Positions 1-49,669 of a stretch of DNA of 49,669 nt are shown here, one piece after another. Both the position numbers and the translations under genes were made by a program. Source of the stretch: a virus. The stretch is taken from IMG/VR virus record IMGVR_UViG_3300037088_000785, positions 1-49,669 of that record. One strand, written 5' to 3'. Numbering within the stretch: position 1 is the stretch's first letter; every line of letters starts with the position of its first letter. A model generated the notes under the pieces. It ran no database searches, was not told the DNA's origin, and saw only the letters and a program-made list of their open reading frames with translations.

Positions 1-238
1 GCTCTTCGTTGATCTGAGCCGTCACCGCATTTTGGTTTCGAAGGGCGGTGTTTTTTACTGTCTCCATGGAAATCCGAAGGTCTTCCAATTTTGAGAAGAA
101 GATGATGTGATTTTCCAACATCTTATCTACCGACTTCACGTTGTTTTCCTGAATGGTTGCCAGTCGGGCCATCTTCTCGACAAACGGAATGTGGGCTGGA
201 CAAAGCAAGCACCTTTCAATGTCATCATCTTTAACCAT
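1..238 (-). CDS. Partial hypothetical protein, CxxC and coiled-coil-like
   Basis: The reading frame runs off the left edge, so only the first 79 residues are visible. It starts MVKDDDIERCLLCPAH and continues as charged, heptad-like sequence (KMARLATIQENNVKSVDKML) with no stop. C10 and C13 form a CxxC pair. The best Shine-Dalgarno match (GAAAGGA) lies about 13 bases upstream of this ATG, which is long. A nearer ATG in another frame is closed by a stop after about 35 codons, so I prefer this frame. It follows the giant 2,074-residue gene in the same direction. The function is not recognised; a small helical virion or lysis-related protein is possible but unsupported. Confidence 0.5.
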   Translation of the reverse strand, partial: MVKDDDIERCLLCPAHIPFVEKMARLATIQENNVKSVDKMLENHIIFFSKLEDLRISMETVKNTALRNQNAVTAQINEE

Positions 239-276
239 GTGGTCATTTTGTCCTTTCGTGGCCTTTTTATTCTATC

Positions 277-3200
277 TCACTTCGACAATTCCCGCCTGAT
301 CTCTTCCAGCTTCGGGAGAGCCTTGGACCTCTCTTCCGGGCTCCGGCTGTTCCAGAAGTGGCGGAAGATTGTCGGCCCGATTTTCTTCTTTTCTTCCTGA
401 TTCGCTTTCTCCCATATCCGAAGGGATTCTGTCAAGCTCAAATGGCCAACGGTTTGCTCCAGGGGTTCGTTGGTGATCCGGCGCTGGAACTTCTTTACAT
501 CGGAAGATTGCAGCTTCCCCGCCTTCACGGCGGATGCCACTGAATCCATGATCGGCTTGGTGGGCGCCCCGGACCTCTGGGCATCCAGGAACTCTTTGGA
601 CTTCTGCTTCAGGAGCTTGTACCGCTCAAACTCCGCCTTGCTTCGTCCCCCTGTGGGGAGCTTCTCCGCGGCGATCTCCGTGGCAAGTTGTTGGGCCGGA
701 GACTTCTCAATCCAGTAAGGGGCCTTGGTCCCCCCGAGGAACCCGGTGATCGACCGCGCCGTACCCTGCCCCTCTTCGCTCATTCTCTGCCAGGTGGAGA
801 AAGAGAAGGGCAATGGGACCAGGTGAATCATATCGTCGATCCTCTGATTCAAAACATTGTCATCCGGGTCATGGACTTTGACCCCATAAAAATCTTTGTT
901 GTTCAGGACCTCTCCCAGCCGACCAATCCACCCAGACATCGAGCTCGTCACATATTTGATCGGAGAATGGGCGACATGGAACAGATCCCGCATGTAGGTC
1001 GGAAGGGAGATCCGGTCTCCCTGCTCGTTGATCTTGGGGTAAACCATATCCTTCCACTCTTCCGGTCCCTTCCCGGTGAAGGCATACTGAGCGATCGAGG
1101 CGAGCGCCGTGGTGGTGGCCAGGAGGCCCCAGGACCAGGCCATTTCCTGTGTCAGCTTCGGCATCCGTCCTTCTCGAAGAGCGTTGACCAGCTCCGCCGA
1201 TTGCCCGGTGATCGCATTACCGTAAGCCCGGATGTTTCCCATCTTCCAGGTGACTGAACGGGTAAGCATCTGAAGGGAGGTCTTGAAATTCCGGTCCCAG
1301 AAGAGGTTATCGAAATTCATCTCTCCAAACCGGTTCTCCACAAAATCCCACACACTCCGGGCCAGCTCTCCCCGGGTCGTCTTGCCCGCATCGATGTCCG
1401 CCCTCTTGGCCGACAGTTCATTCGAGAATTCCTTCATGAAGAGGCCCCATTTCAACTTGGGGATGTAGTTCTCGAAGAGGGGCTTCATCATCATTTCGTT
1501 CAAAGCGGGGATGGACCGGAGGCCAGCTCCGATGTAATTCTTTGACTTTAGATTTGCCTGAAAGGTCTTCAGGGAGTTTATCCGGTAATCCTCGTGCATC
1601 CCCAGCTTTCCGCCGGCGCCGAAGAGGTCATCGATCATCTCCGCCGCCCCGGGGTACTTCTGGATGAAGTCCTGCCCCTTGACGGTCTGTAGGAATTCTT
1701 GGGGGTTGGCAAAATATTTCATGGCCGCGCCCCCCTCCTTGGCCATCTTGATGGCCGCCAAGGGAGCCTTGAGCATGTCCACCAGGCCCTCTTCGACCTT
1801 TCCTTGATTCCACACCTTCCTCAATCCAAGGCCGAATTGCGAGGACACCGCCTCCAGGGTTTCAAAAGCGAAGTGGAAAGGAGAAAGGCTCAACTCCATC
1901 GCCGTGCTGACGTTTTTCCAGAACATGAGGCCGGAGCCGATCGGGGATTCCCGGAGGTAATCCCGGCCAAGGTAATTGTTCAGGAGGCGGGCCGCGTTCT
2001 CTTCGACGTACCATTCCCCGGCCTGCACCATCCCAAAGTCTCTCCCCTTTCTCTCCGCGGTGACGGTGCGCTCCGGGAATTCCATCTTGAGGTCCACCGG
2101 GCGTTCTTTGGCCGGGAAGAAGACTTTGGCTATTTTGTCGTTCAGCTTGGAGAATCCCGTGGGAGCCTGCTCGCCCTTCCTCACGAATACTCGAGCCCCG
2201 ATGTCCTTCAGACCGCTCCACATCTCCTGAGTGGATATGAATTTCAGGGCGTCCCGGTAGTGCATCTCCATGAGCTCCATCGGATTATAGGAGAAAGGTA
2301 TTCCGCCCGCCTTAATGCCTTCAGAAAGGGTCGGATAAATCATTTGTTTGAAATATCCCTTCGAACCCTCAAGGTTTCTTCTACTGAGCCAATGCTTGAA
2401 TTCCTCTTCGGTACGTCCAGGGATTACCTTCCACATCAGCCGTAAATGGTTCTCGATCCAATTCATGTCCGGCTTGTATTTTCGGTACTGCTCCCCGATA
2501 TCCCGGTCCAGGTCCCGGATGAACTGGTCCATTTGCTGAAGCCGGGGGGTCTCCTGGGGAGTCCCGGTTTTGACGTTATCGATGAATTTAATCAGATCCG
2601 CTTGAGGCATCGCGGCAAATTCCTTGGTCATGTTCTGATTGACGCGATCGACCATGAATTCGGAAATCTTCCGCTCCATGTATCCCTTGCGGTCCATGAT
2701 CAGGTCCAGGATCTTCGTGGGGACCCCGTGCCGGGGAACAGCGGCATGGACGATGCCCGAGATCGTCTTCCCGAGGCCCTCCTTAAATTGGTAGGCCTTG
2801 GGGATGATATCCTCATCTTTGAATCTTTTGGCCGTGTCTCCGGCAACCGATTGGAGGTTGGGGAAATTCTGGGCTACATCCTGCAGGGTGTGGGGTTGGC
2901 CTCCAAGGGTTATGGTGGGCTCTGCCATTGGTCCAGGGCCTTTTCTCAGGTGCTCTTGAGCCTTGGAGATGGTGCTACGGAGCTGCTCATCGGTCAGGTC
3001 TTTTGCCCATTTCCCCCCGGACAGCTTGTAAATCGCATCCCGGAGGAGAGCGTAGAACTTTTCGAGCATCGAGGGATTCGTGTGATTCTCAGCCATGAGG
3101 GCAATCTTTTCCCACGCCGCCGTCCCCCTCCCTTCGGCGGTATCCAGGTCGAGGCCCCATCTTTTAGCGATATCGGCCATCCCGCTTTTTCCGGAGGAAT

Positions 3201-6200
3201 TGAAAACTCGTTTAAGAAATTTTCCCAACTCCGCATCGGTGAGCATGGCATCAAGGGCGTAGTGGCCCAGCATCTCGTGGCGGATAACTTCGCCCACCCG
3301 CCTCAGGTCCCCCATCCGGCTAGAGATGACGTAGATGGTTTTCCCGTCCCTGGAGTACATGGCCTCGGTCGAAGGGCCTGCCGCTTCTCTCGCCCCCGGA
3401 GGAAGCTCCGCAATACTGTCGATGATCTTCACCGCGGGGGCACCCTTCAGCCCCTTCAATTCCTGATCGACTGCGCCCTGAATTTGGTTTCTCCATTCTG
3501 CCAGTTCTGGTCTGGGTCCTTCGGTCCCTTCTCCCTGCGATAAGAGCGTCCCTTGCGCCTTCTTCTCCCCGGGAAACAAGCCCTGGTCGGTCATGCGCTC
3601 GGCCTTGCCCTTGGTCTTCGCTTCCCCTCGGGCTTTGGCCTCTTCCGCGAAAGAACGCATGATCTGATTGAACTGCTCAGGGTTGGTTTCGGAGAGCTTC
3701 TGTAGCCGGGCTATTTCCGGATCGGAGACGCCGAAGGCCTTCAGGGATTTGATCTCCTGGGCGTTGAGCTCTCGTGCTTGGGGCTTCAGGGGCATTTCGG
3801 AACGGAGAGTCATAACAGCCTGAGTTTTCGCAATTTTAGAAAGGCTTATTTCCTCCGCCGATTGCGTTCTGGCGATTGCGTTGTAGACCTTCTCCGCTTT
3901 TTTCAAAGCCTCCTGATCCCATTCGGACTTTCTGCCACCAGAATCAACAACCCTTCCCTGAAGAGAAATATCTTCTGCGCTTCCTCCCCAACGGAAAAAG
4001 GCGAGTGTCCTATCTTCCTTCCCCTGCGTGAAGTGGTTGTAGAGTCGCTGGAGATTGTCAGTTACTTCTCTTCCCCAATTTTTTAACCGCTCAGAAGTGG
4101 AATAAACCCCCGTTGCTCGATCATGGATTCCAAGCGCGTCAAGGGCCTTCTCTGCTTCTCCTTTTGCCAGCCCACTTCCTTTGATTGCGGCTTCTCTCCA
4201 CTTCGAAAGGTCTACGCGGTCGATCCGGTCTCTATCCCCATAGAGCATTCGAAGTTGAGATAATTCATCCGGAGAGATTTTACTTGCAGGGGGTTCGACG
4301 CCCATCTTTTGATATTCTTCGGGGAAGAGGGGAGCCTTACTGACCGCATCCCACCCGTATTTTTTAGTAAGGGTATCCTCAAGGTCATCGATCCTCTTTT
4401 GCGCTTCTTCGCTCGTTTTCGGCTTTGAAACCTCCTTGGGTCCCTCAGATCGGAGGAAACCGAAGGCCTCTTTCTGCTTTTCTTCTTCGGTCTCTACGGC
4501 TTTGTCCAGCTTCTCTTTCTCTCCCCTGGCCGGAGGCTCAATCCCGGGAATCTCCGGTCCCCGCACCTGCTTCACCAGCTCGGGGTCGCTGTACCACTTC
4601 GACCAGCGGACGATCTGGTTCTGGATGTCCTTGACCTTCTTTTGAACTCCCTGGGGATCCTGGATGTCCACCCCGTATTTCTTTGCTATCTCCGGCCGCT
4701 TGCTGGCTCCCCTGATTGCGTTGAGCTGCTCGCGGAGGCTTTTGACGATCTCGGACACCCGAGCAGCGTCATTCTCTGCCTGGAGGATGGCCTTGTCGTT
4801 GAACTTGAAAAGCCCACCCTGCTCCTGTGGGACTCCTGCACCCTCGGGGGCCAACTTCAAGGCATTCATGAAGGACTCGATCAGGAGGGGGTCGGCCTTC
4901 GGGTTCTTGAGAGAGTACGCTACCCCCGCGTTTTGGAGGGATTCGTCTTTCGGAGCTGTGGCCGATATAGCTTCAGCGGCATCCGACGTGATTTTTCGAT
5001 TTCGGAATAGGGTATAGGTCCCATCCGTAGCGAACTTGCCAATGGCGAAACCTTTTCCCGCAAGACCTCGTTTGCGGGCGTCTGCTTCGTCGTATCCGTC
5101 GGTGAGCCGGAAGTATTCTGCGTGGTCATAGACCGTCCCCTTTCCATCAAGGATGTTTGCCTCGGCGGCCTTCTGCCGGGCGTCCTGCATGGTGAACCCG
5201 TCCACTTCGCGGACGACCTGAGCGTTGAGGGTGGTGTCCGGGTTGATGCTCTTGGCATGGGCAACCCTGTGATGCCCGTTGGCCACGAAAAGAGTGCCGT
5301 CCTTTCGCTCCCAGAGAAGGACCAGGCCGGCCGCCGCTTCGTTCCATTCCCCTTCCAGGGGTTTTTGGACCCCCTGCTCATCCACGTCCTTCTTGAATTG
5401 GAGGCCCTTAACGTCCGTCTGGACGTCCCCGGCGCGAACCTGGCGGATAGGGATCTTCCGGGTATCCGCTGCCCCGGCCATCGGCTTCCCGGGTTCATCC
5501 GGGCCCGTGTTCGGTTTATCTCCCACCGGAGGAGGCGGGGGAAGGTCCGGCTCTTCTGCCTCTTTTTTAGGCACTTCCGGGGTTGGGGGTGAAACCTTTT
5601 CCGGGGCTGGGGTCTGCTCTTTTGTGGGGAAGGTCTGCTTCTGCCCGAAAAGGTCGGGTTGGTCTCCGAGATTTGGGGAAACCCCTGGTTCCAGGGGTGT
5701 TTCTTTAGGGGATAATCCCTCTCCCGTAGGTCCCGGACGAGGGGGTAAACGCCCCTCCCGTAGAGCCTCCGGGAGCGCAGGAGGCACTTTCTCTCCTGGG
5801 GGCTTGGTCTTACCCTTCCCCCCCATAAGTCCCATCCCAGCCCCGATTACGGCGGAAGGGATGCCTTCTTTGAAAGCCGGTCCAGCCGGGAGTCCTTGAC
5901 GTAGATTCTCGATCACGTTCTGGCCGCCAAAGGTCGCCGCCATTCCAGCGGCCCGCTTCAGCCTACCAAGGGGATGCAGAGCTTCCAAAATGCCACCTGT
6001 GGCCGCTCCTTCCAGTCCTCTCTCCAGGGCCTTCTTTCCCCCTTCGGGAGACGCCTGCAGGGCCTCCACGCCCCCGAATCCGGCGATGTTACCGATTGCC
6101 CGGGCTGTTCTTGCTCCCACCCCCAGGGCTTTCAAAGGGGCGGTCACCGCGGCCGAGGGGCCAAGATAGGTCGGGATGGTGGGGAGAGCCTGGCCAGCTC

Positions 6201-6501
6201 CATAGGCGATCTTGTGGGGGATATCCAACCCGGGAACTTCCTCTTGGGGTAGGAAGGTATTCTTCAGGACCTTTTCGGCTTTGCGCATGGTCGGGGCAGG
6301 CCTTCCCGCCAGCTCGGAAAGATCGGCGCCGAGCTCGGGGATCATCCCCACCCCGTGCATGAATCCGGCCCCTGCCGTGCGAAGGTAGCCGGGTTGGGAG
6401 GTGGTCCCCCCGCCGGATGTGCGGGGGTCGGAATCAACATGCTCCCATCCACCTTCTGTTTGCCGGGGGTCGGAATCGACATGCTCCCAAGAGGTCGCCA
6501 T
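277..6501 (-). CDS. Giant (2,074 aa) multidomain polyvalent / ejected virion protein
   Basis: The N-terminus carries two copies of WEHVDSDPR (residues 5-13 and 19-27). Residues about 40-230 are Gly/Ala-rich and hydrophobic, as in membrane-active ejection proteins. Residues about 345-560 resemble the ParB/DdrB-like nuclease domain found in large polyvalent proteins (IPIRQVRAGDVQ, then FVANGHHRVAHAKS). HEMLGHY at about 1075-1081 is a zinc-metallopeptidase HExxH motif. The C-terminal third is mostly helical, with one hydrophobic stretch near 1785-1810 (SWGLLATTTALASIAQ) and a charged tail. Such multidomain proteins are known to be packaged and injected by podoviruses to protect incoming DNA; that role is inferred here. 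The start has a GGGAGG site six bases upstream. It is the last complete gene of the late block. Confidence 0.8.
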   Translation of the reverse strand: MATSWEHVDSDPRQTEGGWEHVDSDPRTSGGGTTSQPGYLRTAGAGFMHGVGMIPELGADLSELAGRPAPTMRKAEKVLKNTFLPQEEVPGLDIPHKIAYGAGQALPTIPTYLGPSAAVTAPLKALGVGARTARAIGNIAGFGGVEALQASPEGGKKALERGLEGAATGGILEALHPLGRLKRAAGMAATFGGQNVIENLRQGLPAGPAFKEGIPSAVIGAGMGLMGGKGKTKPPGEKVPPALPEALREGRLPPRPGPTGEGLSPKETPLEPGVSPNLGDQPDLFGQKQTFPTKEQTPAPEKVSPPTPEVPKKEAEEPDLPPPPPVGDKPNTGPDEPGKPMAGAADTRKIPIRQVRAGDVQTDVKGLQFKKDVDEQGVQKPLEGEWNEAAAGLVLLWERKDGTLFVANGHHRVAHAKSINPDTTLNAQVVREVDGFTMQDARQKAAEANILDGKGTVYDHAEYFRLTDGYDEADARKRGLAGKGFAIGKFATDGTYTLFRNRKITSDAAEAISATAPKDESLQNAGVAYSLKNPKADPLLIESFMNALKLAPEGAGVPQEQGGLFKFNDKAILQAENDAARVSEIVKSLREQLNAIRGASKRPEIAKKYGVDIQDPQGVQKKVKDIQNQIVRWSKWYSDPELVKQVRGPEIPGIEPPARGEKEKLDKAVETEEEKQKEAFGFLRSEGPKEVSKPKTSEEAQKRIDDLEDTLTKKYGWDAVSKAPLFPEEYQKMGVEPPASKISPDELSQLRMLYGDRDRIDRVDLSKWREAAIKGSGLAKGEAEKALDALGIHDRATGVYSTSERLKNWGREVTDNLQRLYNHFTQGKEDRTLAFFRWGGSAEDISLQGRVVDSGGRKSEWDQEALKKAEKVYNAIARTQSAEEISLSKIAKTQAVMTLRSEMPLKPQARELNAQEIKSLKAFGVSDPEIARLQKLSETNPEQFNQIMRSFAEEAKARGEAKTKGKAERMTDQGLFPGEKKAQGTLLSQGEGTEGPRPELAEWRNQIQGAVDQELKGLKGAPAVKIIDSIAELPPGAREAAGPSTEAMYSRDGKTIYVISSRMGDLRRVGEVIRHEMLGHYALDAMLTDAELGKFLKRVFNSSGKSGMADIAKRWGLDLDTAEGRGTAAWEKIALMAENHTNPSMLEKFYALLRDAIYKLSGGKWAKDLTDEQLRSTISKAQEHLRKGPGPMAEPTITLGGQPHTLQDVAQNFPNLQSVAGDTAKRFKDEDIIPKAYQFKEGLGKTISGIVHAAVPRHGVPTKILDLIMDRKGYMERKISEFMVDRVNQNMTKEFAAMPQADLIKFIDNVKTGTPQETPRLQQMDQFIRDLDRDIGEQYRKYKPDMNWIENHLRLMWKVIPGRTEEEFKHWLSRRNLEGSKGYFKQMIYPTLSEGIKAGGIPFSYNPMELMEMHYRDALKFISTQEMWSGLKDIGARVFVRKGEQAPTGFSKLNDKIAKVFFPAKERPVDLKMEFPERTVTAERKGRDFGMVQAGEWYVEENAARLLNNYLGRDYLRESPIGSGLMFWKNVSTAMELSLSPFHFAFETLEAVSSQFGLGLRKVWNQGKVEEGLVDMLKAPLAAIKMAKEGGAAMKYFANPQEFLQTVKGQDFIQKYPGAAEMIDDLFGAGGKLGMHEDYRINSLKTFQANLKSKNYIGAGLRSIPALNEMMMKPLFENYIPKLKWGLFMKEFSNELSAKRADIDAGKTTRGELARSVWDFVENRFGEMNFDNLFWDRNFKTSLQMLTRSVTWKMGNIRAYGNAITGQSAELVNALREGRMPKLTQEMAWSWGLLATTTALASIAQYAFTGKGPEEWKDMVYPKINEQGDRISLPTYMRDLFHVAHSPIKYVTSSMSGWIGRLGEVLNNKDFYGVKVHDPDDNVLNQRIDDMIHLVPLPFSFSTWQRMSEEGQGTARSITGFLGGTKAPYWIEKSPAQQLATEIAAEKLPTGGRSKAEFERYKLLKQKSKEFLDAQRSGAPTKPIMDSVASAVKAGKLQSSDVKKFQRRITNEPLEQTVGHLSLTESLRIWEKANQEEKKKIGPTIFRHFWNSRSPEERSKALPKLEEIRRELSK

Positions 6502-6512
6502 TGTCTGCCTCC

Positions 6513-8633
6513 CTACTGTTGAACCTTTCTGCGCTGGAATCCACCTTGCGGGTCGCGCCGGTACTCATAGCCACCATGGACAAACGGCTGGTTTTCTCCC
6601 TCCATTTTTTTGAGGTACTCCCGATACGGCTGCGCGATCTGCTCTGGAATCTGCCCGCCGTCGGCCCTTCTCACGATTTCTTGAGCCGCTCCGGGCATGT
6701 CGATGGACTTGTTCCCCTGGATGTCTGTCGTCATATACCGCTGCTCGATCTGCCCCATGGTCATCTGTAGAATTTGCATCTCTCTCCACGAATCCCTGCT
6801 CTGTTTACCCTCCATCATGGTTGCCATCCGCATTTTGGTTTGCTCCACGAGGCCCAGCCAATGAAGCTGATTGGCTTGCGCCTGGAGGCCGGCCTTGCGG
6901 TATTCGTCGGCCCTGGAGAGGAAATTATTCACTGTCCCCTCCATCTCTTTCATCGAGCGGCCCTCCCCGGACGTTGCTCCCATGGGGGTCATGAGCATTC
7001 CGCCGCCCCACGGCCCACCTGCTTCTGACATTCTGGCAATCTGCCTATCATGGGGTCCCGGGGGTATCCCTGTCCCTCCTTCACCTTCTCTCATCGTCCC
7101 AAGGTCTTTGGGAGCGAACCATTGGGAATAAGCCTTGTTGCCCTTGATCACCTGGACGGTGCGCCCTCCGGAGGGTAAATCTTCGGAAGGGACGATCCCG
7201 CCCTGGTAGGATGCCCGGTTGAATTGCTCTCCGAATCTGTCCGGAGGATCGGGGATGTCCTGCAGGTGACTAAGAACGTCCCCTTCGGGATTACCCGCCG
7301 GTCCTCTCACGGCGAGAGATGTTGACCCTCCCCCGCGTCCCCCCAGGTAGGGTGCTGGAGTCTTGGCCGGGGGGTTGGGTGATGCCGCCCCATGCGAAGG
7401 AGCAAGGTCCGAACCTGAATCTTTCGGCTGTGGTGCGGGGGGCAAGAAACCCCGTATCGGAGCCATCAATCCTTCCCCGATCGCCTTTACCCCTCCCCAG
7501 GGGTCTCCTCCGGTACGGGTCGGGGCCGCTGGTGTTTCCGGGAGCATACCGGTCCGATGAGGATTCAGTCTTTGTCTCCAGGTGGGTTGCACCGGATCCA
7601 CTTCTCCGCCTTCCGCCCTGGCAAACATCGGAGTGGTCGGAAATACATAAGGGGGACGCTCAACCGGATAGACAGAACCCCCTTCCTTCATGGGGAACAC
7701 AGGGAAGGACGAACTTCCACCCCCGGCGAAGCTCGGGGCCACCGGTCCCCCAAACTGCCGCGAAGAATAATTCCACATCCCTTCCGAGGAGTAGGGGTCA
7801 ACGGCAAAAGTAGGAATTGGAGGTTTGCGGGCGCTATCATCTGACCCCGGCTGGAATGGCGAAGGAGGGAGTGCACGCCGTTCAAACCCGAAAGGGCTGA
7901 TCGAAGATCCGCTGAAAGGCGTGGGGCCTTTTCGCTCCCATGAGAAGGGGGATAGTGGAGACCCAGAAAAACCCGTATCCGGGGGAGCGGGAGCCGCCGG
8001 TGCGCCTCCTTGATCCGGGAGAGATGGAGAAACCGGTCCTCCTTCCTGCCTGGGAGCCATGGGAAGGCCTCCCCCTGCTTGATTCGCCTGATTGGGTATA
8101 ACTTCACCCGGAGCCGTCGGAAAGTAGTACCCAGGGGCCGTTACGGTCTCAGGATTGCCATCTTCGGCCACGGTGTAGCCGTGAGAGGGGGCCATACCCC
8201 CTCCCTCCGGTGATGGCGGCCCGCCGGGGTTCCTGCCGGGAGGGGCCGAGGGGGGCAAACCCCCTCCTTCTCCCCCTTGGGGGATGCCGAGAGCTTTTCT
8301 TCCCAGGTCCACAAGAAACTGCGCCACATATTCCGGGACCGAACTGAGCTGCCCCATGCTGATCGATTCAGCCGGCTTGGGGGATGGCATAGGTCCGGAT
8401 CCGGAAGGCGGGGGTCCAGGGGGACCCCCTCTTTGTGGTAGGCCTGGGGGCCCTGCCTGGCCTGCAGGACCACCAGGAGGGGCCGGTGGTAAGGCGGCCC
8501 CGGGGGATGAAAAAGGACCCGAAGGGGTGCTGGTCTCCCCCATTCCCGGGGGAACACCGGCGCCCTGGAGCATCTGCCGGGCATGACTTTGAGCCCTGGA
8601 AACCAACTCCGGATGAATATATCCGCTTGCCAT
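6513..8633 (-). CDS. Pro/Gly-rich virion-associated protein (706 aa)
   Basis: The protein is low complexity. Residues 1-25 look helical (YIHPELVSRAQSHARQML), then roughly 450 residues are dominated by Pro, Gly, Ser and aromatic residues, including the near-repeats PLSPFSWERKGPTPF and SPFGFERRALPP. Only the last about 150 residues look like an ordered helical domain (RADEYRKAGLQAQANQLHWL). The Gly spacing is irregular, so it is not collagen-like. It ends 12 bases before the giant polyvalent gene and has an AAGGGGG site before its ATG. Position and composition suggest an internal or tail-associated virion protein that accompanies DNA ejection. I do not recognise the family. Confidence 0.65.
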   Translation of the reverse strand: MASGYIHPELVSRAQSHARQMLQGAGVPPGMGETSTPSGPFSSPGAALPPAPPGGPAGQAGPPGLPQRGGPPGPPPSGSGPMPSPKPAESISMGQLSSVPEYVAQFLVDLGRKALGIPQGGEGGGLPPSAPPGRNPGGPPSPEGGGMAPSHGYTVAEDGNPETVTAPGYYFPTAPGEVIPNQANQAGGGLPMAPRQEGGPVSPSLPDQGGAPAAPAPPDTGFSGSPLSPFSWERKGPTPFSGSSISPFGFERRALPPSPFQPGSDDSARKPPIPTFAVDPYSSEGMWNYSSRQFGGPVAPSFAGGGSSSFPVFPMKEGGSVYPVERPPYVFPTTPMFARAEGGEVDPVQPTWRQRLNPHRTGMLPETPAAPTRTGGDPWGGVKAIGEGLMAPIRGFLPPAPQPKDSGSDLAPSHGAASPNPPAKTPAPYLGGRGGGSTSLAVRGPAGNPEGDVLSHLQDIPDPPDRFGEQFNRASYQGGIVPSEDLPSGGRTVQVIKGNKAYSQWFAPKDLGTMREGEGGTGIPPGPHDRQIARMSEAGGPWGGGMLMTPMGATSGEGRSMKEMEGTVNNFLSRADEYRKAGLQAQANQLHWLGLVEQTKMRMATMMEGKQSRDSWREMQILQMTMGQIEQRYMTTDIQGNKSIDMPGAAQEIVRRADGGQIPEQIAQPYREYLKKMEGENQPFVHGGYEYRRDPQGGFQRRKVQQ

Positions 8634-8644
8634 AAGAAGCCCCC

Positions 8645-9520
8645 TTATCCTCCCTGATTGATGTTAATTCGCGTTTCTACGGATGCGGACACACTTTCGC
8701 TTTCGCTGATGCTGGTTGACACGGAAGCGCCCAGATTTTCGTTAGCTGAAACGTGGGCCCCAAGACTCACGTTCAGGTTCATCATGGCGATTGCCGATGC
8801 CGCCAGCCGGGCATGAGCTTCGACAAAGGCCACCCCCTTGCCGTGCAATAGCTTTGCCGCCTCAATCGCAGCCTGGAGGACAACCTGGGCTTTCTGGATG
8901 GATACGGATGCCCGGGTCTTGGCCGCTTCCAGGGAACGGGTCTGGAGGGCATCGTAGAGTTTGGACATCATGTTTTCGATCTCCAGGGCCTTCGTCCATG
9001 CGAACTGCTTCCCCTGCCAGTAGAGGTCGGCCCTCTTCAGGGAGATGTCTCGGTTCACGCTGGAAATCTTTTGAGCTGAGGCCTCCACCGTCCGCTCAAT
9101 CGCCTTATTGAGGACTCCGGGAGGTACGGGGAACCCGCTCACGGCGAACTGCCGCTTGACCTCTTCCGTGCCCGCTTGCGCGTTCACCTGCTCCCGGTCC
9201 CTCTCCCGGTTCCACAGGTCGGCTTCATCCTGGGGTTCCAGGCCGTACACCCCGTTCTCGATCTCATCGGCCACCTTTGCGGCCACCTGGCTTTCCAAAG
9301 CGGAGGAATAGAGGGTATCGGTCGGAGCGGTGAAGTCCTCCATCGCCGGGACGGTGATCGTCGGATCTTCGATCGTCCCAAGAAGGCCGAGGAGTTGGTT
9401 CACCAGGGACAGGGATTGATTGATGATGGTGTAGGCGTCCTGCTCCATCGTGTCCCATTCGGGCTGGAACGATTTGGTTATGGCATCGACATTGAATCCT
9501 CCCAGGCTGACGGTGCTCAT
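8645..9520 (-). CDS. Helical virion-associated protein (291 aa)
   Basis: Almost entirely predicted helix: residues 20-55 are hydrophobic (INQSLSLVNQLLGLLG), followed by a charged stretch and a short loop GFPVPPG near residue 130 that I associate with small phage virion proteins encoded next to ejection genes. Residues about 210-260 are Ala-rich helix, and the C-terminal 40 residues are Ser/Val-rich (SVSTSISESESVSASVETRI) and look like beta strand. The start has GGGAGGG five bases upstream, and the gene ends 11 bases before the Pro/Gly-rich gene. Presumed internal or ejected virion protein; no enzymatic motif seen. Confidence 0.65.
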   Translation of the reverse strand: MSTVSLGGFNVDAITKSFQPEWDTMEQDAYTIINQSLSLVNQLLGLLGTIEDPTITVPAMEDFTAPTDTLYSSALESQVAAKVADEIENGVYGLEPQDEADLWNRERDREQVNAQAGTEEVKRQFAVSGFPVPPGVLNKAIERTVEASAQKISSVNRDISLKRADLYWQGKQFAWTKALEIENMMSKLYDALQTRSLEAAKTRASVSIQKAQVVLQAAIEAAKLLHGKGVAFVEAHARLAASAIAMMNLNVSLGAHVSANENLGASVSTSISESESVSASVETRININQGG

Positions 9521-9549
9521 CTTAACCCTCCCTCTTGCCCCAGTTCTTA

Positions 9550-10965
9550 TCAGGGGCTATAAAAAGTAATGGTTTTATCCTCTTCTTTTTCATATTGGCA
9601 ACCCCGGATTATCTCGGAGGCGGTTCCCACGACCGGAATGGTACAGCCGGGGGAGAACTCAGGAATGTTAATCAGCAATGGATACCAGGGGGTTTTATAA
9701 AGAATCCCCTTCCAGATGCAGCCATACATGATTGCCCGATCGAGCCAATCAACGTCAGGCCCCAGACCCCTTTGAAGGCTGAATACATAGAAGGGCTTCC
9801 ACTGAGAAGCACCTTTGGGAAATCCATAAACCCCCCCATCCCCGAAATCCATCGGATAAAGAGAAAAGTCCGCTGCCGTCCCGGGATACTGCGCCGTGCT
9901 GTAAAAAGTCCACCGTCCGTCCTGGTTCCAGAGATAAAAAATTTTATCTTGTTGAGCTTCGGGAACGGAATGGTTTCCCGAGTCATCCAAATAGGTGTTG
10001 ACCCCCCTGGCGCACGCCGTGGCGTATTCGGCCAGGAAGAGTTCCGGCCGAGTCGGGCAGGCAAACCCCTTCCCGTCCAGAAAGTTTCCGGAGTAGGTAT
10101 CCTCGATGCCCGTTATCTTGTCAATGAAATACCAGGTTTCTGAACTCGGCCACCATTCCCAATATCCCTTCCCATAGCTTTTGGCATAATGGTAATAAAC
10201 TGACTGCAGGAGAACCCTATCGCCGGGGTAATTCGTTCCGCCCCCCGCTATGTCCTGAAAAAGCGCCCAATTATAAGTGGTCGTCGCCGTGGTCGAATGT
10301 TCCGTCCACGTTCCCGGGGGAGGGATATTTCCATCGCCAACGGTGTGCGCCGGATGAAAAAGTCTTCCCGTGGGGGGAACCCATATCTCTTCGCCTTCCT
10401 GCGTGATGGGGTCTCCGATCTGTTTAGCGTTAATCGCTGAGACGCTATCCAGGATCAGTTCTTTGGCCGTGTATTGAGTGTTCCCCTGCATCCAAACCGA
10501 GCTGATAGGGGACGTCTGATCATTTTCTGGTTTAACCTTACTGAAGTGTTGCACATCACAGAGAGACTTGCCCGACTCATCCTTAAAAATCTTCCCGTCG
10601 ATATCCCAACCGAGATTCCCGGTTTTGAGATCAACCACCCAGATTGCGGGAATGGGGAGGAGCTCATTCCACCCCTGGAGATGGGGTACTTCTCCGGGGC
10701 TTGGAGGAGGAGCCACGGGCACCTGGATCAATATTCTCGGGTTGTCCGGGTCCAGCTTGTCCAGATAAATTTGAGTTCCATCGGGCAGGAGCAGAGCCTT
10801 CCTGGGGCCTTGCATATTGATGAGCTTCCGCACAGACCACCCAAGATGAGCAAGAGCCTCTTCTGAAGGCTCTCCCGCGGAATCGATGGCTCTAAATCGA
10901 AGCCTTTCGTGGATGTCTTCTCTGTGTGGATCCCTTACCCAGGGATCATCATCTTTGGAAGCCAT
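9550..10965 (-). CDS. Hypothetical tail/structural protein (471 aa)
   Basis: Soluble protein rich in Trp, Tyr, Pro and Gly (YYHYAKSYGKGYWEWWPS), with no signal peptide and no enzymatic motif. The N-terminal 60 residues are charged and helical; the rest looks like beta structure with many aromatic turns, as in adhesins or fiber-associated proteins. It abuts the upstream gene with no gap, so the two are probably translated together. It lies between the tail surface genes and the ejection-type genes, so a structural tail role is likely. Family not recognised. Confidence 0.6.
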   Translation of the reverse strand: MASKDDDPWVRDPHREDIHERLRFRAIDSAGEPSEEALAHLGWSVRKLINMQGPRKALLLPDGTQIYLDKLDPDNPRILIQVPVAPPPSPGEVPHLQGWNELLPIPAIWVVDLKTGNLGWDIDGKIFKDESGKSLCDVQHFSKVKPENDQTSPISSVWMQGNTQYTAKELILDSVSAINAKQIGDPITQEGEEIWVPPTGRLFHPAHTVGDGNIPPPGTWTEHSTTATTTYNWALFQDIAGGGTNYPGDRVLLQSVYYHYAKSYGKGYWEWWPSSETWYFIDKITGIEDTYSGNFLDGKGFACPTRPELFLAEYATACARGVNTYLDDSGNHSVPEAQQDKIFYLWNQDGRWTFYSTAQYPGTAADFSLYPMDFGDGGVYGFPKGASQWKPFYVFSLQRGLGPDVDWLDRAIMYGCIWKGILYKTPWYPLLINIPEFSPGCTIPVVGTASEIIRGCQYEKEEDKTITFYSP

Positions 10966-11817
10966 CTATCCCCTTGCTCTCCTGGAAAGAATGTCCACTT
11001 CCATCGAAACCTGCGTGAGGGCCAGGTCCGACCCCTTCAGGTTTTTGATGTTGAAGCCCAGATACCTCCCCACCAGCCCCTTGCCGGGCTCGACCTTGTA
11101 GGTCCGGAGCGCCGTTGAGGCGGAGTTGTTTTCGAGGTAGAGCTGTGATTGCTGATCCACTATGACCTTGATCGAGAAATCCCCGTCGGAGTAAAGGTTC
11201 AGAAATATTCCCACGGGACGTTTTTCCTGCCCCGAATTGAAGCCCATGCCGGTCTTTTCGATCTCCAGGTTGATTTCTTCGCCGTTGTCATCGTTCCCGT
11301 AGAGCTGATGAATACCGTTTGCATCGGCCCCCAGGTAGACATCCCCCATGGCGCAATAGGAATTGAAATTGAAATTCTCGTACTCGCTCATGGCAAAATT
11401 CAGGATGTTCATGACGGCGACATAATCGACGGCAAATTGAACCTGCCCGCTCGCCTCCATAATGAAGAAGGGGAAGGACAGTTCGGCAGTCCCCGCGCTT
11501 TCATCGGCATAAAGCGTGAAGAAGGGAAGGGTGAGGGCTGCCGTCCCCACCCCTCCCTTGATGCCCGTAGCGGAAAGCTCGAAATATTGAGTTGCTCCCG
11601 CGAGAACTCCAGCATTGCCAACGAGACCTGTCGCGCTCAATGCGAAGGTGATGTCCGCCTTGAAATCCCCGGAACTACGCTGCTCTCCTTCGCCATCCAT
11701 AAGGAAATACGGAAAGCTCCCCGAGAAGTCGCCATTGTTGCTGTCCCCGGTCCCCTCTCCGTCGAGGGTGAGCTGATAAAGCGAACCCGCGAAGGTCCCG
11801 CTGTAAGTGGTAGCCAT
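10966..11817 (-). CDS. Beta-repeat tail surface protein (283 aa)
   Basis: The first about 130 residues carry a degenerate repeat: LYQLTLDGEG, FPYFLMDGEG, TQYFELSATG, LPFFTLYADE and FPFFIMEASG, each about 20-30 residues apart and each looking like a beta hairpin. The rest is a separate mixed domain (VMNILNFAMSEYENFNFNSYC onwards). FPYF also occurs in the middle domain of the 873-residue serine-rich protein (SFPYFQLYAN), which links the two genes. It is encoded among tail surface genes and stops just before the next gene begins. I infer a tail or fiber component; no catalytic residues seen. Confidence 0.65.
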   Translation of the reverse strand: MATTYSGTFAGSLYQLTLDGEGTGDSNNGDFSGSFPYFLMDGEGEQRSSGDFKADITFALSATGLVGNAGVLAGATQYFELSATGIKGGVGTAALTLPFFTLYADESAGTAELSFPFFIMEASGQVQFAVDYVAVMNILNFAMSEYENFNFNSYCAMGDVYLGADANGIHQLYGNDDNGEEINLEIEKTGMGFNSGQEKRPVGIFLNLYSDGDFSIKVIVDQQSQLYLENNSASTALRTYKVEPGKGLVGRYLGFNIKNLKGSDLALTQVSMEVDILSRRARG

Positions 11818-11829
11818 GGGAGCTCCTCC

Positions 11830-12681
11830 TTACGCTGTCGGAATGGTGATGGTGAATGACGTGAGGACCTGGATCGAACCCAAGGCCCAGCTCACGCCGG
11901 TAGCGAAGTTGAATTCCGCGCCCGAGGTTGCCACGGCTCCATCGACCCGTTCATCGGTCGAGTTCGTGGTCCCGAGGTCTCCGGCCGATCGCAGCCGTCC
12001 CCACCCCGCGGTCCCGGCGTTTCCACAGGTCCCGCTCCAGGTCTCCGTGCTCGCTTTGGAAATAACCCCGCCGGTGGCATCGTCAAAGGTGACTCCCGCG
12101 CTGGCATTTGAGATTGTCGCCAGGAGGGTCCCCGAAGGAGCCGTGTTGGCAGAGGCGGGCTGGATGCCGGTGTAGATGTCAACGAACCCCAGGTTGAAAA
12201 TCTGCTGCAGGGTGTGGGCGTAATCGACCAGAGAAACCGAGTCGAAGAAGGAGGTCTCCGCCGCGGTCGCATCGGTGCTCTGAAGCGTGATCCGGGTGGT
12301 CGTCGCCGTGGCGATAAAATAGACCGTGTACTTCGCCCAGGCCGCGTCCGCGATGGTTCCGGAAGAGTAAATGGAATTGTAGCTTCCCGTTGTCCCGATG
12401 AAGAAGGCCCCCGCGTCTGCCGTCCCCTTCTTGAAATAGAGGACGAGCTTGTAAAGCCTTCCGATGATCGTTGTGACATCCTGGTAGGCCTGCCCCGGAT
12501 TGGAGCTTCCGGTTTCCGCGATGGATAGGCAGTTTCCCGACTGCCCTGATCCGGCGCTGGACAGGGTGGCATTGGAGGCCGTCCACCCCGTGTAGTCGGT
12601 CGTAAACCCACCGTTGGTGATCATCTCCGTGTTGATGCCCAGCATTTTGTTCCTGATCCCGGTGCTCAAACGAATAGCCAT
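11830..12681 (-). CDS. Carbohydrate-binding-module-like tail protein (283 aa)
   Basis: Residues about 20-155 follow the pattern of jelly-roll CBM4/9-like domains: NGGFTTDYTGW at the start, alternating strands including AYQDVTTIIGRLYKLVLYFK, and a closing SFFDSVSLVDY. The second half begins FVDIYTGIQPASANTAPSGT and matches a motif common in phage tail proteins ('IxIYxGxQPASA'). Such proteins usually sit on the tail and bind host surface glycan; here that is inference. A strong AAGGAGG site precedes the ATG. Its neighbours are the poly-Ser-tailed tail protein upstream and the beta-repeat protein downstream. Confidence 0.7.
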   Translation of the reverse strand: MAIRLSTGIRNKMLGINTEMITNGGFTTDYTGWTASNATLSSAGSGQSGNCLSIAETGSSNPGQAYQDVTTIIGRLYKLVLYFKKGTADAGAFFIGTTGSYNSIYSSGTIADAAWAKYTVYFIATATTTRITLQSTDATAAETSFFDSVSLVDYAHTLQQIFNLGFVDIYTGIQPASANTAPSGTLLATISNASAGVTFDDATGGVISKASTETWSGTCGNAGTAGWGRLRSAGDLGTTNSTDERVDGAVATSGAEFNFATGVSWALGSIQVLTSFTITIPTA

Positions 12682-12699
12682 TTTACTACCTCCTTTTTA

Positions 12700-13989
12700 T
12701 TATGATGAGCTCGAAGAGCTGCTACTGGATGAACTGGAACGGCTTGAACTGGAGGAGCTGGACGAGCTCCCCCCTGACTGCTTCAAGCCAATGATCAGCT
12801 GGTTAAGACCCATCTCCTCCCTCAAAAGAGCCGTCCCGGACACAGACTCCGGGGGCATCCATTTACTCCAGGTCAGATTTTGCAGATGGCCGCCGTCGAG
12901 TCCCATGTGAACCCCGTCGCTCGCCAGCCACATATACCCCCAGATCTTTTCCTGTCCTTGCGAGAGGTCGATGATGGTCTGCGTCCCCTCGATCGCCCCC
13001 CAGATCGTTTTGACGATCCTCTTGCTCGGCTTATCGGGGTCCTCCATCTGCCAGAAGATCGTTTCCTTCTTTGTGGAAATCCATATCCCGTCCCGCACGG
13101 GAGCCAGAAGGGTAATCCGGCCATCGAAGGGGATGTAGTTGTGAGCCAGGTTCGTCAGCTCGTAGGAGTAGGGCTCCGTGTACCAGAGGACATCGTTCGA
13201 GGCGATGTAGATCCTGCCGTTGTAATACTTGATGATATGGCCGGGACCGGGAGGATTCAGGAATTGAGTGATCAGCGGTACGTTGAACGACTTCGTATCT
13301 CCTCCGTAAATAGCTTCAGTGGTGCCGTTGGGAACGCTCATTGCGCGGTAGAGCCTCTCGCCATTGGGCGTGGAAAGGTAGATGTTCACCCAAGCAACCA
13401 AAGGATCGGGGGATGGCTGGATTCCCGTGATGTAAACCCCTCCCCTGGTTGTGAGGGTGATCTGTACCGACCCCAGGGCACCGCTTTCCTGCCCGTCCGT
13501 TTTCATGTAGGTCATCGCGCACCGGTAAATACCTGGCGGCATGGAGCCAGATACTCGCGCAATCAAGGGTTGGGGAGGAGTGCCAACCCCCCAGCCCCAT
13601 GCCGTCAGGCCGTCGGTAATACCGGTGATCAGTTCATCCGAAAAATATATTTTGTCGAAAATCTTCTCGAAGGCCATTCTCTGATTAAGAGCCAGATCTC
13701 CCCGGAGCGTGGTAGCGGACATATCCGGATTCAGTCTCCGGAGATCTCTGTCTTCCCGGAAGAGGACCGGGCCCTTGTCGCTCCAGAGTGAATGAACATT
13801 CCCGGAGTAAATACTCTTGTATCCCTTCCGCCTTCGGGCATCCAGGTTCCGGTCGATGTCGATGTTCATGGCTTTCTGCAGCTCTCCCGGCTTGCAGCTC
13901 TCCGGCCGGTCCAGGATATTCAGGCCGGTGAAATCGTCGATGTTCTGCTCGCTGGTGCTCTTCGGCTTCAATTTTTTAACGTAGGCCAT
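12700..13989 (-). CDS. Tail protein with C-terminal poly-serine tail (429 aa)
   Basis: The start chosen is the ATG (MAYVKKLKPK) overlapping the stop of the upstream gene as TAATG with GGAGGGG before it; a longer version begins 13 codons earlier with no support. The body looks like a beta-rich tail protein (KAMNIDIDRNLDARRRKGY, GRIYIASNDVLWYTEP), similar in style to podovirus tail-nozzle or propeller proteins that read out repeated strand motifs; that is a structural guess. The last about 25 residues are SGG followed by Ser with a single Arg. This is one of three poly-serine proteins in the window. Confidence 0.75.
   Translation of the reverse strand: MAYVKKLKPKSTSEQNIDDFTGLNILDRPESCKPGELQKAMNIDIDRNLDARRRKGYKSIYSGNVHSLWSDKGPVLFREDRDLRRLNPDMSATTLRGDLALNQRMAFEKIFDKIYFSDELITGITDGLTAWGWGVGTPPQPLIARVSGSMPPGIYRCAMTYMKTDGQESGALGSVQITLTTRGGVYITGIQPSPDPLVAWVNIYLSTPNGERLYRAMSVPNGTTEAIYGGDTKSFNVPLITQFLNPPGPGHIIKYYNGRIYIASNDVLWYTEPYSYELTNLAHNYIPFDGRITLLAPVRDGIWISTKKETIFWQMEDPDKPSKRIVKTIWGAIEGTQTIIDLSQGQEKIWGYMWLASDGVHMGLDGGHLQNLTWSKWMPPESVSGTALLREEMGLNQLIIGLKQSGGSSSSSSSSSRSSSSSSSSSSSS
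12703..12772. repeat. Poly-serine coding tract 1 (C-terminus of the tail protein)
   Basis: About 25 serine codons at the end of the 429-residue protein, written with mixed codons, so it is not a simple nucleotide repeat. Confidence 0.8.
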
Positions 13990-14324
13990 TAAATCCCCTC
14001 CTCCCTCACCTGGACCAGGACATCCCATTCCCTTTCGTAGTTCGGCAGCCCGGTCTTCGCAAAAATAACCCTTCCTTTCAAAAAGTAATCCAGGCCGTCC
14101 GTTCCCCCCTTCACCGTGACCTTCAGGAATTGGGAATCGTTCGTGGGAGATCCCTCGATCATGGTGGAGGACCGATCAACGCCCTCCGAATCCACCATGG
14201 AGAAGCTATAAGAACTCAGGGCGTAGCCGGCATAGGTCGGGTTATTTACAAGCCAGTCGTACCGGAAGCGAAGGGTTTTTTGGTCTGCCGGAGCCTTGGT
14301 ATAGGGTACTTCATTCCAGGTCAT
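13989..14324 (-). CDS. Probable fiber-tail adaptor-like protein (111 aa)
   Basis: Small beta protein whose second half, VTVKGGTDGLDYFLKGRV followed by IFAKTGLPNYEREWDVLVQVR, fits a widespread family of about 100 residues in phage tail regions with the signature 'GGTDGxxYxxxxxVxTxxG...VxV'. Database entries of that kind are often called fiber-tail adaptor or hypothetical. The stop overlaps the start of the poly-Ser-tailed gene (TAATG), implying translational coupling. It probably connects surface proteins to the tail. Confidence 0.6.
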   Translation of the reverse strand: MTWNEVPYTKAPADQKTLRFRYDWLVNNPTYAGYALSSYSFSMVDSEGVDRSSTMIEGSPTNDSQFLKVTVKGGTDGLDYFLKGRVIFAKTGLPNYEREWDVLVQVREEGI

Positions 14325-14336
14325 GATCAGCCTCCG

Positions 14337-14726
14337 TCAATTTTTCCTGAGAGGGCCAATGGGCGCAATCGGCCTGAACTCTACTTTCCATGCCCCTGCT
14401 GTTGTCCCGTCTGAAAGCACAGAGCATGTTGAATCCGTGGATAAACAGTAATCGCTGGTCGTAGTGTCTGCCAGGACCGCTCTCACTTTTATGGTGAATC
14501 TCCCCGATCTCGGTCTGGGAATGACCAACTGCGTGTTCGAAGTCCCATAGGTATAGGTTTCTCCGGTATCCCGAACCAGGGTCACTTCATAGTGATCTAT
14601 CGTATAGGAAACGGCATCCCAAGCGACCTGTGTTGTTCCCGGGGTGGCAACATAATTCACCTGCCCAAATAGAAAGCCTGGTAGGCTCGCCAGGATGAAC
14701 ACCAATATTCCCAAGTATTTTCTCAT
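14337..14726 (-). CDS. Fibronectin type III-like protein with N-terminal signal sequence (129 aa)
   Basis: Residues 1-21 (MRKYLGILVFILASLPGFLFG) are a typical signal peptide with a positive N-terminus and hydrophobic core. Residues about 25-100 resemble one fibronectin type III domain (VAWDAVSYTIDHYEVTLV, then GRFTIKVRAVLA). Secreted FnIII proteins are found in phage tail regions, but a signal peptide on a virion protein is odd; it may be exported for host-surface modification or superinfection functions, or be inserted at the membrane. It sits between the 873-residue serine-rich protein and the adaptor-like protein. Confidence 0.6.
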   Translation of the reverse strand: MRKYLGILVFILASLPGFLFGQVNYVATPGTTQVAWDAVSYTIDHYEVTLVRDTGETYTYGTSNTQLVIPRPRSGRFTIKVRAVLADTTTSDYCLSTDSTCSVLSDGTTAGAWKVEFRPIAPIGPLRKN

Positions 14727-14734
14727 GCCTGCCC

Positions 14735-17356
14735 TCAGAAAGTCAAAGAACCCGTGGTTAAGAGCGATTCTACGCCGGTATCATCCACGCTGGTCACGGC
14801 AAAGTTGATTGTTCCGATCAGCGCGGGAGTGTGGGCCAGGGGGATCGTGCATTGAGTGACGATGCCGAGCTGGTCATACGGCGTATCATAGTCCGGAACG
14901 TCCGGGTCCGCAAGCGCCCGCACCCGGACGGCCACGATGTCAAGGTCGTCTTCGGGAAGATCCCATGAAAGGGTATACGTTAAAGTCGAAGCGGAAGAGC
15001 TTGAGCTGGAGCTCGAATACGAAGACGAAGAACTTGAGCTTGAAGATGAAAAGCTGGATGAGCTTGAACTCGATGAAGAGTTGGATTGCGAAGAAGAGCT
15101 CAAGGACATGGATGAGCTGGATAGTGAAGAGGAGCTCAAGGACAGGCTCGAAGAGCTGGAGCTAGAAACGGACGAGCTCGATGAACTCGACACGCTGGAA
15201 CTCGAAGACGAGGATACGGATGACGAACTGGAAGAGCTGAAAGAGCTGGACTGAGATGATGAGCTCGAAGAGCTGAACGATCCGGAGCTTGAACTGGAAC
15301 TGGAAAACGAATAATTCGCGTAGAGCTGGAAATACGGGAACGAAACATTGAAGGTCCCGAACCTTCTTTTCTTTATGGGGGGATCCGGTAATGGAAGCTC
15401 AAACTCATAGAATTTCTTCCACTCCTCCGCCCGTGCGGATGGAACGTGGTTCACCCCGGCGATAAAGTCTTCGACCTGATCGGGGATATGGGGGATGTGA
15501 AAATCAACCTGGGATGAGGACCAGGAAGATGAAGAAGAGCTGCTCGAACTCCATGAAGACGACGAAGAGGATGAGGACATCGAGGAGCTGCTACTCGAAC
15601 TCGAAGAAAAAGACTGAGACGAGGAGCTGGAGGACGAACTCGAAAAGGAGGAGCTACTGCTCGAAAAGCTCGAACTCGAAGACGAGAACGACGAGCTTGA
15701 GCTTGAAGATGAGCTGGACAGCGAGGAACTGGAACTCGATGAAGACCTTGAGGATGAAGACGATCTGGACGAACTCGAAAACGAAGATGAGCTGAAACTC
15801 GAAGACGAGGAAAGGCTGGATGAGCTAGAGCTCGATGAAGACGAACGGCTGGAAGAAGAACTGGAAGATGAACTTGATACCGATGAACTGGAGGACCGCG
15901 ATGAAGACGAAGAGCTGAAACTTGAACTGGAAAAAGAGGATGAAGACGAGCTTGAGAAGGAAGACGAACTCGACCGTGAACTGGAAGAAAAGCTCGAACT
16001 GGAAAAAGAGGATGACGAACTGGATAGGCTTGAGGATGATGAACTGGACGAAGCCCCGGCTTCATAGAGGGCCGCGATATCGGCATCCGATAGAATCCGG
16101 TTGTAAATGCGGACTTCATCGAGATCCCCGCGGGGAGCGCGGGCGATGGTGTAGTCATTACCTATCCTGAAGGTTGAGGTATTTCCAGATACCGATCCGG
16201 AGCCAATGGTGTCGCCGTCCAGGGCGGTGAGCAGAACGCCATCCGCATATAATTTGCAGACGCCGGTATCATAGGAATAGGCCAGGGCAAAATGGTGCCA
16301 GCCGGTGCTCAGATTCCCCAGGCTTTTGTAATGATCCCCATATACCGCGCTCCACCGGTCGAAATCCCCGACAAGATAAACCGGACCCCCATTATAGGTG
16401 CTCAAATACATCCGGTCGCCAGCCGTGCCCGCGCCGCTCTGACCCTTGGACATAAGCATTTGGATGGCGGTATCTCCCTGAGAGAGGAGATGGAACCAGC
16501 AGGCGAAAGTCATGTAGGTCAGGTTGTCGATCGCCGCATAGTGGGGAACGCCGAGGTTGTCGGTTGTCCCCAGATCCATCCTTACGGCGTTGCCAACCTT
16601 CCCCGTGACGGATTTATTCGTTGCTCCTTCATTCGAGGAGAAATTCGCGGTATTACCGTTTCCCAGACCGTCCGCCAGGGTAGCGCCATTGTTGGCCGGG
16701 CTGTCATCCAGGGGCCAGTAGCCGACGAGGCCCGTGGTGTAATCCGGGGGGCCGGTACTCGATGAGCTTGAAGATGAGAACGAGGAGGAAGAAGAACTCG
16801 ACTTCGATGAACTGGAGGATGAAGCGGAAGAAACGCTTGAACTGCTTGAGCTGGAAGAGCTCGGGGCCTCGGTGTTGACCTCTATGGCATCGATTACCCG
16901 ATGGTAGCAGGGGGAATATCCGTCGGGCTGGGGATAAACCAAAGTGTCGTCATCCGAGGTCCGTTTGATGGACGCCGTACCAGAGAAGGCGTAACTCCAT
17001 CCCACTTTCGCTGGATTGAGAAAAGCGAAGTGAAAAGAATATCCCTTTGTCATATCAAAAACAAAAGGAATCCAGTCTGACCACTTATCAACGCCGGCGG
17101 AAACGGAGAACCCCGGGTTGCCGCCGTCGAAGGTAATGCGCGTGGGTGTGGCCGCAAAGTCCGGGGCGGTCCCCGTTTCTCCTATCGATGCGCCGCTGAC
17201 CTCTACGGCAGTGAACGGTTCGGCCGGGAAGTGAACGCGAATTTGCAGTCCGCTGTATGCGAAGTCGGCGGGGTACAGACAGTTCCTAATATTATAGGGA
17301 TTGGCTTGCTCCGTCTGGGCGGGAAGAGTGGTTGACCATGTGGTTTGGATGGACAC
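14735..17356 (-). CDS. Serine-rich modular tail fiber-like protein with LamG and FnIII domains (873 aa)
   Basis: Order of parts: residues 1-165 beta-rich N-terminal domain; about 166-200 a first Ser tract; about 205-432 a LamG/concanavalin-A-like domain (LVGYWPLDDSPAN, GWHHFALAYSYDTG, GDLDEVRIYNRILSDADI); 436-615 a 180-residue Ser tract broken by single F, R, V, L, M, W or Q; 616-684 a middle segment containing SFPYFQLYAN; about 685-789 a third Ser tract with F, V, L, M, Y; 790-873 an FnIII-like domain. About 300 residues lie in Ser tracts. LamG and FnIII domains imply sugar or surface binding. The tracts resemble O-glycosylated serine-rich linkers; that glycosylation is inferred from the neighbouring glycosyltransferase genes. 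Confidence 0.85.
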   Translation of the reverse strand: MSIQTTWSTTLPAQTEQANPYNIRNCLYPADFAYSGLQIRVHFPAEPFTAVEVSGASIGETGTAPDFAATPTRITFDGGNPGFSVSAGVDKWSDWIPFVFDMTKGYSFHFAFLNPAKVGWSYAFSGTASIKRTSDDDTLVYPQPDGYSPCYHRVIDAIEVNTEAPSSSSSSSSSVSSASSSSSSKSSSSSSSFSSSSSSSTGPPDYTTGLVGYWPLDDSPANNGATLADGLGNGNTANFSSNEGATNKSVTGKVGNAVRMDLGTTDNLGVPHYAAIDNLTYMTFACWFHLLSQGDTAIQMLMSKGQSGAGTAGDRMYLSTYNGGPVYLVGDFDRWSAVYGDHYKSLGNLSTGWHHFALAYSYDTGVCKLYADGVLLTALDGDTIGSGSVSGNTSTFRIGNDYTIARAPRGDLDEVRIYNRILSDADIAALYEAGASSSSSSSSLSSSSSSFSSSSFSSSSRSSSSSFSSSSSSSFSSSSFSSSSSSRSSSSSVSSSSSSSSSSRSSSSSSSSSSLSSSSSFSSSSFSSSSRSSSSSRSSSSSSSSLSSSSSSSSSSFSSSSSSFSSSSSSFSSSSSSSSSQSFSSSSSSSSSMSSSSSSSSWSSSSSSSSSWSSSQVDFHIPHIPDQVEDFIAGVNHVPSARAEEWKKFYEFELPLPDPPIKKRRFGTFNVSFPYFQLYANYSFSSSSSSSGSFSSSSSSSQSSSFSSSSSSSVSSSSSSSVSSSSSSSVSSSSSSSLSLSSSSLSSSSMSLSSSSQSNSSSSSSSSSFSSSSSSSSSSYSSSSSSSSASTLTYTLSWDLPEDDLDIVAVRVRALADPDVPDYDTPYDQLGIVTQCTIPLAHTPALIGTINFAVTSVDDTGVESLLTTGSLTF
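14984..15318. repeat. Poly-serine coding tract 2 (between middle segment and FnIII)
   Basis: About 105 codons, mostly Ser with F, V, L, M, Q and Y spaced every five to nine residues, in the fiber-like protein. Confidence 0.8.
15512..16057. repeat. Poly-serine coding tract 3 (180 residues)
   Basis: The longest tract. Decoding 15541-15600 shows TCA, TCC, TCG, TCT, AGC and AGT side by side, with M and W as interrupting residues. Confidence 0.8.
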
Positions 17357-17369
17357 GAGATTTCCTTAA

Positions 17370-17531
17370 TTATTCTTTATTCTCTTCGCCGGATGATCCA
17401 TTTTCTTTCTTCACGGCGGTTGCCACTCGGACCCCCCACGGGTAACTGGACATCAATGGACTCCGGCGCATTTCTTTTTCCTCAACTAATTTTCTGACAA
17501 GCTCTTTTAGAAGATGATGCTGATCAATCAA
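17370..17531 (-). CDS. Small hypothetical protein with TTG start (53 aa)
   Basis: The frame ends just before the serine-rich fiber gene. I place the start at a TTG that overlaps the stop of the upstream zinc-like gene (TTGA) with GAGAAAGA before it, giving a product beginning IDQHHLLKELVRKLVEEKEM, a short amphipathic helix, followed by about 30 polar residues. A longer upstream frame exists but mostly shadows the upstream gene. Real but unidentified is my best reading; no function assigned. Confidence 0.35.
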   Translation of the reverse strand: MIDQHHLLKELVRKLVEEKEMRRSPLMSSYPWGVRVATAVKKENGSSGEENKE

Positions 17532-17917
17532 GTCTTTCTCGTATTCTGATCGCTGGTGTGCGGAGACCCAGCATCCGGAGTCGTCTGAATATCCAGGAGA
17601 AACAGAATCTCCATTTCCAGAGGACGGTATTCCTCTTTTGCCAGATTCCTGAGCTTCGTTAAAAGATCCTGATACTCGGAGAAGTCTAGGGTTATCAGCC
17701 CTTCTTGGGGTGGAATCGCTCCCTTCCTTGGTTTTCGGGGCTTTGTTTTCCGGGGCTCCTGGCTCCGGGAGCCTCGCACCCTGGTCATCAGGGCGCTGGA
17801 GCACTCCTGGCAGAGTCCTCGGCTTGCCCCATCTGTCCGGATAAGGGCGGGCTTGTCGGGGTGGTTTTTGCATCTCCACCCTCCTTCCGGGGGATTGTTT
17901 TTCCTTGAGGCTCTCAT
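17528..17917 (-). CDS. Small zinc-finger-like protein (129 aa)
   Basis: Residues C16-x2-H19 and C36-x2-C39 (CKNHPDKPALIR then GLCQECSSAL) form a plausible zinc site typical of small phage proteins. Residues 45-70 are Arg/Lys-rich, and the C-terminus has a helical segment (LTLDFSEYQDLLTKLRNLAK). A GAGGAAGGG ribosome site precedes the ATG. It sits between the glycosyltransferase/methyltransferase cassette and the serine-rich fiber gene. A nucleic-acid or protein adaptor role is possible; nothing more can be said. Confidence 0.6.
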   Translation of the reverse strand: MRASRKNNPPEGGWRCKNHPDKPALIRTDGASRGLCQECSSALMTRVRGSRSQEPRKTKPRKPRKGAIPPQEGLITLDFSEYQDLLTKLRNLAKEEYRPLEMEILFLLDIQTTPDAGSPHTSDQNTRKT

Positions 17918-17934
17918 TCCCTTCCTCTCTTCCT

Positions 17935-18738
17935 CTAAGAATCGAGGTTTTTAAGCCAGTCCCTTACGCCGCCATCCTGATAATTCTTGAGGTCGAAGGT
18001 CTGAATCTTCTCGTGAGTGAATCTCTCCACAGGAATCTCTCTCTGTAGGAAAGCAATCCGCTCATGCGGCATCGTTGCCATCGCACAATGGAAGTTTCCG
18101 GAGACCACCCCGATGAAGGCCCCGCAGGCCCCCAGGAGTCCCAGAAGGGTCGATACCCGCGGCGTGACCCGGCGAACCGAGCAGTCCACGAAATCGAATT
18201 TCTGGTTTACGGGATTATGGAAGATGTGCTCAAAATGTGACTCTATAGGAATCCATCCAGCCGCGAGGATCTCGGACCATATCTTTTTGGCAACGTCCTC
18301 CGGGCAATTTGCCAGATCAGGCAAGCACGTTATGTTCCAATGGACCGCGCACAGCTTACTCGGGAACTTCGGAAGAGGCTTGTACTCGATAGCCGGTGGA
18401 GAAATGCCCAATTCCTCCTTGCAGCACAGCTCCGCCTTGGTGAGGCCGGGGACCTCCACCGGGAAGTGGATCAGAGCCGTCAGGTCGTATCCCTCCTCGA
18501 TGTTTTTGAGGTCCCCGAGAAGAATGGCTTCAGGGTAAATCGTCTCTTCATCCAGCCCTTTGCAAAACCCCAGGTCAAAATGGATGCCGGGGTATAATTC
18601 CTTCAGCTTATCGAAAAGGGGCAGGAACATCACTTGATCCCCCAGGCCGTGCCAACTAACGATGAGGACCTTTTTGAAGGTCCCCTCGTCCAGATAGGCA
18701 GCCAGCTTCTTTTCTTGCTTCCCCGGTTCTATGATCAT
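17935..18738 (-). CDS. GT9-like (ADP-heptose transferase family) glycosyltransferase 1
   Basis: The N-terminal half-domain KKVLIVSWHGLGDQVMFLP (residues 22-40) is the acceptor-side signature of GT9 enzymes, with the usual GDxV turn. The C-terminal part VSTLLGLLGACGAFIGVVSG then NFHCAMA (about 197-228) matches the donor-site region 'S..ELaaLl..a...vg.dsG..Hla'. GT9 enzymes move heptose or related sugars onto lipopolysaccharide or other acceptors with a GT-B fold; no membrane segment is present. At 267 residues it is short for the family. It starts MIIEPGKQEKK, a stretch duplicated at the start of the preceding zinc gene. It is the last gene of the modification cassette. Confidence 0.8.
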   Translation of the reverse strand: MIIEPGKQEKKLAAYLDEGTFKKVLIVSWHGLGDQVMFLPLFDKLKELYPGIHFDLGFCKGLDEETIYPEAILLGDLKNIEEGYDLTALIHFPVEVPGLTKAELCCKEELGISPPAIEYKPLPKFPSKLCAVHWNITCLPDLANCPEDVAKKIWSEILAAGWIPIESHFEHIFHNPVNQKFDFVDCSVRRVTPRVSTLLGLLGACGAFIGVVSGNFHCAMATMPHERIAFLQREIPVERFTHEKIQTFDLKNYQDGGVRDWLKNLDS

Positions 18739-18895
18739 TTTTCGAAACCCCTTCTATAAATTTATGGCACAAACAATATTCTCTTGGCTGTGAGTATGAA
18801 TTATGCCACCAACACATTCCCTTGCTATTATTGTGCATTTCTTTTCCGTGCCCACACTCTGCACATTTTTCTTGCTTCCCGGGTTCTATTATCAT
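18656..18895 (-). CDS. Small Cys/His-rich zinc-binding protein (79 aa)
   Basis: Starts at an ATG overlapping the upstream methyltransferase stop as ATGA. The core CAECGHGKEMHNNSKGMC, followed by WWH and YCLCHKF, carries Cys/His in a pattern seen in small phage and bacterial zinc proteins ('CxxCGHxxxxH...C......CxCxxF'). The last about 28 residues read across the start of the GT9-like gene in another frame and may be spurious extension. Its first ten residues (MIIEPGKQEK) equal the start of the GT9-like protein because of a local duplication. Role unknown; it lies inside the modification cassette. Confidence 0.55.
   Translation of the reverse strand: MIIEPGKQEKCAECGHGKEMHNNSKGMCWWHNSYSQPREYCLCHKFIEGVSKNDHRTGEARKEAGCLSGRGDLQKGPHR
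18710..18895 (-). repeat. 29-base direct repeat at two gene starts
   Basis: 18710-18738 and 18867-18895 are identical at 27 of 29 bases; each is the first codons of a gene (MIIEPGKQEK). It lies between the methyltransferase and the GT9-like gene. Confidence 0.75.
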
Positions 18896-19545
18896 CTTCG
18901 CACCGCCCATGCTGTTCCTTTGCCAGCCTCATCCCGATACCAGGAGAACTCATTTAGGTGCTTATCTTGGAAAGCATTGAGAGCTGGTTTCAGGTCAAAT
19001 CCATCTGATTGCACGGTAGCCGAAATATCGTCCACGAGGAGTACTCCTCCTGTGGCCAGAAGATCGACCACGTTTTCCAGGTCTTCCGTGAGAACCTCAA
19101 CCGAGTGGCCCCCATCGCACAAGATGTAATCGAACAGGTCGGTATTCCCCTGCTTGAAGGCGGGGACGGTCTTCCTGGAATCACCAATGTAGAACTCAAC
19201 GAACCCCGTGGGGATGGCCAGGTGCTCAAGGTGCTTCCTCACCAGATCCGGGCATGAGAGGCCATCATCGAACAGATCGAACAGGCAGACTCGGAGGCCG
19301 CTGAAGTCCTGGTAAGCGGAAAGAAGGGCCGCGATGGAGAGTCCCGTTCGGGTTCCTATTTCCATGATCCTCATCGGATGATGAGTAGCTCCCCATTGGA
19401 AGGCTAGTGCGTGAATATCGAAGAAATTATCGCCCCATTTTTTGTAGTGAGTCTGATAATTAAGGACGTAGGTGTCACGGGGAGTGACTTTATTTAATAC
19501 CCGCAGGTTGTGAAAGACCATGGCCGTGAGCAGTTTTTTATCCAT
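18892..19545 (-). CDS. SAM-dependent class I methyltransferase (217 aa)
   Basis: The SAM-binding motif I is MEIGTRTGLS (61-70), and ILCDGGHSVE (141-150) and GGVLLVDDI (166-174) fit the methyltransferase_24 type, in which the acidic-His motif contacts SAM. Small enzymes of this family often methylate sugars or sugar-linked products. Its start overlaps the end of the upstream glycosyltransferase by about eight bases, and its stop overlaps the next gene, so the genes are coupled. Target inferred as a glycan of the phage or host surface; not shown. Confidence 0.75.
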   Translation of the reverse strand: MDKKLLTAMVFHNLRVLNKVTPRDTYVLNYQTHYKKWGDNFFDIHALAFQWGATHHPMRIMEIGTRTGLSIAALLSAYQDFSGLRVCLFDLFDDGLSCPDLVRKHLEHLAIPTGFVEFYIGDSRKTVPAFKQGNTDLFDYILCDGGHSVEVLTEDLENVVDLLATGGVLLVDDISATVQSDGFDLKPALNAFQDKHLNEFSWYRDEAGKGTAWAVRR

Positions 19546-20452
19546 CGATCTTCACCTTGTACTCGGCCATCTTCTTCACATAGTCCACGAGGAAGGCCAG
19601 GCAGTTCCGAGCCAGGGCCTTGCAGGTTTCCGAGCCGTTCAGCTCCCGGTCGATCATCTTGAGCTGTCCGTCAAGCTGCCATCCCTGCCACACGGAACTT
19701 AAAAATTGTCCGTGAAGAACGAACAGCTCCTCCCCGTTCACCGTCCACAGGTTCCCGTGCATCTCGCAGACGTGGGAGCAGGGCTTGAGCAGGGTCTCAT
19801 GGAGGCCGGACCAGGTGGCTTCGGCCAGGGCGATGACCCTGTTCTGGTATCCGAATTTCATAATGGATAGATTTACCGAATCCATGTCGGGGCCGCGGAA
19901 TCGCCGCTCAGGAGGATAGTCCGCAAAGATCTTCCAGGAGAAGACAAAGGCATCCGAAAACTTCGGAGAGTAAAAAAGAGGAGAGCAGCAGATGTCCTTT
20001 TCGTTCCAGGTCTTCGGTAGAATATGCTTTCCATCTACTTTGTGGTGCTCCTCAAATCCCTCTCCGTATGTCCTCTTTTGCTCCAATCCACAGCCGATTA
20101 TCACATCCGCCTTATCCGCAATTTCAAACCAGATATCCAAATTGCGAATGATGCAGGAATCGGCGTCCAGGACACAGATCGCATCGTACTCCACGTCCAG
20201 GAGGGCGTAGCGGTAGCGCATGAGCACTTCGCCCTCACCGAGCGCCTGCATCTCTGGGATACCCGAAACCTCGTGGACGATGACCCGGTATCCGAGTTGA
20301 TCGAGCTTGGCCAGGTACTTCGCCGGCAGGGCCCAAGAGATCAGGTGAACGTCCTGCTTGTTCCCCACCTTCTCCAGGCTGTTCAGAAGGACGTTCAGCG
20401 GGGGCAGGTACTTCTCGTTCGCCGCCACGACGAAGGCGTATTTACTCTTCAT
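19538..20452 (-). CDS. GT-A fold glycosyltransferase (GT8-like), DAD motif
   Basis: Start placed at MKSKYAFVVAAN because the longer frame upstream shadows the preceding gene; this ATG overlaps that gene's stop by 11 bases with GGCGAGAG before it. KYAFVVAANEKYLPPLNVLL is the nucleotide-binding beginning of a GT-A enzyme. AICVLDADSCIIRNLDIW (91-108) contains the DxD metal-binding motif (D96-A97-D98), placing it near GT8. Typical GT8 enzymes use UDP-sugars to extend glycans. Length 304 residues is normal. Likely acts in the cytoplasm of the infected host. Confidence 0.8.
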   Translation of the reverse strand: MKSKYAFVVAANEKYLPPLNVLLNSLEKVGNKQDVHLISWALPAKYLAKLDQLGYRVIVHEVSGIPEMQALGEGEVLMRYRYALLDVEYDAICVLDADSCIIRNLDIWFEIADKADVIIGCGLEQKRTYGEGFEEHHKVDGKHILPKTWNEKDICCSPLFYSPKFSDAFVFSWKIFADYPPERRFRGPDMDSVNLSIMKFGYQNRVIALAEATWSGLHETLLKPCSHVCEMHGNLWTVNGEELFVLHGQFLSSVWQGWQLDGQLKMIDRELNGSETCKALARNCLAFLVDYVKKMAEYKVKIDG

Positions 20453-20963
20453 ACTCTCGCCACCAGCACCAGTCGTCTCCTTGTTTGACATCACCAATCT
20501 CCTCCTCCACGGCTTTCTTTGTATCGTCGAGCTGCCAGTCATGGCCGCCCATAATCGCCCGCTTCTTGAGTTTTCCTTTCCAGAAGCGCATATCTCTCTT
20601 TTGCTGTTCGTATCTATGGTCCCCATCCACCCAAACGAAGTCCAGGGGTTCCCGGACCGCTTCCAGGGCATCATCCGAAGTCATCCGGAGGACGATGCAC
20701 CTTCCTTCGTCTATGAAGCTCTGAAGCCGCTTGACGGCCTCCAGGTAGTTCGCATCATGGTACGGCTGGGGCTCTTCCGCTTCATACAGATGCCCGGTAA
20801 AGTGCTTCCATGGGTCGATGCAGTACAGCTTCAGTTTCGGCATCCGGGCCAGCATGGAGTAGCTTCCGGAGGCCCCTTGGATTCCGATCTCGGCCCCCAC
20901 AACGGGAACATCCCCAAAGAAGGGGATCAAGATTCGCTCAGGGAGGAAGATGTTCTGGTTCAT
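20442..20963 (-). CDS. Class I methyltransferase (173 aa)
   Basis: VVGAEIGIQGASGSYSML (21-38) is SAM motif I. DFVWVDGDHRYEQQ (108-121) and AIMGGHDWQLDD match the second and third conserved regions of methyltransferase_24 proteins. The start overlaps the upstream glycosyltransferase stop as ATGA. No metal-binding or kinase motif. Members of the family methylate sugar rings and small molecules; together with the other two methyltransferases here it suggests methylated sugars or caps. Target not determined. Confidence 0.75.
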   Translation of the reverse strand: MNQNIFLPERILIPFFGDVPVVGAEIGIQGASGSYSMLARMPKLKLYCIDPWKHFTGHLYEAEEPQPYHDANYLEAVKRLQSFIDEGRCIVLRMTSDDALEAVREPLDFVWVDGDHRYEQQKRDMRFWKGKLKKRAIMGGHDWQLDDTKKAVEEEIGDVKQGDDWCWWREYEE

Positions 20964-21925
20964 TCCGGGGGTCCTTGCACGAGGTAGTCCACGTCCTCGA
21001 TATTTGCTCTCAACTTCACTTTCCAGGTTTCGTTGAAAAGCCGATACATCCCGAAGGCCACACGGGTATTCTCCGCCAGCATACTCTTGAGGGGGTCTTT
21101 CGCGTCGGGGTGCTCCGTAACCCCTTTTATGAACCCCTTCGAATACCAGCAGCCATGCAGCATTTTAAGGCGCAGGTTCTCAGGGAGGTTGAGAAGGTAG
21201 GTCTTGCCATTACTCATCTTGATATCTCTCACTGGAGAGGTCAGGAAGGCGTGTTCCAGCCATTCTATGTCGTTCAGGAGAACCACCCGGTCCTTTTTCT
21301 TTAGGTAGTGGACCGCGTACCCCAGGGCTCTCATTTCATGGAATTCCGGGGTTTCGAAGATGATCTTCTTGAGGATGTAGTCCACCACGTCGGCCCACTT
21401 CAGGGGTTCCCAAAGCCAGGGGGAAGGCCAGATCGGGAAGACCGTGGGGGATACCGCCGGGTCAAAGTTCTCCAGGAAGGTTCCATGGAAGGAGTGCCAC
21501 GCGGTGACCAGGAGGCCGGTCCCCTCCACCATCTTGAACCAAGGGGTCAGGTCCTCGAGTAAAAGGCAATCCGCCTGGATAACCCCCGTTACTTTGTACC
21601 GGTCCTTCAGCATGAAGGGGTAATAGACGAACCCGAAGACCACGGGCCAGTCTTGGGCTTGCCAGTATTTCCAGTCCTTGAACTCTTGCGGGACCGTCTG
21701 GATCATCTCTTCGATATCAACCAGCTCCAGGCGGTAATTGAGATCGGCCTCCTGAATCTTCTGGATCCACCAGGCGGGCATTCCCCGATGAACCAGGTGA
21801 AGATCTATTTTGCTCCCGTGGTAATCGAGGGCGTTGATGACTGCGTTGGTCCCGGGCAGGTATCTCGTCCCGCAGCAGAAGAGGGTGAAGGCAAAGTCTG
21901 ATTTGGGCTTACCGTTTGTCCACAT
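20960..21925 (-). CDS. GT-A-like glycosyltransferase (321 aa)
   Basis: FAFTLFCCGTRYLPGTNAVI (11-30) fits the first beta-alpha unit of GT-A enzymes, and GVIQADCLLLEDLTPWF (114-130) occupies the place of the DxD motif in GT8-like proteins, but here it reads QAD, so the first acidic residue is replaced. The rest is compatible with a GT8-type sugar transferase (VVLLNDIEWLEH, HGCWYSKGF). The QAD could mean metal-independent or impaired catalysis. Coupled to its neighbours by short overlaps. Confidence 0.65.
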   Translation of the reverse strand: MWTNGKPKSDFAFTLFCCGTRYLPGTNAVINALDYHGSKIDLHLVHRGMPAWWIQKIQEADLNYRLELVDIEEMIQTVPQEFKDWKYWQAQDWPVVFGFVYYPFMLKDRYKVTGVIQADCLLLEDLTPWFKMVEGTGLLVTAWHSFHGTFLENFDPAVSPTVFPIWPSPWLWEPLKWADVVDYILKKIIFETPEFHEMRALGYAVHYLKKKDRVVLLNDIEWLEHAFLTSPVRDIKMSNGKTYLLNLPENLRLKMLHGCWYSKGFIKGVTEHPDAKDPLKSMLAENTRVAFGMYRLFNETWKVKLRANIEDVDYLVQGPPE

Positions 21926-21928
21926 GGT

Positions 21929-22840
21929 TCACCGCATCCTCGTAAGGTTCAGCCGGCCGCCCTGGTAGTACATTTTCACGGCATCCACGATCGTGTTGGG
22001 TTGGATCAGAGTGAAGCAGTGTGGAGTGCCGTAGACCAGATCATCACAGGACCCCTTCACGCCGCCTTTCCAACATCCATCCCACATGCAGCACTTCAGG
22101 GCGCCGTTCGTGTAGATGTACCTCCCATGGGGATAGATATGCCACCGGACCCCTTCCTTCCCGGCCGCCAGGACAACGTGGGGCTGTTCAAAGGCCGCGC
22201 TGATTACGAATTGGAGGGAAAGAGGGCCGATGCTTCCATGGGACCACCAGGCGAGCCGGATGAGTTGGCGGAGGTCGGTCTTCCCCACCAGATTGTAAAC
22301 TCCGTCGAGGACGTGGTGCAGGTGGCCAAGGTGGCCGATCTGAACGAGGCGGATGGCCCCCCCGAAGTAATCGTTGAACCGATCCACCACTTCCTGCCAA
22401 CGGTGATACTGCTTCAGCTCATTATCCTGTTTTCTTCCAGCGTTGATGAGCCAGAATCCCCCGGTCCAGCCGAATTCTACTTCCACCTGGTTTATCCAGT
22501 GGGCCTCTTCATCGGAGACGTAAAGCTCGGGCCGGATTCCGGTCTTCTTGATCTTGACGCCCAGCTTCTTTTCGATGTCATGTCTGAAGGCATCCGTAAA
22601 GTGGTGCCCCCTCCACCCGCTCTCGTGGATCTCATCGTAGGAGATATCAAACTTCTCAACGTCGGGGTCTTTGTCGTCCAGGGGGGTGAGACGGGGGTTA
22701 TGCTCCCAGATTTCGGGGCAGGGGCTTCGCACGTCGATCTGATAGTCCGGGTAAGACTCTTTCAGGTCTCCCACGGCCCGGGTCATGGTCAGGATGTCTC
22801 CGGGAGATTGACGTTGAGAGAGGATTATCTTTCGGCTCAT
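21929..22840 (-). CDS. GT9-like glycosyltransferase 2 (303 aa)
   Basis: LSQRQSPGDILTMTRAVGDL (7-26) is the GT9 acceptor-domain start with the SPGD loop, and SPCPEIWEHNP fits the downstream loop. The C-terminal half has RQLIRLAWWSHGSIGPLSLQ followed by FEQPHVVLAAGKEG, which matches the donor-site region. It is the second GT9-like enzyme in the cassette, and sequences differ, so it is not a recent duplicate. Inferred to transfer a heptose-like or related sugar. Confidence 0.75.
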   Translation of the reverse strand: MSRKIILSQRQSPGDILTMTRAVGDLKESYPDYQIDVRSPCPEIWEHNPRLTPLDDKDPDVEKFDISYDEIHESGWRGHHFTDAFRHDIEKKLGVKIKKTGIRPELYVSDEEAHWINQVEVEFGWTGGFWLINAGRKQDNELKQYHRWQEVVDRFNDYFGGAIRLVQIGHLGHLHHVLDGVYNLVGKTDLRQLIRLAWWSHGSIGPLSLQFVISAAFEQPHVVLAAGKEGVRWHIYPHGRYIYTNGALKCCMWDGCWKGGVKGSCDDLVYGTPHCFTLIQPNTIVDAVKMYYQGGRLNLTRMR

Positions 22841-23344
22841 TTAACCCCCGAAGAGGAAAGAGTGGATGTCTTTCCTGGGAGGACATTCTGGAGTACCACT
22901 TCTCATAGCGGCAAAACCATAGTTTGCAAAGAGAGAGCGAATTGATTTTTGGGTGAAGTAATGCAGATGCTCCCCGGGCTTAAAATGTTTAGACTCCATA
23001 AGCTCGCCCTCTATAATAGGAACGGATACGGCTACGTTTCTGGCAAGAGCGAGGATAGGTTCGATCATTCTAAAGTCCGGTAGATGTTCCAAAACATCCC
23101 AAAAGCAAACCACGTCATACATCATCAGTTTTATTCCCGTCTGCGGGAAGTTCCCGATATCGTAGGTGTATACCTCCACCCCAGAAGGACGGTAGGCTCT
23201 GAACCACCCCACCCCCGATCCATAGTCCAGAACGGTTTTGGGGTGTACGAAATCAACCCAATTCCATCGAAGCCGACAAATCTCTTCCGCTGTTGCGCTG
23301 TTCTGCCGGAGCATCTTCTCAAAGTACTCCAGGTCGTACTCCAT
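22841..23344 (-). CDS. SAM-dependent methyltransferase, short (167 aa)
   Basis: KTVLDYGSGVGWFRAYRP (36-53) is SAM motif I, and YDVVCFWDVLEHLPDF (76-91) is the 'DvLEHl' motif of methyltransferase_23 proteins, with LHYFTQKSIRSLFANYGF as the usual end region. It is shorter than the full family (about 220 residues) and lacks the N-terminal helices. The stop abuts the ATG of the GT9-like gene. First gene of the modification cassette. Target inferred as a glycan or capping group. Confidence 0.7.
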   Translation of the reverse strand: MEYDLEYFEKMLRQNSATAEEICRLRWNWVDFVHPKTVLDYGSGVGWFRAYRPSGVEVYTYDIGNFPQTGIKLMMYDVVCFWDVLEHLPDFRMIEPILALARNVAVSVPIIEGELMESKHFKPGEHLHYFTQKSIRSLFANYGFAAMRSGTPECPPRKDIHSFLFGG

Positions 23345-23364
23345 TTCCTCCTCCTCTACTTGTT

Positions 23365-24273
23365 TTATAGTGACCCGAAATCGGGCCGGGCGACAACTTC
23401 AGACCATCTCAGGTTGTCTTTGGCTGCTCGTGCTTTGAGCTTGTTATGCTCGAATATTTCCCCATGCTCCATGGAGGCCTTGGGGTCCAGGGTGTCCGCA
23501 TCTTTCTTCAGGTAGGCCTCCCGCATGATCCCGTCCACCAATTTGATGTGATCCTCCGTGCGCATCTCCGGGCTCTGGGTATCCATGCCGGTAGCCGTTA
23601 AGGCTGCTCCCAGGCGGGTCACGGTCAGATAAAGGGTGTCGATCACCTTTCGGATGACTCCGGCCGAGGCGGTCTCGTCGGTGATGTCTTCCAGGACCGT
23701 GAAGGAATCGGCGGTCGCAGTGACCACCGTGAAGGTCGCGGGGATGATATCGGTCCCGTTTGAAGTCGTCCCGGAGATCACAACCTCATCGCCGGCAGAA
23801 AGGGTGCCGGAGAACTTCGCGCCCGTCTGTGAGATGCTGTTGTCGGAAGCGGTGAAGACGAAGGCTTTGGAAAAGTACCCCAGGGAAGGATCGGGAAATC
23901 TCACCACCCGGATTTTCCCGGAATCATAATCCGGGACCATGTATTCGACCGTCCCCGTGGCATACTTCCAATCCAAAATGAATTGGCTCAGCCAGATATC
24001 GCTCTTCACCTTCACGTCTTTCTTGGCCGTGAAAAGTCGCCCATAGCGGACTTCCGTTATTTGGGGGTGAAGGGCGTAGGTGGGCTGATTGCAGAGGATG
24101 GGAATTTGGATGATTGCAGGAGTGGAATCGTCAAGGATGCAACCGGACTCCTTGACCCACTCGTTATATGCCTGATTCAGATAAAGCAAAAGCTCCCAGG
24201 ATTCCCAGAGGAAGGGAGCTTTCGTGTCTTGAAGCCTTTCCCTTGAGAGGGAAAGGATATCGCTCGTAATCAT
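23365..24273 (-). CDS. Head-tail adaptor-like protein with extra beta domain (302 aa)
   Basis: The N-terminus MITSDILSLSRERLQDTK, then WELLLYLNQAYNEWVKESG, matches podovirus adaptor proteins (DUF6682-type, 'xxL..yLNeA..e'), which join the portal ring to the tail. Residues about 140-215 (FSGTLSAGDEVVISGTTSNG) are Thr/Ser/Gly-rich and look like an extra beta domain inserted between the adaptor halves. It starts after a hairpin that covers the ribosome site (24278-24295). It lies immediately before the modification cassette. Confidence 0.65.
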   Translation of the reverse strand: MITSDILSLSRERLQDTKAPFLWESWELLLYLNQAYNEWVKESGCILDDSTPAIIQIPILCNQPTYALHPQITEVRYGRLFTAKKDVKVKSDIWLSQFILDWKYATGTVEYMVPDYDSGKIRVVRFPDPSLGYFSKAFVFTASDNSISQTGAKFSGTLSAGDEVVISGTTSNGTDIIPATFTVVTATADSFTVLEDITDETASAGVIRKVIDTLYLTVTRLGAALTATGMDTQSPEMRTEDHIKLVDGIMREAYLKKDADTLDPKASMEHGEIFEHNKLKARAAKDNLRWSEVVARPDFGSL

Positions 24274-24277
24274 GGCG

Positions 24278-24295
24278 TCCCCCTAAACAGGGGGA
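24278..24295 (-). promoter_or_regulatory. Stem covering the ribosome site of the adaptor gene
   Basis: TCCCCC and GGGGGA pair around a six-base loop four bases before the adaptor ATG, and the AGGGGGA needed for ribosome binding is one arm. Could reduce adaptor translation. Confidence 0.4.
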
Positions 24296-24342
24296 GCCCG
24301 GATAGGCCCCCCCCTTTTTTTATCGTGTTAGAGCTTCCCTGC

Positions 24343-24762
24343 TTATGTCCCGCTGCTCGAAGAGCTGCTGCTCCGAGAAGAAGAGCTGCTGCTGATAGAG
24401 CTTGAGCTGGAGCTGAACGAGCTGGAACTCGACACGCTGGAGGACGAAGAACTGCTGCTCATGGAACTGGAAGAGCTGCTCCGGGAACTGGAACTCGAGG
24501 AGCTGCTCTCAAGGATCTGCCCAAACTGACAGGAGGTTGAATTACCGATATTGAAGGAGAACTGCCCGGTATCCGTACAGATATACAGGCATCCGGTGGC
24601 GTACCCGGCCTTATTGACCGGCATGTTCGCATAGGTCCCCATAGCCAAAAGGACATGGTGCTTTTGCGTTTGGATAAGGCGCCATACATTGCCACTCTCC
24701 ATGTCCTTCGAACCTTCGAGGGTCAAAACTCCTACTGACCAGTCTTGTCTCCGTGATGGCAT
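24343..24762 (-). CDS. Head-proximal protein with C-terminal poly-serine tail (139 aa)
   Basis: Residues 1-85 form a small soluble domain, probably beta (NVWRLIQTQKHHVLLAMGTY, CLYICTDTGQFSFNIGNSTS), with no known motif. From about residue 86 to the end is a run of about 50 Ser broken by R, M, V, F and I. It is encoded between the adaptor and the decoration-like gene, so it is plausibly a head or neck surface protein. With the two tail proteins it gives three poly-serine virion candidates. Confidence 0.7.
   Translation of the reverse strand: MPSRRQDWSVGVLTLEGSKDMESGNVWRLIQTQKHHVLLAMGTYANMPVNKAGYATGCLYICTDTGQFSFNIGNSTSCQFGQILESSSSSSSSRSSSSSSMSSSSSSSSVSSSSSFSSSSSSISSSSSSRSSSSSSSGT
24349..24508. 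repeat. Poly-serine coding tract 4 (head-proximal protein)
   Basis: About 50 codons, mostly Ser with R, M, V, F, I at single positions. Confidence 0.8.
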
Positions 24763-24802
24763 TTTATCTCCTTTCCCGCCTTTTTAACGAGTTGGCCTTC
24801 TC

Positions 24803-24834
24803 GAAAAAAGGAGAAAGGGGGGCCTGTGCCCCCC
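24803..24834 (-). terminator. Minus-strand terminator after the decoration-like gene
   Basis: On the minus strand GGGGGG, a six-base loop, CCCCCC, then TTTCTCCTTTTTT. It lies 15 bases after the decoration-like stop and would separate abundant capsid transcripts from tail genes. Confidence 0.5.
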
Positions 24835-24848
24835 AGGGTTGTTGATCT

Positions 24849-25358
24849 TTACTTCCAGGTGGTCGGTGCCGCTGTCGCCAGGTCCGGAACGATGAAGGTC
24901 GTGGCTTCCACGAACACATCGAAGATGGCCGTGGTGACACCGGCGGTCCCGAAGGTGACCTTGAGGTAATCGGCGGCATTGTAGCTTTTCCCGAAGGTCA
25001 GCCCGTTCACGTCGCTGTTAAGGGTCATCTTCTGGGTTTTGGCGGTCGGACCCAGGGTGAAGGAAGCCAGCCAATAGGCCGGCCCGTCGCTGTCTCCGAT
25101 GGTGATGGTGGCGGTCGGAGCCGCATCCACCTTCCAGAGGTACACGCCCACGCATTTGATGTGCGTGAAAGCCGGGATGGTCCAGATCTTGATCGAGTCC
25201 CCAGCGGATCCGGTGAAGGACCCCGAGGGGAGGAAGGTGATCTGGTCAGCCATGTTGACGTGGAATCTCAGGACTCCACGAACCCCGGCGCCCTGGGAAT
25301 ATTCCGGAAGGTTCCCGACGAACCCCGGATACGCTGTGCAATCGTTTACAGTCGCCAT
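24849..25358 (-). CDS. Capsid decoration/stabilisation-like protein (169 aa)
   Basis: Position directly downstream of the major capsid gene in transcription order, small size and a beta-rich sequence (DQITFLPSGSFTGSAGDSIK, ATITIGDSDGPAYWLASFTL) suit a head decoration or structural protein. It starts MATVNDCTAYPG and has AAGGGGG before the ATG. A hairpin with a run of T on the minus strand follows it (24803-24834), which would end the head transcript. No catalytic motif. Confidence 0.6.
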   Translation of the reverse strand: MATVNDCTAYPGFVGNLPEYSQGAGVRGVLRFHVNMADQITFLPSGSFTGSAGDSIKIWTIPAFTHIKCVGVYLWKVDAAPTATITIGDSDGPAYWLASFTLGPTAKTQKMTLNSDVNGLTFGKSYNAADYLKVTFGTAGVTTAIFDVFVEATTFIVPDLATAAPTTWK

Positions 25359-25379
25359 GTTCTTATTGCCCCCTTTCCT

Positions 25380-27538
25380 TTAACTCAGGGTCGGCTGGGC
25401 GTAGACCATGCCGATCGCTGAGGGTTTGATCACTTTGCGGCCGAACACATGCAGACTCTTAATGAACCGACCGAAGGTGGTCTCGGGGTTGTCGATGTAA
25501 TTCGTCTCCGTGAACTGAGAGGCGAAGGTCAACCCGTATTTGTGGCCAAAGAGGCAGTAGAAGCACAGCTTCCCGGTTGTGGTGTCCACCCCGGCCGTCC
25601 CCGGTCCCTTCGGGAGAAGGTTGGAGGCGTAGAGGGTGAAGTTGAGCAGCCGGCCCAGGCGTCCGCTTCGGAGGGTGCTGGTCGCGTCCCCCATCATCGA
25701 AGCGTCTTTGATGTCGGAGGTCTTGAGCAGCATGGCCATGACTCTCGGCATGACGAAGAACCACTCATCATCGTCCGGGACGTTCTGCTCGCCCAGGACC
25801 GCTTCGCACATGGCCAGCAATTTGATGATGTTCGAAGTGGTGACTTCGTAGGGCGCACCCACGGTCCCCAGGTCGTACAGACCGGAGATGACTCCCGCGT
25901 TGGACCCGTAGTTGTTGGAATCGGGGAGAGCGGTGGAGTAGGGCGATTGGCCGCAGAAGTAGGCGAGAACATCGGTGTCGATCTTAACCTTCTCGTTCTT
26001 CGTGGCGTTGTCCGCCCATTGGGACATCAGATTGATGTCGCTCTGGTACTTGTCGATGGAATCGATCCCGAAATAGAAGTGCGTGCATTGGTCGATGTAC
26101 AGGGTCATCGCCGGGGATTCGATTCTGTCGGGGGGCTTTAACACCCCGCCTTTCTGGTATTCGTTGAGGTACACCGGCACGTCGCCCTCTGTGCGGATCT
26201 CCACTTGGGACCCCATACCCTTGATATCCGAAAATTCACTGTTATCGGCAGGCTCTTTATCCTGCCTTCTGTGTCTTTCAACACAGTCCAGACTATATCT
26301 TCTTTTTGCTTGACACCAAAATCGACTTCTGGTACCATACCTTTCATGCGTAGAACGGTGCCGATAGAAAAGGTGAGAAAACTTTCTGATTCCGGTTTGT
26401 GTGCTAAAGAAATCGCTGACAAACTCGGATTTAATCCGCACACTATTCACCGTATCGGCAGAGAACACGGCTTTGTCGTTGCTCGCTCCACGGTCGTTTC
26501 TTTCACAAAAGAATCGTTGGATAACGAGTACAGACGGTATAAGACCGTCCATGAAATCGCCCGCCGACATAATGTGAGTAACGCCACCATTCTTCGACAC
26601 ATGAAGATCCTTGGTATCAAATCCAACAGGAAGTTGGTTTCCTTCACCGAGGAGGAGTTGCAAAGGGAATACAGCCAAACTCGCTCTTCGTTGAAGATCT
26701 CTCGTAAATTTGGAGTGAGTAAAATCACCGTGCTTCGATGGATGAGAAAGTTCGGCATCGGGCGAAAGGTCAGGGTTGCCCCCGTAGAACAGGTTAGAGA
26801 ACTTTCGCTGAAAGGTCTTTCTGCATCCGAAATCGCAGCCGAGATCGGATTTACGGCCAATTATATTTGTGAGCTTGGCAGAAGAGAGAACATTCTCATC
26901 CCGGACAAGTTCCATCCGGGATACGCCTTTAAACACAAATATATCATGGTCCGAAAGCCCGATCATCCTTTTGCGGATTGCAAAGGATACGTTATGGCGC
27001 ATCGGCTTGTCATGGAAACGAAGCTCGGTAGGTATCTCACGCCCGACGAGGTTGTCCATCATATCAACGGAATCACTACGGATAACCGTCCTGAGAACTT
27101 GCAGGTGATGGACAGGTCCTCTCACTCCAAAATCCCCAAATTCCGGAGTCATTAAAGCAAAAAGTCCCGCGCTCGTGGAGATTTCTTCCGGTCTGGAATA
27201 CTTTCTCTGGTCGTTGAACCTTCCACTCATTCCTGAGAGGCTTGGCTGCTGATAACCCATTGTTTCATCCGCCAACTTTTCAAGCTCTTGACGTACACCG
27301 TCACCGGTCCCGCTTTGGCATGGCGGCTTTAGGGTGTTCCAGCAATTCACGGGATTTAACGAGGGCGAAATCATTATTTTAAATCACCCTCGTAATTCGT
27401 GTTGGAGATATGGGTGAGGACGGTCGCGGCGTACCATCTTTTGACGAGCTGGGTGGACCACTTGGCGGGAACAAATTTGCTTAAACTGGTCGGCCCATAA
27501 TCCGGATAGCCTACTGATCTGACAAACGATGTCGGCAT
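25380..27538 (-). CDS. Major capsid protein, interrupted by a group I intron (spliced 333 aa)
   Basis: The product is made of exon 1 (27538-27386, 51 codons, MPTSFVRSVGYPDYGPTSLS through THISNTNYEG) and exon 2 (26228-25380, 283 codons including stop, beginning DIKGMGSQVEIRTEGD). Exon 1 ends exactly on a codon and exon 2 begins on one, so the reading frame is kept only if the intron is removed; the open frame of exon 2 continues into the intron but lacks the normal N-terminus. ISNTNYEGDIKGMGSQVEIR across the join is the classic N-terminal arm of T7/P22-like coat proteins. Encoded after the scaffold and before the decoration-like gene. Confidence 0.85.
26310..26338 (+). promoter_or_regulatory. 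Sigma-70-type promoter for the antisense HNH gene
   Basis: TTGACA (26310-26315), 17 bases, TACCAT (26333-26338). The predicted transcription start (six to seven bases further) coincides with the ATG at 26346, which has no clear ribosome site, so the message may be leaderless. The -35 lies inside the 3' part of the intron. Confidence 0.55.
26346..27155 (+). CDS. Intron-borne HNH homing endonuclease, antisense to the capsid gene (269 aa)
   Basis: Residues about 205-262 form the HNH nuclease: GYVMAHRLVMETKLGRYL, then EVVHHINGITTDNRPENLQV with H238-H239-N241 and N247/N251. Before it lie four helix-turn-helix-like repeats, about 6-43, 55-92, 102-138 and 147-183 (KVRKLSDSGLCAKEIADKLG; VHEIARRHNVSNATILRHMK; LKISRKFGVSKITVLRWMRK; VRELSLKGLSASEIAAEIGF). 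HNH enzymes cut intron-less alleles to spread the intron. It runs opposite to the capsid gene from a promoter of its own at 26310-26338, and has no good ribosome site. The longer frame upstream is not supported. Confidence 0.85.
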   Translation: MRRTVPIEKVRKLSDSGLCAKEIADKLGFNPHTIHRIGREHGFVVARSTVVSFTKESLDNEYRRYKTVHEIARRHNVSNATILRHMKILGIKSNRKLVSFTEEELQREYSQTRSSLKISRKFGVSKITVLRWMRKFGIGRKVRVAPVEQVRELSLKGLSASEIAAEIGFTANYICELGRRENILIPDKFHPGYAFKHKYIMVRKPDHPFADCKGYVMAHRLVMETKLGRYLTPDEVVHHINGITTDNRPENLQVMDRSSHSKIPKFRSH

Positions 27539-27554
27539 GAACTACTCCTTTCTT

Positions 27555-28631
27555 TTATTCACTGGGCCCGGAATCCAATATTTTCCAGAGCTCGGCTTGG
27601 CGTTTGTCTGCTTCTTTATCTCTGCCTTCCCAGAGTCCCCGGCCAATCTCGCTGGCGAGCTTTTCCAGGTCCTCTTTGGCCTTCTTGACATCTTCCACTG
27701 TGATCTTTTTGGATCCAAGATCTTGCCTGTTGGCGGCCCCGCTTCCCGCGGGAGCGCCCAGGCGCCGTTCGAGCTTTTCTTTGTTGGGGGACGACTTGAG
27801 CTTGTCGGGGATAGGTGCTTTCGTGAAGGCGTCGAGGTACTTCAGAACTCTTCCGGCATTCAGCTTCTTGAACGCTTCGGTTAGAAAGTCATACCGGGTG
27901 TACCCGGACATTCCTTCCTCTTCGTTCAGAAACTCTCCAAATTTGGGGTCAACCCGGATCTGTTCGTAATTCGGGAATTTCTCAAAGATGGAGTTCCAGA
28001 AGATTTCCTCTCGGCTCATCCCGATAGACTTGGTGACTTCCCCTCTGAGGTTTTTGATTTCTTCCTCATGCTCGGTCTTGATCGTCCCGACGGTCTCTTC
28101 CATGGCGCCCAAGAGCTTCTCGTAGACTTCCGGTGTGAACTCGTCCTGGAGAGCCTTCATCTTGGGATTGTCCCGGAGAGACTTTTTCTGTTGGGGCTCA
28201 GGCTTCTTAGCCTGAAGCATCTGGATCTGCTCCCGCAGAAGATTGTTTTGCTCCACGAGGCCGTTGACCTGGGTTCGGAGGTCGGGGCCGCGCTCCTTAT
28301 CGTACTTCCCTTTGAGCACGTTGAATTGGTGCTGGAGGTCTTCGAAGTCTTTCTTGGGGACGGTTTCCCCTACATGGGATTCCGCTTCCAGCCTTTGCCT
28401 TTCGGATTCCTCTTCTTCGGCCTTGAGATCCTCGACGGTCTTACCCGTCTTCTCGGCCTCAACTTCCAGGCGTTGCTTCTCGGCTTCTTCTTCGGCCTTC
28501 AGCTCCTCTTCGCTTTTCTCTCCTTCCTTCCGGTTCCAGTTCTTTTCGGTGTCCTCGACCTGCTGGCGAATCGGGCCGGGCAGGGGTAGAGCAAATCTTT
28601 CTTCTGTGCTTACGGGTGCGGGAGTTGCCAT
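27555..28631 (-). CDS. Capsid scaffolding protein candidate (358 aa)
   Basis: Highly charged Glu/Lys-rich protein of the kind encoded between portal and coat gene. Residues 30-90 are acidic coiled coil (EELKAEEEAEKQRLEVEAEK), residues about 95-150 carry heptads (FEDLQHQFNVLKGKYDKERG), and residues about 200-260 form a less charged helical part. The second ATG (MATPAPVS) is preferred: AAGGAG sits eight bases upstream of it but only two from the first. Scaffold proteins guide coat assembly and then leave; no protease motif is visible here. Confidence 0.75.
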   Translation of the reverse strand: MATPAPVSTEERFALPLPGPIRQQVEDTEKNWNRKEGEKSEEELKAEEEAEKQRLEVEAEKTGKTVEDLKAEEEESERQRLEAESHVGETVPKKDFEDLQHQFNVLKGKYDKERGPDLRTQVNGLVEQNNLLREQIQMLQAKKPEPQQKKSLRDNPKMKALQDEFTPEVYEKLLGAMEETVGTIKTEHEEEIKNLRGEVTKSIGMSREEIFWNSIFEKFPNYEQIRVDPKFGEFLNEEEGMSGYTRYDFLTEAFKKLNAGRVLKYLDAFTKAPIPDKLKSSPNKEKLERRLGAPAGSGAANRQDLGSKKITVEDVKKAKEDLEKLASEIGRGLWEGRDKEADKRQAELWKILDSGPSE

Positions 28632-28745
28632 TTTCATTTCTCCTTTGGGAGCCGACTTTACGGTCTTCCCTTTTTTTATTTTTGCGAGCCTGCCCGGGGA
28701 GCCATTCGGTATTCCCCGCGGTCTTCGCTTATTTCAGGCCCCACT

Positions 28746-29006
28746 TTAGAGAATCTGGGGAGACCTGTCAACGAATTTATTATTCCCGGCCTGGTCAATG
28801 TCTCTCAATAATTGCCTTGCGTTGTCGATGGTATCGATGATCTGCACAAGCTGATAAGCCATGCCTCTCGAAACTCCGCTGTCGGGGATTTCGAGAGAAG
28901 GCTTGAGGCTGTCCTTGAGCCATTTCCGAATGGTGGGCCATGCATCCCCCCCTTCGGTGTTCAGCTTATTGAATGCGACCAAAACTTCGCGGGTTGGGTC
29001 GATCAT
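28746..29006 (-). CDS. Small helical protein (86 aa) upstream of the scaffold
   Basis: Start at MIDPTREVLVAFNKLNTEGG, with AAGGGAG five bases upstream; the longer frame shadows the preceding gene. The product is helical and amphipathic (YQLVQIIDTIDNARQLLRDI). It lies between a secreted small protein and the scaffold gene. Unidentified; size and place would fit a head-completion or minor head protein. Confidence 0.55.
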   Translation of the reverse strand: MIDPTREVLVAFNKLNTEGGDAWPTIRKWLKDSLKPSLEIPDSGVSRGMAYQLVQIIDTIDNARQLLRDIDQAGNNKFVDRSPQIL

Positions 29007-29098
29007 CTTTTCTCCCTTAAAAAATCTTCTTCTGACGTGCGATGTCATAAACTCCGATTGATGGGCCAGGGGCCCCAGGCCACGGAGAAATGAGTCCG

Positions 29099-29311
29099 TC
29101 AAGGTCCGTCCATGTCCCCGTTCCCGCTGATCGTCCCGCCGCCTCCTCCCGTACCGCAGACCCATGTATTCGTGGAGGTCTGCCAGGTGGGCACTTGGCC
29201 ATTGGTACATCCCGAAGGAAGCTGCCCCGGGTAAACGATAACCCCCGCTGCCCAAGCCGGGGATGCAGTGAACAGGAGCAGGGCCAAAATTAAGAATATC
29301 CCCTTTTTCAT
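29099..29311 (-). CDS. Small secreted or lipoprotein-like protein (70 aa)
   Basis: MKKGIFLILALLLFTASPAW is a clear signal peptide, and the mature part contains two Cys (PSGCTNGQVPTWQTSTNTWV, then CG) and a Gly run. The cysteines could pair in the periplasm. Ribosome site GGGAGG before the ATG. Such small exported proteins beside head genes are often superinfection or tail-surface factors; nothing specific is recognised. A second frame extends past its end (see findings). Confidence 0.6.
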   Translation of the reverse strand: MKKGIFLILALLLFTASPAWAAGVIVYPGQLPSGCTNGQVPTWQTSTNTWVCGTGGGGGTISGNGDMDGP

Positions 29312-29313
29312 TT

Positions 29314-29691
29314 CTACCTCCCGCTCTGATAGAAAGCGTCTGGCCGGTAAACGATATCCACCGTCACGCTCCCGATCAGGCCGCTCACTCCATCAAGAAC
29401 GACCGTGGCCGTTTCCTGCTCGACCAACGGGGCCTCTTCGGTCGGATAGATGGTGTAGTAATAAATCCCCGATCCGGACTTGACGAGGGCGCCTTGCGAC
29501 ATCAGCGCAATTCCGTCTTTGTTGTAAAGCGTCACGGTGGCCGAAGGGTTGTTCGTCCAGACGGGGATGCCGACGTAAAGGCAGATGACATCACCGAAAA
29601 ACACTCCGGCGTTTTGACTGATCTTGAGCGAAGTAGCTGTTAGGCTGCTCGCCGTGAAAGGAAGAACGATGCGTGGCACCTGTTTGGCCAT
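29314..29691 (-). CDS. Hypothetical head/neck protein (125 aa)
   Basis: Start at MAKQVPRIVLPFTASSLTAT with GGAGGGTAAG before the ATG; the portal stop lies inside that ribosome site. The product is beta-rich (VFFGDVICLYVGIPVW, GIYYYTIYPTEEAPLVEQ) and has no signal peptide or catalytic motif. Encoded immediately after the portal gene in transcription order, so a head-neck or decoration role is likely. Family not recognised. Confidence 0.55.
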   Translation of the reverse strand: MAKQVPRIVLPFTASSLTATSLKISQNAGVFFGDVICLYVGIPVWTNNPSATVTLYNKDGIALMSQGALVKSGSGIYYYTIYPTEEAPLVEQETATVVLDGVSGLIGSVTVDIVYRPDAFYQSGR

Positions 29692-29692
29692 C

Positions 29693-31798
29693 TTACCCTC
29701 CTTGTTGTGCTGGCCCCGTCGGGGCTGTTCTCGTATCCACTCCCTGCGTCGGGTTGCCCGCGGCATCAAGCCGTTGTTCTCCCGGTGCGGGAGCGTGTTC
29801 CTTTTCCGCTCCCGGCAAAGGCTTCACCATATCCTCTTCCGGAATCAGCTTGTCAACGTCCAGGTGCATCCTTTTTGCCGTCTCCTGCTGGAGGTATCTC
29901 CGCCCCTGCATCCCCTGGATCTGAGCATCAATCGGGTTTGCGGTAGTCCGCATGAACTCCGTCAGGCGTATGGCCTCTTGCTCTTTTGCCATCACTATCT
30001 GAGATCCTCGGGCCACGATCTTCACGTCCCCGATATATTCAAGGGCATCGTCCAGATCGAAGTTGTCCCAATAGAGCGCCATGATCGAGGGCTGGATGAT
30101 GTACTCGTCAAACTCCCCCATCACGTCCTCGATGCCCACGCTCGCCGTCCCCAGGAACATGGAGAGTCCGGAAGCCGTCGTCGTTGCCCCGCCGCCACTC
30201 CTCTCCCCATGGGCTGCTCCCATGACCCCCGACCCGGAATCGGTATCGTCCTTAAAGGACTTGAAAACCGTCAAAAGCTCTTGAGCATGCATTTCGGGCT
30301 GGTAGAATTCCAGGAGCTTCTGATCCCCTGTCTGAAAGAGCTTGCGGACGAAGGGCCAAATCTTCCAAGGAGTGATCTTCGTGGGAGGGGCGCTCCCGGG
30401 GGGAAGGGTTCCTGTGTCAAAGGCTACCTGGGGTCCACTGGCCATCCCAATATTATTCTGCAGGGCCCGTGCCGCTTGAGCGCAAATTTGCTGCGAATCA
30501 GGGATCGCTTCCGGGAGTCCCCTGCCCCAGAAGGCCCCCTTCTCTCCGATGTATGAAGCCTTGTAGTAGGGCTTGAGCCCCAGGGGGTTCTCGTTGATCG
30601 TTACCTTGAGTACCCACCGGTCAATCAGCAGCACGACGACGTTGTAATCGAAGTCCTTGTCGATCTCTTTCCCGAAGACATCGGCAACGGTTTTCCCGTC
30701 CGTGAGTTTGCTTTGCGCCCAATCGATCAGCTTTTGGCCGGAAATGGCATCATGGTACTCTAGGGCCTCGATCTCGTCCCAATCGTAATATTGGGAAACC
30801 TCGACTCCTTCCGCCCTCTTCCGCTCGACATCTTTGGTGCTCCAGGTCCATTCGTGAAGGGAGGCATCGTGGTAGTGGGCCAGAACTTCCCGGATGGCCT
30901 CCTCATCGAAATACTCCATGTCGATCATGTTCTGGATGTCGGTTCGTTTGTACCGGATTCGCTCGATGAGGCCGCCCTTGTTGATGTCGGAAACCCCCGG
31001 GAGAGGGAAGATATCGAAAGGGCTGGGAGCCTCCCATTCGGGGATGATCTCTTCCTTCACCCCGGCGATGGCCTTCCCGGAATTGGACGGTTTGAGCGTC
31101 CGGACTTTTTTCTTCCGGTAGACTGGCCCCTTGAGGATACAGGCCTTCAGCTTTATGAAGTCCTCGACCGCATCGTTCATGGCGCGGTAATACCCGCCCT
31201 CGATGAGCTGGTCCTCGAGCTTGTCCTCCATCATCTTCGATTTCTGTTGGGCCATTTCTTTTTGGATGGACAGGAATTTCTTTTTGAACTTGGGGACCAT
31301 CTCCGTGATCTGCTGCTGGAGCTTATGGGGGTCGATGTTCTGCCCCTGCCCGGACGCGAGCTGCTCGGTGTACCATTTCTGCACTTCCCCCATCATGGTC
31401 ATCTCGGCCGCCCTCTCGGCTTCCGGGGTGAGGGTGGGGACTGGCGTGGGCTCGATCGTCCAGGGCTTTTCTTTGAACACCTTTCGGATGACTGCGATGG
31501 CGGCCCGGCACTTCCGGTCTGTGATGAGCGGGTAGATGTCAGACCCGAGCTGTTGGATGGCCGTGAGTTTGTCGGGCTCATAAACTCCCCGGATCTGATT
31601 CAAGTTTTTTACCATCTGCTCATGGATGAGGTTCTTGTCCCAGACGGCCTTCTCCCAGGCCTGGCGGACATGGGCAGCGAGCTCGTCTTTGAACACAGGG
31701 GTGAGCTCGGAGGTTTCGGCAAGATCCTTCTCGTGAAGGGCTTTGTCTTGGGTCTTTTTATCTATGTCGGCGTTCGTCTCTCGATTGATGATTGCCAT
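29693..31798 (-). CDS. Portal protein (701 aa)
   Basis: Portal of the podovirus type: long, with the stem-crown features EWEAPSPFDIFPLPGVSDIN, ENPLGLKPYYKASYIGEKGA then FWGRGLPEAIPDSQQICAQA, and a polar C-terminal tail ending in APAPGEQRLDAAGNPTQG. Portals form the ring through which DNA enters the head. ATG chosen because it overlaps the upstream stop (TAATG); an alternative TTG three codons earlier is less supported. The size is close to P22-like portals. Genes before it encode a 221-residue unknown and two tiny basic proteins, and the terminase. Confidence 0.85.
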   Translation of the reverse strand: MAIINRETNADIDKKTQDKALHEKDLAETSELTPVFKDELAAHVRQAWEKAVWDKNLIHEQMVKNLNQIRGVYEPDKLTAIQQLGSDIYPLITDRKCRAAIAVIRKVFKEKPWTIEPTPVPTLTPEAERAAEMTMMGEVQKWYTEQLASGQGQNIDPHKLQQQITEMVPKFKKKFLSIQKEMAQQKSKMMEDKLEDQLIEGGYYRAMNDAVEDFIKLKACILKGPVYRKKKVRTLKPSNSGKAIAGVKEEIIPEWEAPSPFDIFPLPGVSDINKGGLIERIRYKRTDIQNMIDMEYFDEEAIREVLAHYHDASLHEWTWSTKDVERKRAEGVEVSQYYDWDEIEALEYHDAISGQKLIDWAQSKLTDGKTVADVFGKEIDKDFDYNVVVLLIDRWVLKVTINENPLGLKPYYKASYIGEKGAFWGRGLPEAIPDSQQICAQAARALQNNIGMASGPQVAFDTGTLPPGSAPPTKITPWKIWPFVRKLFQTGDQKLLEFYQPEMHAQELLTVFKSFKDDTDSGSGVMGAAHGERSGGGATTTASGLSMFLGTASVGIEDVMGEFDEYIIQPSIMALYWDNFDLDDALEYIGDVKIVARGSQIVMAKEQEAIRLTEFMRTTANPIDAQIQGMQGRRYLQQETAKRMHLDVDKLIPEEDMVKPLPGAEKEHAPAPGEQRLDAAGNPTQGVDTRTAPTGPAQQGG

Positions 31799-32463
31799 TA
31801 TGTCCAAGCCTCCGTGGGCAGGTCTTTAGTCTGGGTTGCCGCAGCGGCCCCCTGTCCCACCGGGTCGGCAGCCTCAAAGGAAGCGAGAACGTATCTCAGG
31901 CCGTTGATCGCCCAAAACTTCTCCGTCGCATAGCCTCGGATTTTGAGATCGTCCGTCTTGATTTCCCGGAGCTGGGAGCGCACGATGGAATCTTTTGGAA
32001 GCGTGAGGCCCCCTTTGATCTCCCGCAGCCACTTGGCGATGATTCTTTCCCCCTGGATGAAGTTGTCGGCGTAGGGCGCCGGCCGGAGAACGAACTCCTG
32101 GGAGGATCTTTCCTGTCTCCAGAACATATCGACCTGCTCGATGAAGGAATGATTGCTCGAAGAAAAGTCCGTCCAGACCTCGACGGCCTGATATAGTCCC
32201 ATGCGGTCGAAGATGGTCTGGAGAAGCTGGAAGGTCGTTGTGAAAGAGAAGTCTTCGAGGAGGCGGAGCCCCCGGTGGCCGGTAACCAGTCTGCGTTGCT
32301 CCTGGCCCACAAGGCAGAAATAGCCACCGGGATTGCTCCCGCTGGGTGCAGCCAACCCGCACCGGACGGAGCGGATTGGGGTCTTGATATGATCTGCGTC
32401 CTCGATCTCGATGTAGCCAGGGAAATAATTGACGAGGAACGCAGCCGGGGGCTTTGCGGTCAC
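31798..32463 (-). CDS. Hypothetical protein between terminase and portal (221 aa)
   Basis: GTG start with AGGGGG upstream, and the stop overlaps the portal ATG. Residues about 70-185 look like a mixed alpha/beta domain (GLRLLEDFSFTTTFQLLQTI; WTDFSSSNHSFIEQVDMFWR; FVLRPAPYADNFIQGERIIA). No recognised motif. An accessory packaging or nuclease-like role is possible from position only. Confidence 0.55.
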   Translation of the reverse strand: MTAKPPAAFLVNYFPGYIEIEDADHIKTPIRSVRCGLAAPSGSNPGGYFCLVGQEQRRLVTGHRGLRLLEDFSFTTTFQLLQTIFDRMGLYQAVEVWTDFSSSNHSFIEQVDMFWRQERSSQEFVLRPAPYADNFIQGERIIAKWLREIKGGLTLPKDSIVRSQLREIKTDDLKIRGYATEKFWAINGLRYVLASFEAADPVGQGAAAATQTKDLPTEAWT

Positions 32464-32471
32464 AAGGCCCC

Positions 32472-32612
32472 CTATTTATGCCCTTTGCGCTGGCTGTGCT
32501 TTCCCCCCATGGGCTTCGGATCGGCCTTGCTCACGTTGGGGTTCGGAGAATACCCCTGCCTGCCGGAAACTGTCGCGCCGCCTTTGGCTTTCGGTCCAAC
32601 GTGCTTCTTCAT
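32472..32612 (-). CDS. Small basic protein (46 aa)
   Basis: A short frame with AGGAGG five bases before the ATG, product MKKHVGPKAKGGATVSGRQG then YSPNPNVSKADPKPMGGKHSQ ending in RKGHK. It is Lys/Gly-rich and has no acidic patch. The stop lies nine bases before the next gene. It could be a DNA-binding or packaging accessory protein; unrecognised. Strong ribosome site supports it. Confidence 0.5.
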   Translation of the reverse strand: MKKHVGPKAKGGATVSGRQGYSPNPNVSKADPKPMGGKHSQRKGHK

Positions 32613-32631
32613 AAGAACCTCCTGTCCTTTC

Positions 32632-32766
32632 TTAAAGCGTTTTCGCCGGCCCTGCCGTCCGGGATGTCCCGCCGCTGCCGGATTCGTGGCTGGCCTTCTT
32701 CGGGGCCTTGTCGCCCTTCTTGGTCACTCCGGGTGTTGCCGTTTTCTTCTTGGGCTGCACTTTCAT
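32632..32766 (-). CDS. Small Lys-rich protein (44 aa)
   Basis: Product MKVQPKKKTATPGVTKKGDK then APKKASHESGSGGTSRTAGP, highly basic and disordered. AAGGGGG before the ATG. It lies 15 bases downstream of the terminase stop in transcription order and is followed by another small basic protein. Function unknown. Confidence 0.5.
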   Translation of the reverse strand: MKVQPKKKTATPGVTKKGDKAPKKASHESGSGGTSRTAGPAKTL

Positions 32767-32780
32767 GTTCTCACCCCCTT

Positions 32781-34415
32781 TCATAAGAGTTCTGGATAGA
32801 GTAGGCCTGAAGCCTGCTGAAGAGCCATGACCATGTAATTTAAAGAGTGCCTGAAGTGATCGAGCCCTAATCGCACGTACACATACCTTTTGCTTCCACT
32901 GTCTTCATCTTCTTCAAGTTTTTTTGCGGTGTTATGTAGGTGCCCCGCAAACTCCTCTACGACCTCGTTTCTTTGTGGAAGAATCATTTCACCCATCAGG
33001 ATCATATTGTGGGAAGCGTCAAGGGATTCTGTGCGGTTGCAAGTCACCGTCCAATCCTCTTCATCCCACTTATACTTCCCCTTCTGGAAGTCGCGGTAGA
33101 AGTTCATGAAGACCCGGCCGCTGTGCCGATTGGCAAACTCCCGGGCGTTCCGGATCTCCGGCTGGGCGTCCACCACGGCCAGGGCCACGTTGAAGTTGCT
33201 CATCAGCTTGTCCAACTCTTTCCATTCCTTGTAAACCCCCAGGTGGACGATCTTCCCTTTTTTCTGCTCGGCCTTTTTCCCGATGACCACATGGAGGTCT
33301 TTGCCTTGGTCCACCCCCATGTAGCATGGTCCCTTGTCGGAGGAGGCGTTCGGTTCGCTCCCGCACAGGGCCAGGACCTCTTCCACGCTCAGGCGGTTTT
33401 CGGCTTCAACGTAAGCGATCCCCAATTTAAGATTGTAAAAGTTCTTTAGGCTGTTCGTTGTCCTGAAGGCCTCCATGATCTTCTTCGGACTGCTCGCGGG
33501 GTATGCGGAAAAGAGTTGGGAATACTGATAGCCTCTCTTCTCCGTGACTCCGGGCTTCTTGGCCACCCATTGACCGATGGAGGGATCCAGTTCCTTCCCA
33601 CACTTCACGCAGGCCCGGATCACTTCCCCGTTTTTCTTGGTGACAAAGCATTTCGGGAATTCATCGAGGAGGTTGTGGTAGGAATTGCAATGCTCGCATT
33701 TCAGGAACCAAAACCTTTGGTCGGTTTCCTGAAACATCTTGTCCACGCCGTAGTCTGGAAGAGTCGGGTTCGAGAGCATCTCCACTTCCCCACCGAACTC
33801 AGAATGGGCCATCCTCTCCAGGGCCCACTCTACCATGTTCTGCGGGGCCTCGTCCAGCTCGTCGAAAATAACGTAGTCCACGGGGATCGATTTTAAGCCG
33901 ACCTTGCTGTTCATCCCGCGAAGATACACGAAAGCATTCCCAATGCGCTTTAGGTTCGTCTTGTCGGTGTCCTGGACCCACTGACCAACGCTATCTGGGT
34001 TATCGTCGATTAAGGGGTCCAGACGCCCTTGCGACATATCACTAACATCCGTCCGGGAGGGAAATAGGTAAAGAGCCCCCTTTAGGGCCATATAGCGGCA
34101 TTTGAAAATCATTCGTAAGAGGGCTTCCAGGGTGAAGCCTCCTTGAGTGGCCTTCATGTTAACTTTAAAGGGGTGATCGTCTCTATAGATCTCTCTCAGG
34201 TACTCGTGGCGCCGGAAGGTAAAGGGAACCTGATCGACGATCAGCTTGGCCTCATTCACCCAATCATAGAAGGTGATCGCCGCATTGGGAAGGGCGTTCC
34301 CTTTGGCGATGTGCTCGACGCCCTCGAAGAAGGGCTCCCCGCAGTCCACCTTGACCGGGAGTTTTATCTTCGGCCTTCTGGTGGAGTGCGGGGTGAATGT
34401 TTCGGTGGTGCTCAT
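32781..34415 (-). CDS. Terminase large subunit (544 aa, GpA-like)
   Basis: N-terminal ATPase: residues 88-95 KATQGGFT occupy the Walker A place, YVIFDELDE (181-189) is Walker B. A zinc-ribbon-like pair follows: CEHC (240-243) and CVKC (269-272), seen in GpA-type terminases. RNase H-like nuclease from about 370 (GPCYMGVDQGKDLHVVIGKK, VALAVVDAQPEIRNAREFAN). The enzyme cuts concatemeric DNA and pumps it through the portal. The Walker A differs from the canonical GxxGxGKT. Its small subunit is not obvious nearby. Confidence 0.85.
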   Translation of the reverse strand: MSTTETFTPHSTRRPKIKLPVKVDCGEPFFEGVEHIAKGNALPNAAITFYDWVNEAKLIVDQVPFTFRRHEYLREIYRDDHPFKVNMKATQGGFTLEALLRMIFKCRYMALKGALYLFPSRTDVSDMSQGRLDPLIDDNPDSVGQWVQDTDKTNLKRIGNAFVYLRGMNSKVGLKSIPVDYVIFDELDEAPQNMVEWALERMAHSEFGGEVEMLSNPTLPDYGVDKMFQETDQRFWFLKCEHCNSYHNLLDEFPKCFVTKKNGEVIRACVKCGKELDPSIGQWVAKKPGVTEKRGYQYSQLFSAYPASSPKKIMEAFRTTNSLKNFYNLKLGIAYVEAENRLSVEEVLALCGSEPNASSDKGPCYMGVDQGKDLHVVIGKKAEQKKGKIVHLGVYKEWKELDKLMSNFNVALAVVDAQPEIRNAREFANRHSGRVFMNFYRDFQKGKYKWDEEDWTVTCNRTESLDASHNMILMGEMILPQRNEVVEEFAGHLHNTAKKLEEDEDSGSKRYVYVRLGLDHFRHSLNYMVMALQQASGLLYPELL

Positions 34416-34421
34416 ATTGGT

Positions 34422-34508
34422 TTAGTGCGCGATATAGGCGAAAAACAAATAGAAACTGATTGTTGATCCTAAAAACCACAAGAACGCCTCGAAAAGAATC
34501 TTTTTCAT
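34422..34508 (-). CDS. Tiny membrane protein (28 aa)
   Basis: MKKILFEAFLWFLGSTISFY then LFFAYIAH: one hydrophobic segment with a positive N-terminus. The ATG overlaps the upstream stop as ATGA, and the stop lies just before the terminase ATG. Could be a holin-like or inner-membrane peptide or a translational coupler; too short to judge. Confidence 0.4.
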   Translation of the reverse strand: MKKILFEAFLWFLGSTISFYLFFAYIAH

Positions 34509-34684
34509 TTTTCTTTATCCTTCACCGATGCCAAAATTCCTTCTGCGGTGAAACGGTACGTCCTTTTGCATAGGGCACAATGCCCACTCCATTGCAGCAT
34601 ACCCACCTTGCGCCGGGATAACGGGAGGTTCAGGAGGCGGCCGATCAGATTAACCTTGTGCCCCTGCGGGTCTCTCACTCTCAC
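34505..34684 (-). CDS. Small CxxC protein, GTG start (59 aa)
   Basis: GTG start with GGAGG six bases upstream, product beginning RVRDPQGHKVNLIGRLLNLP, basic, then HCALCKRTYRF with one CxxC and a short helix to the end. It overlaps the end of the upstream gene by 35 bases. Its stop overlaps the next ATG. Possibly a nucleic-acid binder; unidentified. Confidence 0.4.
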   Translation of the reverse strand: MRVRDPQGHKVNLIGRLLNLPLSRRKVGMLQWSGHCALCKRTYRFTAEGILASVKDKEK

Positions 34685-34928
34685 TCTGTGCCTCCGCCTC
34701 CCCGAGTTCGACTCCTCGTAGAAGCTCGATGATTTTACCCTCCCGGGCAATCTGGAAAAGAAACTCCCGTTCCGCTTCTTTCCCCAGGGAATTCTTGGTC
34801 GGGACGGCGAGGATGTCTTCAAGGATCTTCCGCCGGCGGGAGCCCAGGCGATAGTACCTGTGGCGAAGTTGCTTGAAGAGGGCATCGTCGGGGTTCACGA
34901 CTGCATAAGAAACTTGTGCTCCGTTCAT
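34650..34928 (-). CDS. Helical small protein in the terminase-proximal block (92 aa)
   Basis: Residues 15-75 are amphipathic helix (LFKQLRHRYYRLGSRRRKIL; EREFLFQIAREGKIIELLRG), ending in an acidic Glu/Gln tail. Small helical proteins just upstream of the large terminase are sometimes the small terminase subunit; the similarity is only positional. Stop and start overlap with neighbours (ATGA on the upstream side). Confidence 0.5.
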   Translation of the reverse strand: MNGAQVSYAVVNPDDALFKQLRHRYYRLGSRRRKILEDILAVPTKNSLGKEAEREFLFQIAREGKIIELLRGVELGEAEAQSESERPAGAQG

Positions 34929-35095
34929 AGCGACTTCGCCCTCCCGTCCTTTTTGTGATGCGGCGGACCCGCAACGGTCGTACCCCCTCGAGGCCCCTTC
35001 TTGCTAACCACATCGACATTCAAATATACGTCCGGCCTTCCCGGGGGGTGAATGGTCCGGACCTTCTTTACTTTTCCTCGGCCTTTTGTCGGCAT
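34925..35095 (-). CDS. Small basic protein (56 aa)
   Basis: Start at MPTKGRGKVKKVRTIHPPGR; Lys/Arg/Gly-rich, then PDVYLNVDVVSKKGPRGG. The longer upstream frame shadows another gene. Ends overlapping the next ATG (ATGA). Unidentified, nucleic-acid-binding composition. Confidence 0.45.
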   Translation of the reverse strand: MPTKGRGKVKKVRTIHPPGRPDVYLNVDVVSKKGPRGGTTVAGPPHHKKDGRAKSL

Positions 35096-35105
35096 GGGAA
35101 TATCC

Positions 35106-35441
35106 TCAGTTCGGCTTTGGGGGGAACACTTTGTTCCCGGGAATCCTTTGCGGTCCCACTCCGGGGAGGACGATGCCGCTCTTCCCGGCATTAAACTGTT
35201 CGGTTGCCCGGACATAATGGCCGAGCATGGCCGGGGACACTTCGTCCTCAAGGATAACATCGACCTCGGGAGCCGGGAACTCTTCGTTTTTGGTGTACTG
35301 ATACATGCTGGTGAACTGGATCTTGGTCCCCTCGTAGGAGCAGGTCAAGGGCCGCTTCCAGTATTTCCGATTCGTTCCCTCCCGAATGAACTCTTCGGCA
35401 ATGACCAACTGACCGCTTGCGAGAAAAAATAATTTAACCAT
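35106..35441 (-). CDS. Hypothetical protein (111 aa)
   Basis: Start MVKLFFLASGQLVIAEEFIR with AAAAGGAGGAGGAG directly upstream. The protein is mixed alpha/beta with a C-terminal Pro/Gly region (GIVLPGVGPQRIPGNKVFPP). No recognised motif. It is in the upstream small-gene run of the late block. Confidence 0.5.
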   Translation of the reverse strand: MVKLFFLASGQLVIAEEFIREGTNRKYWKRPLTCSYEGTKIQFTSMYQYTKNEEFPAPEVDVILEDEVSPAMLGHYVRATEQFNAGKSGIVLPGVGPQRIPGNKVFPPKPN

Positions 35442-35457
35442 CTTCTCCTCCTCCTTT

Positions 35458-35727
35458 TCAATCGAAATATCGGCAGCCCAAAAGGGCCATCCAGGGCTGC
35501 CACCCGAGGTTCTCGGGATATCCTTTACACCAAGCCGGCTTCCCCACTTCATGCAGCGAGCACTTATTTTCAGGGGTGAGATGCTTGCAGGGAAGCGGGA
35601 GAAACATATACGGTCCCTTTTTGACCCCGTTGCGCCCGTCCATCCAGGAAAGGTCATTTTCCACGGATGAAGAGCCGATCACCATCACCCTGCAGCATCT
35701 TCCGCAATTTTTGCAGGAGCCGCTCAT
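35458..35727 (-). CDS. YkgJ-like cysteine cluster protein (89 aa)
   Basis: CKNCGRCCRVMVIG is the CxxCGxCC cluster of YkgJ-like proteins, with PCKHLTPENKCSLHEVGKPA, then WCKGYP, completing the metal-binding set. The family binds zinc or an iron-sulfur centre; its role in phages is unknown. I take MSGSCK as start because it overlaps the previous stop (ATGA); a longer start six codons earlier is possible. Adjacent genes are all small. Confidence 0.65.
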   Translation of the reverse strand: MSGSCKNCGRCCRVMVIGSSSVENDLSWMDGRNGVKKGPYMFLPLPCKHLTPENKCSLHEVGKPAWCKGYPENLGWQPWMALLGCRYFD

Positions 35728-35972
35728 TGGGGGATGAACCTCCATTCTCCGATTTCTTCCCCCTGGTTCACCGAGCGTACGCAGACCATCCGCCCCGCGA
35801 GGATGTGGGCGTGGTGAGGGATTTGGTATTCGTTATCCTGGATGTCCAGGAAGACTCTTCCGTTCACGACCAGCCCCGTCACGACGGCCCCCACGACGTT
35901 TTCGATGAGCAGGGGTCGGTACTCCTTTTCGCTGATCCGATATTGAACTATTTTCCCGATCTTTGGTTCCAT
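35724..35972 (-). CDS. Hypothetical small protein (82 aa)
   Basis: Start MEPKIGKIVQYRISEKEYRP with GGAGGAGGAG five bases upstream; the longer frame lacks this. The product is beta-rich (VVGAVVTGLVVNGRVFLDIQ). The stop overlaps the start of the YkgJ-like gene. Unidentified. Confidence 0.55.
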   Translation of the reverse strand: MEPKIGKIVQYRISEKEYRPLLIENVVGAVVTGLVVNGRVFLDIQDNEYQIPHHAHILAGRMVCVRSVNQGEEIGEWRFIPQ

Positions 35973-36005
35973 GGTCTCCTCCTCCTGTTTCACGTTCAAC
36001 AATTC

Positions 36006-36767
36006 TTAAAGGGCTTCACTCACAACGATCTGCGTCCCTTTTCCCCACCTGGCATTCGACTCGATGATCCCCAAGGTTTTCATCTGCCGGAGCAGTTCAT
36101 TCTTATCGTGCCGGCATTGGTTCTCGATCCGGGACCATTTCGCATGGGCGACCGTGTAGGGATACCCCATGGCCATGTCTTTCCGCTCTCCCAGCTCGTG
36201 AACCTCGATGAATCGGAATTCCGAATGGGGCAAAGTATTATCAAGCCAGATGTGGTTTTCGGGTACATATCCGTACACGGCATCATGGCCGCCAGAACAA
36301 AATCGAGGGTCTATCGCCGTCCGCACTTTCTTCCCGTCAACAATCCAGACCTCAAGAGGGCCAACCCTTCGCCGCATGTTTATTTCAGGATTCACCGCCC
36401 CGATCTTGCGCGATCCTTCAAAGGTTGTCCGGTGACGTTCTCGACTCTCCACCCGGATCCCCGCGGCTTCAGCCCGGGAGTAAGACATCCCCTGGGCCAT
36501 CAGTCGGTTCTGCTCCAGCATGTTCTCGATGAAGAAGCGATACTCCTCGGGGTTGCTTCCCACTTCGATCCAGAGCTCATTTGGGGGGATGATGTTTTTG
36601 AAGTCGGGGTGAAGTGGCTGGGCGAAGTTGGTGAATTCCGGCTGGAGGTACTTGCGGACGAAAGCCCCGTCAACGCTCCACACAAAAAAGGGCCTGATCG
36701 TTTCGATCAGCTTGATCCAGGGCTTCTCGTTGAAATGCGAATGTGCTTCTGAGCCGTCTGTCGTCAC
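36006..36767 (-). CDS. Duplicated-domain phage protein (253 aa)
   Basis: Two copies of one domain: residues about 26-100 (FFVWSVDGAFVRKYLQPEF, IPPNELWIEVGSNPEEYRFF, MAQGMSYSRAEAAG) and about 138-210 (LEVWIVDGKKVRTAIDPRF, VPENHIWLDNTLPHSEFRFI, MAMGYPYTVAHAKW). They share VWxVDGxxVRxxxxPxF, a NxxWI step, an ExRF step and the MAxGxxYxxA end. Copy 2 has the extra SGGHDAVYGYV. This is a family common in phages and archaea without known role. It is the first late gene behind the divergent promoter. C-terminal helices follow. Confidence 0.6.
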   Translation of the reverse strand: MTTDGSEAHSHFNEKPWIKLIETIRPFFVWSVDGAFVRKYLQPEFTNFAQPLHPDFKNIIPPNELWIEVGSNPEEYRFFIENMLEQNRLMAQGMSYSRAEAAGIRVESRERHRTTFEGSRKIGAVNPEINMRRRVGPLEVWIVDGKKVRTAIDPRFCSGGHDAVYGYVPENHIWLDNTLPHSEFRFIEVHELGERKDMAMGYPYTVAHAKWSRIENQCRHDKNELLRQMKTLGIIESNARWGKGTQIVVSEAL

Positions 36768-36893
36768 GCTTCGTCCTTCTACTGGTGGGGTGCAAGAACT
36801 TCAAAAACACAATCCGTGGTGTCTATTTTGGAAGGTACGAGATTTTTTTTATCTTGTCAAGTTTTTTTCTTGACAAACTCTTTGGGGTCAAGA

Positions 36894-36899
36894 TAAAAT
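36894..36899 (+). promoter_or_regulatory. Rightward early promoter -10 box
   Basis: TAAAAT, five of six matches to TATAAT, 18 bases after TTGACA at 36870-36875. Start expected near 36906, giving a leader of about 155 bases before the first early gene. Confidence 0.6.
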
Positions 36900-36935
36900 G
36901 CCGACACTTGGGACAGTCCCGCCAGGGACGAAGCG

Positions 36936-36998
36936 ATGGGAAAATCAATCATAAAAAAAATATTCTACCCCGCCCGCAGCCTCTATCCCAATTCCTAG
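36936..36998 (+). CDS. 20-residue leader peptide candidate
   Basis: Frame MGKSIIKKIFYPARSLYPNS, with AGGGAC seven bases before the ATG. Its stop (TAG, 36996-36998) lies beyond the left arm and within the loop of the 12-base stem (36972-37039), so a translating ribosome would cover the left arm. This geometry fits an attenuator. No homology recognised; could be coincidental. Confidence 0.3.
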   Translation: MGKSIIKKIFYPARSLYPNS

Positions 36999-37047
36999 CG
37001 GGATGCCCACCCTGCTAGATCATCGCGGAGGCTGCGGGCATCTTTTT
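36972..37047 (+). ncRNA. Structured leader: 12-base stem followed by T run
   Basis: GCCCGCAGCCTC (36972-36983) pairs perfectly with GAGGCTGCGGGC (37028-37039), followed by TCTTTTT. The loop of 44 bases contains ATCCC/GGGAT as a smaller stem. It lies between the rightward promoter and the first early gene, so it can act as terminator/attenuator or as an antitermination site. Confidence 0.55.
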
Positions 37048-37061
37048 CGAAGGGCCTGCTC

Positions 37062-37331
37062 ATGGCTCCAGATCAAGAAAGACCCGGCCATTCCAGATTC
37101 TCAAATCCATCCCTAAAAAACCAATCAGACGCCGAGGCCCTCTCCATTCTTAACAAAGAAGCGGAAGCGATGGAGTGGTGTTTTTGCGTTTGCCAGCTCA
37201 CGGAATTCATGTCGAAGGGGTGCGAGGTCCGTAGGCCTTGCCCTAAATTCAAAAAGGAGGAGGAGAAACGAAATGGCAAAAGCAAAAGCGGAAGCAGAGC
37301 CGAAGGAAACCCCGCCGGCGAGGGACGTTGA
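37062..37331 (+). CDS. Cys-containing small early protein (89 aa)
   Basis: First candidate gene of the early block. The segment MEWCFCVCQLTEFMSKGCEV then RRPCPKF contains Cys in CxCxC and further spaced pairs, suggesting a metal site. The C-terminus overlaps the start of the next gene in another frame and encodes its ribosome site as KKEEEKRN. AAGGG eight bases before the ATG. Unidentified; a real but overlapping gene seems likely. Confidence 0.45.
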   Translation: MAPDQERPGHSRFSNPSLKNQSDAEALSILNKEAEAMEWCFCVCQLTEFMSKGCEVRRPCPKFKKEEEKRNGKSKSGSRAEGNPAGEGR

Positions 37332-37752
37332 AATCACGCCCACTTCAGAGCATCTCAAAGTTTTACTCACCGTCGCTGATGTGAACGAACGGGCGAAAGA
37401 CCTTGCCCGCAAGACCTCCGAGGCCGCCAGCCTGACCGAGGAGTTGAAAGAAGTGGCTTCGGATTTCAAGTCCAAGATTCTCGGCCTGCAGACCGAAGCG
37501 GCGCGGATCTCCGAGGAGATCAACCGCGGGTGGATTTACAAGAACGTCCCTTGCCAGGAGACCCGGGACTTCAATCTGGCGACCTGTAGGGTGGTGCGTC
37601 TGGACACGTGGGAGGTCGTTCGGGAGCGGGCCCTCACGGCCGATGAGCTGCAGCCGAAGTTGATTCCCGAAGAACCTAAGACGATCGAGGATCCCCAGGG
37701 GGCCGTGGGATTGAACGAAGGGAAGCTGCCTCCCGGGGAAAGCGCGAACTGA
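37273..37752 (+). CDS. Conserved coiled-coil early protein (159 aa)
   Basis: Lys/Glu-rich N-terminus, then a helix VNERAKDLARKTSEAASLTE and EVASDFKSKILGLQTEAARI, a pattern common in small phage early proteins ('FKxKIxxLxxEixrlsxxIxxGxxyrxV'), ending INRGWIYKNVPCQETRDFNL. That family is found widely next to single-strand-binding and recombination genes but has no proven job. Ribosome site AGGAGGAG before the ATG. Probably early. Confidence 0.6.
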   Translation: MAKAKAEAEPKETPPARDVEITPTSEHLKVLLTVADVNERAKDLARKTSEAASLTEELKEVASDFKSKILGLQTEAARISEEINRGWIYKNVPCQETRDFNLATCRVVRLDTWEVVRERALTADELQPKLIPEEPKTIEDPQGAVGLNEGKLPPGESAN

Positions 37753-37756
37753 TTCC

Positions 37757-37861
37757 ATGAGGGGGAACGGAAATAAAACGAACCCGACAGATAAACCCTG
37801 GCCGGGTTATACGCCGGGTGTTGGAAAACTGTTCCCCCTTCGAATTTTAAAGGAGGAGTGA
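37757..37861 (+). CDS. Small ORF (34 aa), possibly translated, with inverted repeat
   Basis: Frame MRGNGNKTNPTDKPWPGYTP ending in FPLRILKEE; its stop overlaps the ATG of the next gene (TGATG). The sequence carries AGGGGGAAC (37760-37768) and GTTCCCCCT (37831-37839) as a nine-base inverted repeat with AACCC/GGGTT between. Its own ribosome site is poor. It may be a coupling peptide or just the folded leader of the DUF5131-like gene. Confidence 0.3.
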   Translation: MRGNGNKTNPTDKPWPGYTPGVGKLFPLRILKEE

Positions 37862-38742
37862 TGTCAATAGCAGAAATGATCGGCAAAGAAAATATCGCCA
37901 AGGGTCGGTACTGGAGACTTCCCTGGTCCCTCGTTTTAGGATGCACTCGATGTTCTCCGGGGTGCGATCACTGTTGGGCGCTGGCGATGGAGAAGCGGTT
38001 TGGAGGGCGCGAAGATGATTTTATGCCGGGACAATTTCATCCAGGTGAAGTTAGGGTTCACCCCGAGCGCCTTGACATCCCCCTGAAGCGCAAGAAGCCG
38101 ACCGTCTGGGCCATTTGGAATGACCTTTTTCATAAGGATGTTCCTTGGCGGTTTGTGGACGATGCTTTGGCCATAATGGGATGTTGTGAATCTCCCGATA
38201 TGAGAAAGCATATATTTTTGGTTCTCACCAAGAGGTCCCAAAGAATGCTTAATCACGCTCGACATAGACAGGAAAATTGTATGGTGTGGCCTCCGAATGT
38301 ATGGGCTGGCGTCACCGTCTGCAACCAATCCGAAGCCGACGAGAAAATCCCCATTATGCTTCAGATCCCCGCGGCGGTGCGGTGGGTGAGCATTGAGCCG
38401 ATGCTGGGGCCGATGGACATTAAAAAATATCTATGCAGCCATGCTAATTGCGAGGATTGGGGCCTTTGCCATGGTAATCACCGAAACCTCTGTGCTCAAA
38501 ACGGAATGATTTCGTGGGTCGTCCTCGGTGGCGAGACCGGACTAGGTGCAAGGCCGATGCACCCCGATTGGGTAAGATCTGTCAGGGACCAATGCCAAGC
38601 AGCAGGGGTGCCGTTCTTTTTTAAGGGAATGTTACTTGACAAAAAGAAAAAAACCTTGTATCTTGATGGTAGAACTCATTTGGAGGTGCCGAATGCCATA
38701 CAAGGACAAGGAAGTAGCGAAGGTAAAAAGCAGAGAGCGTAA
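37861..38742 (+). CDS. Gp37/Gp68-type radical-SAM-like phage protein (DUF5131, 293 aa)
   Basis: ATG chosen because AGGAGG precedes it. CTRCSPGCDHCWALAMEKRF near residues 30-49 is the Cys cluster of the phage Gp37/Gp68 family (DUF5131), usually 'vtGCtkvSpGCdhCYA'. Further, VWAIWNDLFHKDVPWRFVD, FLVLTKRSQRM, WVSIEPMLGPM and WVVLGGETG all fit. The family is radical-SAM related and of unsettled function in phages. The end YLDGRTHLEVPNAIQGQG differs from the usual ending because the HNH gene starts inside it. Confidence 0.75.
   Translation: MSIAEMIGKENIAKGRYWRLPWSLVLGCTRCSPGCDHCWALAMEKRFGGREDDFMPGQFHPGEVRVHPERLDIPLKRKKPTVWAIWNDLFHKDVPWRFVDDALAIMGCCESPDMRKHIFLVLTKRSQRMLNHARHRQENCMVWPPNVWAGVTVCNQSEADEKIPIMLQIPAAVRWVSIEPMLGPMDIKKYLCSHANCEDWGLCHGNHRNLCAQNGMISWVVLGGETGLGARPMHPDWVRSVRDQCQAAGVPFFFKGMLLDKKKKTLYLDGRTHLEVPNAIQGQGSSEGKKQRA
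38636..38664 (+). promoter_or_regulatory. Promoter in front of the free-standing HNH gene
   Basis: TTGACA (38636-38641), 17 bases, TATCTT (38659-38664), inside the end of the DUF5131-like gene; 23 bases further a GGAGGT site leads to the HNH ATG at 38693. Confidence 0.5.
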
Positions 38743-39109
38743 AAAAAGATGGATAGAAAAAAGACGTTCATCCGATTGGGTTGACGGAAGGGGAAGGCAC
38801 GAAAATCACGCAACAGGGGAAAAAGCCGGAAGATGGAATAAGGGGAAACTATACACTTCAAGAAGATATGTTCTTGTAAGAGTTAAAAAAAATCATCCCC
38901 TCCATTTAGCCAATGGATATGCACTTGAACACAGAATGGTTATTTCTAAACATCTCGGTAGATGGATAAAATCAGATGAGCATGTTCATCACATTAACGG
39001 GATTCCAGACGACAACCGAATTGAAAATCTTGTTTTACTTACCAAGGGTGATCACAACAAAAAACACATGGAAGAAAGAAGAGATCCAAAAACAGGAAGG
39101 CTCATTTGA
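38693..39109 (+). CDS. Free-standing HNH endonuclease (138 aa)
   Basis: ATG at MPYKDKEVAKVKSRERKKRW with GGAGGT six bases upstream, overlapping the end of the DUF5131-like gene. ANGYALEHRMVISKHLGRWI, then EHVHHINGIPDDNRIENLVL, carries the HNH residues (EHR, HHINGIPDDNRIEN), as in the HNH_3 type also used by the intron endonuclease. The N-terminus is basic. Mobile endonucleases spread by cutting alleles lacking them. It has its own promoter (38636-38664). Low similarity to the intron copy. Confidence 0.8.
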   Translation: MPYKDKEVAKVKSRERKKRWIEKRRSSDWVDGRGRHENHATGEKAGRWNKGKLYTSRRYVLVRVKKNHPLHLANGYALEHRMVISKHLGRWIKSDEHVHHINGIPDDNRIENLVLLTKGDHNKKHMEERRDPKTGRLI

Positions 39110-39306
39110 CGGCCGTACCTGGGATGACCTCCCGGCGGAGAAAACGCCTTGACTTATTTTTTGGGGTTTCATAGAATGGCGGTGGGAGACGAGAGAGTGG
39201 TGGTAAATCCAAAAAAATTCCAAATCGCAAGCCGGGCCCAGGAGGTCTCCCAACCTGCCTTCGGGCCATCACTCGCCTGGGTCCGGTGAGCGAGATTGGA
39301 GTTCTA
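39110..39306 (+). promoter_or_regulatory. Promoter plus folded leader upstream of the second HNH gene
   Basis: TTGACT (39149-39154), 17 bases, TAGAAT (39172-39177) gives a good sigma-70 promoter. Downstream TGGGAGAC (39183-39190) pairs with GTCTCCCA (39245-39252), and CTCGC (39272-39276) with GCGAG (39290-39294), making a folded leader before the ATG at 39307. No gene in this stretch. Confidence 0.5.
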
Positions 39307-39741
39307 ATGTCTGACCTTTCCTATTCAAAAAAACTCAAAGACCCGCGCTGGCAGAAGAAGAGGCTTGAAATCCTTGAGCGGGATAGATGGGCCTGCCGGG
39401 AGTGTTTGGATGAAGAGAAAACCCTTCATGTGCACCACTTGATCTACCTTTCGGGTTTCGATCCGTGGGAGATTCCCGATGGTTTTCTATTGACTTTGTG
39501 TGAGGATTGCCACGACCAATTCAAGGGATTTCGGGATGAAGATGGAAACGCAAATTCTCTTTTAAGCGACCTGTCTGCCTTCCTTGATGCTTTTTGGAAA
39601 TCTGGTTTTCATCCCGGAGATCTTCTCCACCTGGGGTATGAATTTTTTAAGATGTCAGAAAAAAACGAAGGAAGGAATGGTCGTAGGGTGGTGGGATTTT
39701 CTATAAAGCCAAAATACTTGGTGAAAAAATGCCCAGGATAA
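39307..39741 (+). CDS. HNH endonuclease (144 aa)
   Basis: KDPRWQKKRLEILERDRWAC followed by CRECLDEEKTLHVHHLIYL and LCEDCHDQF forms the classic phage HNH domain with CxxC pairs (HVHH as the catalytic His). Length is normal. The ATG (MSDLSYSK) follows GGAG; a GTG seven codons earlier is less likely. May aid packaging with the terminase or be a mobile or free endonuclease; here it is near replication genes, not the terminase. Its end overlaps the initiator start by 13 bases. Confidence 0.75.
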   Translation: MSDLSYSKKLKDPRWQKKRLEILERDRWACRECLDEEKTLHVHHLIYLSGFDPWEIPDGFLLTLCEDCHDQFKGFRDEDGNANSLLSDLSAFLDAFWKSGFHPGDLLHLGYEFFKMSEKNEGRNGRRVVGFSIKPKYLVKKCPG

Positions 39742-40427
39742 GATACCTAAAACCAGATTTTTTCACGGACGAAGATTTAGCTGAACTCCCCATGGAAGCT
39801 CGTATATTTTTTGCAGGACTTTGGTGTCACGCTGACAGGGCGGGGAGGCTAGAAGATCGTCCAAAATATTTAAAGGCCATGATTTTTCCCTACGACAAAG
39901 TTGACCCTGAAAAAATTTTAGACCTCCTTGAGCGTCCCAAAAAGTCTGGCCGCCCCTTCATCCAGAGATATTCAAACGGATCAGATCGCCATTACATCCA
40001 AATAGTTTCCTGGGATCATCACCAAAAGCCTCACCACACGGAAAAAGATTCCGAAATTCCCGACCCCCCAGAAATTCCCCCAGACCCCCTAAAAGAAATA
40101 GAAAAAGGGATGGGGATGGGGATGGGGATGGAAAAGCAGCTCAACCCGAGTACTGAGTTAAATAACGTAGATTTAACGGTTAAAAATACGTTAAAAAATA
40201 ACGCCTTGAAACCTTATGGAGAATTTAAAAACGTATTTCTGTCTCCTGATGAAATGGACAAATTGACAAAAAACCTCGGACCGGAAGCCACATCTCAAGA
40301 GATAGAAAACCTTTCAAGGGGAATAGAATCAAAGGGTTATAAATACAAAAGCCATTACGCTACCATCTTGAACTGGCATCGAAGACACCTTCAAGAGCAA
40401 TCCAAAAAGGAGGATAAGTTCTTATGA
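39729..40427 (+). CDS. Replication initiator-like protein (232 aa)
   Basis: MPRIRYLKPDFFTDEDLAEL, then MEARIFFAGLWCHADRAGRL and KYLKAMIFPYDKVDPEKILD, is the beginning of phage DnaD/replisome-organiser-like proteins (replication protein O style winged-helix N-terminus). The C-terminal part FKNVFLSPDEMDKLTKNLGP, with YKSHYATILNWHRRH, is the usual end of the same class. Between them is a disordered linker containing GMGMGMGM. It would bind the origin and recruit helicase. The next gene occupies the place of a helicase loader. Confidence 0.7.
   Translation: MPRIRYLKPDFFTDEDLAELPMEARIFFAGLWCHADRAGRLEDRPKYLKAMIFPYDKVDPEKILDLLERPKKSGRPFIQRYSNGSDRHYIQIVSWDHHQKPHHTEKDSEIPDPPEIPPDPLKEIEKGMGMGMGMEKQLNPSTELNNVDLTVKNTLKNNALKPYGEFKNVFLSPDEMDKLTKNLGPEATSQEIENLSRGIESKGYKYKSHYATILNWHRRHLQEQSKKEDKFL
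40108..40131 (+). repeat. G4AT tandem repeat inside the initiator gene
   Basis: Four consecutive copies of the six-base unit GGGGAT (first slightly short) encode GMGMGMGM. C-runs of five or six bases lie at 40060-40090 just upstream. Four G-tracts with two-base loops are a G-quadruplex-forming pattern, and origins inside initiator genes are typical for lambdoid phages. Function is inferred. Confidence 0.6.
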
Positions 40428-40921
40428 TTACAGAAGAAAAGTTCTTAGAAGAGATAAAGCATGTCGCCCACATGCGGCTGATAAACATCCCCGTGGCGGC
40501 CGCCAAAGATGTCTTCGATCGGTTCTCCTCCTTCGAAGAGGAGGATCTCCGGATGGCTTGCGAATCGATCACCTTATCGGAAGATAGATTTGACTTCTCA
40601 AAGCTATGGCGCGTCATGTCCAATAAAAGGGCGCAGCGTCTTGAAAGCGAATCCACGGAAGACCACATCTCCGAAGCCCGGGCGGCCGCTCGTTTCTTCG
40701 ACGAGAACAGATTCGCCGGCGAGTGCACCCGGGAGTCATGCCGAGGATGCCCCAGGATAAAAAACCCCAAGGTGGATGGATGCGAGGTCCGCAGCAAGGA
40801 GTGGTTGAAAAATATCAACACCCTTCTGTCTGTCGAAAATAGACCGAAGGGTGAAGGAAAACAAATGGCCGAGGACATAATTCACTACATGAAAAACGAA
40901 TTCATGGGAGGGATAAGTTGA
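40424..40921 (+). CDS. Putative helicase-loader-position protein with Cys motif (165 aa)
   Basis: The ATG overlaps the previous stop as ATGA. Residues about 100-118 contain CTRESCRGCPRIKN, then GCEVRSKEW, a possible zinc site. The rest is helical (MRLINIPVAAAKDVFDRFSS). Place after the initiator and coupling suggest a helicase loader or primase-associated protein; no AAA+ motif is seen, so it is not a DnaC-like ATPase. Unassigned otherwise. Confidence 0.55.
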   Translation: MITEEKFLEEIKHVAHMRLINIPVAAAKDVFDRFSSFEEEDLRMACESITLSEDRFDFSKLWRVMSNKRAQRLESESTEDHISEARAAARFFDENRFAGECTRESCRGCPRIKNPKVDGCEVRSKEWLKNINTLLSVENRPKGEGKQMAEDIIHYMKNEFMGGIS

Positions 40922-41979
40922 GGCTCATAGACCTTTTTTCCGGCATCGGAGGATTCTCCCTGGCGGCCGAGTGGTGCTGGGGCGCCGACCTTGAGATCGA
41001 GGCCTTTGTGGAAATCGACCCCTTCTGCCAAAAGGTATTGGCTAAAAACTTTTCAGGAGTTCCAATTTATGACGACATCAAAAAGATTCAGTGGGTTGTT
41101 GCCGAGTCCACGGGCGCGAATGACGGGAGATATTTCAGAGAATCGCAAGCAGGACAAATTCCCGAACCTGGAAACGGTTCTAAGCCGAACCCTTCTTCCA
41201 ACCCCGAGAGCGAACAAATTGACTCCGCAAAGCCGGGAGGACTTCACCCCGAACCTAGCATGGAGGTTAGAACATCCCGAATCGACCTCCTCACCGGAGG
41301 CTTCCCCTGCCAGCCTTTTTCCTGCGCCGGGAAGAGAGGAGGCGCAGAGGATGACCGCCACCTCTGGCCGGAGATGCTTAGAACGATTCACGAGGTCAAG
41401 CCCAGATGGGTCGTGGCAGAAAATGTTCCCGGACTCCTTACTCTGCAAGACGGACTGGTATTCGAGGGAGTGTGCGCTGGCCTGGAAGCTGAAGGTTACG
41501 AAGTTCAGCCGGTTATTATTCCAGCTTGTGCCCAAGGTGCGCCGCACAGAAGGGACCGGGTTTGGATTGTTGCGAAGTCCACAAGCGGGGGATGCGGATC
41601 ACGGGGGACCGAATGCGAGGGACAGCTCGGGGCACCCTCACTTGACCAGTCAGATTGCCATGCTCCCGACACCGAAAGGAACACCGAGCGGGCCGGATTA
41701 TGCCAGGAAGATCCAGGAGGGAAGTGGAGGGGACGACCTGGAAACGAAACTTGGCAAGAACACTGGTATGAAGTTGCAACCCGCCTTTGTCGAGTGGATG
41801 ATGGACTACCCCGAGGGATGGACCGAGTTAATCGACTGAAGGCTTTGGGAAATTCCATTGTCCCTTCCGTGGCTTACCAGATATTCATGGCCATAAAAAA
41901 CACCGACAAGGAAAACAAGACCCTAGACACTTACCCTTTTCCGGGGAGAAAAACTCAATGGCACCCCCTTTCCGCTTGA
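40918..41979 (+). CDS. C5 cytosine DNA methyltransferase, Dcm type (353 aa)
   Basis: TTG start, overlapping the upstream stop (TTGA) with GGGAGGG before it. Motif I DLFSGIGGFSLA (5-16), catalytic GGFPCQPFSCAGKR (127-140, Cys131), ENVPGLL (168-174), RRDRVWIVA (211-219) and LKALGNSIVPSVAYQI near the end are all intact. The enzyme methylates cytosine C5, probably to escape restriction or modify the phage. A 50-60 residue low-complexity insert (QAGQIPEPGNGSKPNPSSNP) sits between motif I and the catalytic region, exactly where a second frame is coding. Confidence 0.85.
   Translation: MRLIDLFSGIGGFSLAAEWCWGADLEIEAFVEIDPFCQKVLAKNFSGVPIYDDIKKIQWVVAESTGANDGRYFRESQAGQIPEPGNGSKPNPSSNPESEQIDSAKPGGLHPEPSMEVRTSRIDLLTGGFPCQPFSCAGKRGGAEDDRHLWPEMLRTIHEVKPRWVVAENVPGLLTLQDGLVFEGVCAGLEAEGYEVQPVIIPACAQGAPHRRDRVWIVAKSTSGGCGSRGTECEGQLGAPSLDQSDCHAPDTERNTERAGLCQEDPGGKWRGRPGNETWQEHWYEVATRLCRVDDGLPRGMDRVNRLKALGNSIVPSVAYQIFMAIKNTDKENKTLDTYPFPGRKTQWHPLSA
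41069..41839 (+). CDS. Overlapping alternate-frame protein inside the methyltransferase (256 aa)
   Basis: Open in the +1 frame of the methyltransferase. Start at ATG with AGGAG nine bases upstream. The product contains LLPSPRARMTGD, FPNLETVLSRTLLPTPRA, SSPDGSWQKMFPDSLLCKTD, WYSRECALAWKLKVTKFSRL, RRTEGTGFGLLRSP and FVEWMMDYPEGWTELID. From memory the 'RRTEGTGxGLLpTPxxxD' and 'FVEWMMGFPxGWT' patterns recur in database proteins next to phage cytosine methyltransferases; a search must confirm. It could be a real dual-coding gene or an artefact of conserved methyltransferase codons. Confidence 0.5.
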   Translation: MTTSKRFSGLLPSPRARMTGDISENRKQDKFPNLETVLSRTLLPTPRANKLTPQSREDFTPNLAWRLEHPESTSSPEASPASLFPAPGREEAQRMTATSGRRCLERFTRSSPDGSWQKMFPDSLLCKTDWYSRECALAWKLKVTKFSRLLFQLVPKVRRTEGTGFGLLRSPQAGDADHGGPNARDSSGHPHLTSQIAMLPTPKGTPSGPDYARKIQEGSGGDDLETKLGKNTGMKLQPAFVEWMMDYPEGWTELID

Positions 41980-42045
41980 TGGCGGGGCATGTTTGAAGGC
42001 CGTCTCAACCCACTTTTCCGGTAAACCAGAAAGGAGAAACCCAAA

Positions 42046-42264
42046 ATGGACGCCTTGACTCTCAAAATCAACCGCAGGCTCGTCGAGAAGGAGTGCTGCA
42101 ATCACCAGTTCTCCGGACCAAACGACATCTCCCACCACTGTTGGGCCATGGAGGTCCGGAACAAAGGCCGCTGCCTATACTTTTCTGAACCAGTCCAAGA
42201 CTGCAATTTTTTTATCGGCGCCGTTCAGCCCCTCCTGTCCAAAAAGAAACCGAGAGGGGGGTAG
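42046..42264 (+). CDS. Cys/His-rich small protein (72 aa)
   Basis: The ATG follows AAAGGAG. ECCNHQFSGPNDISHHCWAM and KGRCLYFSEPVQDC contain several Cys and His in a spacing compatible with zinc or iron binding. Unidentified. Last clear rightward gene before the antisense HNH gene. Confidence 0.55.
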   Translation: MDALTLKINRRLVEKECCNHQFSGPNDISHHCWAMEVRNKGRCLYFSEPVQDCNFFIGAVQPLLSKKKPRGG

Positions 42265-42565
42265 GGGGGAGAGTGGAAGTGTAGTTGTAAGTCTTTCTTA
42301 ATTGTGATAGACAGAAATCAAAAAAAAATAAAAAGGGTCCCTTTTCTTGAAACCAAAAAGGCAGGAAGAAAGTTCTAAAATGAAAAGTCCTGGGTTTGTA
42401 AAAGATCTAAAATCGAAAATGAAAAATGGGAAACTCCGCGGGAGGGAGGTCATAAATAATCTCGGGGCCAAGGAAGCCGGGGGGCCGTCGGCGACTATGG
42501 GGAGTGCCAGGCCTCCGGGGTCCGCCGGCTGGGGGTAAGGAAGATCAAAGCGGAAAATCAAAATT
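42265..42565. other. Intergenic region with possible terminators and a folded GC-rich part
   Basis: About 300 bases. Around 42318-42345, AAAAGG then CCTTTT followed (minus strand) by a long T run looks like a terminator for the leftward HNH gene. At about 42475-42530 CCGGGGGGCC pairs with GGCCTCCGG, a strong hairpin on either strand. A weak rightward frame exists at 42380-42538. Nothing else recognised. Confidence 0.4.
42380..42538 (+). CDS. Weak basic ORF (52 aa)
   Basis: Product MKSPGFVKDLKSKMKNGKLR then GREVINNLGAKEAGGPSATM; very basic at first, Gly/Pro-rich at the end where the DNA folds as a hairpin. The ribosome site is weak (GGAAGAAAG). Doubtful. Confidence 0.2.
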   Translation: MKSPGFVKDLKSKMKNGKLRGREVINNLGAKEAGGPSATMGSARPPGSAGWG

Positions 42566-43075
42566 TCATTTCAAGAGGCTTGCCCCATCCAGGAGAACAC
42601 AGGCGACCCGGTGATGTCGATGGTACGCCAGGTGGTTGGACTGGTCTGGGAAGGCCATGAGGTTGTTGAATTCATTATGGGAATCATCTCCATCCTTGTG
42701 ATGAGAAACAAATCCTTGGTTTTTGCCGAACATCCGGGAAACATACGTCCGGAGAATTGCCCGGGCGATCCGTTGGCCTTGTCTCCATGGCTTGTACTCT
42801 CCATCGCGGATGTACTCAAAGTAACATTTGGTGGAGCAGAAGCGGGCCTTCCTGCCCCGGCAGGTGGGGAGGTCGAATGTTTCCCCGCAGTTCAGGCATT
42901 CAACCTTCATGTGCCTTCCAATGGCCTTGCTGGTGTCGTATCCAGCCAGGTTCAAGAATTTCTTAATCCCTCCCCGGCTAAAGCCGACCTCCTTGGCGAT
43001 CATGTTGCAGGAATAGTGCTTTTCCTCGAAGAGTGTTACGACCTTTTCCTTTACCAAATCTGTCATTCTGGGCAT
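42566..43075 (-). CDS. HNH endonuclease with HTH and zinc ribbon, antisense to early genes (169 aa)
   Basis: Residues 1-45 form a helix-turn-helix (KEKVVTLFEEKHYSCNMIAK; GFSRGGIKKFLNLAGYDTSK). VECLNCGETFDLPTCRGRKA, then RFCSTKCYFEY, is a zinc ribbon. The end FVSHHKDGDDSHNEFNNLMA, then SNHLAYHRHH, holds the HNH catalytic residues. It is transcribed against the early genes from its own promoter at 43109-43137. Mobile endonucleases of this design bind DNA via HTH and cut via HNH. Not close to the intron copy. Confidence 0.75.
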   Translation of the reverse strand: MPRMTDLVKEKVVTLFEEKHYSCNMIAKEVGFSRGGIKKFLNLAGYDTSKAIGRHMKVECLNCGETFDLPTCRGRKARFCSTKCYFEYIRDGEYKPWRQGQRIARAILRTYVSRMFGKNQGFVSHHKDGDDSHNEFNNLMAFPDQSNHLAYHRHHRVACVLLDGASLLK

Positions 43076-43100
43076 GGTGTCAACCTCCTCCTTTTATTTA

Positions 43101-43137
43101 GTAAACATAGTTTAAATCAAAGTAAACATCTTGTCAA
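43101..43137 (-). promoter_or_regulatory. Promoter with two GTAAACAT boxes for the antisense HNH gene
   Basis: Minus-strand TTGACA (43137-43132), 17 bases, TAAACT (43114-43109). GTAAACAT occurs at 43101-43108 and 43122-43129, 21 bases apart, placing both on one DNA face: one abuts the -10, the other lies in the spacer. A site for the HTH of the endonuclease is inferred. Confidence 0.4.
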
Positions 43138-43282
43138 GAGAAATATACACAGAAAAGAAGGACGGAATAGTTATTATCAGCCGTTCCAGGGAGACATCGG
43201 TATCTTTCCCCTTCCTTGGTCGTTATCTCTCAACCTCGGGCCAGCCAGGGCCGATTACGTGCCATTCCTGGAGGTGTTCACC

Positions 43283-43315
43283 ATGACAAAATACGCGATT
43301 AACTCACCTGTATGA
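43283..43315 (+). pseudogene. Ten-codon frame resembling a DUF1874 start
   Basis: MTKYAINSPV, with GGAGGT seven bases before the ATG, then stop. The first residues resemble DUF1874 proteins ('MkYlLNSPVLT'), a family that includes the anti-CRISPR ring nuclease AcrIII-1. No continuation is seen in any frame. Either a remnant or a leader peptide. Confidence 0.25.
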
Positions 43316-43369
43316 AAAACCCTTCACTAAAGTGTATGGATTTTCCTTCACTGTGTCAGGAATGCAACA

Positions 43370-43813
43370 ATGGGTGATAATCAAGCGACGAATAAGCCCC
43401 GGGACCAGAAAGAGATAGCGAAAAGGATTCCGAGGCTTCCTGGGGGTGGTCCATTTGCGCCAAAGCCGGAGAATGTTCTCAGGATGGAGGACATCATAGA
43501 GGGCGACCACTTAGACACCATGAGGCAGCTTTTAAAGCTGAACGGGCAGGCACATGAGCTTTTAAGAAAGTCACTCAGGCAAAAGGGGGGGGATAAGGTT
43601 CTTGCGGTGCGGGTGATGGCGGAGATACGGCAGCAATTAGAATTTCAACTGAAGGTCTACTCTACTCTGTACGATCTTGTGGCCCATGCAGAATTCCAGA
43701 GGGACGCTTTAATTGAGATTGAAGCGGTGTCCCCCGAGGTCAAGGAACGTCTTGTGGCTCGGTTAAGGGAATGGCGTTCAAGACGGGCAGCGGCCGGTTT
43801 AAAGAATTTTTAA
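43370..43813 (+). CDS. Hypothetical protein, terminase-small-subunit-like (147 aa)
   Basis: Helical and basic, beginning MGDNQATNKPRDQKEIAKRI, with VMAEIRQQLEFQLKVYSTLY and AEFQRDALIEIEAVSPEVKE then RLVARLREW at the C-terminus. The latter pattern ('AEFQ..vL..i..v.PEvre.iv.rL') appears in small phage proteins near terminases. If it is the small terminase subunit it would be unusually far from the large one and on the other strand. AGGAA seven bases upstream of ATG. Confidence 0.4.
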   Translation: MGDNQATNKPRDQKEIAKRIPRLPGGGPFAPKPENVLRMEDIIEGDHLDTMRQLLKLNGQAHELLRKSLRQKGGDKVLAVRVMAEIRQQLEFQLKVYSTLYDLVAHAEFQRDALIEIEAVSPEVKERLVARLREWRSRRAAAGLKNF

Positions 43814-44103
43814 ATCTTTTAATTTCGGTGCATAAAGATTAAAGATGAAATCCTTCCTGAAGTCTATCAAACTGTAAAGTTGTAATCATTCCTGACAATT
43901 CTCATTTTAGTATTAAACCCACCGATTTAATTAATCAATCATTTCTATAATACATTTCTACTGTTAGAAATCTTTACGAAAACCATGTTGACAGTATAAA
44001 GGTAAGACCTTGATTTTATTAAGATCATACCTTTGGCATAGTGATTGCATGATATATTGCTTGAAAGGTTACAGAGAATAAAGAATAAAAGGGAGGAAAG
44101 AAG
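43814..44103 (+). promoter_or_regulatory. AT-rich intergenic region with sigma-54-like promoter
   Basis: TTGGCATAGTGATTGCA (44033-44049) matches the sigma-54 consensus TTGGCACGNNNNTTGCA at all positions except CG, with GG and GC exactly ten bases apart. A 14-base imperfect inverted repeat (43998-44011 AAAGGTAAGACCTT; 44021-44034 AAGATCATACCTTT, 12 of 14 pairs) lies just upstream. A weak sigma-70 match (TTTACG 43973, TATAAA 43995) is also present. The first gene downstream begins at 44104. Confidence 0.5.
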
Positions 44104-44409
44104 ATGAAAAAGCAGACACCGTGGGGACCTTCACAGGGCGAAGAGATTTTAGCTGAAGGGATTATCAGTTATTCGACGGCTGGACACGGGGGAATTTGGT
44201 TATCCCCCGAAAGAAGGAAAGCCCTTCCACCTGCCAAGAACTTCCTCGGATCAAAGGAATGGTGGGAAGAGGATTGCGATTGGGCAGTCCCTTATTTGTT
44301 CTTTTCCGCAGACATCAAGGCCTACGGTCGAGCCTATGAATTTGAAATGAACCTGGAGGCGGCCAGAAAGACCGTTGAGGCCTATCACCCCGAATTCAAG
44401 ATAGGGTAA
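44104..44409 (+). CDS. DUF7007-like small early protein (101 aa)
   Basis: TPWGPSQGEEILAEGIISYS, then TAGHGGIWLSPERRKALPP and WWEEDCDWAVPYLFF, follow the DUF7007 pattern ('TPWG.sQ......GI..vsT.gHGG..ls.err..lP', 'wyEED.dWa'). The family is widespread in phages and plasmids and has no known function. AGGGAGG before the ATG. First gene downstream of the sigma-54-like promoter. Confidence 0.7.
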   Translation: MKKQTPWGPSQGEEILAEGIISYSTAGHGGIWLSPERRKALPPAKNFLGSKEWWEEDCDWAVPYLFFSADIKAYGRAYEFEMNLEAARKTVEAYHPEFKIG

Positions 44410-44486
44410 TTTGACTTTTTACGACTCCCCCGCCGTCCAGGTGGGGGAAGAGATAAGGGGTCAAACAAAGAGGGAAAGGAAAAAAG
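44410..44486 (+). other. Intergenic hairpin
   Basis: TCCCCC (about 44425-44430) pairs with GGGGGA with a GCC/GGT extension, a short GC-rich stem between two early genes. Possibly a weak terminator or processing site; not followed by a T run. Confidence 0.3.
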
Positions 44487-44744
44487 ATGAAAACTCAAAA
44501 GTACAATGGTTGGGCAAACTACGAGACTTGGAACGTGGCTTTGTGGATCGGCAACGATGAAGGCCTTTATAATGCCGCAAAGGAAAGAAAGGCAGAAATT
44601 GGCCGGTTCAATTCCAAGACGGCTGATGAATTTGTTTCTGAACTACTCCCCGATGGTACGCCGGACTTTCAGGACATGGGAAAATCCCGGTGCTATGCCA
44701 AAGTCCGCTGGTCTGAAATTGCCAAAGACTTAAATTCTCTATAA
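44487..44744 (+). CDS. DUF7249-like small protein (85 aa)
   Basis: KYNGWANYETWNVALWIGND, then EGLYNAAKERK, match the DUF7249 signature ('NYETWNVALWI.Nde.lY..a'), common in phages. CYAKVRWSEIAKDL closes it. AGGGAAAGGA precedes the ATG. Function unknown; likely an early host-takeover gene. Confidence 0.7.
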   Translation: MKTQKYNGWANYETWNVALWIGNDEGLYNAAKERKAEIGRFNSKTADEFVSELLPDGTPDFQDMGKSRCYAKVRWSEIAKDLNSL

Positions 44745-44790
44745 ACCTTAAACGCTGGCCTATCGGCATGACGGGGAGAAAGGTAAGACG

Positions 44791-45069
44791 ATGAAGATCC
44801 AAAACATGAGTAACGGCAATGGCGGCACGGTAAAAAATCAGTTCATCATCTTTGATCCTGAATTCACCCTTTTTCAATCCTATGATTCGGTTATCGTCAA
44901 AACCTGTTTTGAGAACGGGGATAGGAAAGTATATCTTGACGAAAAATATTGGGATTACTCTCAGACAACGGGCAAATACCGCAACCTCTTTTTGGGTGAA
45001 ACCAAGAAAGAGACGGAGAAGAAAATCAAATCCGGAGAATACATCTTGATCAATCTGAACGAGAAGTAA
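44791..45069 (+). CDS. DUF8033-like small protein (92 aa)
   Basis: SNGNGGTVKNQFIIFDPEFT, then LFQSYDSVIVKTC, YLDEKYWDYSQTTGKYRNLF and LGETKKETEKKIKSGEYILI, are the DUF8033 pattern found in phages ('NGn.vaNQFii...FQSY.S.Ia', 'WDYS.TT.kYr..FLg.t..e'). Function unknown. Next to DUF7007- and DUF7249-like genes, a usual set of accessory early proteins. Confidence 0.7.
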   Translation: MKIQNMSNGNGGTVKNQFIIFDPEFTLFQSYDSVIVKTCFENGDRKVYLDEKYWDYSQTTGKYRNLFLGETKKETEKKIKSGEYILINLNEK

Positions 45070-45141
45070 CCCCCAGCCCCGGCCGGGAATCGGAGGAGCC
45101 CGGCCGGGAGGAAACCAAACCTCCGGGAAAGGGGAAAGAAA
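45070..45141 (+). repeat. Two CCCGGCCGGG palindromes 21 bases apart
   Basis: CCCGGCCGGG at 45078-45087 and 45099-45108, centre to centre 21 bases, in the short gap before the next gene. Each is a perfect palindrome; they could bind a dimeric regulator or pair into an RNA stem. Role not known. Confidence 0.4.
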
Positions 45142-45291
45142 ATGAGTTATTTAAAGTTGGCGATCATAGACGAAAAAGGGAAGGAAACAGAGCCCGAAGC
45201 GTTGACCGACATCGGGCGAGGATTAATTGTTAACCAATGCCGCGAGCTTATTTCAGAGCTTGAGGACCTGGACCGAAAAGAAAAAGATTAA
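45142..45291 (+). CDS. Small hypothetical protein (49 aa)
   Basis: Product MSYLKLAIIDEKGKETEPEA then LTDIGRGLIVNQCRELISEL, ending EDLDRKEKD. GGAAAGGGG before the ATG. Charged, helical at the end. Unidentified. It is a clean small gene between two larger ones. Confidence 0.5.
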   Translation: MSYLKLAIIDEKGKETEPEALTDIGRGLIVNQCRELISELEDLDRKEKD

Positions 45292-45382
45292 ACCCCAGCG
45301 CCCTCCCAGGAGGGCAAACAGGAAAGGCCCCCAGGCCGCAAGGCTGGCAAGGGGAGCACAAAAAATGAGAGGAGGAAAGGAA

Positions 45383-45598
45383 ATGAGAGTTGAAAGAGTT
45401 GATGATTGCGGTTGTAAGCTAATAAGAAATGAAAGCGGATTACACATGGTTTCTTGCTCCATGCACGAAGCCGCACCGGATCTCCTAGAGGCGTTAAAAC
45501 AGTGTGTTAAATCTTCTCAACGTGGAGAACCGTGGAATCCTAACGCCATTAATGCGGCCCATATTGCCATAGCCAAAGCAGAAGGGAGAGAAAAATGA
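45383..45598 (+). CDS. Small Cys-containing early protein (71 aa)
   Basis: Start MRVERVDDCGCKLIRNESGL with AGGAGGAAAGG upstream. CGC at positions 9-11 and CSMHE give a possible metal site. The end EAAPDLLEALKQCV and INAAHIAIAKAEG follows a common phage pattern ('APeLLeALk...aiakaeG'). A longer frame exists upstream but has no ribosome site. Function unknown. Confidence 0.55.
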   Translation: MRVERVDDCGCKLIRNESGLHMVSCSMHEAAPDLLEALKQCVKSSQRGEPWNPNAINAAHIAIAKAEGREK

Positions 45599-45720
45599 AA
45601 CGCTATTTCTTCGCCGCAGTCCTTGCCCTGGCACTCTACACGCTGGCCATGCTCTACATGGCCCTCCCGAGCGCCCTGGTGATTGCGGATCGAGTCAACC
45701 AAGCCCTGATGGTGCGGTAG
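45595..45720 (+). CDS. Small membrane protein (41 aa)
   Basis: ATG overlaps the previous stop as ATGA. KRYFFAAVLALALYTLAMLY then MALPSALVIADRVNQALMVR: one hydrophobic segment with a short polar tail. Small phage membrane peptides of this kind often have regulatory or lysis-related roles; not assigned. Confidence 0.45.
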   Translation: MKRYFFAAVLALALYTLAMLYMALPSALVIADRVNQALMVR

Positions 45721-45731
45721 GAGAGAGCCCC

Positions 45732-45884
45732 GTGATCATCCGAATTTTTCTTTACCTGCTGATCGCCGCCACGTTTCTATGGGCCGGGATTCAGATCGGC
45801 AAACAGATCGAGCGCCCGGCCCGGACCTGGACCTTACCGGCGCATCAAAACTTTAACGCTGGATCACACGAAAGGAGGTTTTAA
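45732..45884 (+). CDS. Small membrane-anchored protein, GTG start (50 aa)
   Basis: GTG start after GAGAGAGCCCC. MIIRIFLYLLIAATFLWAGI then QIGKQIERPARTWTLPAHQN: N-terminal transmembrane helix and basic soluble tail. The stop lies within the ribosome site region of the next gene. Unidentified. Confidence 0.45.
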   Translation: MIIRIFLYLLIAATFLWAGIQIGKQIERPARTWTLPAHQNFNAGSHERRF

Positions 45885-45888
45885 AAAA

Positions 45889-45987
45889 ATGCTCGAGTAT
45901 TGGCTGAACTGGATAGGCTTTGCCGGCTGCATCATCCTCGCCGCCCTGTGTCTTTATTTCGTCCTGAAAGGAGAGCACAAAAAATGA
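45889..45987 (+). CDS. Tiny membrane protein (32 aa)
   Basis: MLEYWLNWIGFAGCIILAAL then CLYFVLKGEHKK: one transmembrane segment with a positive C-terminus. AAAGGAGG precedes the ATG, and the stop overlaps the next ATG. Third of three small membrane proteins in a row. Confidence 0.45.
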   Translation: MLEYWLNWIGFAGCIILAALCLYFVLKGEHKK

Positions 45988-46211
45988 TCCTCAAATGCTC
46001 ATGGCATGGGGGAATAATCGGCCAAGTGGCGCCCTACGCCGATCTAAGCGAGGTCTCCCAGGTATGCCCACGATGCAAACAAAAAATGAGGCGCGAGCAT
46101 TGGAAGAGGCAAACCAAAAGAGAGATCTTTGAAGTCCTGGCCGTGCTGGGAATCATGGCCGGGGTCATCGGGCTATCAATTCTCCTGCCCTGGATTGGGA
46201 TAGGGGATTAA
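45984..46211 (+). CDS. Zinc-ribbon-like membrane protein (75 aa)
   Basis: ATG overlaps the previous stop. C5 with H8, then CPRC near residue 28, form a possible zinc ribbon; the C-terminal part REIFEVLAVLGIMAGVIGLS then ILLPWIGIGD is a transmembrane segment. Soluble head inside and membrane anchor: may sense or inhibit a host protein. Unidentified. Confidence 0.5.
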   Translation: MILKCSWHGGIIGQVAPYADLSEVSQVCPRCKQKMRREHWKRQTKREIFEVLAVLGIMAGVIGLSILLPWIGIGD

Positions 46212-46246
46212 AACAAAAAATGACAGAGAAAGGAGGACACCAAAAA

Positions 46247-46648
46247 ATGACCACCAAATCAAACCCCAGCAAAACCACGGAATTCATGGGCCACGTCTTT
46301 GATGTAGAAGAGGCCCCCATCCCGGAGAATGGCCCTGTCTGCGACTTCTGCTCATCGGAGGATGTGGCCTGGATCTACCCGACCGAAAGAACCATAGCGT
46401 ACCTCGTTCAGGTGGGCGACCGGCTCAACATCGGTGAAAGCCTGCCGGGATTCATCGCTTGCCCTTTATGCGCGGAGTTGATCGAGCAGGAGGACCGCGC
46501 AGGACTCGCAAAGCGGAGCCTCGATGCAATACCCTCGGAGGATAAAGACATCGGGGAAAAGCTCGCAAGGGAATTGATCGCGGGGATTCATCTTTCCTTC
46601 TGGAAACATCGGGCCGGGGAGAGGGTGCCTTGCGGGGGGAGGGCATGA
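46247..46648 (+). CDS. Zinc-binding early protein (133 aa)
   Basis: VCDFCSSEDVAWIYPTERTI and FIACPLCAELIEQEDRAGLA carry two CxxC pairs in a pattern common to small phage proteins ('CdfCs....wxyp.....', 'aCpxCxxLie..d..gLa.Rs'). The ATG with GGAGG upstream (MTTKSNPSK) is preferred to an earlier ATG. Function unknown. Confidence 0.55.
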   Translation: MTTKSNPSKTTEFMGHVFDVEEAPIPENGPVCDFCSSEDVAWIYPTERTIAYLVQVGDRLNIGESLPGFIACPLCAELIEQEDRAGLAKRSLDAIPSEDKDIGEKLARELIAGIHLSFWKHRAGERVPCGGRA

Positions 46649-46815
46649 TGGAACACGAGCTCATTATCTTCAGCCTGCATCATTGTGATGTGGCCTGTTC
46701 CTGCGGGCGTTGGTTCTATTGGTTGCCAGATCCGGTTAGCCTGGAAACGGTCTGCGACAAGCACCAAGAGCACGTCAACAGGGAAAAACAGAAAGAAGGA
46801 GGATTCAAAAAATGA
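46645..46815 (+). CDS. Small His/Cys-rich protein (56 aa)
   Basis: Product MMEHELIIFSLHHCDVACSC, then GRWFYWLPDPVSLETVCDKH. HHC..C.C and CDKH give a metal-site pattern. The ATG overlaps the previous stop as ATGA, and its stop overlaps the next start. Unidentified. Confidence 0.5.
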   Translation: MMEHELIIFSLHHCDVACSCGRWFYWLPDPVSLETVCDKHQEHVNREKQKEGGFKK

Positions 46816-47117
46816 GCCAGATCAAATTTGAGAATTGGAGTCCGGGGATAAAAAGCGGAACCGTTATTTGCGATACGCCGATTGGAGGGGATCACGGCCA
46901 TGACGACGTTGAATATTACGGAGGCCACCTTGTCGCGGAGAGCATCCCTAAAAAGGAATGGGTTCAAGCCATCGCTGCCCTGCCGGAATTGCTGGAGGCG
47001 TGTATATTGGCTGAATATGCCTTCAGGGTGCCGTCCGACATGAGATTGGCAGAACAATTAACAGCTCTAGCCGGCATGAGGTCAGCAATCGCCAAAATCG
47101 GAGGGAGAACAAAATGA
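46812..47117 (+). CDS. Conserved phage early protein (101 aa)
   Basis: Coupled (ATGA) to both neighbours. IAALPELLEACILAEYAFRV followed by MRSAIAKIGG is a pattern recurring in small phage proteins ('aLPELLEAc...lr.AiakieG'). A His/Asp-rich stretch DTPIGGDHGHDDVEYYGGHL precedes it. Unknown function. Confidence 0.5.
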   Translation: MSQIKFENWSPGIKSGTVICDTPIGGDHGHDDVEYYGGHLVAESIPKKEWVQAIAALPELLEACILAEYAFRVPSDMRLAEQLTALAGMRSAIAKIGGRTK

Positions 47118-47335
47118 CCCAGATCAAAGTCAAGATGCTTCGGCAATATTTGGGAATGACCCAGGAGAAATTCGCGCAGATGTGCGGGGTCTCGGTGAGG
47201 ACCGTCTCCGGCTGGGAACAAGGAACTTCCAGCCCACGCGGGTTGAGCATCCGAAGGCTGGAGGAAGTGAAGAAGATCGCCGGCCTGGATATTGTGGAGG
47301 CGATTCCGGGGAATAAACCTCTGGAAAATACTTGA
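47114..47335 (+). CDS. XRE-type HTH regulator (73 aa)
   Basis: MLRQYLGMTQEKFAQMCGVS, then VRTVSGWEQGTSSPRG, is a clear Cro/CI-type helix-turn-helix. It is coupled (ATGA) to the previous gene. DNA-binding regulator of an early switch. Directly followed by a second HTH gene whose leader can fold. Confidence 0.75.
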   Translation: MTQIKVKMLRQYLGMTQEKFAQMCGVSVRTVSGWEQGTSSPRGLSIRRLEEVKKIAGLDIVEAIPGNKPLENT

Positions 47336-47369
47336 TTAAAACTTATTACAACTTTGCTAAAAATAATCC

Positions 47370-47427
47370 TTGACAGGACCCTCCCGGTTGTGGAATCATG
47401 GGATTCAAAACTACCGGGAGGGTTTTT
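47370..47427 (+). terminator. 11-base-pair stem with T run overlapping promoter and ribosome site
   Basis: ACCCTCCCGGT (47378-47388) pairs exactly with ACCGGGAGGGT (47413-47423), followed by TTTTT; inner stem GAATC/GATTC. TTGACA at 47370-47375 suggests a promoter (AATCAT about 18 bases on). The 3' arm holds GGGAGGG, the ribosome site of the gene at 47430, so folding can stop either transcription or translation. Confidence 0.6.
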
Positions 47428-47429
47428 CT

Positions 47430-47708
47430 ATGGACGAGGAAATGAACCGGAGACTGGACAAGCTGAAGGAAAAAATGGGGATTGAAAGCGATGAAGGTTT
47501 GTCCGAGAGGCTTGGGTGCCGGTACACAAGCATCATAAACTGGCGTAAAGGGAAATCTAAAATGAGCAGGTCTTTCCGGCTCCTCCTGCGGCAGCTCGAA
47601 GTGAAATACAAAACCGATCTCCCGAAAAGTAACCGACTCCGGAAGTGGGGATCGTGGAGCGAGCACCCCGAGCGGAAAAGAAAGAAGCCGGAAGATTTGC
47701 CTTTCTAG
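47430..47708 (+). CDS. HTH regulator, leader-controlled (92 aa)
   Basis: MNRRLDKLKEKMGIESDEGL, then SERLGCRYTSIINWRKGKSK, forms a helix-turn-helix-like part; the end is basic (SEHPERKRKKPEDLPF). Starts right after the hairpin 47378-47423, whose 3' arm covers its ribosome site. Together with the XRE gene it is probably a small regulatory pair. Family not further identified. Confidence 0.6.
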   Translation: MDEEMNRRLDKLKEKMGIESDEGLSERLGCRYTSIINWRKGKSKMSRSFRLLLRQLEVKYKTDLPKSNRLRKWGSWSEHPERKRKKPEDLPF

Positions 47709-47718
47709 GAAAGTTAAA

Positions 47719-48087
47719 ATGAGGAACATGAGCTTCGCCCTGACAACGATCCAGATCAAGAAAGGCCTGAAGGACGTTACCCGGAGAAGGGGATGGAAAT
47801 TCCTTAATGCCGGAGAATATGTGCGCCCGGTTGAGAAATGTATGGGCCTGAAGAAGGGGGAGAAGGTGGTTCAGCTTTGCCCTCCCCTGAAAGTAAAAAG
47901 TGTGCGCTTTGAACCTCTAAAAAAGATGACCGACGATTTGGATTACGGGTTTGAAGAGTGCCGGAGAGAAGGATTCACGGGAGGACCCTATATTTGGCCG
48001 AGTGCCTTTGTGGCGTGGTTTTGTTCAACACACAAATGCAAGCCGGAAGATGAAATCACCCGGATTGAGTTTGAGAGAACGGAATGA
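47719..48087 (+). CDS. ASCH/PUA-like phage protein (122 aa)
   Basis: MSFALTTIQIKKGLKDVTRR, then RGWKFLNAGEYVRPVEKCMG and LKKGEKVVQL, is the ASCH-like fold used by small phage RNA- or nucleotide-binding proteins ('tvTRRlGW.flkpGd.v..vek'). TGGPYIWPSAFVAWFCSTHK gives the C-terminal part. Starts at ATG after AGGAAAG. Role in phages unknown; may bind modified nucleotides or RNA. Confidence 0.65.
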   Translation: MRNMSFALTTIQIKKGLKDVTRRRGWKFLNAGEYVRPVEKCMGLKKGEKVVQLCPPLKVKSVRFEPLKKMTDDLDYGFEECRREGFTGGPYIWPSAFVAWFCSTHKCKPEDEITRIEFERTE

Positions 48088-48608
48088 AAGACCTTCCTCA
48101 TGTAACTTCCATCTTGCGCCCCTACATGAACCTTGATTGGGTCAAACAGGAGCATCTTGAACGAGGCCAGCGGAGGCATCAAAGCTATGCCAGCCACCTT
48201 CTCGGAACGTGGGCGCCACCCCTGCCCCCAGAGGATCAGGGAGCCCTAGACTCTTTTCGTAGGTGGGCAGATCAGTACGTTTTGAAAACTTGGTTCATAG
48301 AGCAGCCGCTTGTCGATGAAGACCTCGGGTATGCGGGGACAATAGATTTCGGGGGAGAGCTGACGATCTGCCCGGGGGTGGTGATCGACTGGAAGCCCCC
48401 GAGCGGCAAGGGACCGATCACCCGGGCTCAGGTGATCAGCTATTTGAAGCTGGTCCAGAAAAACAAATGGCCTGTGAAAATGGGAGCAATTCTCCGCATA
48501 GATCCCCAGGGCGGAATTGCAACGCTAGAATGGGTGATGGAAAATGATGTGGCCTGGACCGGGTTTCTTTCGGCGCTCAACGCTCATCGGTATTTCAATG
48601 CCAAATAA
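48084..48608 (+). CDS. PD-(D/E)XK nuclease-like protein (174 aa)
   Basis: Coupled (ATGA) to the ASCH-like gene. GYAGTIDFGGELTICPGVVI, then DWKPPSGKGPITRAQVISYL, gives the D...D-x-K motif of PD-(D/E)XK enzymes; the acidic EQPLVDEDLGY precedes it. Sequence otherwise soluble. Such nucleases in phages serve recombination, origin or host DNA breakdown. RecB/Cas4-like small members are of this size. Acting target not known. Confidence 0.65.
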   Translation: MKDLPHVTSILRPYMNLDWVKQEHLERGQRRHQSYASHLLGTWAPPLPPEDQGALDSFRRWADQYVLKTWFIEQPLVDEDLGYAGTIDFGGELTICPGVVIDWKPPSGKGPITRAQVISYLKLVQKNKWPVKMGAILRIDPQGGIATLEWVMENDVAWTGFLSALNAHRYFNAK

Positions 48609-48620
48609 AAGGAGGAGGAT

Positions 48621-48941
48621 ATGGACGTAAAAACATTTGAGGAAAAAGTGAAGAACAGAGCGAACCAAAGGGTGCAGGACAAGATTTATAAATTCGAGAT
48701 TTCCCTCAGAGATGCTCTCAGATTACTATTCGGGGATAATTGGGCTGAAATCAACCACACAAAAGCCAAGGAAGTTTTTTTGATTCTTTCCGGGGATGTA
48801 ACCGACAAGGGCTGGCCCAAATCATTATGGGAAGATGAGAGGGCGAGGGTGCAGGATGAGCTTTTCAGCATCATGGATGAAATGCAAAAAACCTTGCTCT
48901 CTCGCCCTCCTAAGCCTGAAGATTGTACCCCCAAGGAATAG
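48621..48941 (+). CDS. Hypothetical protein (106 aa)
   Basis: Helical and charged: FEEKVKNRANQRVQDKIYKF, then LRDALRLLFGDNWAEINHTK. AAAAGGAGGAGG before ATG. Encoded after the nuclease. Unidentified. Confidence 0.5.
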   Translation: MDVKTFEEKVKNRANQRVQDKIYKFEISLRDALRLLFGDNWAEINHTKAKEVFLILSGDVTDKGWPKSLWEDERARVQDELFSIMDEMQKTLLSRPPKPEDCTPKE

Positions 48942-48969
48942 AAGGTCATTAAATAAAAAGGAGGAGACC

Positions 48970-49344
48970 ATGGCAACCGAAGTAAAGATTGACATTCCCA
49001 CCAGTTTGATCGAGGACACAATCAGGATGGAGATGGTCCGGCAGATGCCGAATAAAGAAGCGATTATGGCCGAGGTAATTAGAAAAGCCATGACCGCCAA
49101 GAAGGACGGATACAGCAATTCCAAGACCGTTTTCCAGGAAACCTTCGAAACAAAGATTATGGATACCGTCCGGGAAATCGTTGGTGAGTGGATGGAACTC
49201 CATCGAGGGGAATTAAAGGACCATTTGGTGAAATACCTTACCCAGGGGAAAAAAGAATTTATGAATAAATTTGCTGATGCCCTTATCAATGGGATCACCA
49301 AATATGAAATCCACGTTAATATTGATCTTCACCACGAAAGATAA
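48970..49344 (+). CDS. Hypothetical helical protein (124 aa)
   Basis: Starts MATEVKIDIPTSLIEDTIRM with AAAAAGGAGGAG upstream; helices follow (KTVFQETFETKIMDTVREIV, GELKDHLVKYLTQGKKEFMN). A longer upstream frame overlaps the preceding gene and lacks a ribosome site. Function unknown. Confidence 0.55.
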   Translation: MATEVKIDIPTSLIEDTIRMEMVRQMPNKEAIMAEVIRKAMTAKKDGYSNSKTVFQETFETKIMDTVREIVGEWMELHRGELKDHLVKYLTQGKKEFMNKFADALINGITKYEIHVNIDLHHER

Positions 49345-49355
49345 AAGGAGGAGAC

Positions 49356-49601
49356 ATGGAAATCAAGCTGAATCAGGAGGAGGTTTTCAAGATGTTCAAG
49401 GACCTTGTGCCGGCCGCTATCCTGCCCCCGGGATATCACCTGGTGGACATGAGGCTTGAAGGCCGCACCGAGATCCTTGAGGAGAAGGGTTGTGATCTCG
49501 TTTTGATCCTGGAGAAGAAGAACGGGGAGCAGAAGCCAGCCCCCAAGAGGACTTTCGTTCCTCTTACGCCAGCGCCGGTAACGTATGAAGGGGGTGCATA
49601 A
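49356..49601 (+). CDS. Hypothetical protein (81 aa)
   Basis: MEIKLNQEEVFKMFKDLVPA then AILPPGYHLVDMRLEGRTEI, ending EKKNGEQKPAPKRTFVPLTP. AAAGGAGGAG before ATG. Unidentified; its C-terminus is Pro-rich. Confidence 0.5.
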   Translation: MEIKLNQEEVFKMFKDLVPAAILPPGYHLVDMRLEGRTEILEEKGCDLVLILEKKNGEQKPAPKRTFVPLTPAPVTYEGGA

Positions 49602-49603
49602 AA

Positions 49604-49669
49604 TGATCGACTACGATGCTGTATTGGGAGGAAAGACCGGGACTGTATTCCAGAAGGAGGAGGAAGAGA
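49604..49669 (+). CDS. Partial ORF at the right edge
   Basis: The frame begins ATG two bases after the previous stop: IDYDAVLGGKTGTVFQKEEE, no stop inside the window. Too short to judge; the ribosome site is GGGGG six or more bases upstream. Confidence 0.35.

Follow-up and report, generated by a model that had tools for sequence, protein, structure and literature searches.

Glycosylation of virion proteins by phage-encoded enzymes has been described in the mycobacteriophages Che8, Corndog and Myrna, in which phage glycosyltransferases (GTs) modify capsid or tail-tube proteins (Freeman et al. 2023, cited in PMC11256854 and PMC12363180). In bacteria, the TibC/AAH heptosyltransferases (BAHT) act on serines of β-helix autotransporters; TibC modifies Ser, not Thr, and contains a four-Cys iron finger (Cys339, 342, 358 and 370) and an N-terminal β-barrel of residues 1–97 (PMC4358343). 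Ser-rich acceptors with dedicated transferases are represented by the serine-rich repeat glycoproteins of Gram-positive bacteria (PMC6973325), while long Ser tracts in extracellular proteins are also known as the polyserine linkers between enzyme domains of Saccharophagus and Cellvibrio carbohydrases (PMC2386152). In its accessible parts, a study of low-complexity regions covering phages as well mentions poly-Ser for polysaccharide enzymes and for no phage protein (PMC6821194). These sources were available only in part, and what is drawn from them is limited to those parts.

The locus considered here lies in the window, that is, the whole stretch of 49,669 nucleotides of viral DNA that was analysed, and consists of a seven-gene run among poly-Ser genes, in the order MT3, GT9b, GTA2, MT2, GTA1, MT1 and GT9a (Table 1). 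As in the mycobacteriophages, glycosyltransferases are phage-encoded and virion proteins are the proposed targets, but the accessible parts of the mycobacteriophage sources do not speak of poly-Ser acceptors, and here it is uncultured phages that combine methyltransferases with a GT9/TibC-like core. With TibC/AAH, GT9b shares a GT9-type GT-B fold, a conserved Cys cluster in the C-lobe (without a shown correspondence of the individual cysteines) and, as proposed, serine acceptors in a surface protein, which here would be virion poly-Ser instead of autotransporters; however, GT9b has only 303 aa and is devoid of the N-terminal barrel. Unlike the serine-rich repeat systems, the locus has near-pure Ser tracts on phage proteins and no GtfA/GtfB-type transferase recognisable by Pfam among the seven cassette proteins, and unlike the carbohydrase linkers, the tracts frequently lie at the C terminus of virion proteins and occur together with GT cassettes. 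No description of poly-Ser combined with a GT cassette was found in the open-licence PMC literature on phage poly-serine, serine-rich phage proteins, virion glycosylation and polyserine linkers, as far as those texts were available. Beside the known mycobacteriophage virion glycosylation, the pairing of poly-Ser acceptors and a GT9 cassette seems to be a new form. The reading favoured here, which is probably correct although the modification is inferred without glycan data, is that the phage builds a methylated O-glycan coat on the poly-Ser tails, which serve as acceptor tags, and that the locus is a virion-glycosylation module.

Table 1. Genes of the cassette and of its surroundings, with positions in the window
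Feature	Position	Strand	Remarks
Poly-Ser protein A	24343..24762	-	139 aa, C-terminal tract at residues 86-137; proposed acceptor
Structural protein, "adaptor" (name after the earlier note)	23365..24273	-	phrog_399, E 1.5e-9; borders the insertion
MT3, class I methyltransferase	22841..23344	-	PF13489, E 1.3e-13
GT9b, GT9-fold glycosyltransferase with conserved four-Cys cluster	21929..22840	-	proposed initiating protein O-glycosyltransferase
GTA2, putative GT-A-like transferase	20960..21925	-	distant GTA1 relative (24% identity); DxD not clearly kept
MT2, class I methyltransferase	20442..20963	-	PF13578, E 5.7e-13
GTA1, putative GT8-like transferase	19538..20452	-	LDAD motif
MT1, class I methyltransferase	18892..19545	-	PF13578, E 4.4e-15
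GT9a, putative second GT9-like transferase	17935..18738	-	weak heptosyltransferase match
Poly-Ser protein B	14735..17356	-	LamG domain plus three Ser tracts in 873 aa; principal proposed acceptor
Head-closure Hc3 protein, Ser-tailed at its C terminus (residues 408-429)	12700..13989	-	proposed acceptor

Poly-Ser tracts had been noticed earlier in three proteins of the structural block, all of them late proteins, and their presence is confirmed by positions, Ser counts, shuffles and codon mix. Serine accounts for 53 of the 139 residues of protein A, 314 of 873 in protein B (tracts 166–200, 436–615 and 683–790) and 48 of 429 in the Hc3 protein, and a Ser-codon pattern with 15 matches in the window has none in 100 shuffles. 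An origin as trinucleotide microsatellites was ruled out, because each of the five tracts uses all six Ser codons, together with the residues that interrupt them. These residues, most commonly F, R, L and V, do not fit random single-step mutation of Ser codons, as P, T, A and G make up only 3 of 53 against 44% expected under an equal-rate model (p 7e-10). The 873-aa frame is genuinely coding, since its LamG match (Pfam E 1.2e-14) is in the same frame as the tracts. The Hc3 protein is a head-closure Hc3 relative (phrog_8040, E 4.8e-55), and its own relatives in MW202615.1 and MetMV are without the Ser tail; in MW202615.1, a relative of the adaptor is adjacent to Hc3, with neither tail nor cassette.

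Pfam confirmed the three class I methyltransferase genes proposed in the earlier note, and for MT2 there is a further match, to a PHROG that bears the annotation DNA methyltransferase (E 3.9e-15). The coupling by short overlaps that had been described for the run holds as tight spacing from MT3 through MT1 (0, +3, −4, −11 and −8 nt, with the ATG at 20452 as the most likely GTA1 start) but does not extend to GT9a, which is separated from the rest by 153 nt. No sugar-nucleotide gene was recognised in the window's cassette. None of the four GTs, previously taken for two GT9-like and two GT-A/GT8-like enzymes, has a meaningful match in Pfam or PHROG; this assignment is supported by fold for GT9b and only by weak matches for the others, namely an NCBIfam heptosyltransferase for GT9a (E 0.034) and a GT8 chain in a profile comparison for GTA1/GTA2 (E 0.024). 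GT9a is conserved at 47% identity in one other locus (L215), and the predicted GTA1 model (pLDDT 51) was too poor for structure search. With regard to the membrane flippase and membrane-bound GT of Gtr-type seroconversion cassettes, Pfam gave no Gtr-type match, and the highest 19-residue hydropathy of the cassette proteins ranges from 0.89 to 1.96; the usual cut-off of 1.6 is exceeded by GT9a, which has the upper value.

For GT9b, the predicted model (pLDDT 92.6) confirmed a GT9 heptosyltransferase (GT-B) fold, with matches to the GT9 structure 3tov (Z 24.6), WaaF (1psw, 21.6), TibC (20.9) and WaaC (19.4–19.8), such that it is about equally close to the LPS heptosyltransferases and to the protein-serine O-heptosyltransferase. 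Asp15 and Lys143 are invariant in 33 of 33 aligned rows, and the segment around K143 pairs with WaaC at K192 in a weak match (E 0.4); that the two are the catalytic Asp and the donor-phosphate Lys is inferred by analogy, with the roles taken from TibC. Four Cys residues (250, 256, 265 and 275) are kept in 32, 33, 30 and 33 of the 33 rows, respectively, in a spacing different from that of the four TibC cysteines, whose positions could not be aligned. Residue 1 of the model aligns at TibC residue 95, and a TibC-type N-terminal β-barrel is absent from it. Membership of GT9b in the TibC (BAHT) family is not claimed.

Searches with single proteins for related loci yielded no relatives with TerL and only a 30-kb twin contig of the window with Hc3 and GTA2, and profile searches were therefore used. 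By tblastn, nothing in 50,697 phage records matched GTA2, GT9a, GT9b or a distant GT9b. The co-occurrence of poly-Ser and GT genes in phages, suggested earlier as a check and the lack of which had been named as a refutation, was found in both directions against controls. Under a strict rule, by which the poly-Ser ORF must be longer than any overlapping frame, poly-Ser lies within 10 kb in 33 of 60 viral GT9b-relative loci, or 23 of 44 after deduplication (the window's twin counted once in each), compared with 0 of 80 loci carrying relatives of the window phage's terminase (Fisher p 3e-13 for the deduplicated set) and 3 of 120 first-scan loci. Conversely, GT9b occurs in 21 of 78 poly-Ser records versus 0 of 50 controls, and in one of 47 terminase-relative records (E 7e-10, 33 bits); GT homologues were found in 5 of 79 poly-Ser loci versus 0 of 160 control loci, one control locus (L134) having a weak MT1 match. 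All four GTA1 loci, one of which is the twin, are on contigs that also carry GT9b and poly-Ser. The association is incomplete in both directions: poly-Ser is missing by the strict rule from 27 of 60 GT9b loci (some contigs being cut), and GT9b from 57 of 78 poly-Ser records.

Hosts were not matched for the terminase controls, and 34 of these 80 loci fall below 10 kb; the GT9b search used 47 of them (L387 and the 46 that reach 10 kb). The 50 GT9b controls were hand-picked, mostly as longer contigs, from 160 first-scan control loci, the 79 poly-Ser loci come from the first scan (4 of 120) and the second (75 of 119 new loci), and near-duplicate records (G114, G118 and G126; G094 and G123) were kept among the 78.

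Shared hosts or shared descent could generate such an association if both features were merely common in certain phage hosts or lineages, unlinked to each other, with the cassette glycosylating other virion or host proteins. This possibility, though unlikely, draws support from the GT9b tree, on which loci with poly-Ser group together (none of 500 shuffles reached so low a value) and the changes in poly-Ser state, at least 10, may be losses after one old gain; because the tree does not separate gains from losses, the number of independent pairings is undetermined. It is also in line with the occurrence of cellular GT9b relatives in MAGs of Verrucomicrobia, Planctomycetes, Acidobacteria and Gemmatimonadetes (best 80 of 105), and with nearest tracts only moderately closer than under uniform placement (within 2 kb of GT9b in 16 of 23 deduplicated loci versus 9.2 expected). 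However, it has to face the absence of poly-Ser from all terminase-relative loci (hosts unknown), the strand shared by the GT and its nearest tract in 18 of the 23, and direct gene overlaps, as a poly-Ser ORF overlaps the GT9 start in L151 and another runs with its end into the MT3 start, followed by GT9b, in L233.

Many of the related poly-Ser proteins match virion families, including cement, decoration, capsid, tail tube and baseplate proteins (91 of 102 selected ORFs used; those above 1100 aa were left out, and three rows of L247 and eight that were cut or similar excluded), and the tract is within 20 residues of the C terminus in 53 of 85 complete ORFs. Cassette ORFs of representative loci with GT9b and poly-Ser (19 of 24 sampled, without L247 and four loci in reversed orientation; ORFs above 700 aa and single-domain GT9b ORFs excluded) encode methyltransferases, GTs, DegT, epimerases, LicD and a sulfotransferase, families of which none appears among the 25 of 42 listed for control ORFs. 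Around tracts in GT9b-negative loci (144 of 198 ORFs sampled, 129 used), one FkbM methyltransferase and no GT are among the 25 of 43 families listed; Pfam would miss divergent GTs like those of the window.

The earlier inference that the tracts accept O-glycan built by the cassette gains support from the co-occurrence, the TibC-like fold and the virion-family poly-Ser proteins, while the chemistry is inferred. Starting from the observed genes, tracts, codon and interruption patterns, co-occurrence and GT9 fold, a course of events can be proposed in which serine glycosylation, step order, sugar identity and benefit are all inferred. Poly-Ser stretches, often C-terminal, would be added to virion proteins as unstructured acceptor tags, here to the head-closure protein, the LamG protein and a small capsid-proximal protein. 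Late in infection, in the host cytoplasm, GT9b would attach the first sugar to serines, GT9a, GTA1 and GTA2 would lengthen the glycan, and the three methyltransferases would cap or decorate it, so that assembled virions may carry a dense methylated O-glycan brush. Sugar donors would come from the host, since no gene for them was recognised in the window's cassette, whereas related cassettes bring their own sugar-nucleotide enzymes. The brush might shield against proteases or adsorption traps, or serve adhesion.

A broader version, with somewhat less than even prospects, is a widespread mobile module that could place tags on any surface protein and combine an initiating, TibC-like serine transferase with interchangeable tailoring enzymes (further GTs and methyltransferases, enzymes of the amino-sugar and epimerase types, LicD, sulfotransferase and PEP mutase). 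Hydrophobic or basic residues every few serines would then be part of the enzyme's recognition rhythm, and uncultured phages might possess a variable sugar coat comparable to the diversity of bacterial capsules or O-antigens. Should this hold, a glycan coat of their own making, built on a simple acceptor tag, would be borne by many uncultured phages. A set of unannotated phage genes would thereby receive a function, and the view of phage virion surfaces, adsorption, stability in the environment and recognition by immune systems would change. Moreover, a Ser tail and a soluble transferase would offer a compact glycosylation tag, testable with two expressed proteins.

Alternatively, the tracts may be unmodified flexible brushes or linkers, with the cassette altering host surface polysaccharide for superinfection exclusion, an account regarded as improbable. 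Polyserine linkers are established as domain spacers in S. degradans (PMC2386152, available in part), many poly-Ser records are without GT9b, and the LPS-acting enzymes WaaF and WaaC match GT9b about as well as TibC does. Nevertheless, brushes or linkers leave unexplained a co-occurrence far above controls, the tracts are mostly near the C terminus and not between domains, and no Gtr-type Pfam match exists in the seven cassette proteins. Modification of host polysaccharide, the alternative named in the earlier note, is less likely than a virion glycan and is not excluded.

The first poly-Ser scan retrieved mostly TCN-only tracts in short ORFs, which were taken for the antisense of acidic repeats, rejected as true poly-Ser and for the most part reused as control. 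Poly-Ser beside cellular relatives of GT9b (16 of 77 deduplicated) was set aside as evidence in view of D/E/L-rich ORFs opposite the tracts in both chromosomal loci inspected (L310 and L330). That poly-Ser frames in general are such artefacts is scarcely credible: D/E/L repeats can read antisense as mixed-codon poly-Ser, as in these two loci, and the window tract has an acidic shadow ORF on its opposite side, but LamG and Hc3 share their reading frames with the tracts of the window, and the 33 viral loci counted above survive the strict rule.

The linkage between poly-Ser proteins and GT9b, a putative glycosyltransferase of the GT9 family, is a real genomic association. A GT9b profile search yielded 60 viral loci, one of them on a contig that carries a twin of the window region, and poly-Ser proteins accompanied GT9b in 34 of the 60 under the first tract rule. 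When a poly-Ser ORF was required to exceed any overlapping frame in length (strict rule), 33 of 60 loci remained, or 23 of 44 after loci with ≥90% GT9b identity were merged; GT9b stood without poly-Ser in 27 of 60. By the strict rule poly-Ser was found in none of 80 loci matched by a profile of this phage's own terminase (the best 80 of 491) and in 3 of 120 first-scan loci, and by the first rule in none of 46 terminase-profile loci of ≥10 kb; GT9b was matched in one of 47 terminase-relative records (E 7e-10, 33 bits). In the deduplicated loci with poly-Ser, the nearest tract lay ≤2 kb from GT9b in 16 of 23, 9.2 being expected from uniform placement, and shared its strand in 18 of 23.

Starting from the tracts, two DNA scans for Ser-codon patterns provided at least 239 viral loci; of these, 79 have strong tracts of mixed codons, and the other 160 were used as controls. 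Relatives of GT9a, GTA1 (two further putative glycosyltransferases) or GT9b occurred in 5/79 poly-Ser loci versus 0/160 controls, of which one (L134) had a weak match to the methyltransferase MT1. In whole records, GT9b was present in 21 of 78 poly-Ser records, searched in two batches sharing one record, versus none of 50 control records; the other 57 had poly-Ser without GT9b. Among the families listed for 129 ORFs near tracts of GT9b-negative loci, most were structural, one was an FkbM methyltransferase and none was a glycosyltransferase. Contigs are often fragments, and the controls were not host-matched. In a phylogeny of 73 GT9b proteins, whose bootstrap is not fully settled, the viral poly-Ser label has to change 13 times, or at least 10 times judged by well-supported branches, and it is clustered as well (0/500 shuffles as low). 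The changes may be gains or losses, so both repeated independent pairing and a single ancient pairing followed by losses stay possible.

The 49.7-kb IMG/VR virus record carries terminase, portal, capsid, structural and head-closure genes, and its best named matches, both in the head-closure protein Hc3, are the Manatee Spring podovirus record MW202615.1 (35% identity) and Methanosarcina virus MetMV (25%). The poly-Ser/cassette region recurs on a 30-kb contig with 100% identity in the three proteins compared.

Features of the window and their serine tracts
Feature	Coordinates	Strand	Observation
Head-closure protein Hc3	12700-13989		Ser tract forms the C-terminal 22 residues
873-aa LamG protein	14735-17356		three Ser tracts, 314 Ser
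139-aa protein	24343-24762		C-terminal Ser tract
Structural protein bordering cassette	23365-24273
Late protein, 2074 aa	277-6501		weak ParB-like stretch the only part recognised; possibly internal to the virion (inference)
Group I intron (RF00028, 61.8 bits)	26269-27403	-	splits major capsid gene
HNH endonuclease gene	26205-27155	+	opposite strand to the intron, almost entirely within it

Among the poly-Ser genes sit three methyltransferases (Pfam), of which MT2 also matches a DNA-methyltransferase PHROG, and four putative glycosyltransferases. In the order MT3, GT9b, GTA2, MT2, GTA1, MT1, the genes are spaced by 0, 3, -4, -11 and -8 nt (GTA1 start taken as 20452), with GT9a 153 nt further. 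Hc3, which lacks the Ser tail in MW202615.1, there adjoins the relative of the structural protein bordering the cassette; in the window the two are 9.4 kb apart. No cassette gene turned up in the 38 kb of MW202615.1 examined, nor any Ser tract by the rule used for this comparison; a looser tract rule gave one Ser-rich reading there, on the strand opposite its genes. By the comparison rule, neither cassette homologues nor Ser tracts were found in 40 kb of MetMV or 25 kb of Acidovorax phage AP1. Two 19.9-kb stretches beside the structural region of terminase relatives likewise had neither, save a 15-residue Ser run (L405); both also lack an Hc3 match, making this a weaker comparison.

AGC/AGT and TCN serine codons, which are not interconvertible by a single synonymous mutation, are intermingled in every tract of the three late poly-Ser proteins of the window. 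The interrupting residues are skewed to F, R, L and V, with P, T, A and G nearly absent (3/53, p 7e-10, equal-rate model). Such a pattern points to selection at the protein level. Across the window tracts and 91 related poly-Ser proteins, the commonest interrupting residues are R, L and F, a strong bias that is unexplained; the mean Ser run of the related proteins is 9.3.

These 91 proteins, pooled from GT9b-positive and other loci, gave matches that include phage cement (7), DUF2460 (5), LamG (4), head decoration (4) and tail tube (2), together with capsid and baseplate families; PHROG matches also included glycoside hydrolase (5), RNA ligase (2), DNA methyltransferase (2) and head maturation protease. 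The tract ended ≤20 residues from the C terminus in 53 of 85 complete proteins. Around the genes, 144 cassette ORFs from 19 loci with GT9b and poly-Ser (counts among the 25 of 57 families listed) included 17 Methyltransf_24 and further methyltransferase matches, 5 GT9, 4 DegT aminotransferases, 3 RmlD, 3 epimerases, 2 UDP-GlcNAc 2-epimerases, 3 LicD, 2 sulfotransferases and 1 PEP mutase. No such families, only DNA methylases, appeared among the 25 of 42 listed for 144 control ORFs of terminase loci, which represent structural and replication DNA rather than neighbourhoods of other glycosyltransferases.

The structure model of GT9b (pLDDT 92.6) matched a Veillonella GT9 (Z 24.6), the LPS heptosyltransferases WaaF (21.6) and WaaC (19.8), and TibC (20.9), a heptosyltransferase that modifies serines but not threonines in an autotransporter (PMC4358343). 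In the alignment, D15 and K143 show no variation (33/33 rows), and four nearly invariant cysteines recall the iron finger of TibC, although a Cys-to-Cys alignment could not be shown; the N-terminal barrel of TibC is missing from GT9b. The enzyme type fits serine O-glycosylation, without glycan data. Family assignments of GT9a, GTA1 and GTA2 are weaker, and GT9a, GT9b and GTA2 had no match in 50,697 phage records searched by tblastn.

In the absence of glycan data, the set is best read, with moderate confidence, as a phage virion glycan-coat module. Virion glycosylation has precedent in mycobacteriophages (Freeman et al. 2023, as cited in PMC11256854 and PMC12363180), so the module would be a variant of a known phenomenon.

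GT9b relatives of 32-42% identity and unknown function occur in MAG and isolate contigs (L308-L386) of Verrucomicrobia, Gemmatimonadota, Acidobacteria and others. In a Deltaproteobacteria/Myxococcota MAG contig (L307), a 76% identical GT9b immediately follows a 775-aa poly-Ser protein and a gene like MT3; this may be a phage contig inside the bin, and it hints at a host group. Cys- and Phe-interrupted poly-Ser ORFs of up to 3083 aa lie upstream of GT9b in L252-L256, and a GT9b gene and several poly-Ser proteins are encoded on a 548-kb contig of huge-phage size (L033). L129, L148, L245 and L151 contain extreme poly-Ser ORFs, some 1000 residues long or longer, and the one in L151 (3-3563) overlaps a GT9 start.

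Follow-up and report, generated by a model that had tools for sequence, protein, structure and literature searches.

The analysis revealed that a gene for a C5-cytosine DNA methyltransferase (alpha) in the window, i.e. the whole of a 49,669-base IMG/VR virus record, contains a second gene (beta) read in the +1 frame. Constraint was detected on both frames, the internal start codons of beta are conserved, and motif IX of the methyltransferase is split between the frames in a complementary manner. We estimate at about 0.83 the probability that the two products form one enzyme, a two-polypeptide C5-cytosine methyltransferase in which alpha would be catalytic and beta would contribute target recognition and motif IX. 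Translation of alpha would begin at TTG 40918 and that of beta, by internal initiation, at ATG 41069; alpha would supply the catalytic domain (AdoMet binding, the catalytic cysteine and motif X), and beta its conserved N-terminal domain, LPTP modules acting as the target-recognition region, and motif IX. We infer that beta is made, bound to alpha, required for methylation and responsible for setting the target, and that the assembled single enzyme has a protective role, probably shielding phage DNA from host restriction.

Two genes in one DNA segment

The gene for alpha (353 aa; 40918-41979, + strand) starts with TTG, just after a GGAGG sequence, and its stop codon ends at 41979. The protein matches PF00145 (1.3e-43), phrog_363 (4.7e-70) and TIGR00675, as well as M.HhaI, the latter both by sequence and by structure model (model match 1e-13). 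The sequence-only reading had stated that this frame retains all methyltransferase motifs, which holds for the recognised motifs I-VIII (including PCQ of motif IV and ENV of motif VI) and X, but not for motif IX, which lies in the second frame. In an alignment of 54 sequences motif IV (GFPCQPFS, with the catalytic cysteine; 41299-41322, +) and the E and N residues of motif VI (ENV; 41419-41427, +) are invariant, and motif X (LKALGNSIVP; 41836-41865, +) is nearly so; motif VIII (RRDRVWIVA; 41548-41574, +) was located in the same alignment and aligned to M.HhaI. An AlphaFold2 model of alpha is confident and M.HhaI-like over motifs I-VIII and X, and falls below pLDDT 50 at residues 226-279, the expected position of the recognition region. 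A low-complexity insert (approximately 41092-41271), placed by the earlier reading where the second frame begins, is real; it separates the motif I-III part from motif IV and overlaps two LPTP modules of beta. In two relatives (L012 and L046) alpha is extended by over 100 residues after the beta stop and ahead of motif X; the two added blocks are similar to each other, and beta ends 494 and 575 nt, respectively, before the alpha stop.

The second frame is open for 256 codons, as had been described, from an ATG at 41069 to 41839 (+ strand, phase +1), and is preceded by a Shine-Dalgarno-like AGGAG (41055-41059, +) with a 9-nt spacer. Homologues of its product were found: beta matches the phrog_1008 profile (E 8.4e-24), the same family was recognised in all 62 aligned betas, and homologues are present in all of the loci L001-L086. 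The following parts were distinguished in beta (all on the + strand): (i) two LPTP modules (LLPSPRARMTGD..., LLPTPRANKLTPQ...; 41096-41278), common to L002, L003, L005, L008, L018 and L024, (ii) a conserved N-terminal domain with nearly invariant columns (MTATSGRRCL...DWYSRECALAWKLKVTKFSRLLFQLVP; 41288-41566), encoded over alpha motifs IV-VIII, (iii) LPTP modules 3 and 4 (LLRSPQAGDADHGGP..., MLPTPKGTPSGPDYARKIQEGSGGDDL; 41567-41764), proposed as the target-recognition region from in-frame matches in actinophages and from the divergence of this block, and (iv) motif IX (KLQPAFVEWMMDYPEGWTEL; 41771-41830), identified by profile match to single-chain actinophage methyltransferases. The LLPTP-like blocks noticed from the sequence are thus present as LPTP modules. 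In the structure model of beta the N-terminal domain contains a confident beta hairpin at residues 136-156. Pfam holds no family for beta, PDB sequence searches with beta and with its profile gave nothing significant, and an AlphaFold2 model built from 62 sequences (mean pLDDT 57) was too poor to be informative and found no fold match in the PDB.

Motif IX and the fused and split relatives

The C-terminal end of beta is the motif IX that alpha lacks (LQPAFVEWMMDYPEGWTEL), so the association of the second product with phage cytosine methyltransferases, proposed in the earlier reading, extends to a missing part of the enzyme itself. This end aligns in register with the canonical motif IX (KLTPRECxRLQGFPD). 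By profile the match to the canonical motif is weak (probability 22%, E 0.001 with a single target compared), and that to the stretch immediately preceding motif X in single-chain actinophage methyltransferases is strong (97%). A search for motif IX in the alpha frame of the nested loci located it in beta only, and among approximately 280 viral loci it was never present in both frames; loci with motif IX in the methyltransferase frame have no beta with motif IX elsewhere. Apparent exceptions to this split were traced, by inspection by eye, to strict regular expressions.

A scan of bacterial and archaeal genomes, seeded by a pattern derived from beta alone, returned 80 loci. In 78 of them beta overlaps alpha in phase +1 and alpha lacks motif IX (77 nested, one partly overlapping); the remaining two lie at a contig end and in a masked stretch, and no stand-alone beta was found among the 80. 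According to the record titles these loci come from Bacteroidota, Bacillota, Proteobacteria and others, and many of them are likely to be prophages, a status we assigned indirectly. One candidate for beta and methyltransferase in a single ORF (L362) was rejected, as the ORF passes through masked N.

Segments of beta occur within one chain in actinophages. In phage Seagreen a single protein is matched by phrog_363 (residues 1-504) and by phrog_1008 (residues 313-510), and in phage Ailee the LPTP modules and motifs IX and X are all within the methyltransferase chain. Toaka, Goose, Pharaoh and Eesa have split methyltransferases whose second chain contains the LPTP modules and motifs IX and X; the split follows motif VIII and the genes partly overlap in the first three, and the genes are adjacent in Eesa. 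Module 4 of the window (LPTPKGTPSGPDYARKIQEGSGGDDL) recurs in frame in the single-chain or split methyltransferases of Ailee, Seagreen, Toaka and Eesa. The same segments therefore belong to a methyltransferase elsewhere and, as judged from sequence comparison, the modules and motif IX of beta are homologous to in-frame parts of single-chain enzymes. One frameshift could suffice to turn the nested form into the fused one or back. Three actinophage single-chain methyltransferase genes (L225:1840-2236, L228:1828-2344 and L237:1495-2350) also contain a +1 ORF, shorter than beta, whose product has LPTP modules and an N-domain like that of beta but no motif IX; because this beta-like ORF has been retained, both frames of the same gene encode LPTP modules.

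These observations bear on the possibility that beta is a real but independent phage protein, e.g. an anti-restriction or regulatory factor, which overprints the methyltransferase by happenstance. Beta does have a conserved N-terminal domain of its own over motifs IV-VIII, of no known family. Nevertheless, single-chain methyltransferases contain the C-terminal half of beta in frame, and in the split ones it occurs as the IX-X part, and neither the exclusive placement of motif IX nor the lack of any stand-alone beta in the genome scan fits a protein with a separate function, which makes this explanation unlikely.

Constraint on the two frames

Of the 154 nested loci, 147 have kept an in-frame ATG for beta upstream of motif IV (47.3 expected), and 45 have Shine-Dalgarno-like 4-mers ahead of this ATG (7.7 expected). 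The strong conservation of these ATGs argues against programmed frameshifting, which, alone or in addition to internal initiation, would join the N-terminal part of alpha and beta in one long polypeptide. Such a shift, by +1 and close to motif VIII, would indeed yield the order seen in actinophage single-chain enzymes, but the conserved N-domain of beta lies upstream of any such shift and motif X would be lost unless a second shift took place; we regard this mechanism as very unlikely.

The openness of the second frame was analysed in 66 non-redundant loci, picked by similarity of the methyltransferase protein alone, i.e. without selection on the second frame, and stops from motif IV up to just short of motif X were counted against synonymous codon shuffles. 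The +1 frame contained 4 stops vs 290.3 expected (z -23), and was stop-free in 64 of the 66 loci (0.7 expected); stops in relatives, which would have contradicted the earlier reading, are thus essentially absent. Frame +2 was at chance (842 stops vs 867 expected), and none of 31 canonical methyltransferases with motif IX in frame was stop-free in +1. The reverse frames deviated mildly in both directions, which indicates that the shuffle null is imperfect, and none came near the +1 effect. For the window alone, 0.5% of synonymous shuffles left the +1 overlap free of stops (3.95 stops expected). When beta of the window was compared with the +1 frames of 64 relatives, the median score was 92.8 bits, as against 26.3 bits for shuffles preserving the methyltransferase, and in the corresponding control none of 3200 such shuffles attained the observed beta score of its own locus; the beta match is therefore no echo of methyltransferase conservation. 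The stop, echo and start-codon tests bear out the proposal that a methyltransferase and a second long protein are encoded in the same DNA. The notion that the codon composition of the methyltransferase keeps the +1 frame open, or that this frame is what remains of an old out-of-frame recognition region, is barely credible and, as the main explanation, refuted by the 4 vs 290 stops: long spurious ORFs do occur on the other strand here and actinophage single-chain genes do retain partial beta-like ORFs, but the synonymous shuffles (window, echo and 66 loci), the conserved beta starts and the absence of the effect in frame +2 (near absence in canonical methyltransferases) all stand against it.

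The strength of constraint varies along the overlap, as revealed by regional identities computed on alignments of beta. Over motifs IV-VIII alpha is the more conserved (0.647 vs 0.468 for beta), and after motif VIII the order is reversed (beta 0.413 vs alpha 0.273); in the latter region substitutions per beta codon position were 0.43, 0.42 and 0.59, the third position being the most frequently changed. It is thus shown statistically that beta is the dominant constraint after motif VIII. A test by codon position within motifs IV-VIII was dropped, since the share of position 3 (0.536 vs 0.521 upstream) did not separate the frames. In the upstream insert the second frame had been suggested to be the main constraint. 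Pooled over loci, identities there show no clear difference between the frames (0.469 vs 0.455), and the apparent dominance of beta in this part rests on the shared LPTP modules, not on the identity statistic.

Six pairs of loci with closely similar catalytic parts showed 70-86% identity in the beta N-domain, 22-35% in the module block and 67-100% in motif IX; for the pair L078/L057 the values were 69% (just under this range), 35% and 92%. A divergent block between conserved flanks resembles the exchange of target-recognition domains, and beta probably carries the recognition region of the methyltransferase. The window has two extra LPTP modules upstream of motif IV, which account for the low-complexity insert of alpha; similar modules lie upstream of motif IV in L002, L003, L005 and L008, and downstream of motif VIII in L018 and L024. 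Tentatively, beta might be an exchangeable specificity subunit. Its LPTP modules would then be recognition cassettes subject to gain, loss and exchange, including transfer into the upstream part of the gene; each could be read in the +1 frame only, and the alpha codons overlapping it would be forced into a low-complexity linker. If this is true, a single stretch of DNA would harbour the evolution of specificity in one of its frames and that of catalysis in the other.

Relation to known systems and to annotation

The locus is best read as a predicted split enzyme of the M.EcoHK31I type with beta nested in alpha; its methylation activity and target are likewise predictions. In M.EcoHK31I (YGGCCR) the large subunit has motifs I-VIII and X and the small subunit motif IX (PMC3404938, citing Lee 1995), and the predicted target-recognition domain was reported in the large subunit (PMC3404938). 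The partition of motifs between alpha and beta is the same, M.EcoHK31I being considered here by its published description. Plasmids were also searched for a relative of this enzyme, and annotated methyltransferases were obtained, none with a name linking it to M.EcoHK31I. Its small-subunit gene lies, we assume, in an alternate frame inside the large-subunit gene, an overlap that the phase +1 nesting seen here would match. The two systems would differ in that the recognition domain of M.EcoHK31I is reported to be in the large subunit, whereas here the region after motif VIII, with its LPTP modules, is constrained mainly in beta. M.AquI is naturally split after motif VIII, its second chain containing the recognition region and motif IX (PMC3404938), and Toaka, Goose, Pharaoh and Eesa appear to be split in this way; motif X, too, belongs to the second chain of M.AquI and of these actinophage enzymes, while here it is in alpha and beta is fully nested.

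Members of phrog_1008 in the same phase and with the same nesting are annotated as internal genes in Paenibacillus phages (Lily g63, 'g62 internal gene', and Bloom_57) and are also present in Escherichia phage fKuEco01 (KE1_033); the records give no mechanism. Overlapping C5 methyltransferases in Streptococcus thermophilus 5093-group phages, pneumococcal phage MM1 and Tn5252 were noted as striking, two frames being used on one DNA (PMC5601072). P0091 differs from the arrangement described here, as motif IX is retained within its methyltransferase and is absent from the second ORF, which belongs to phrog_16143. Out-of-frame HNH endonucleases, as in ShiLan, were described in actinophage methylases (PMC11855218); they likewise place a second frame inside a phage methyltransferase gene, but represent a homing insertion with an HNH product and no methyltransferase part. 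The kind of arrangement is thus already known (the M.EcoHK31I partition, the streptococcal overlaps and the Lily internal gene), and the additions of this study are the recognition modules in beta, the breadth of distribution and the complementary motif split. In the open-licence literature we did not find the generality, the exclusive motif split or evidence of dual constraint.

Outside small viruses it is rare for one gene to lie entirely within another on the same strand with selection acting on both frames, and annotation commonly discards such genes. In the present case each frame appears to supply one half of a single enzyme, an arrangement seen in many phages and prophages from several phyla, and one of these halves is usually filed as hypothetical or left unannotated. 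Phage methylome studies that clone the annotated methyltransferase alone would express an enzyme that lacks motif IX and probably also the recognition region. Several records annotate one frame only (L086:2920-3534, L091 and L085); in a Porphyromonas phage record the nested ORF is annotated as hypothetical and the overlying methyltransferase is unannotated, and in the BS-TP4 and R23.9 records the methyltransferase alone is annotated.

Streptococcal-phage methyltransferases with their own motif IX and a different +1 ORF (phrog_16143) were observed in L098:1451-1873, L147, L148, L157 and L170. The end of this ORF (approximately DILEENV..KYFLS) is similar to the beginning of canonical recognition regions but lies in a different frame from the methyltransferase, and +1 stops are modestly depleted in the group (287 vs 363).

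Elsewhere in the window, a terminase and a connector protein are encoded on the strand opposite the methyltransferase, and a replication-initiation protein just upstream of it. Three long ORFs on the - strand (277-6501, 6513-8633 and 14735-17356; 2074, 706 and 873 aa) have no PHROG match. A DUF5131 protein (PF07505, E 9e-64) is encoded near the methyltransferase, at 37858-38742 (+).
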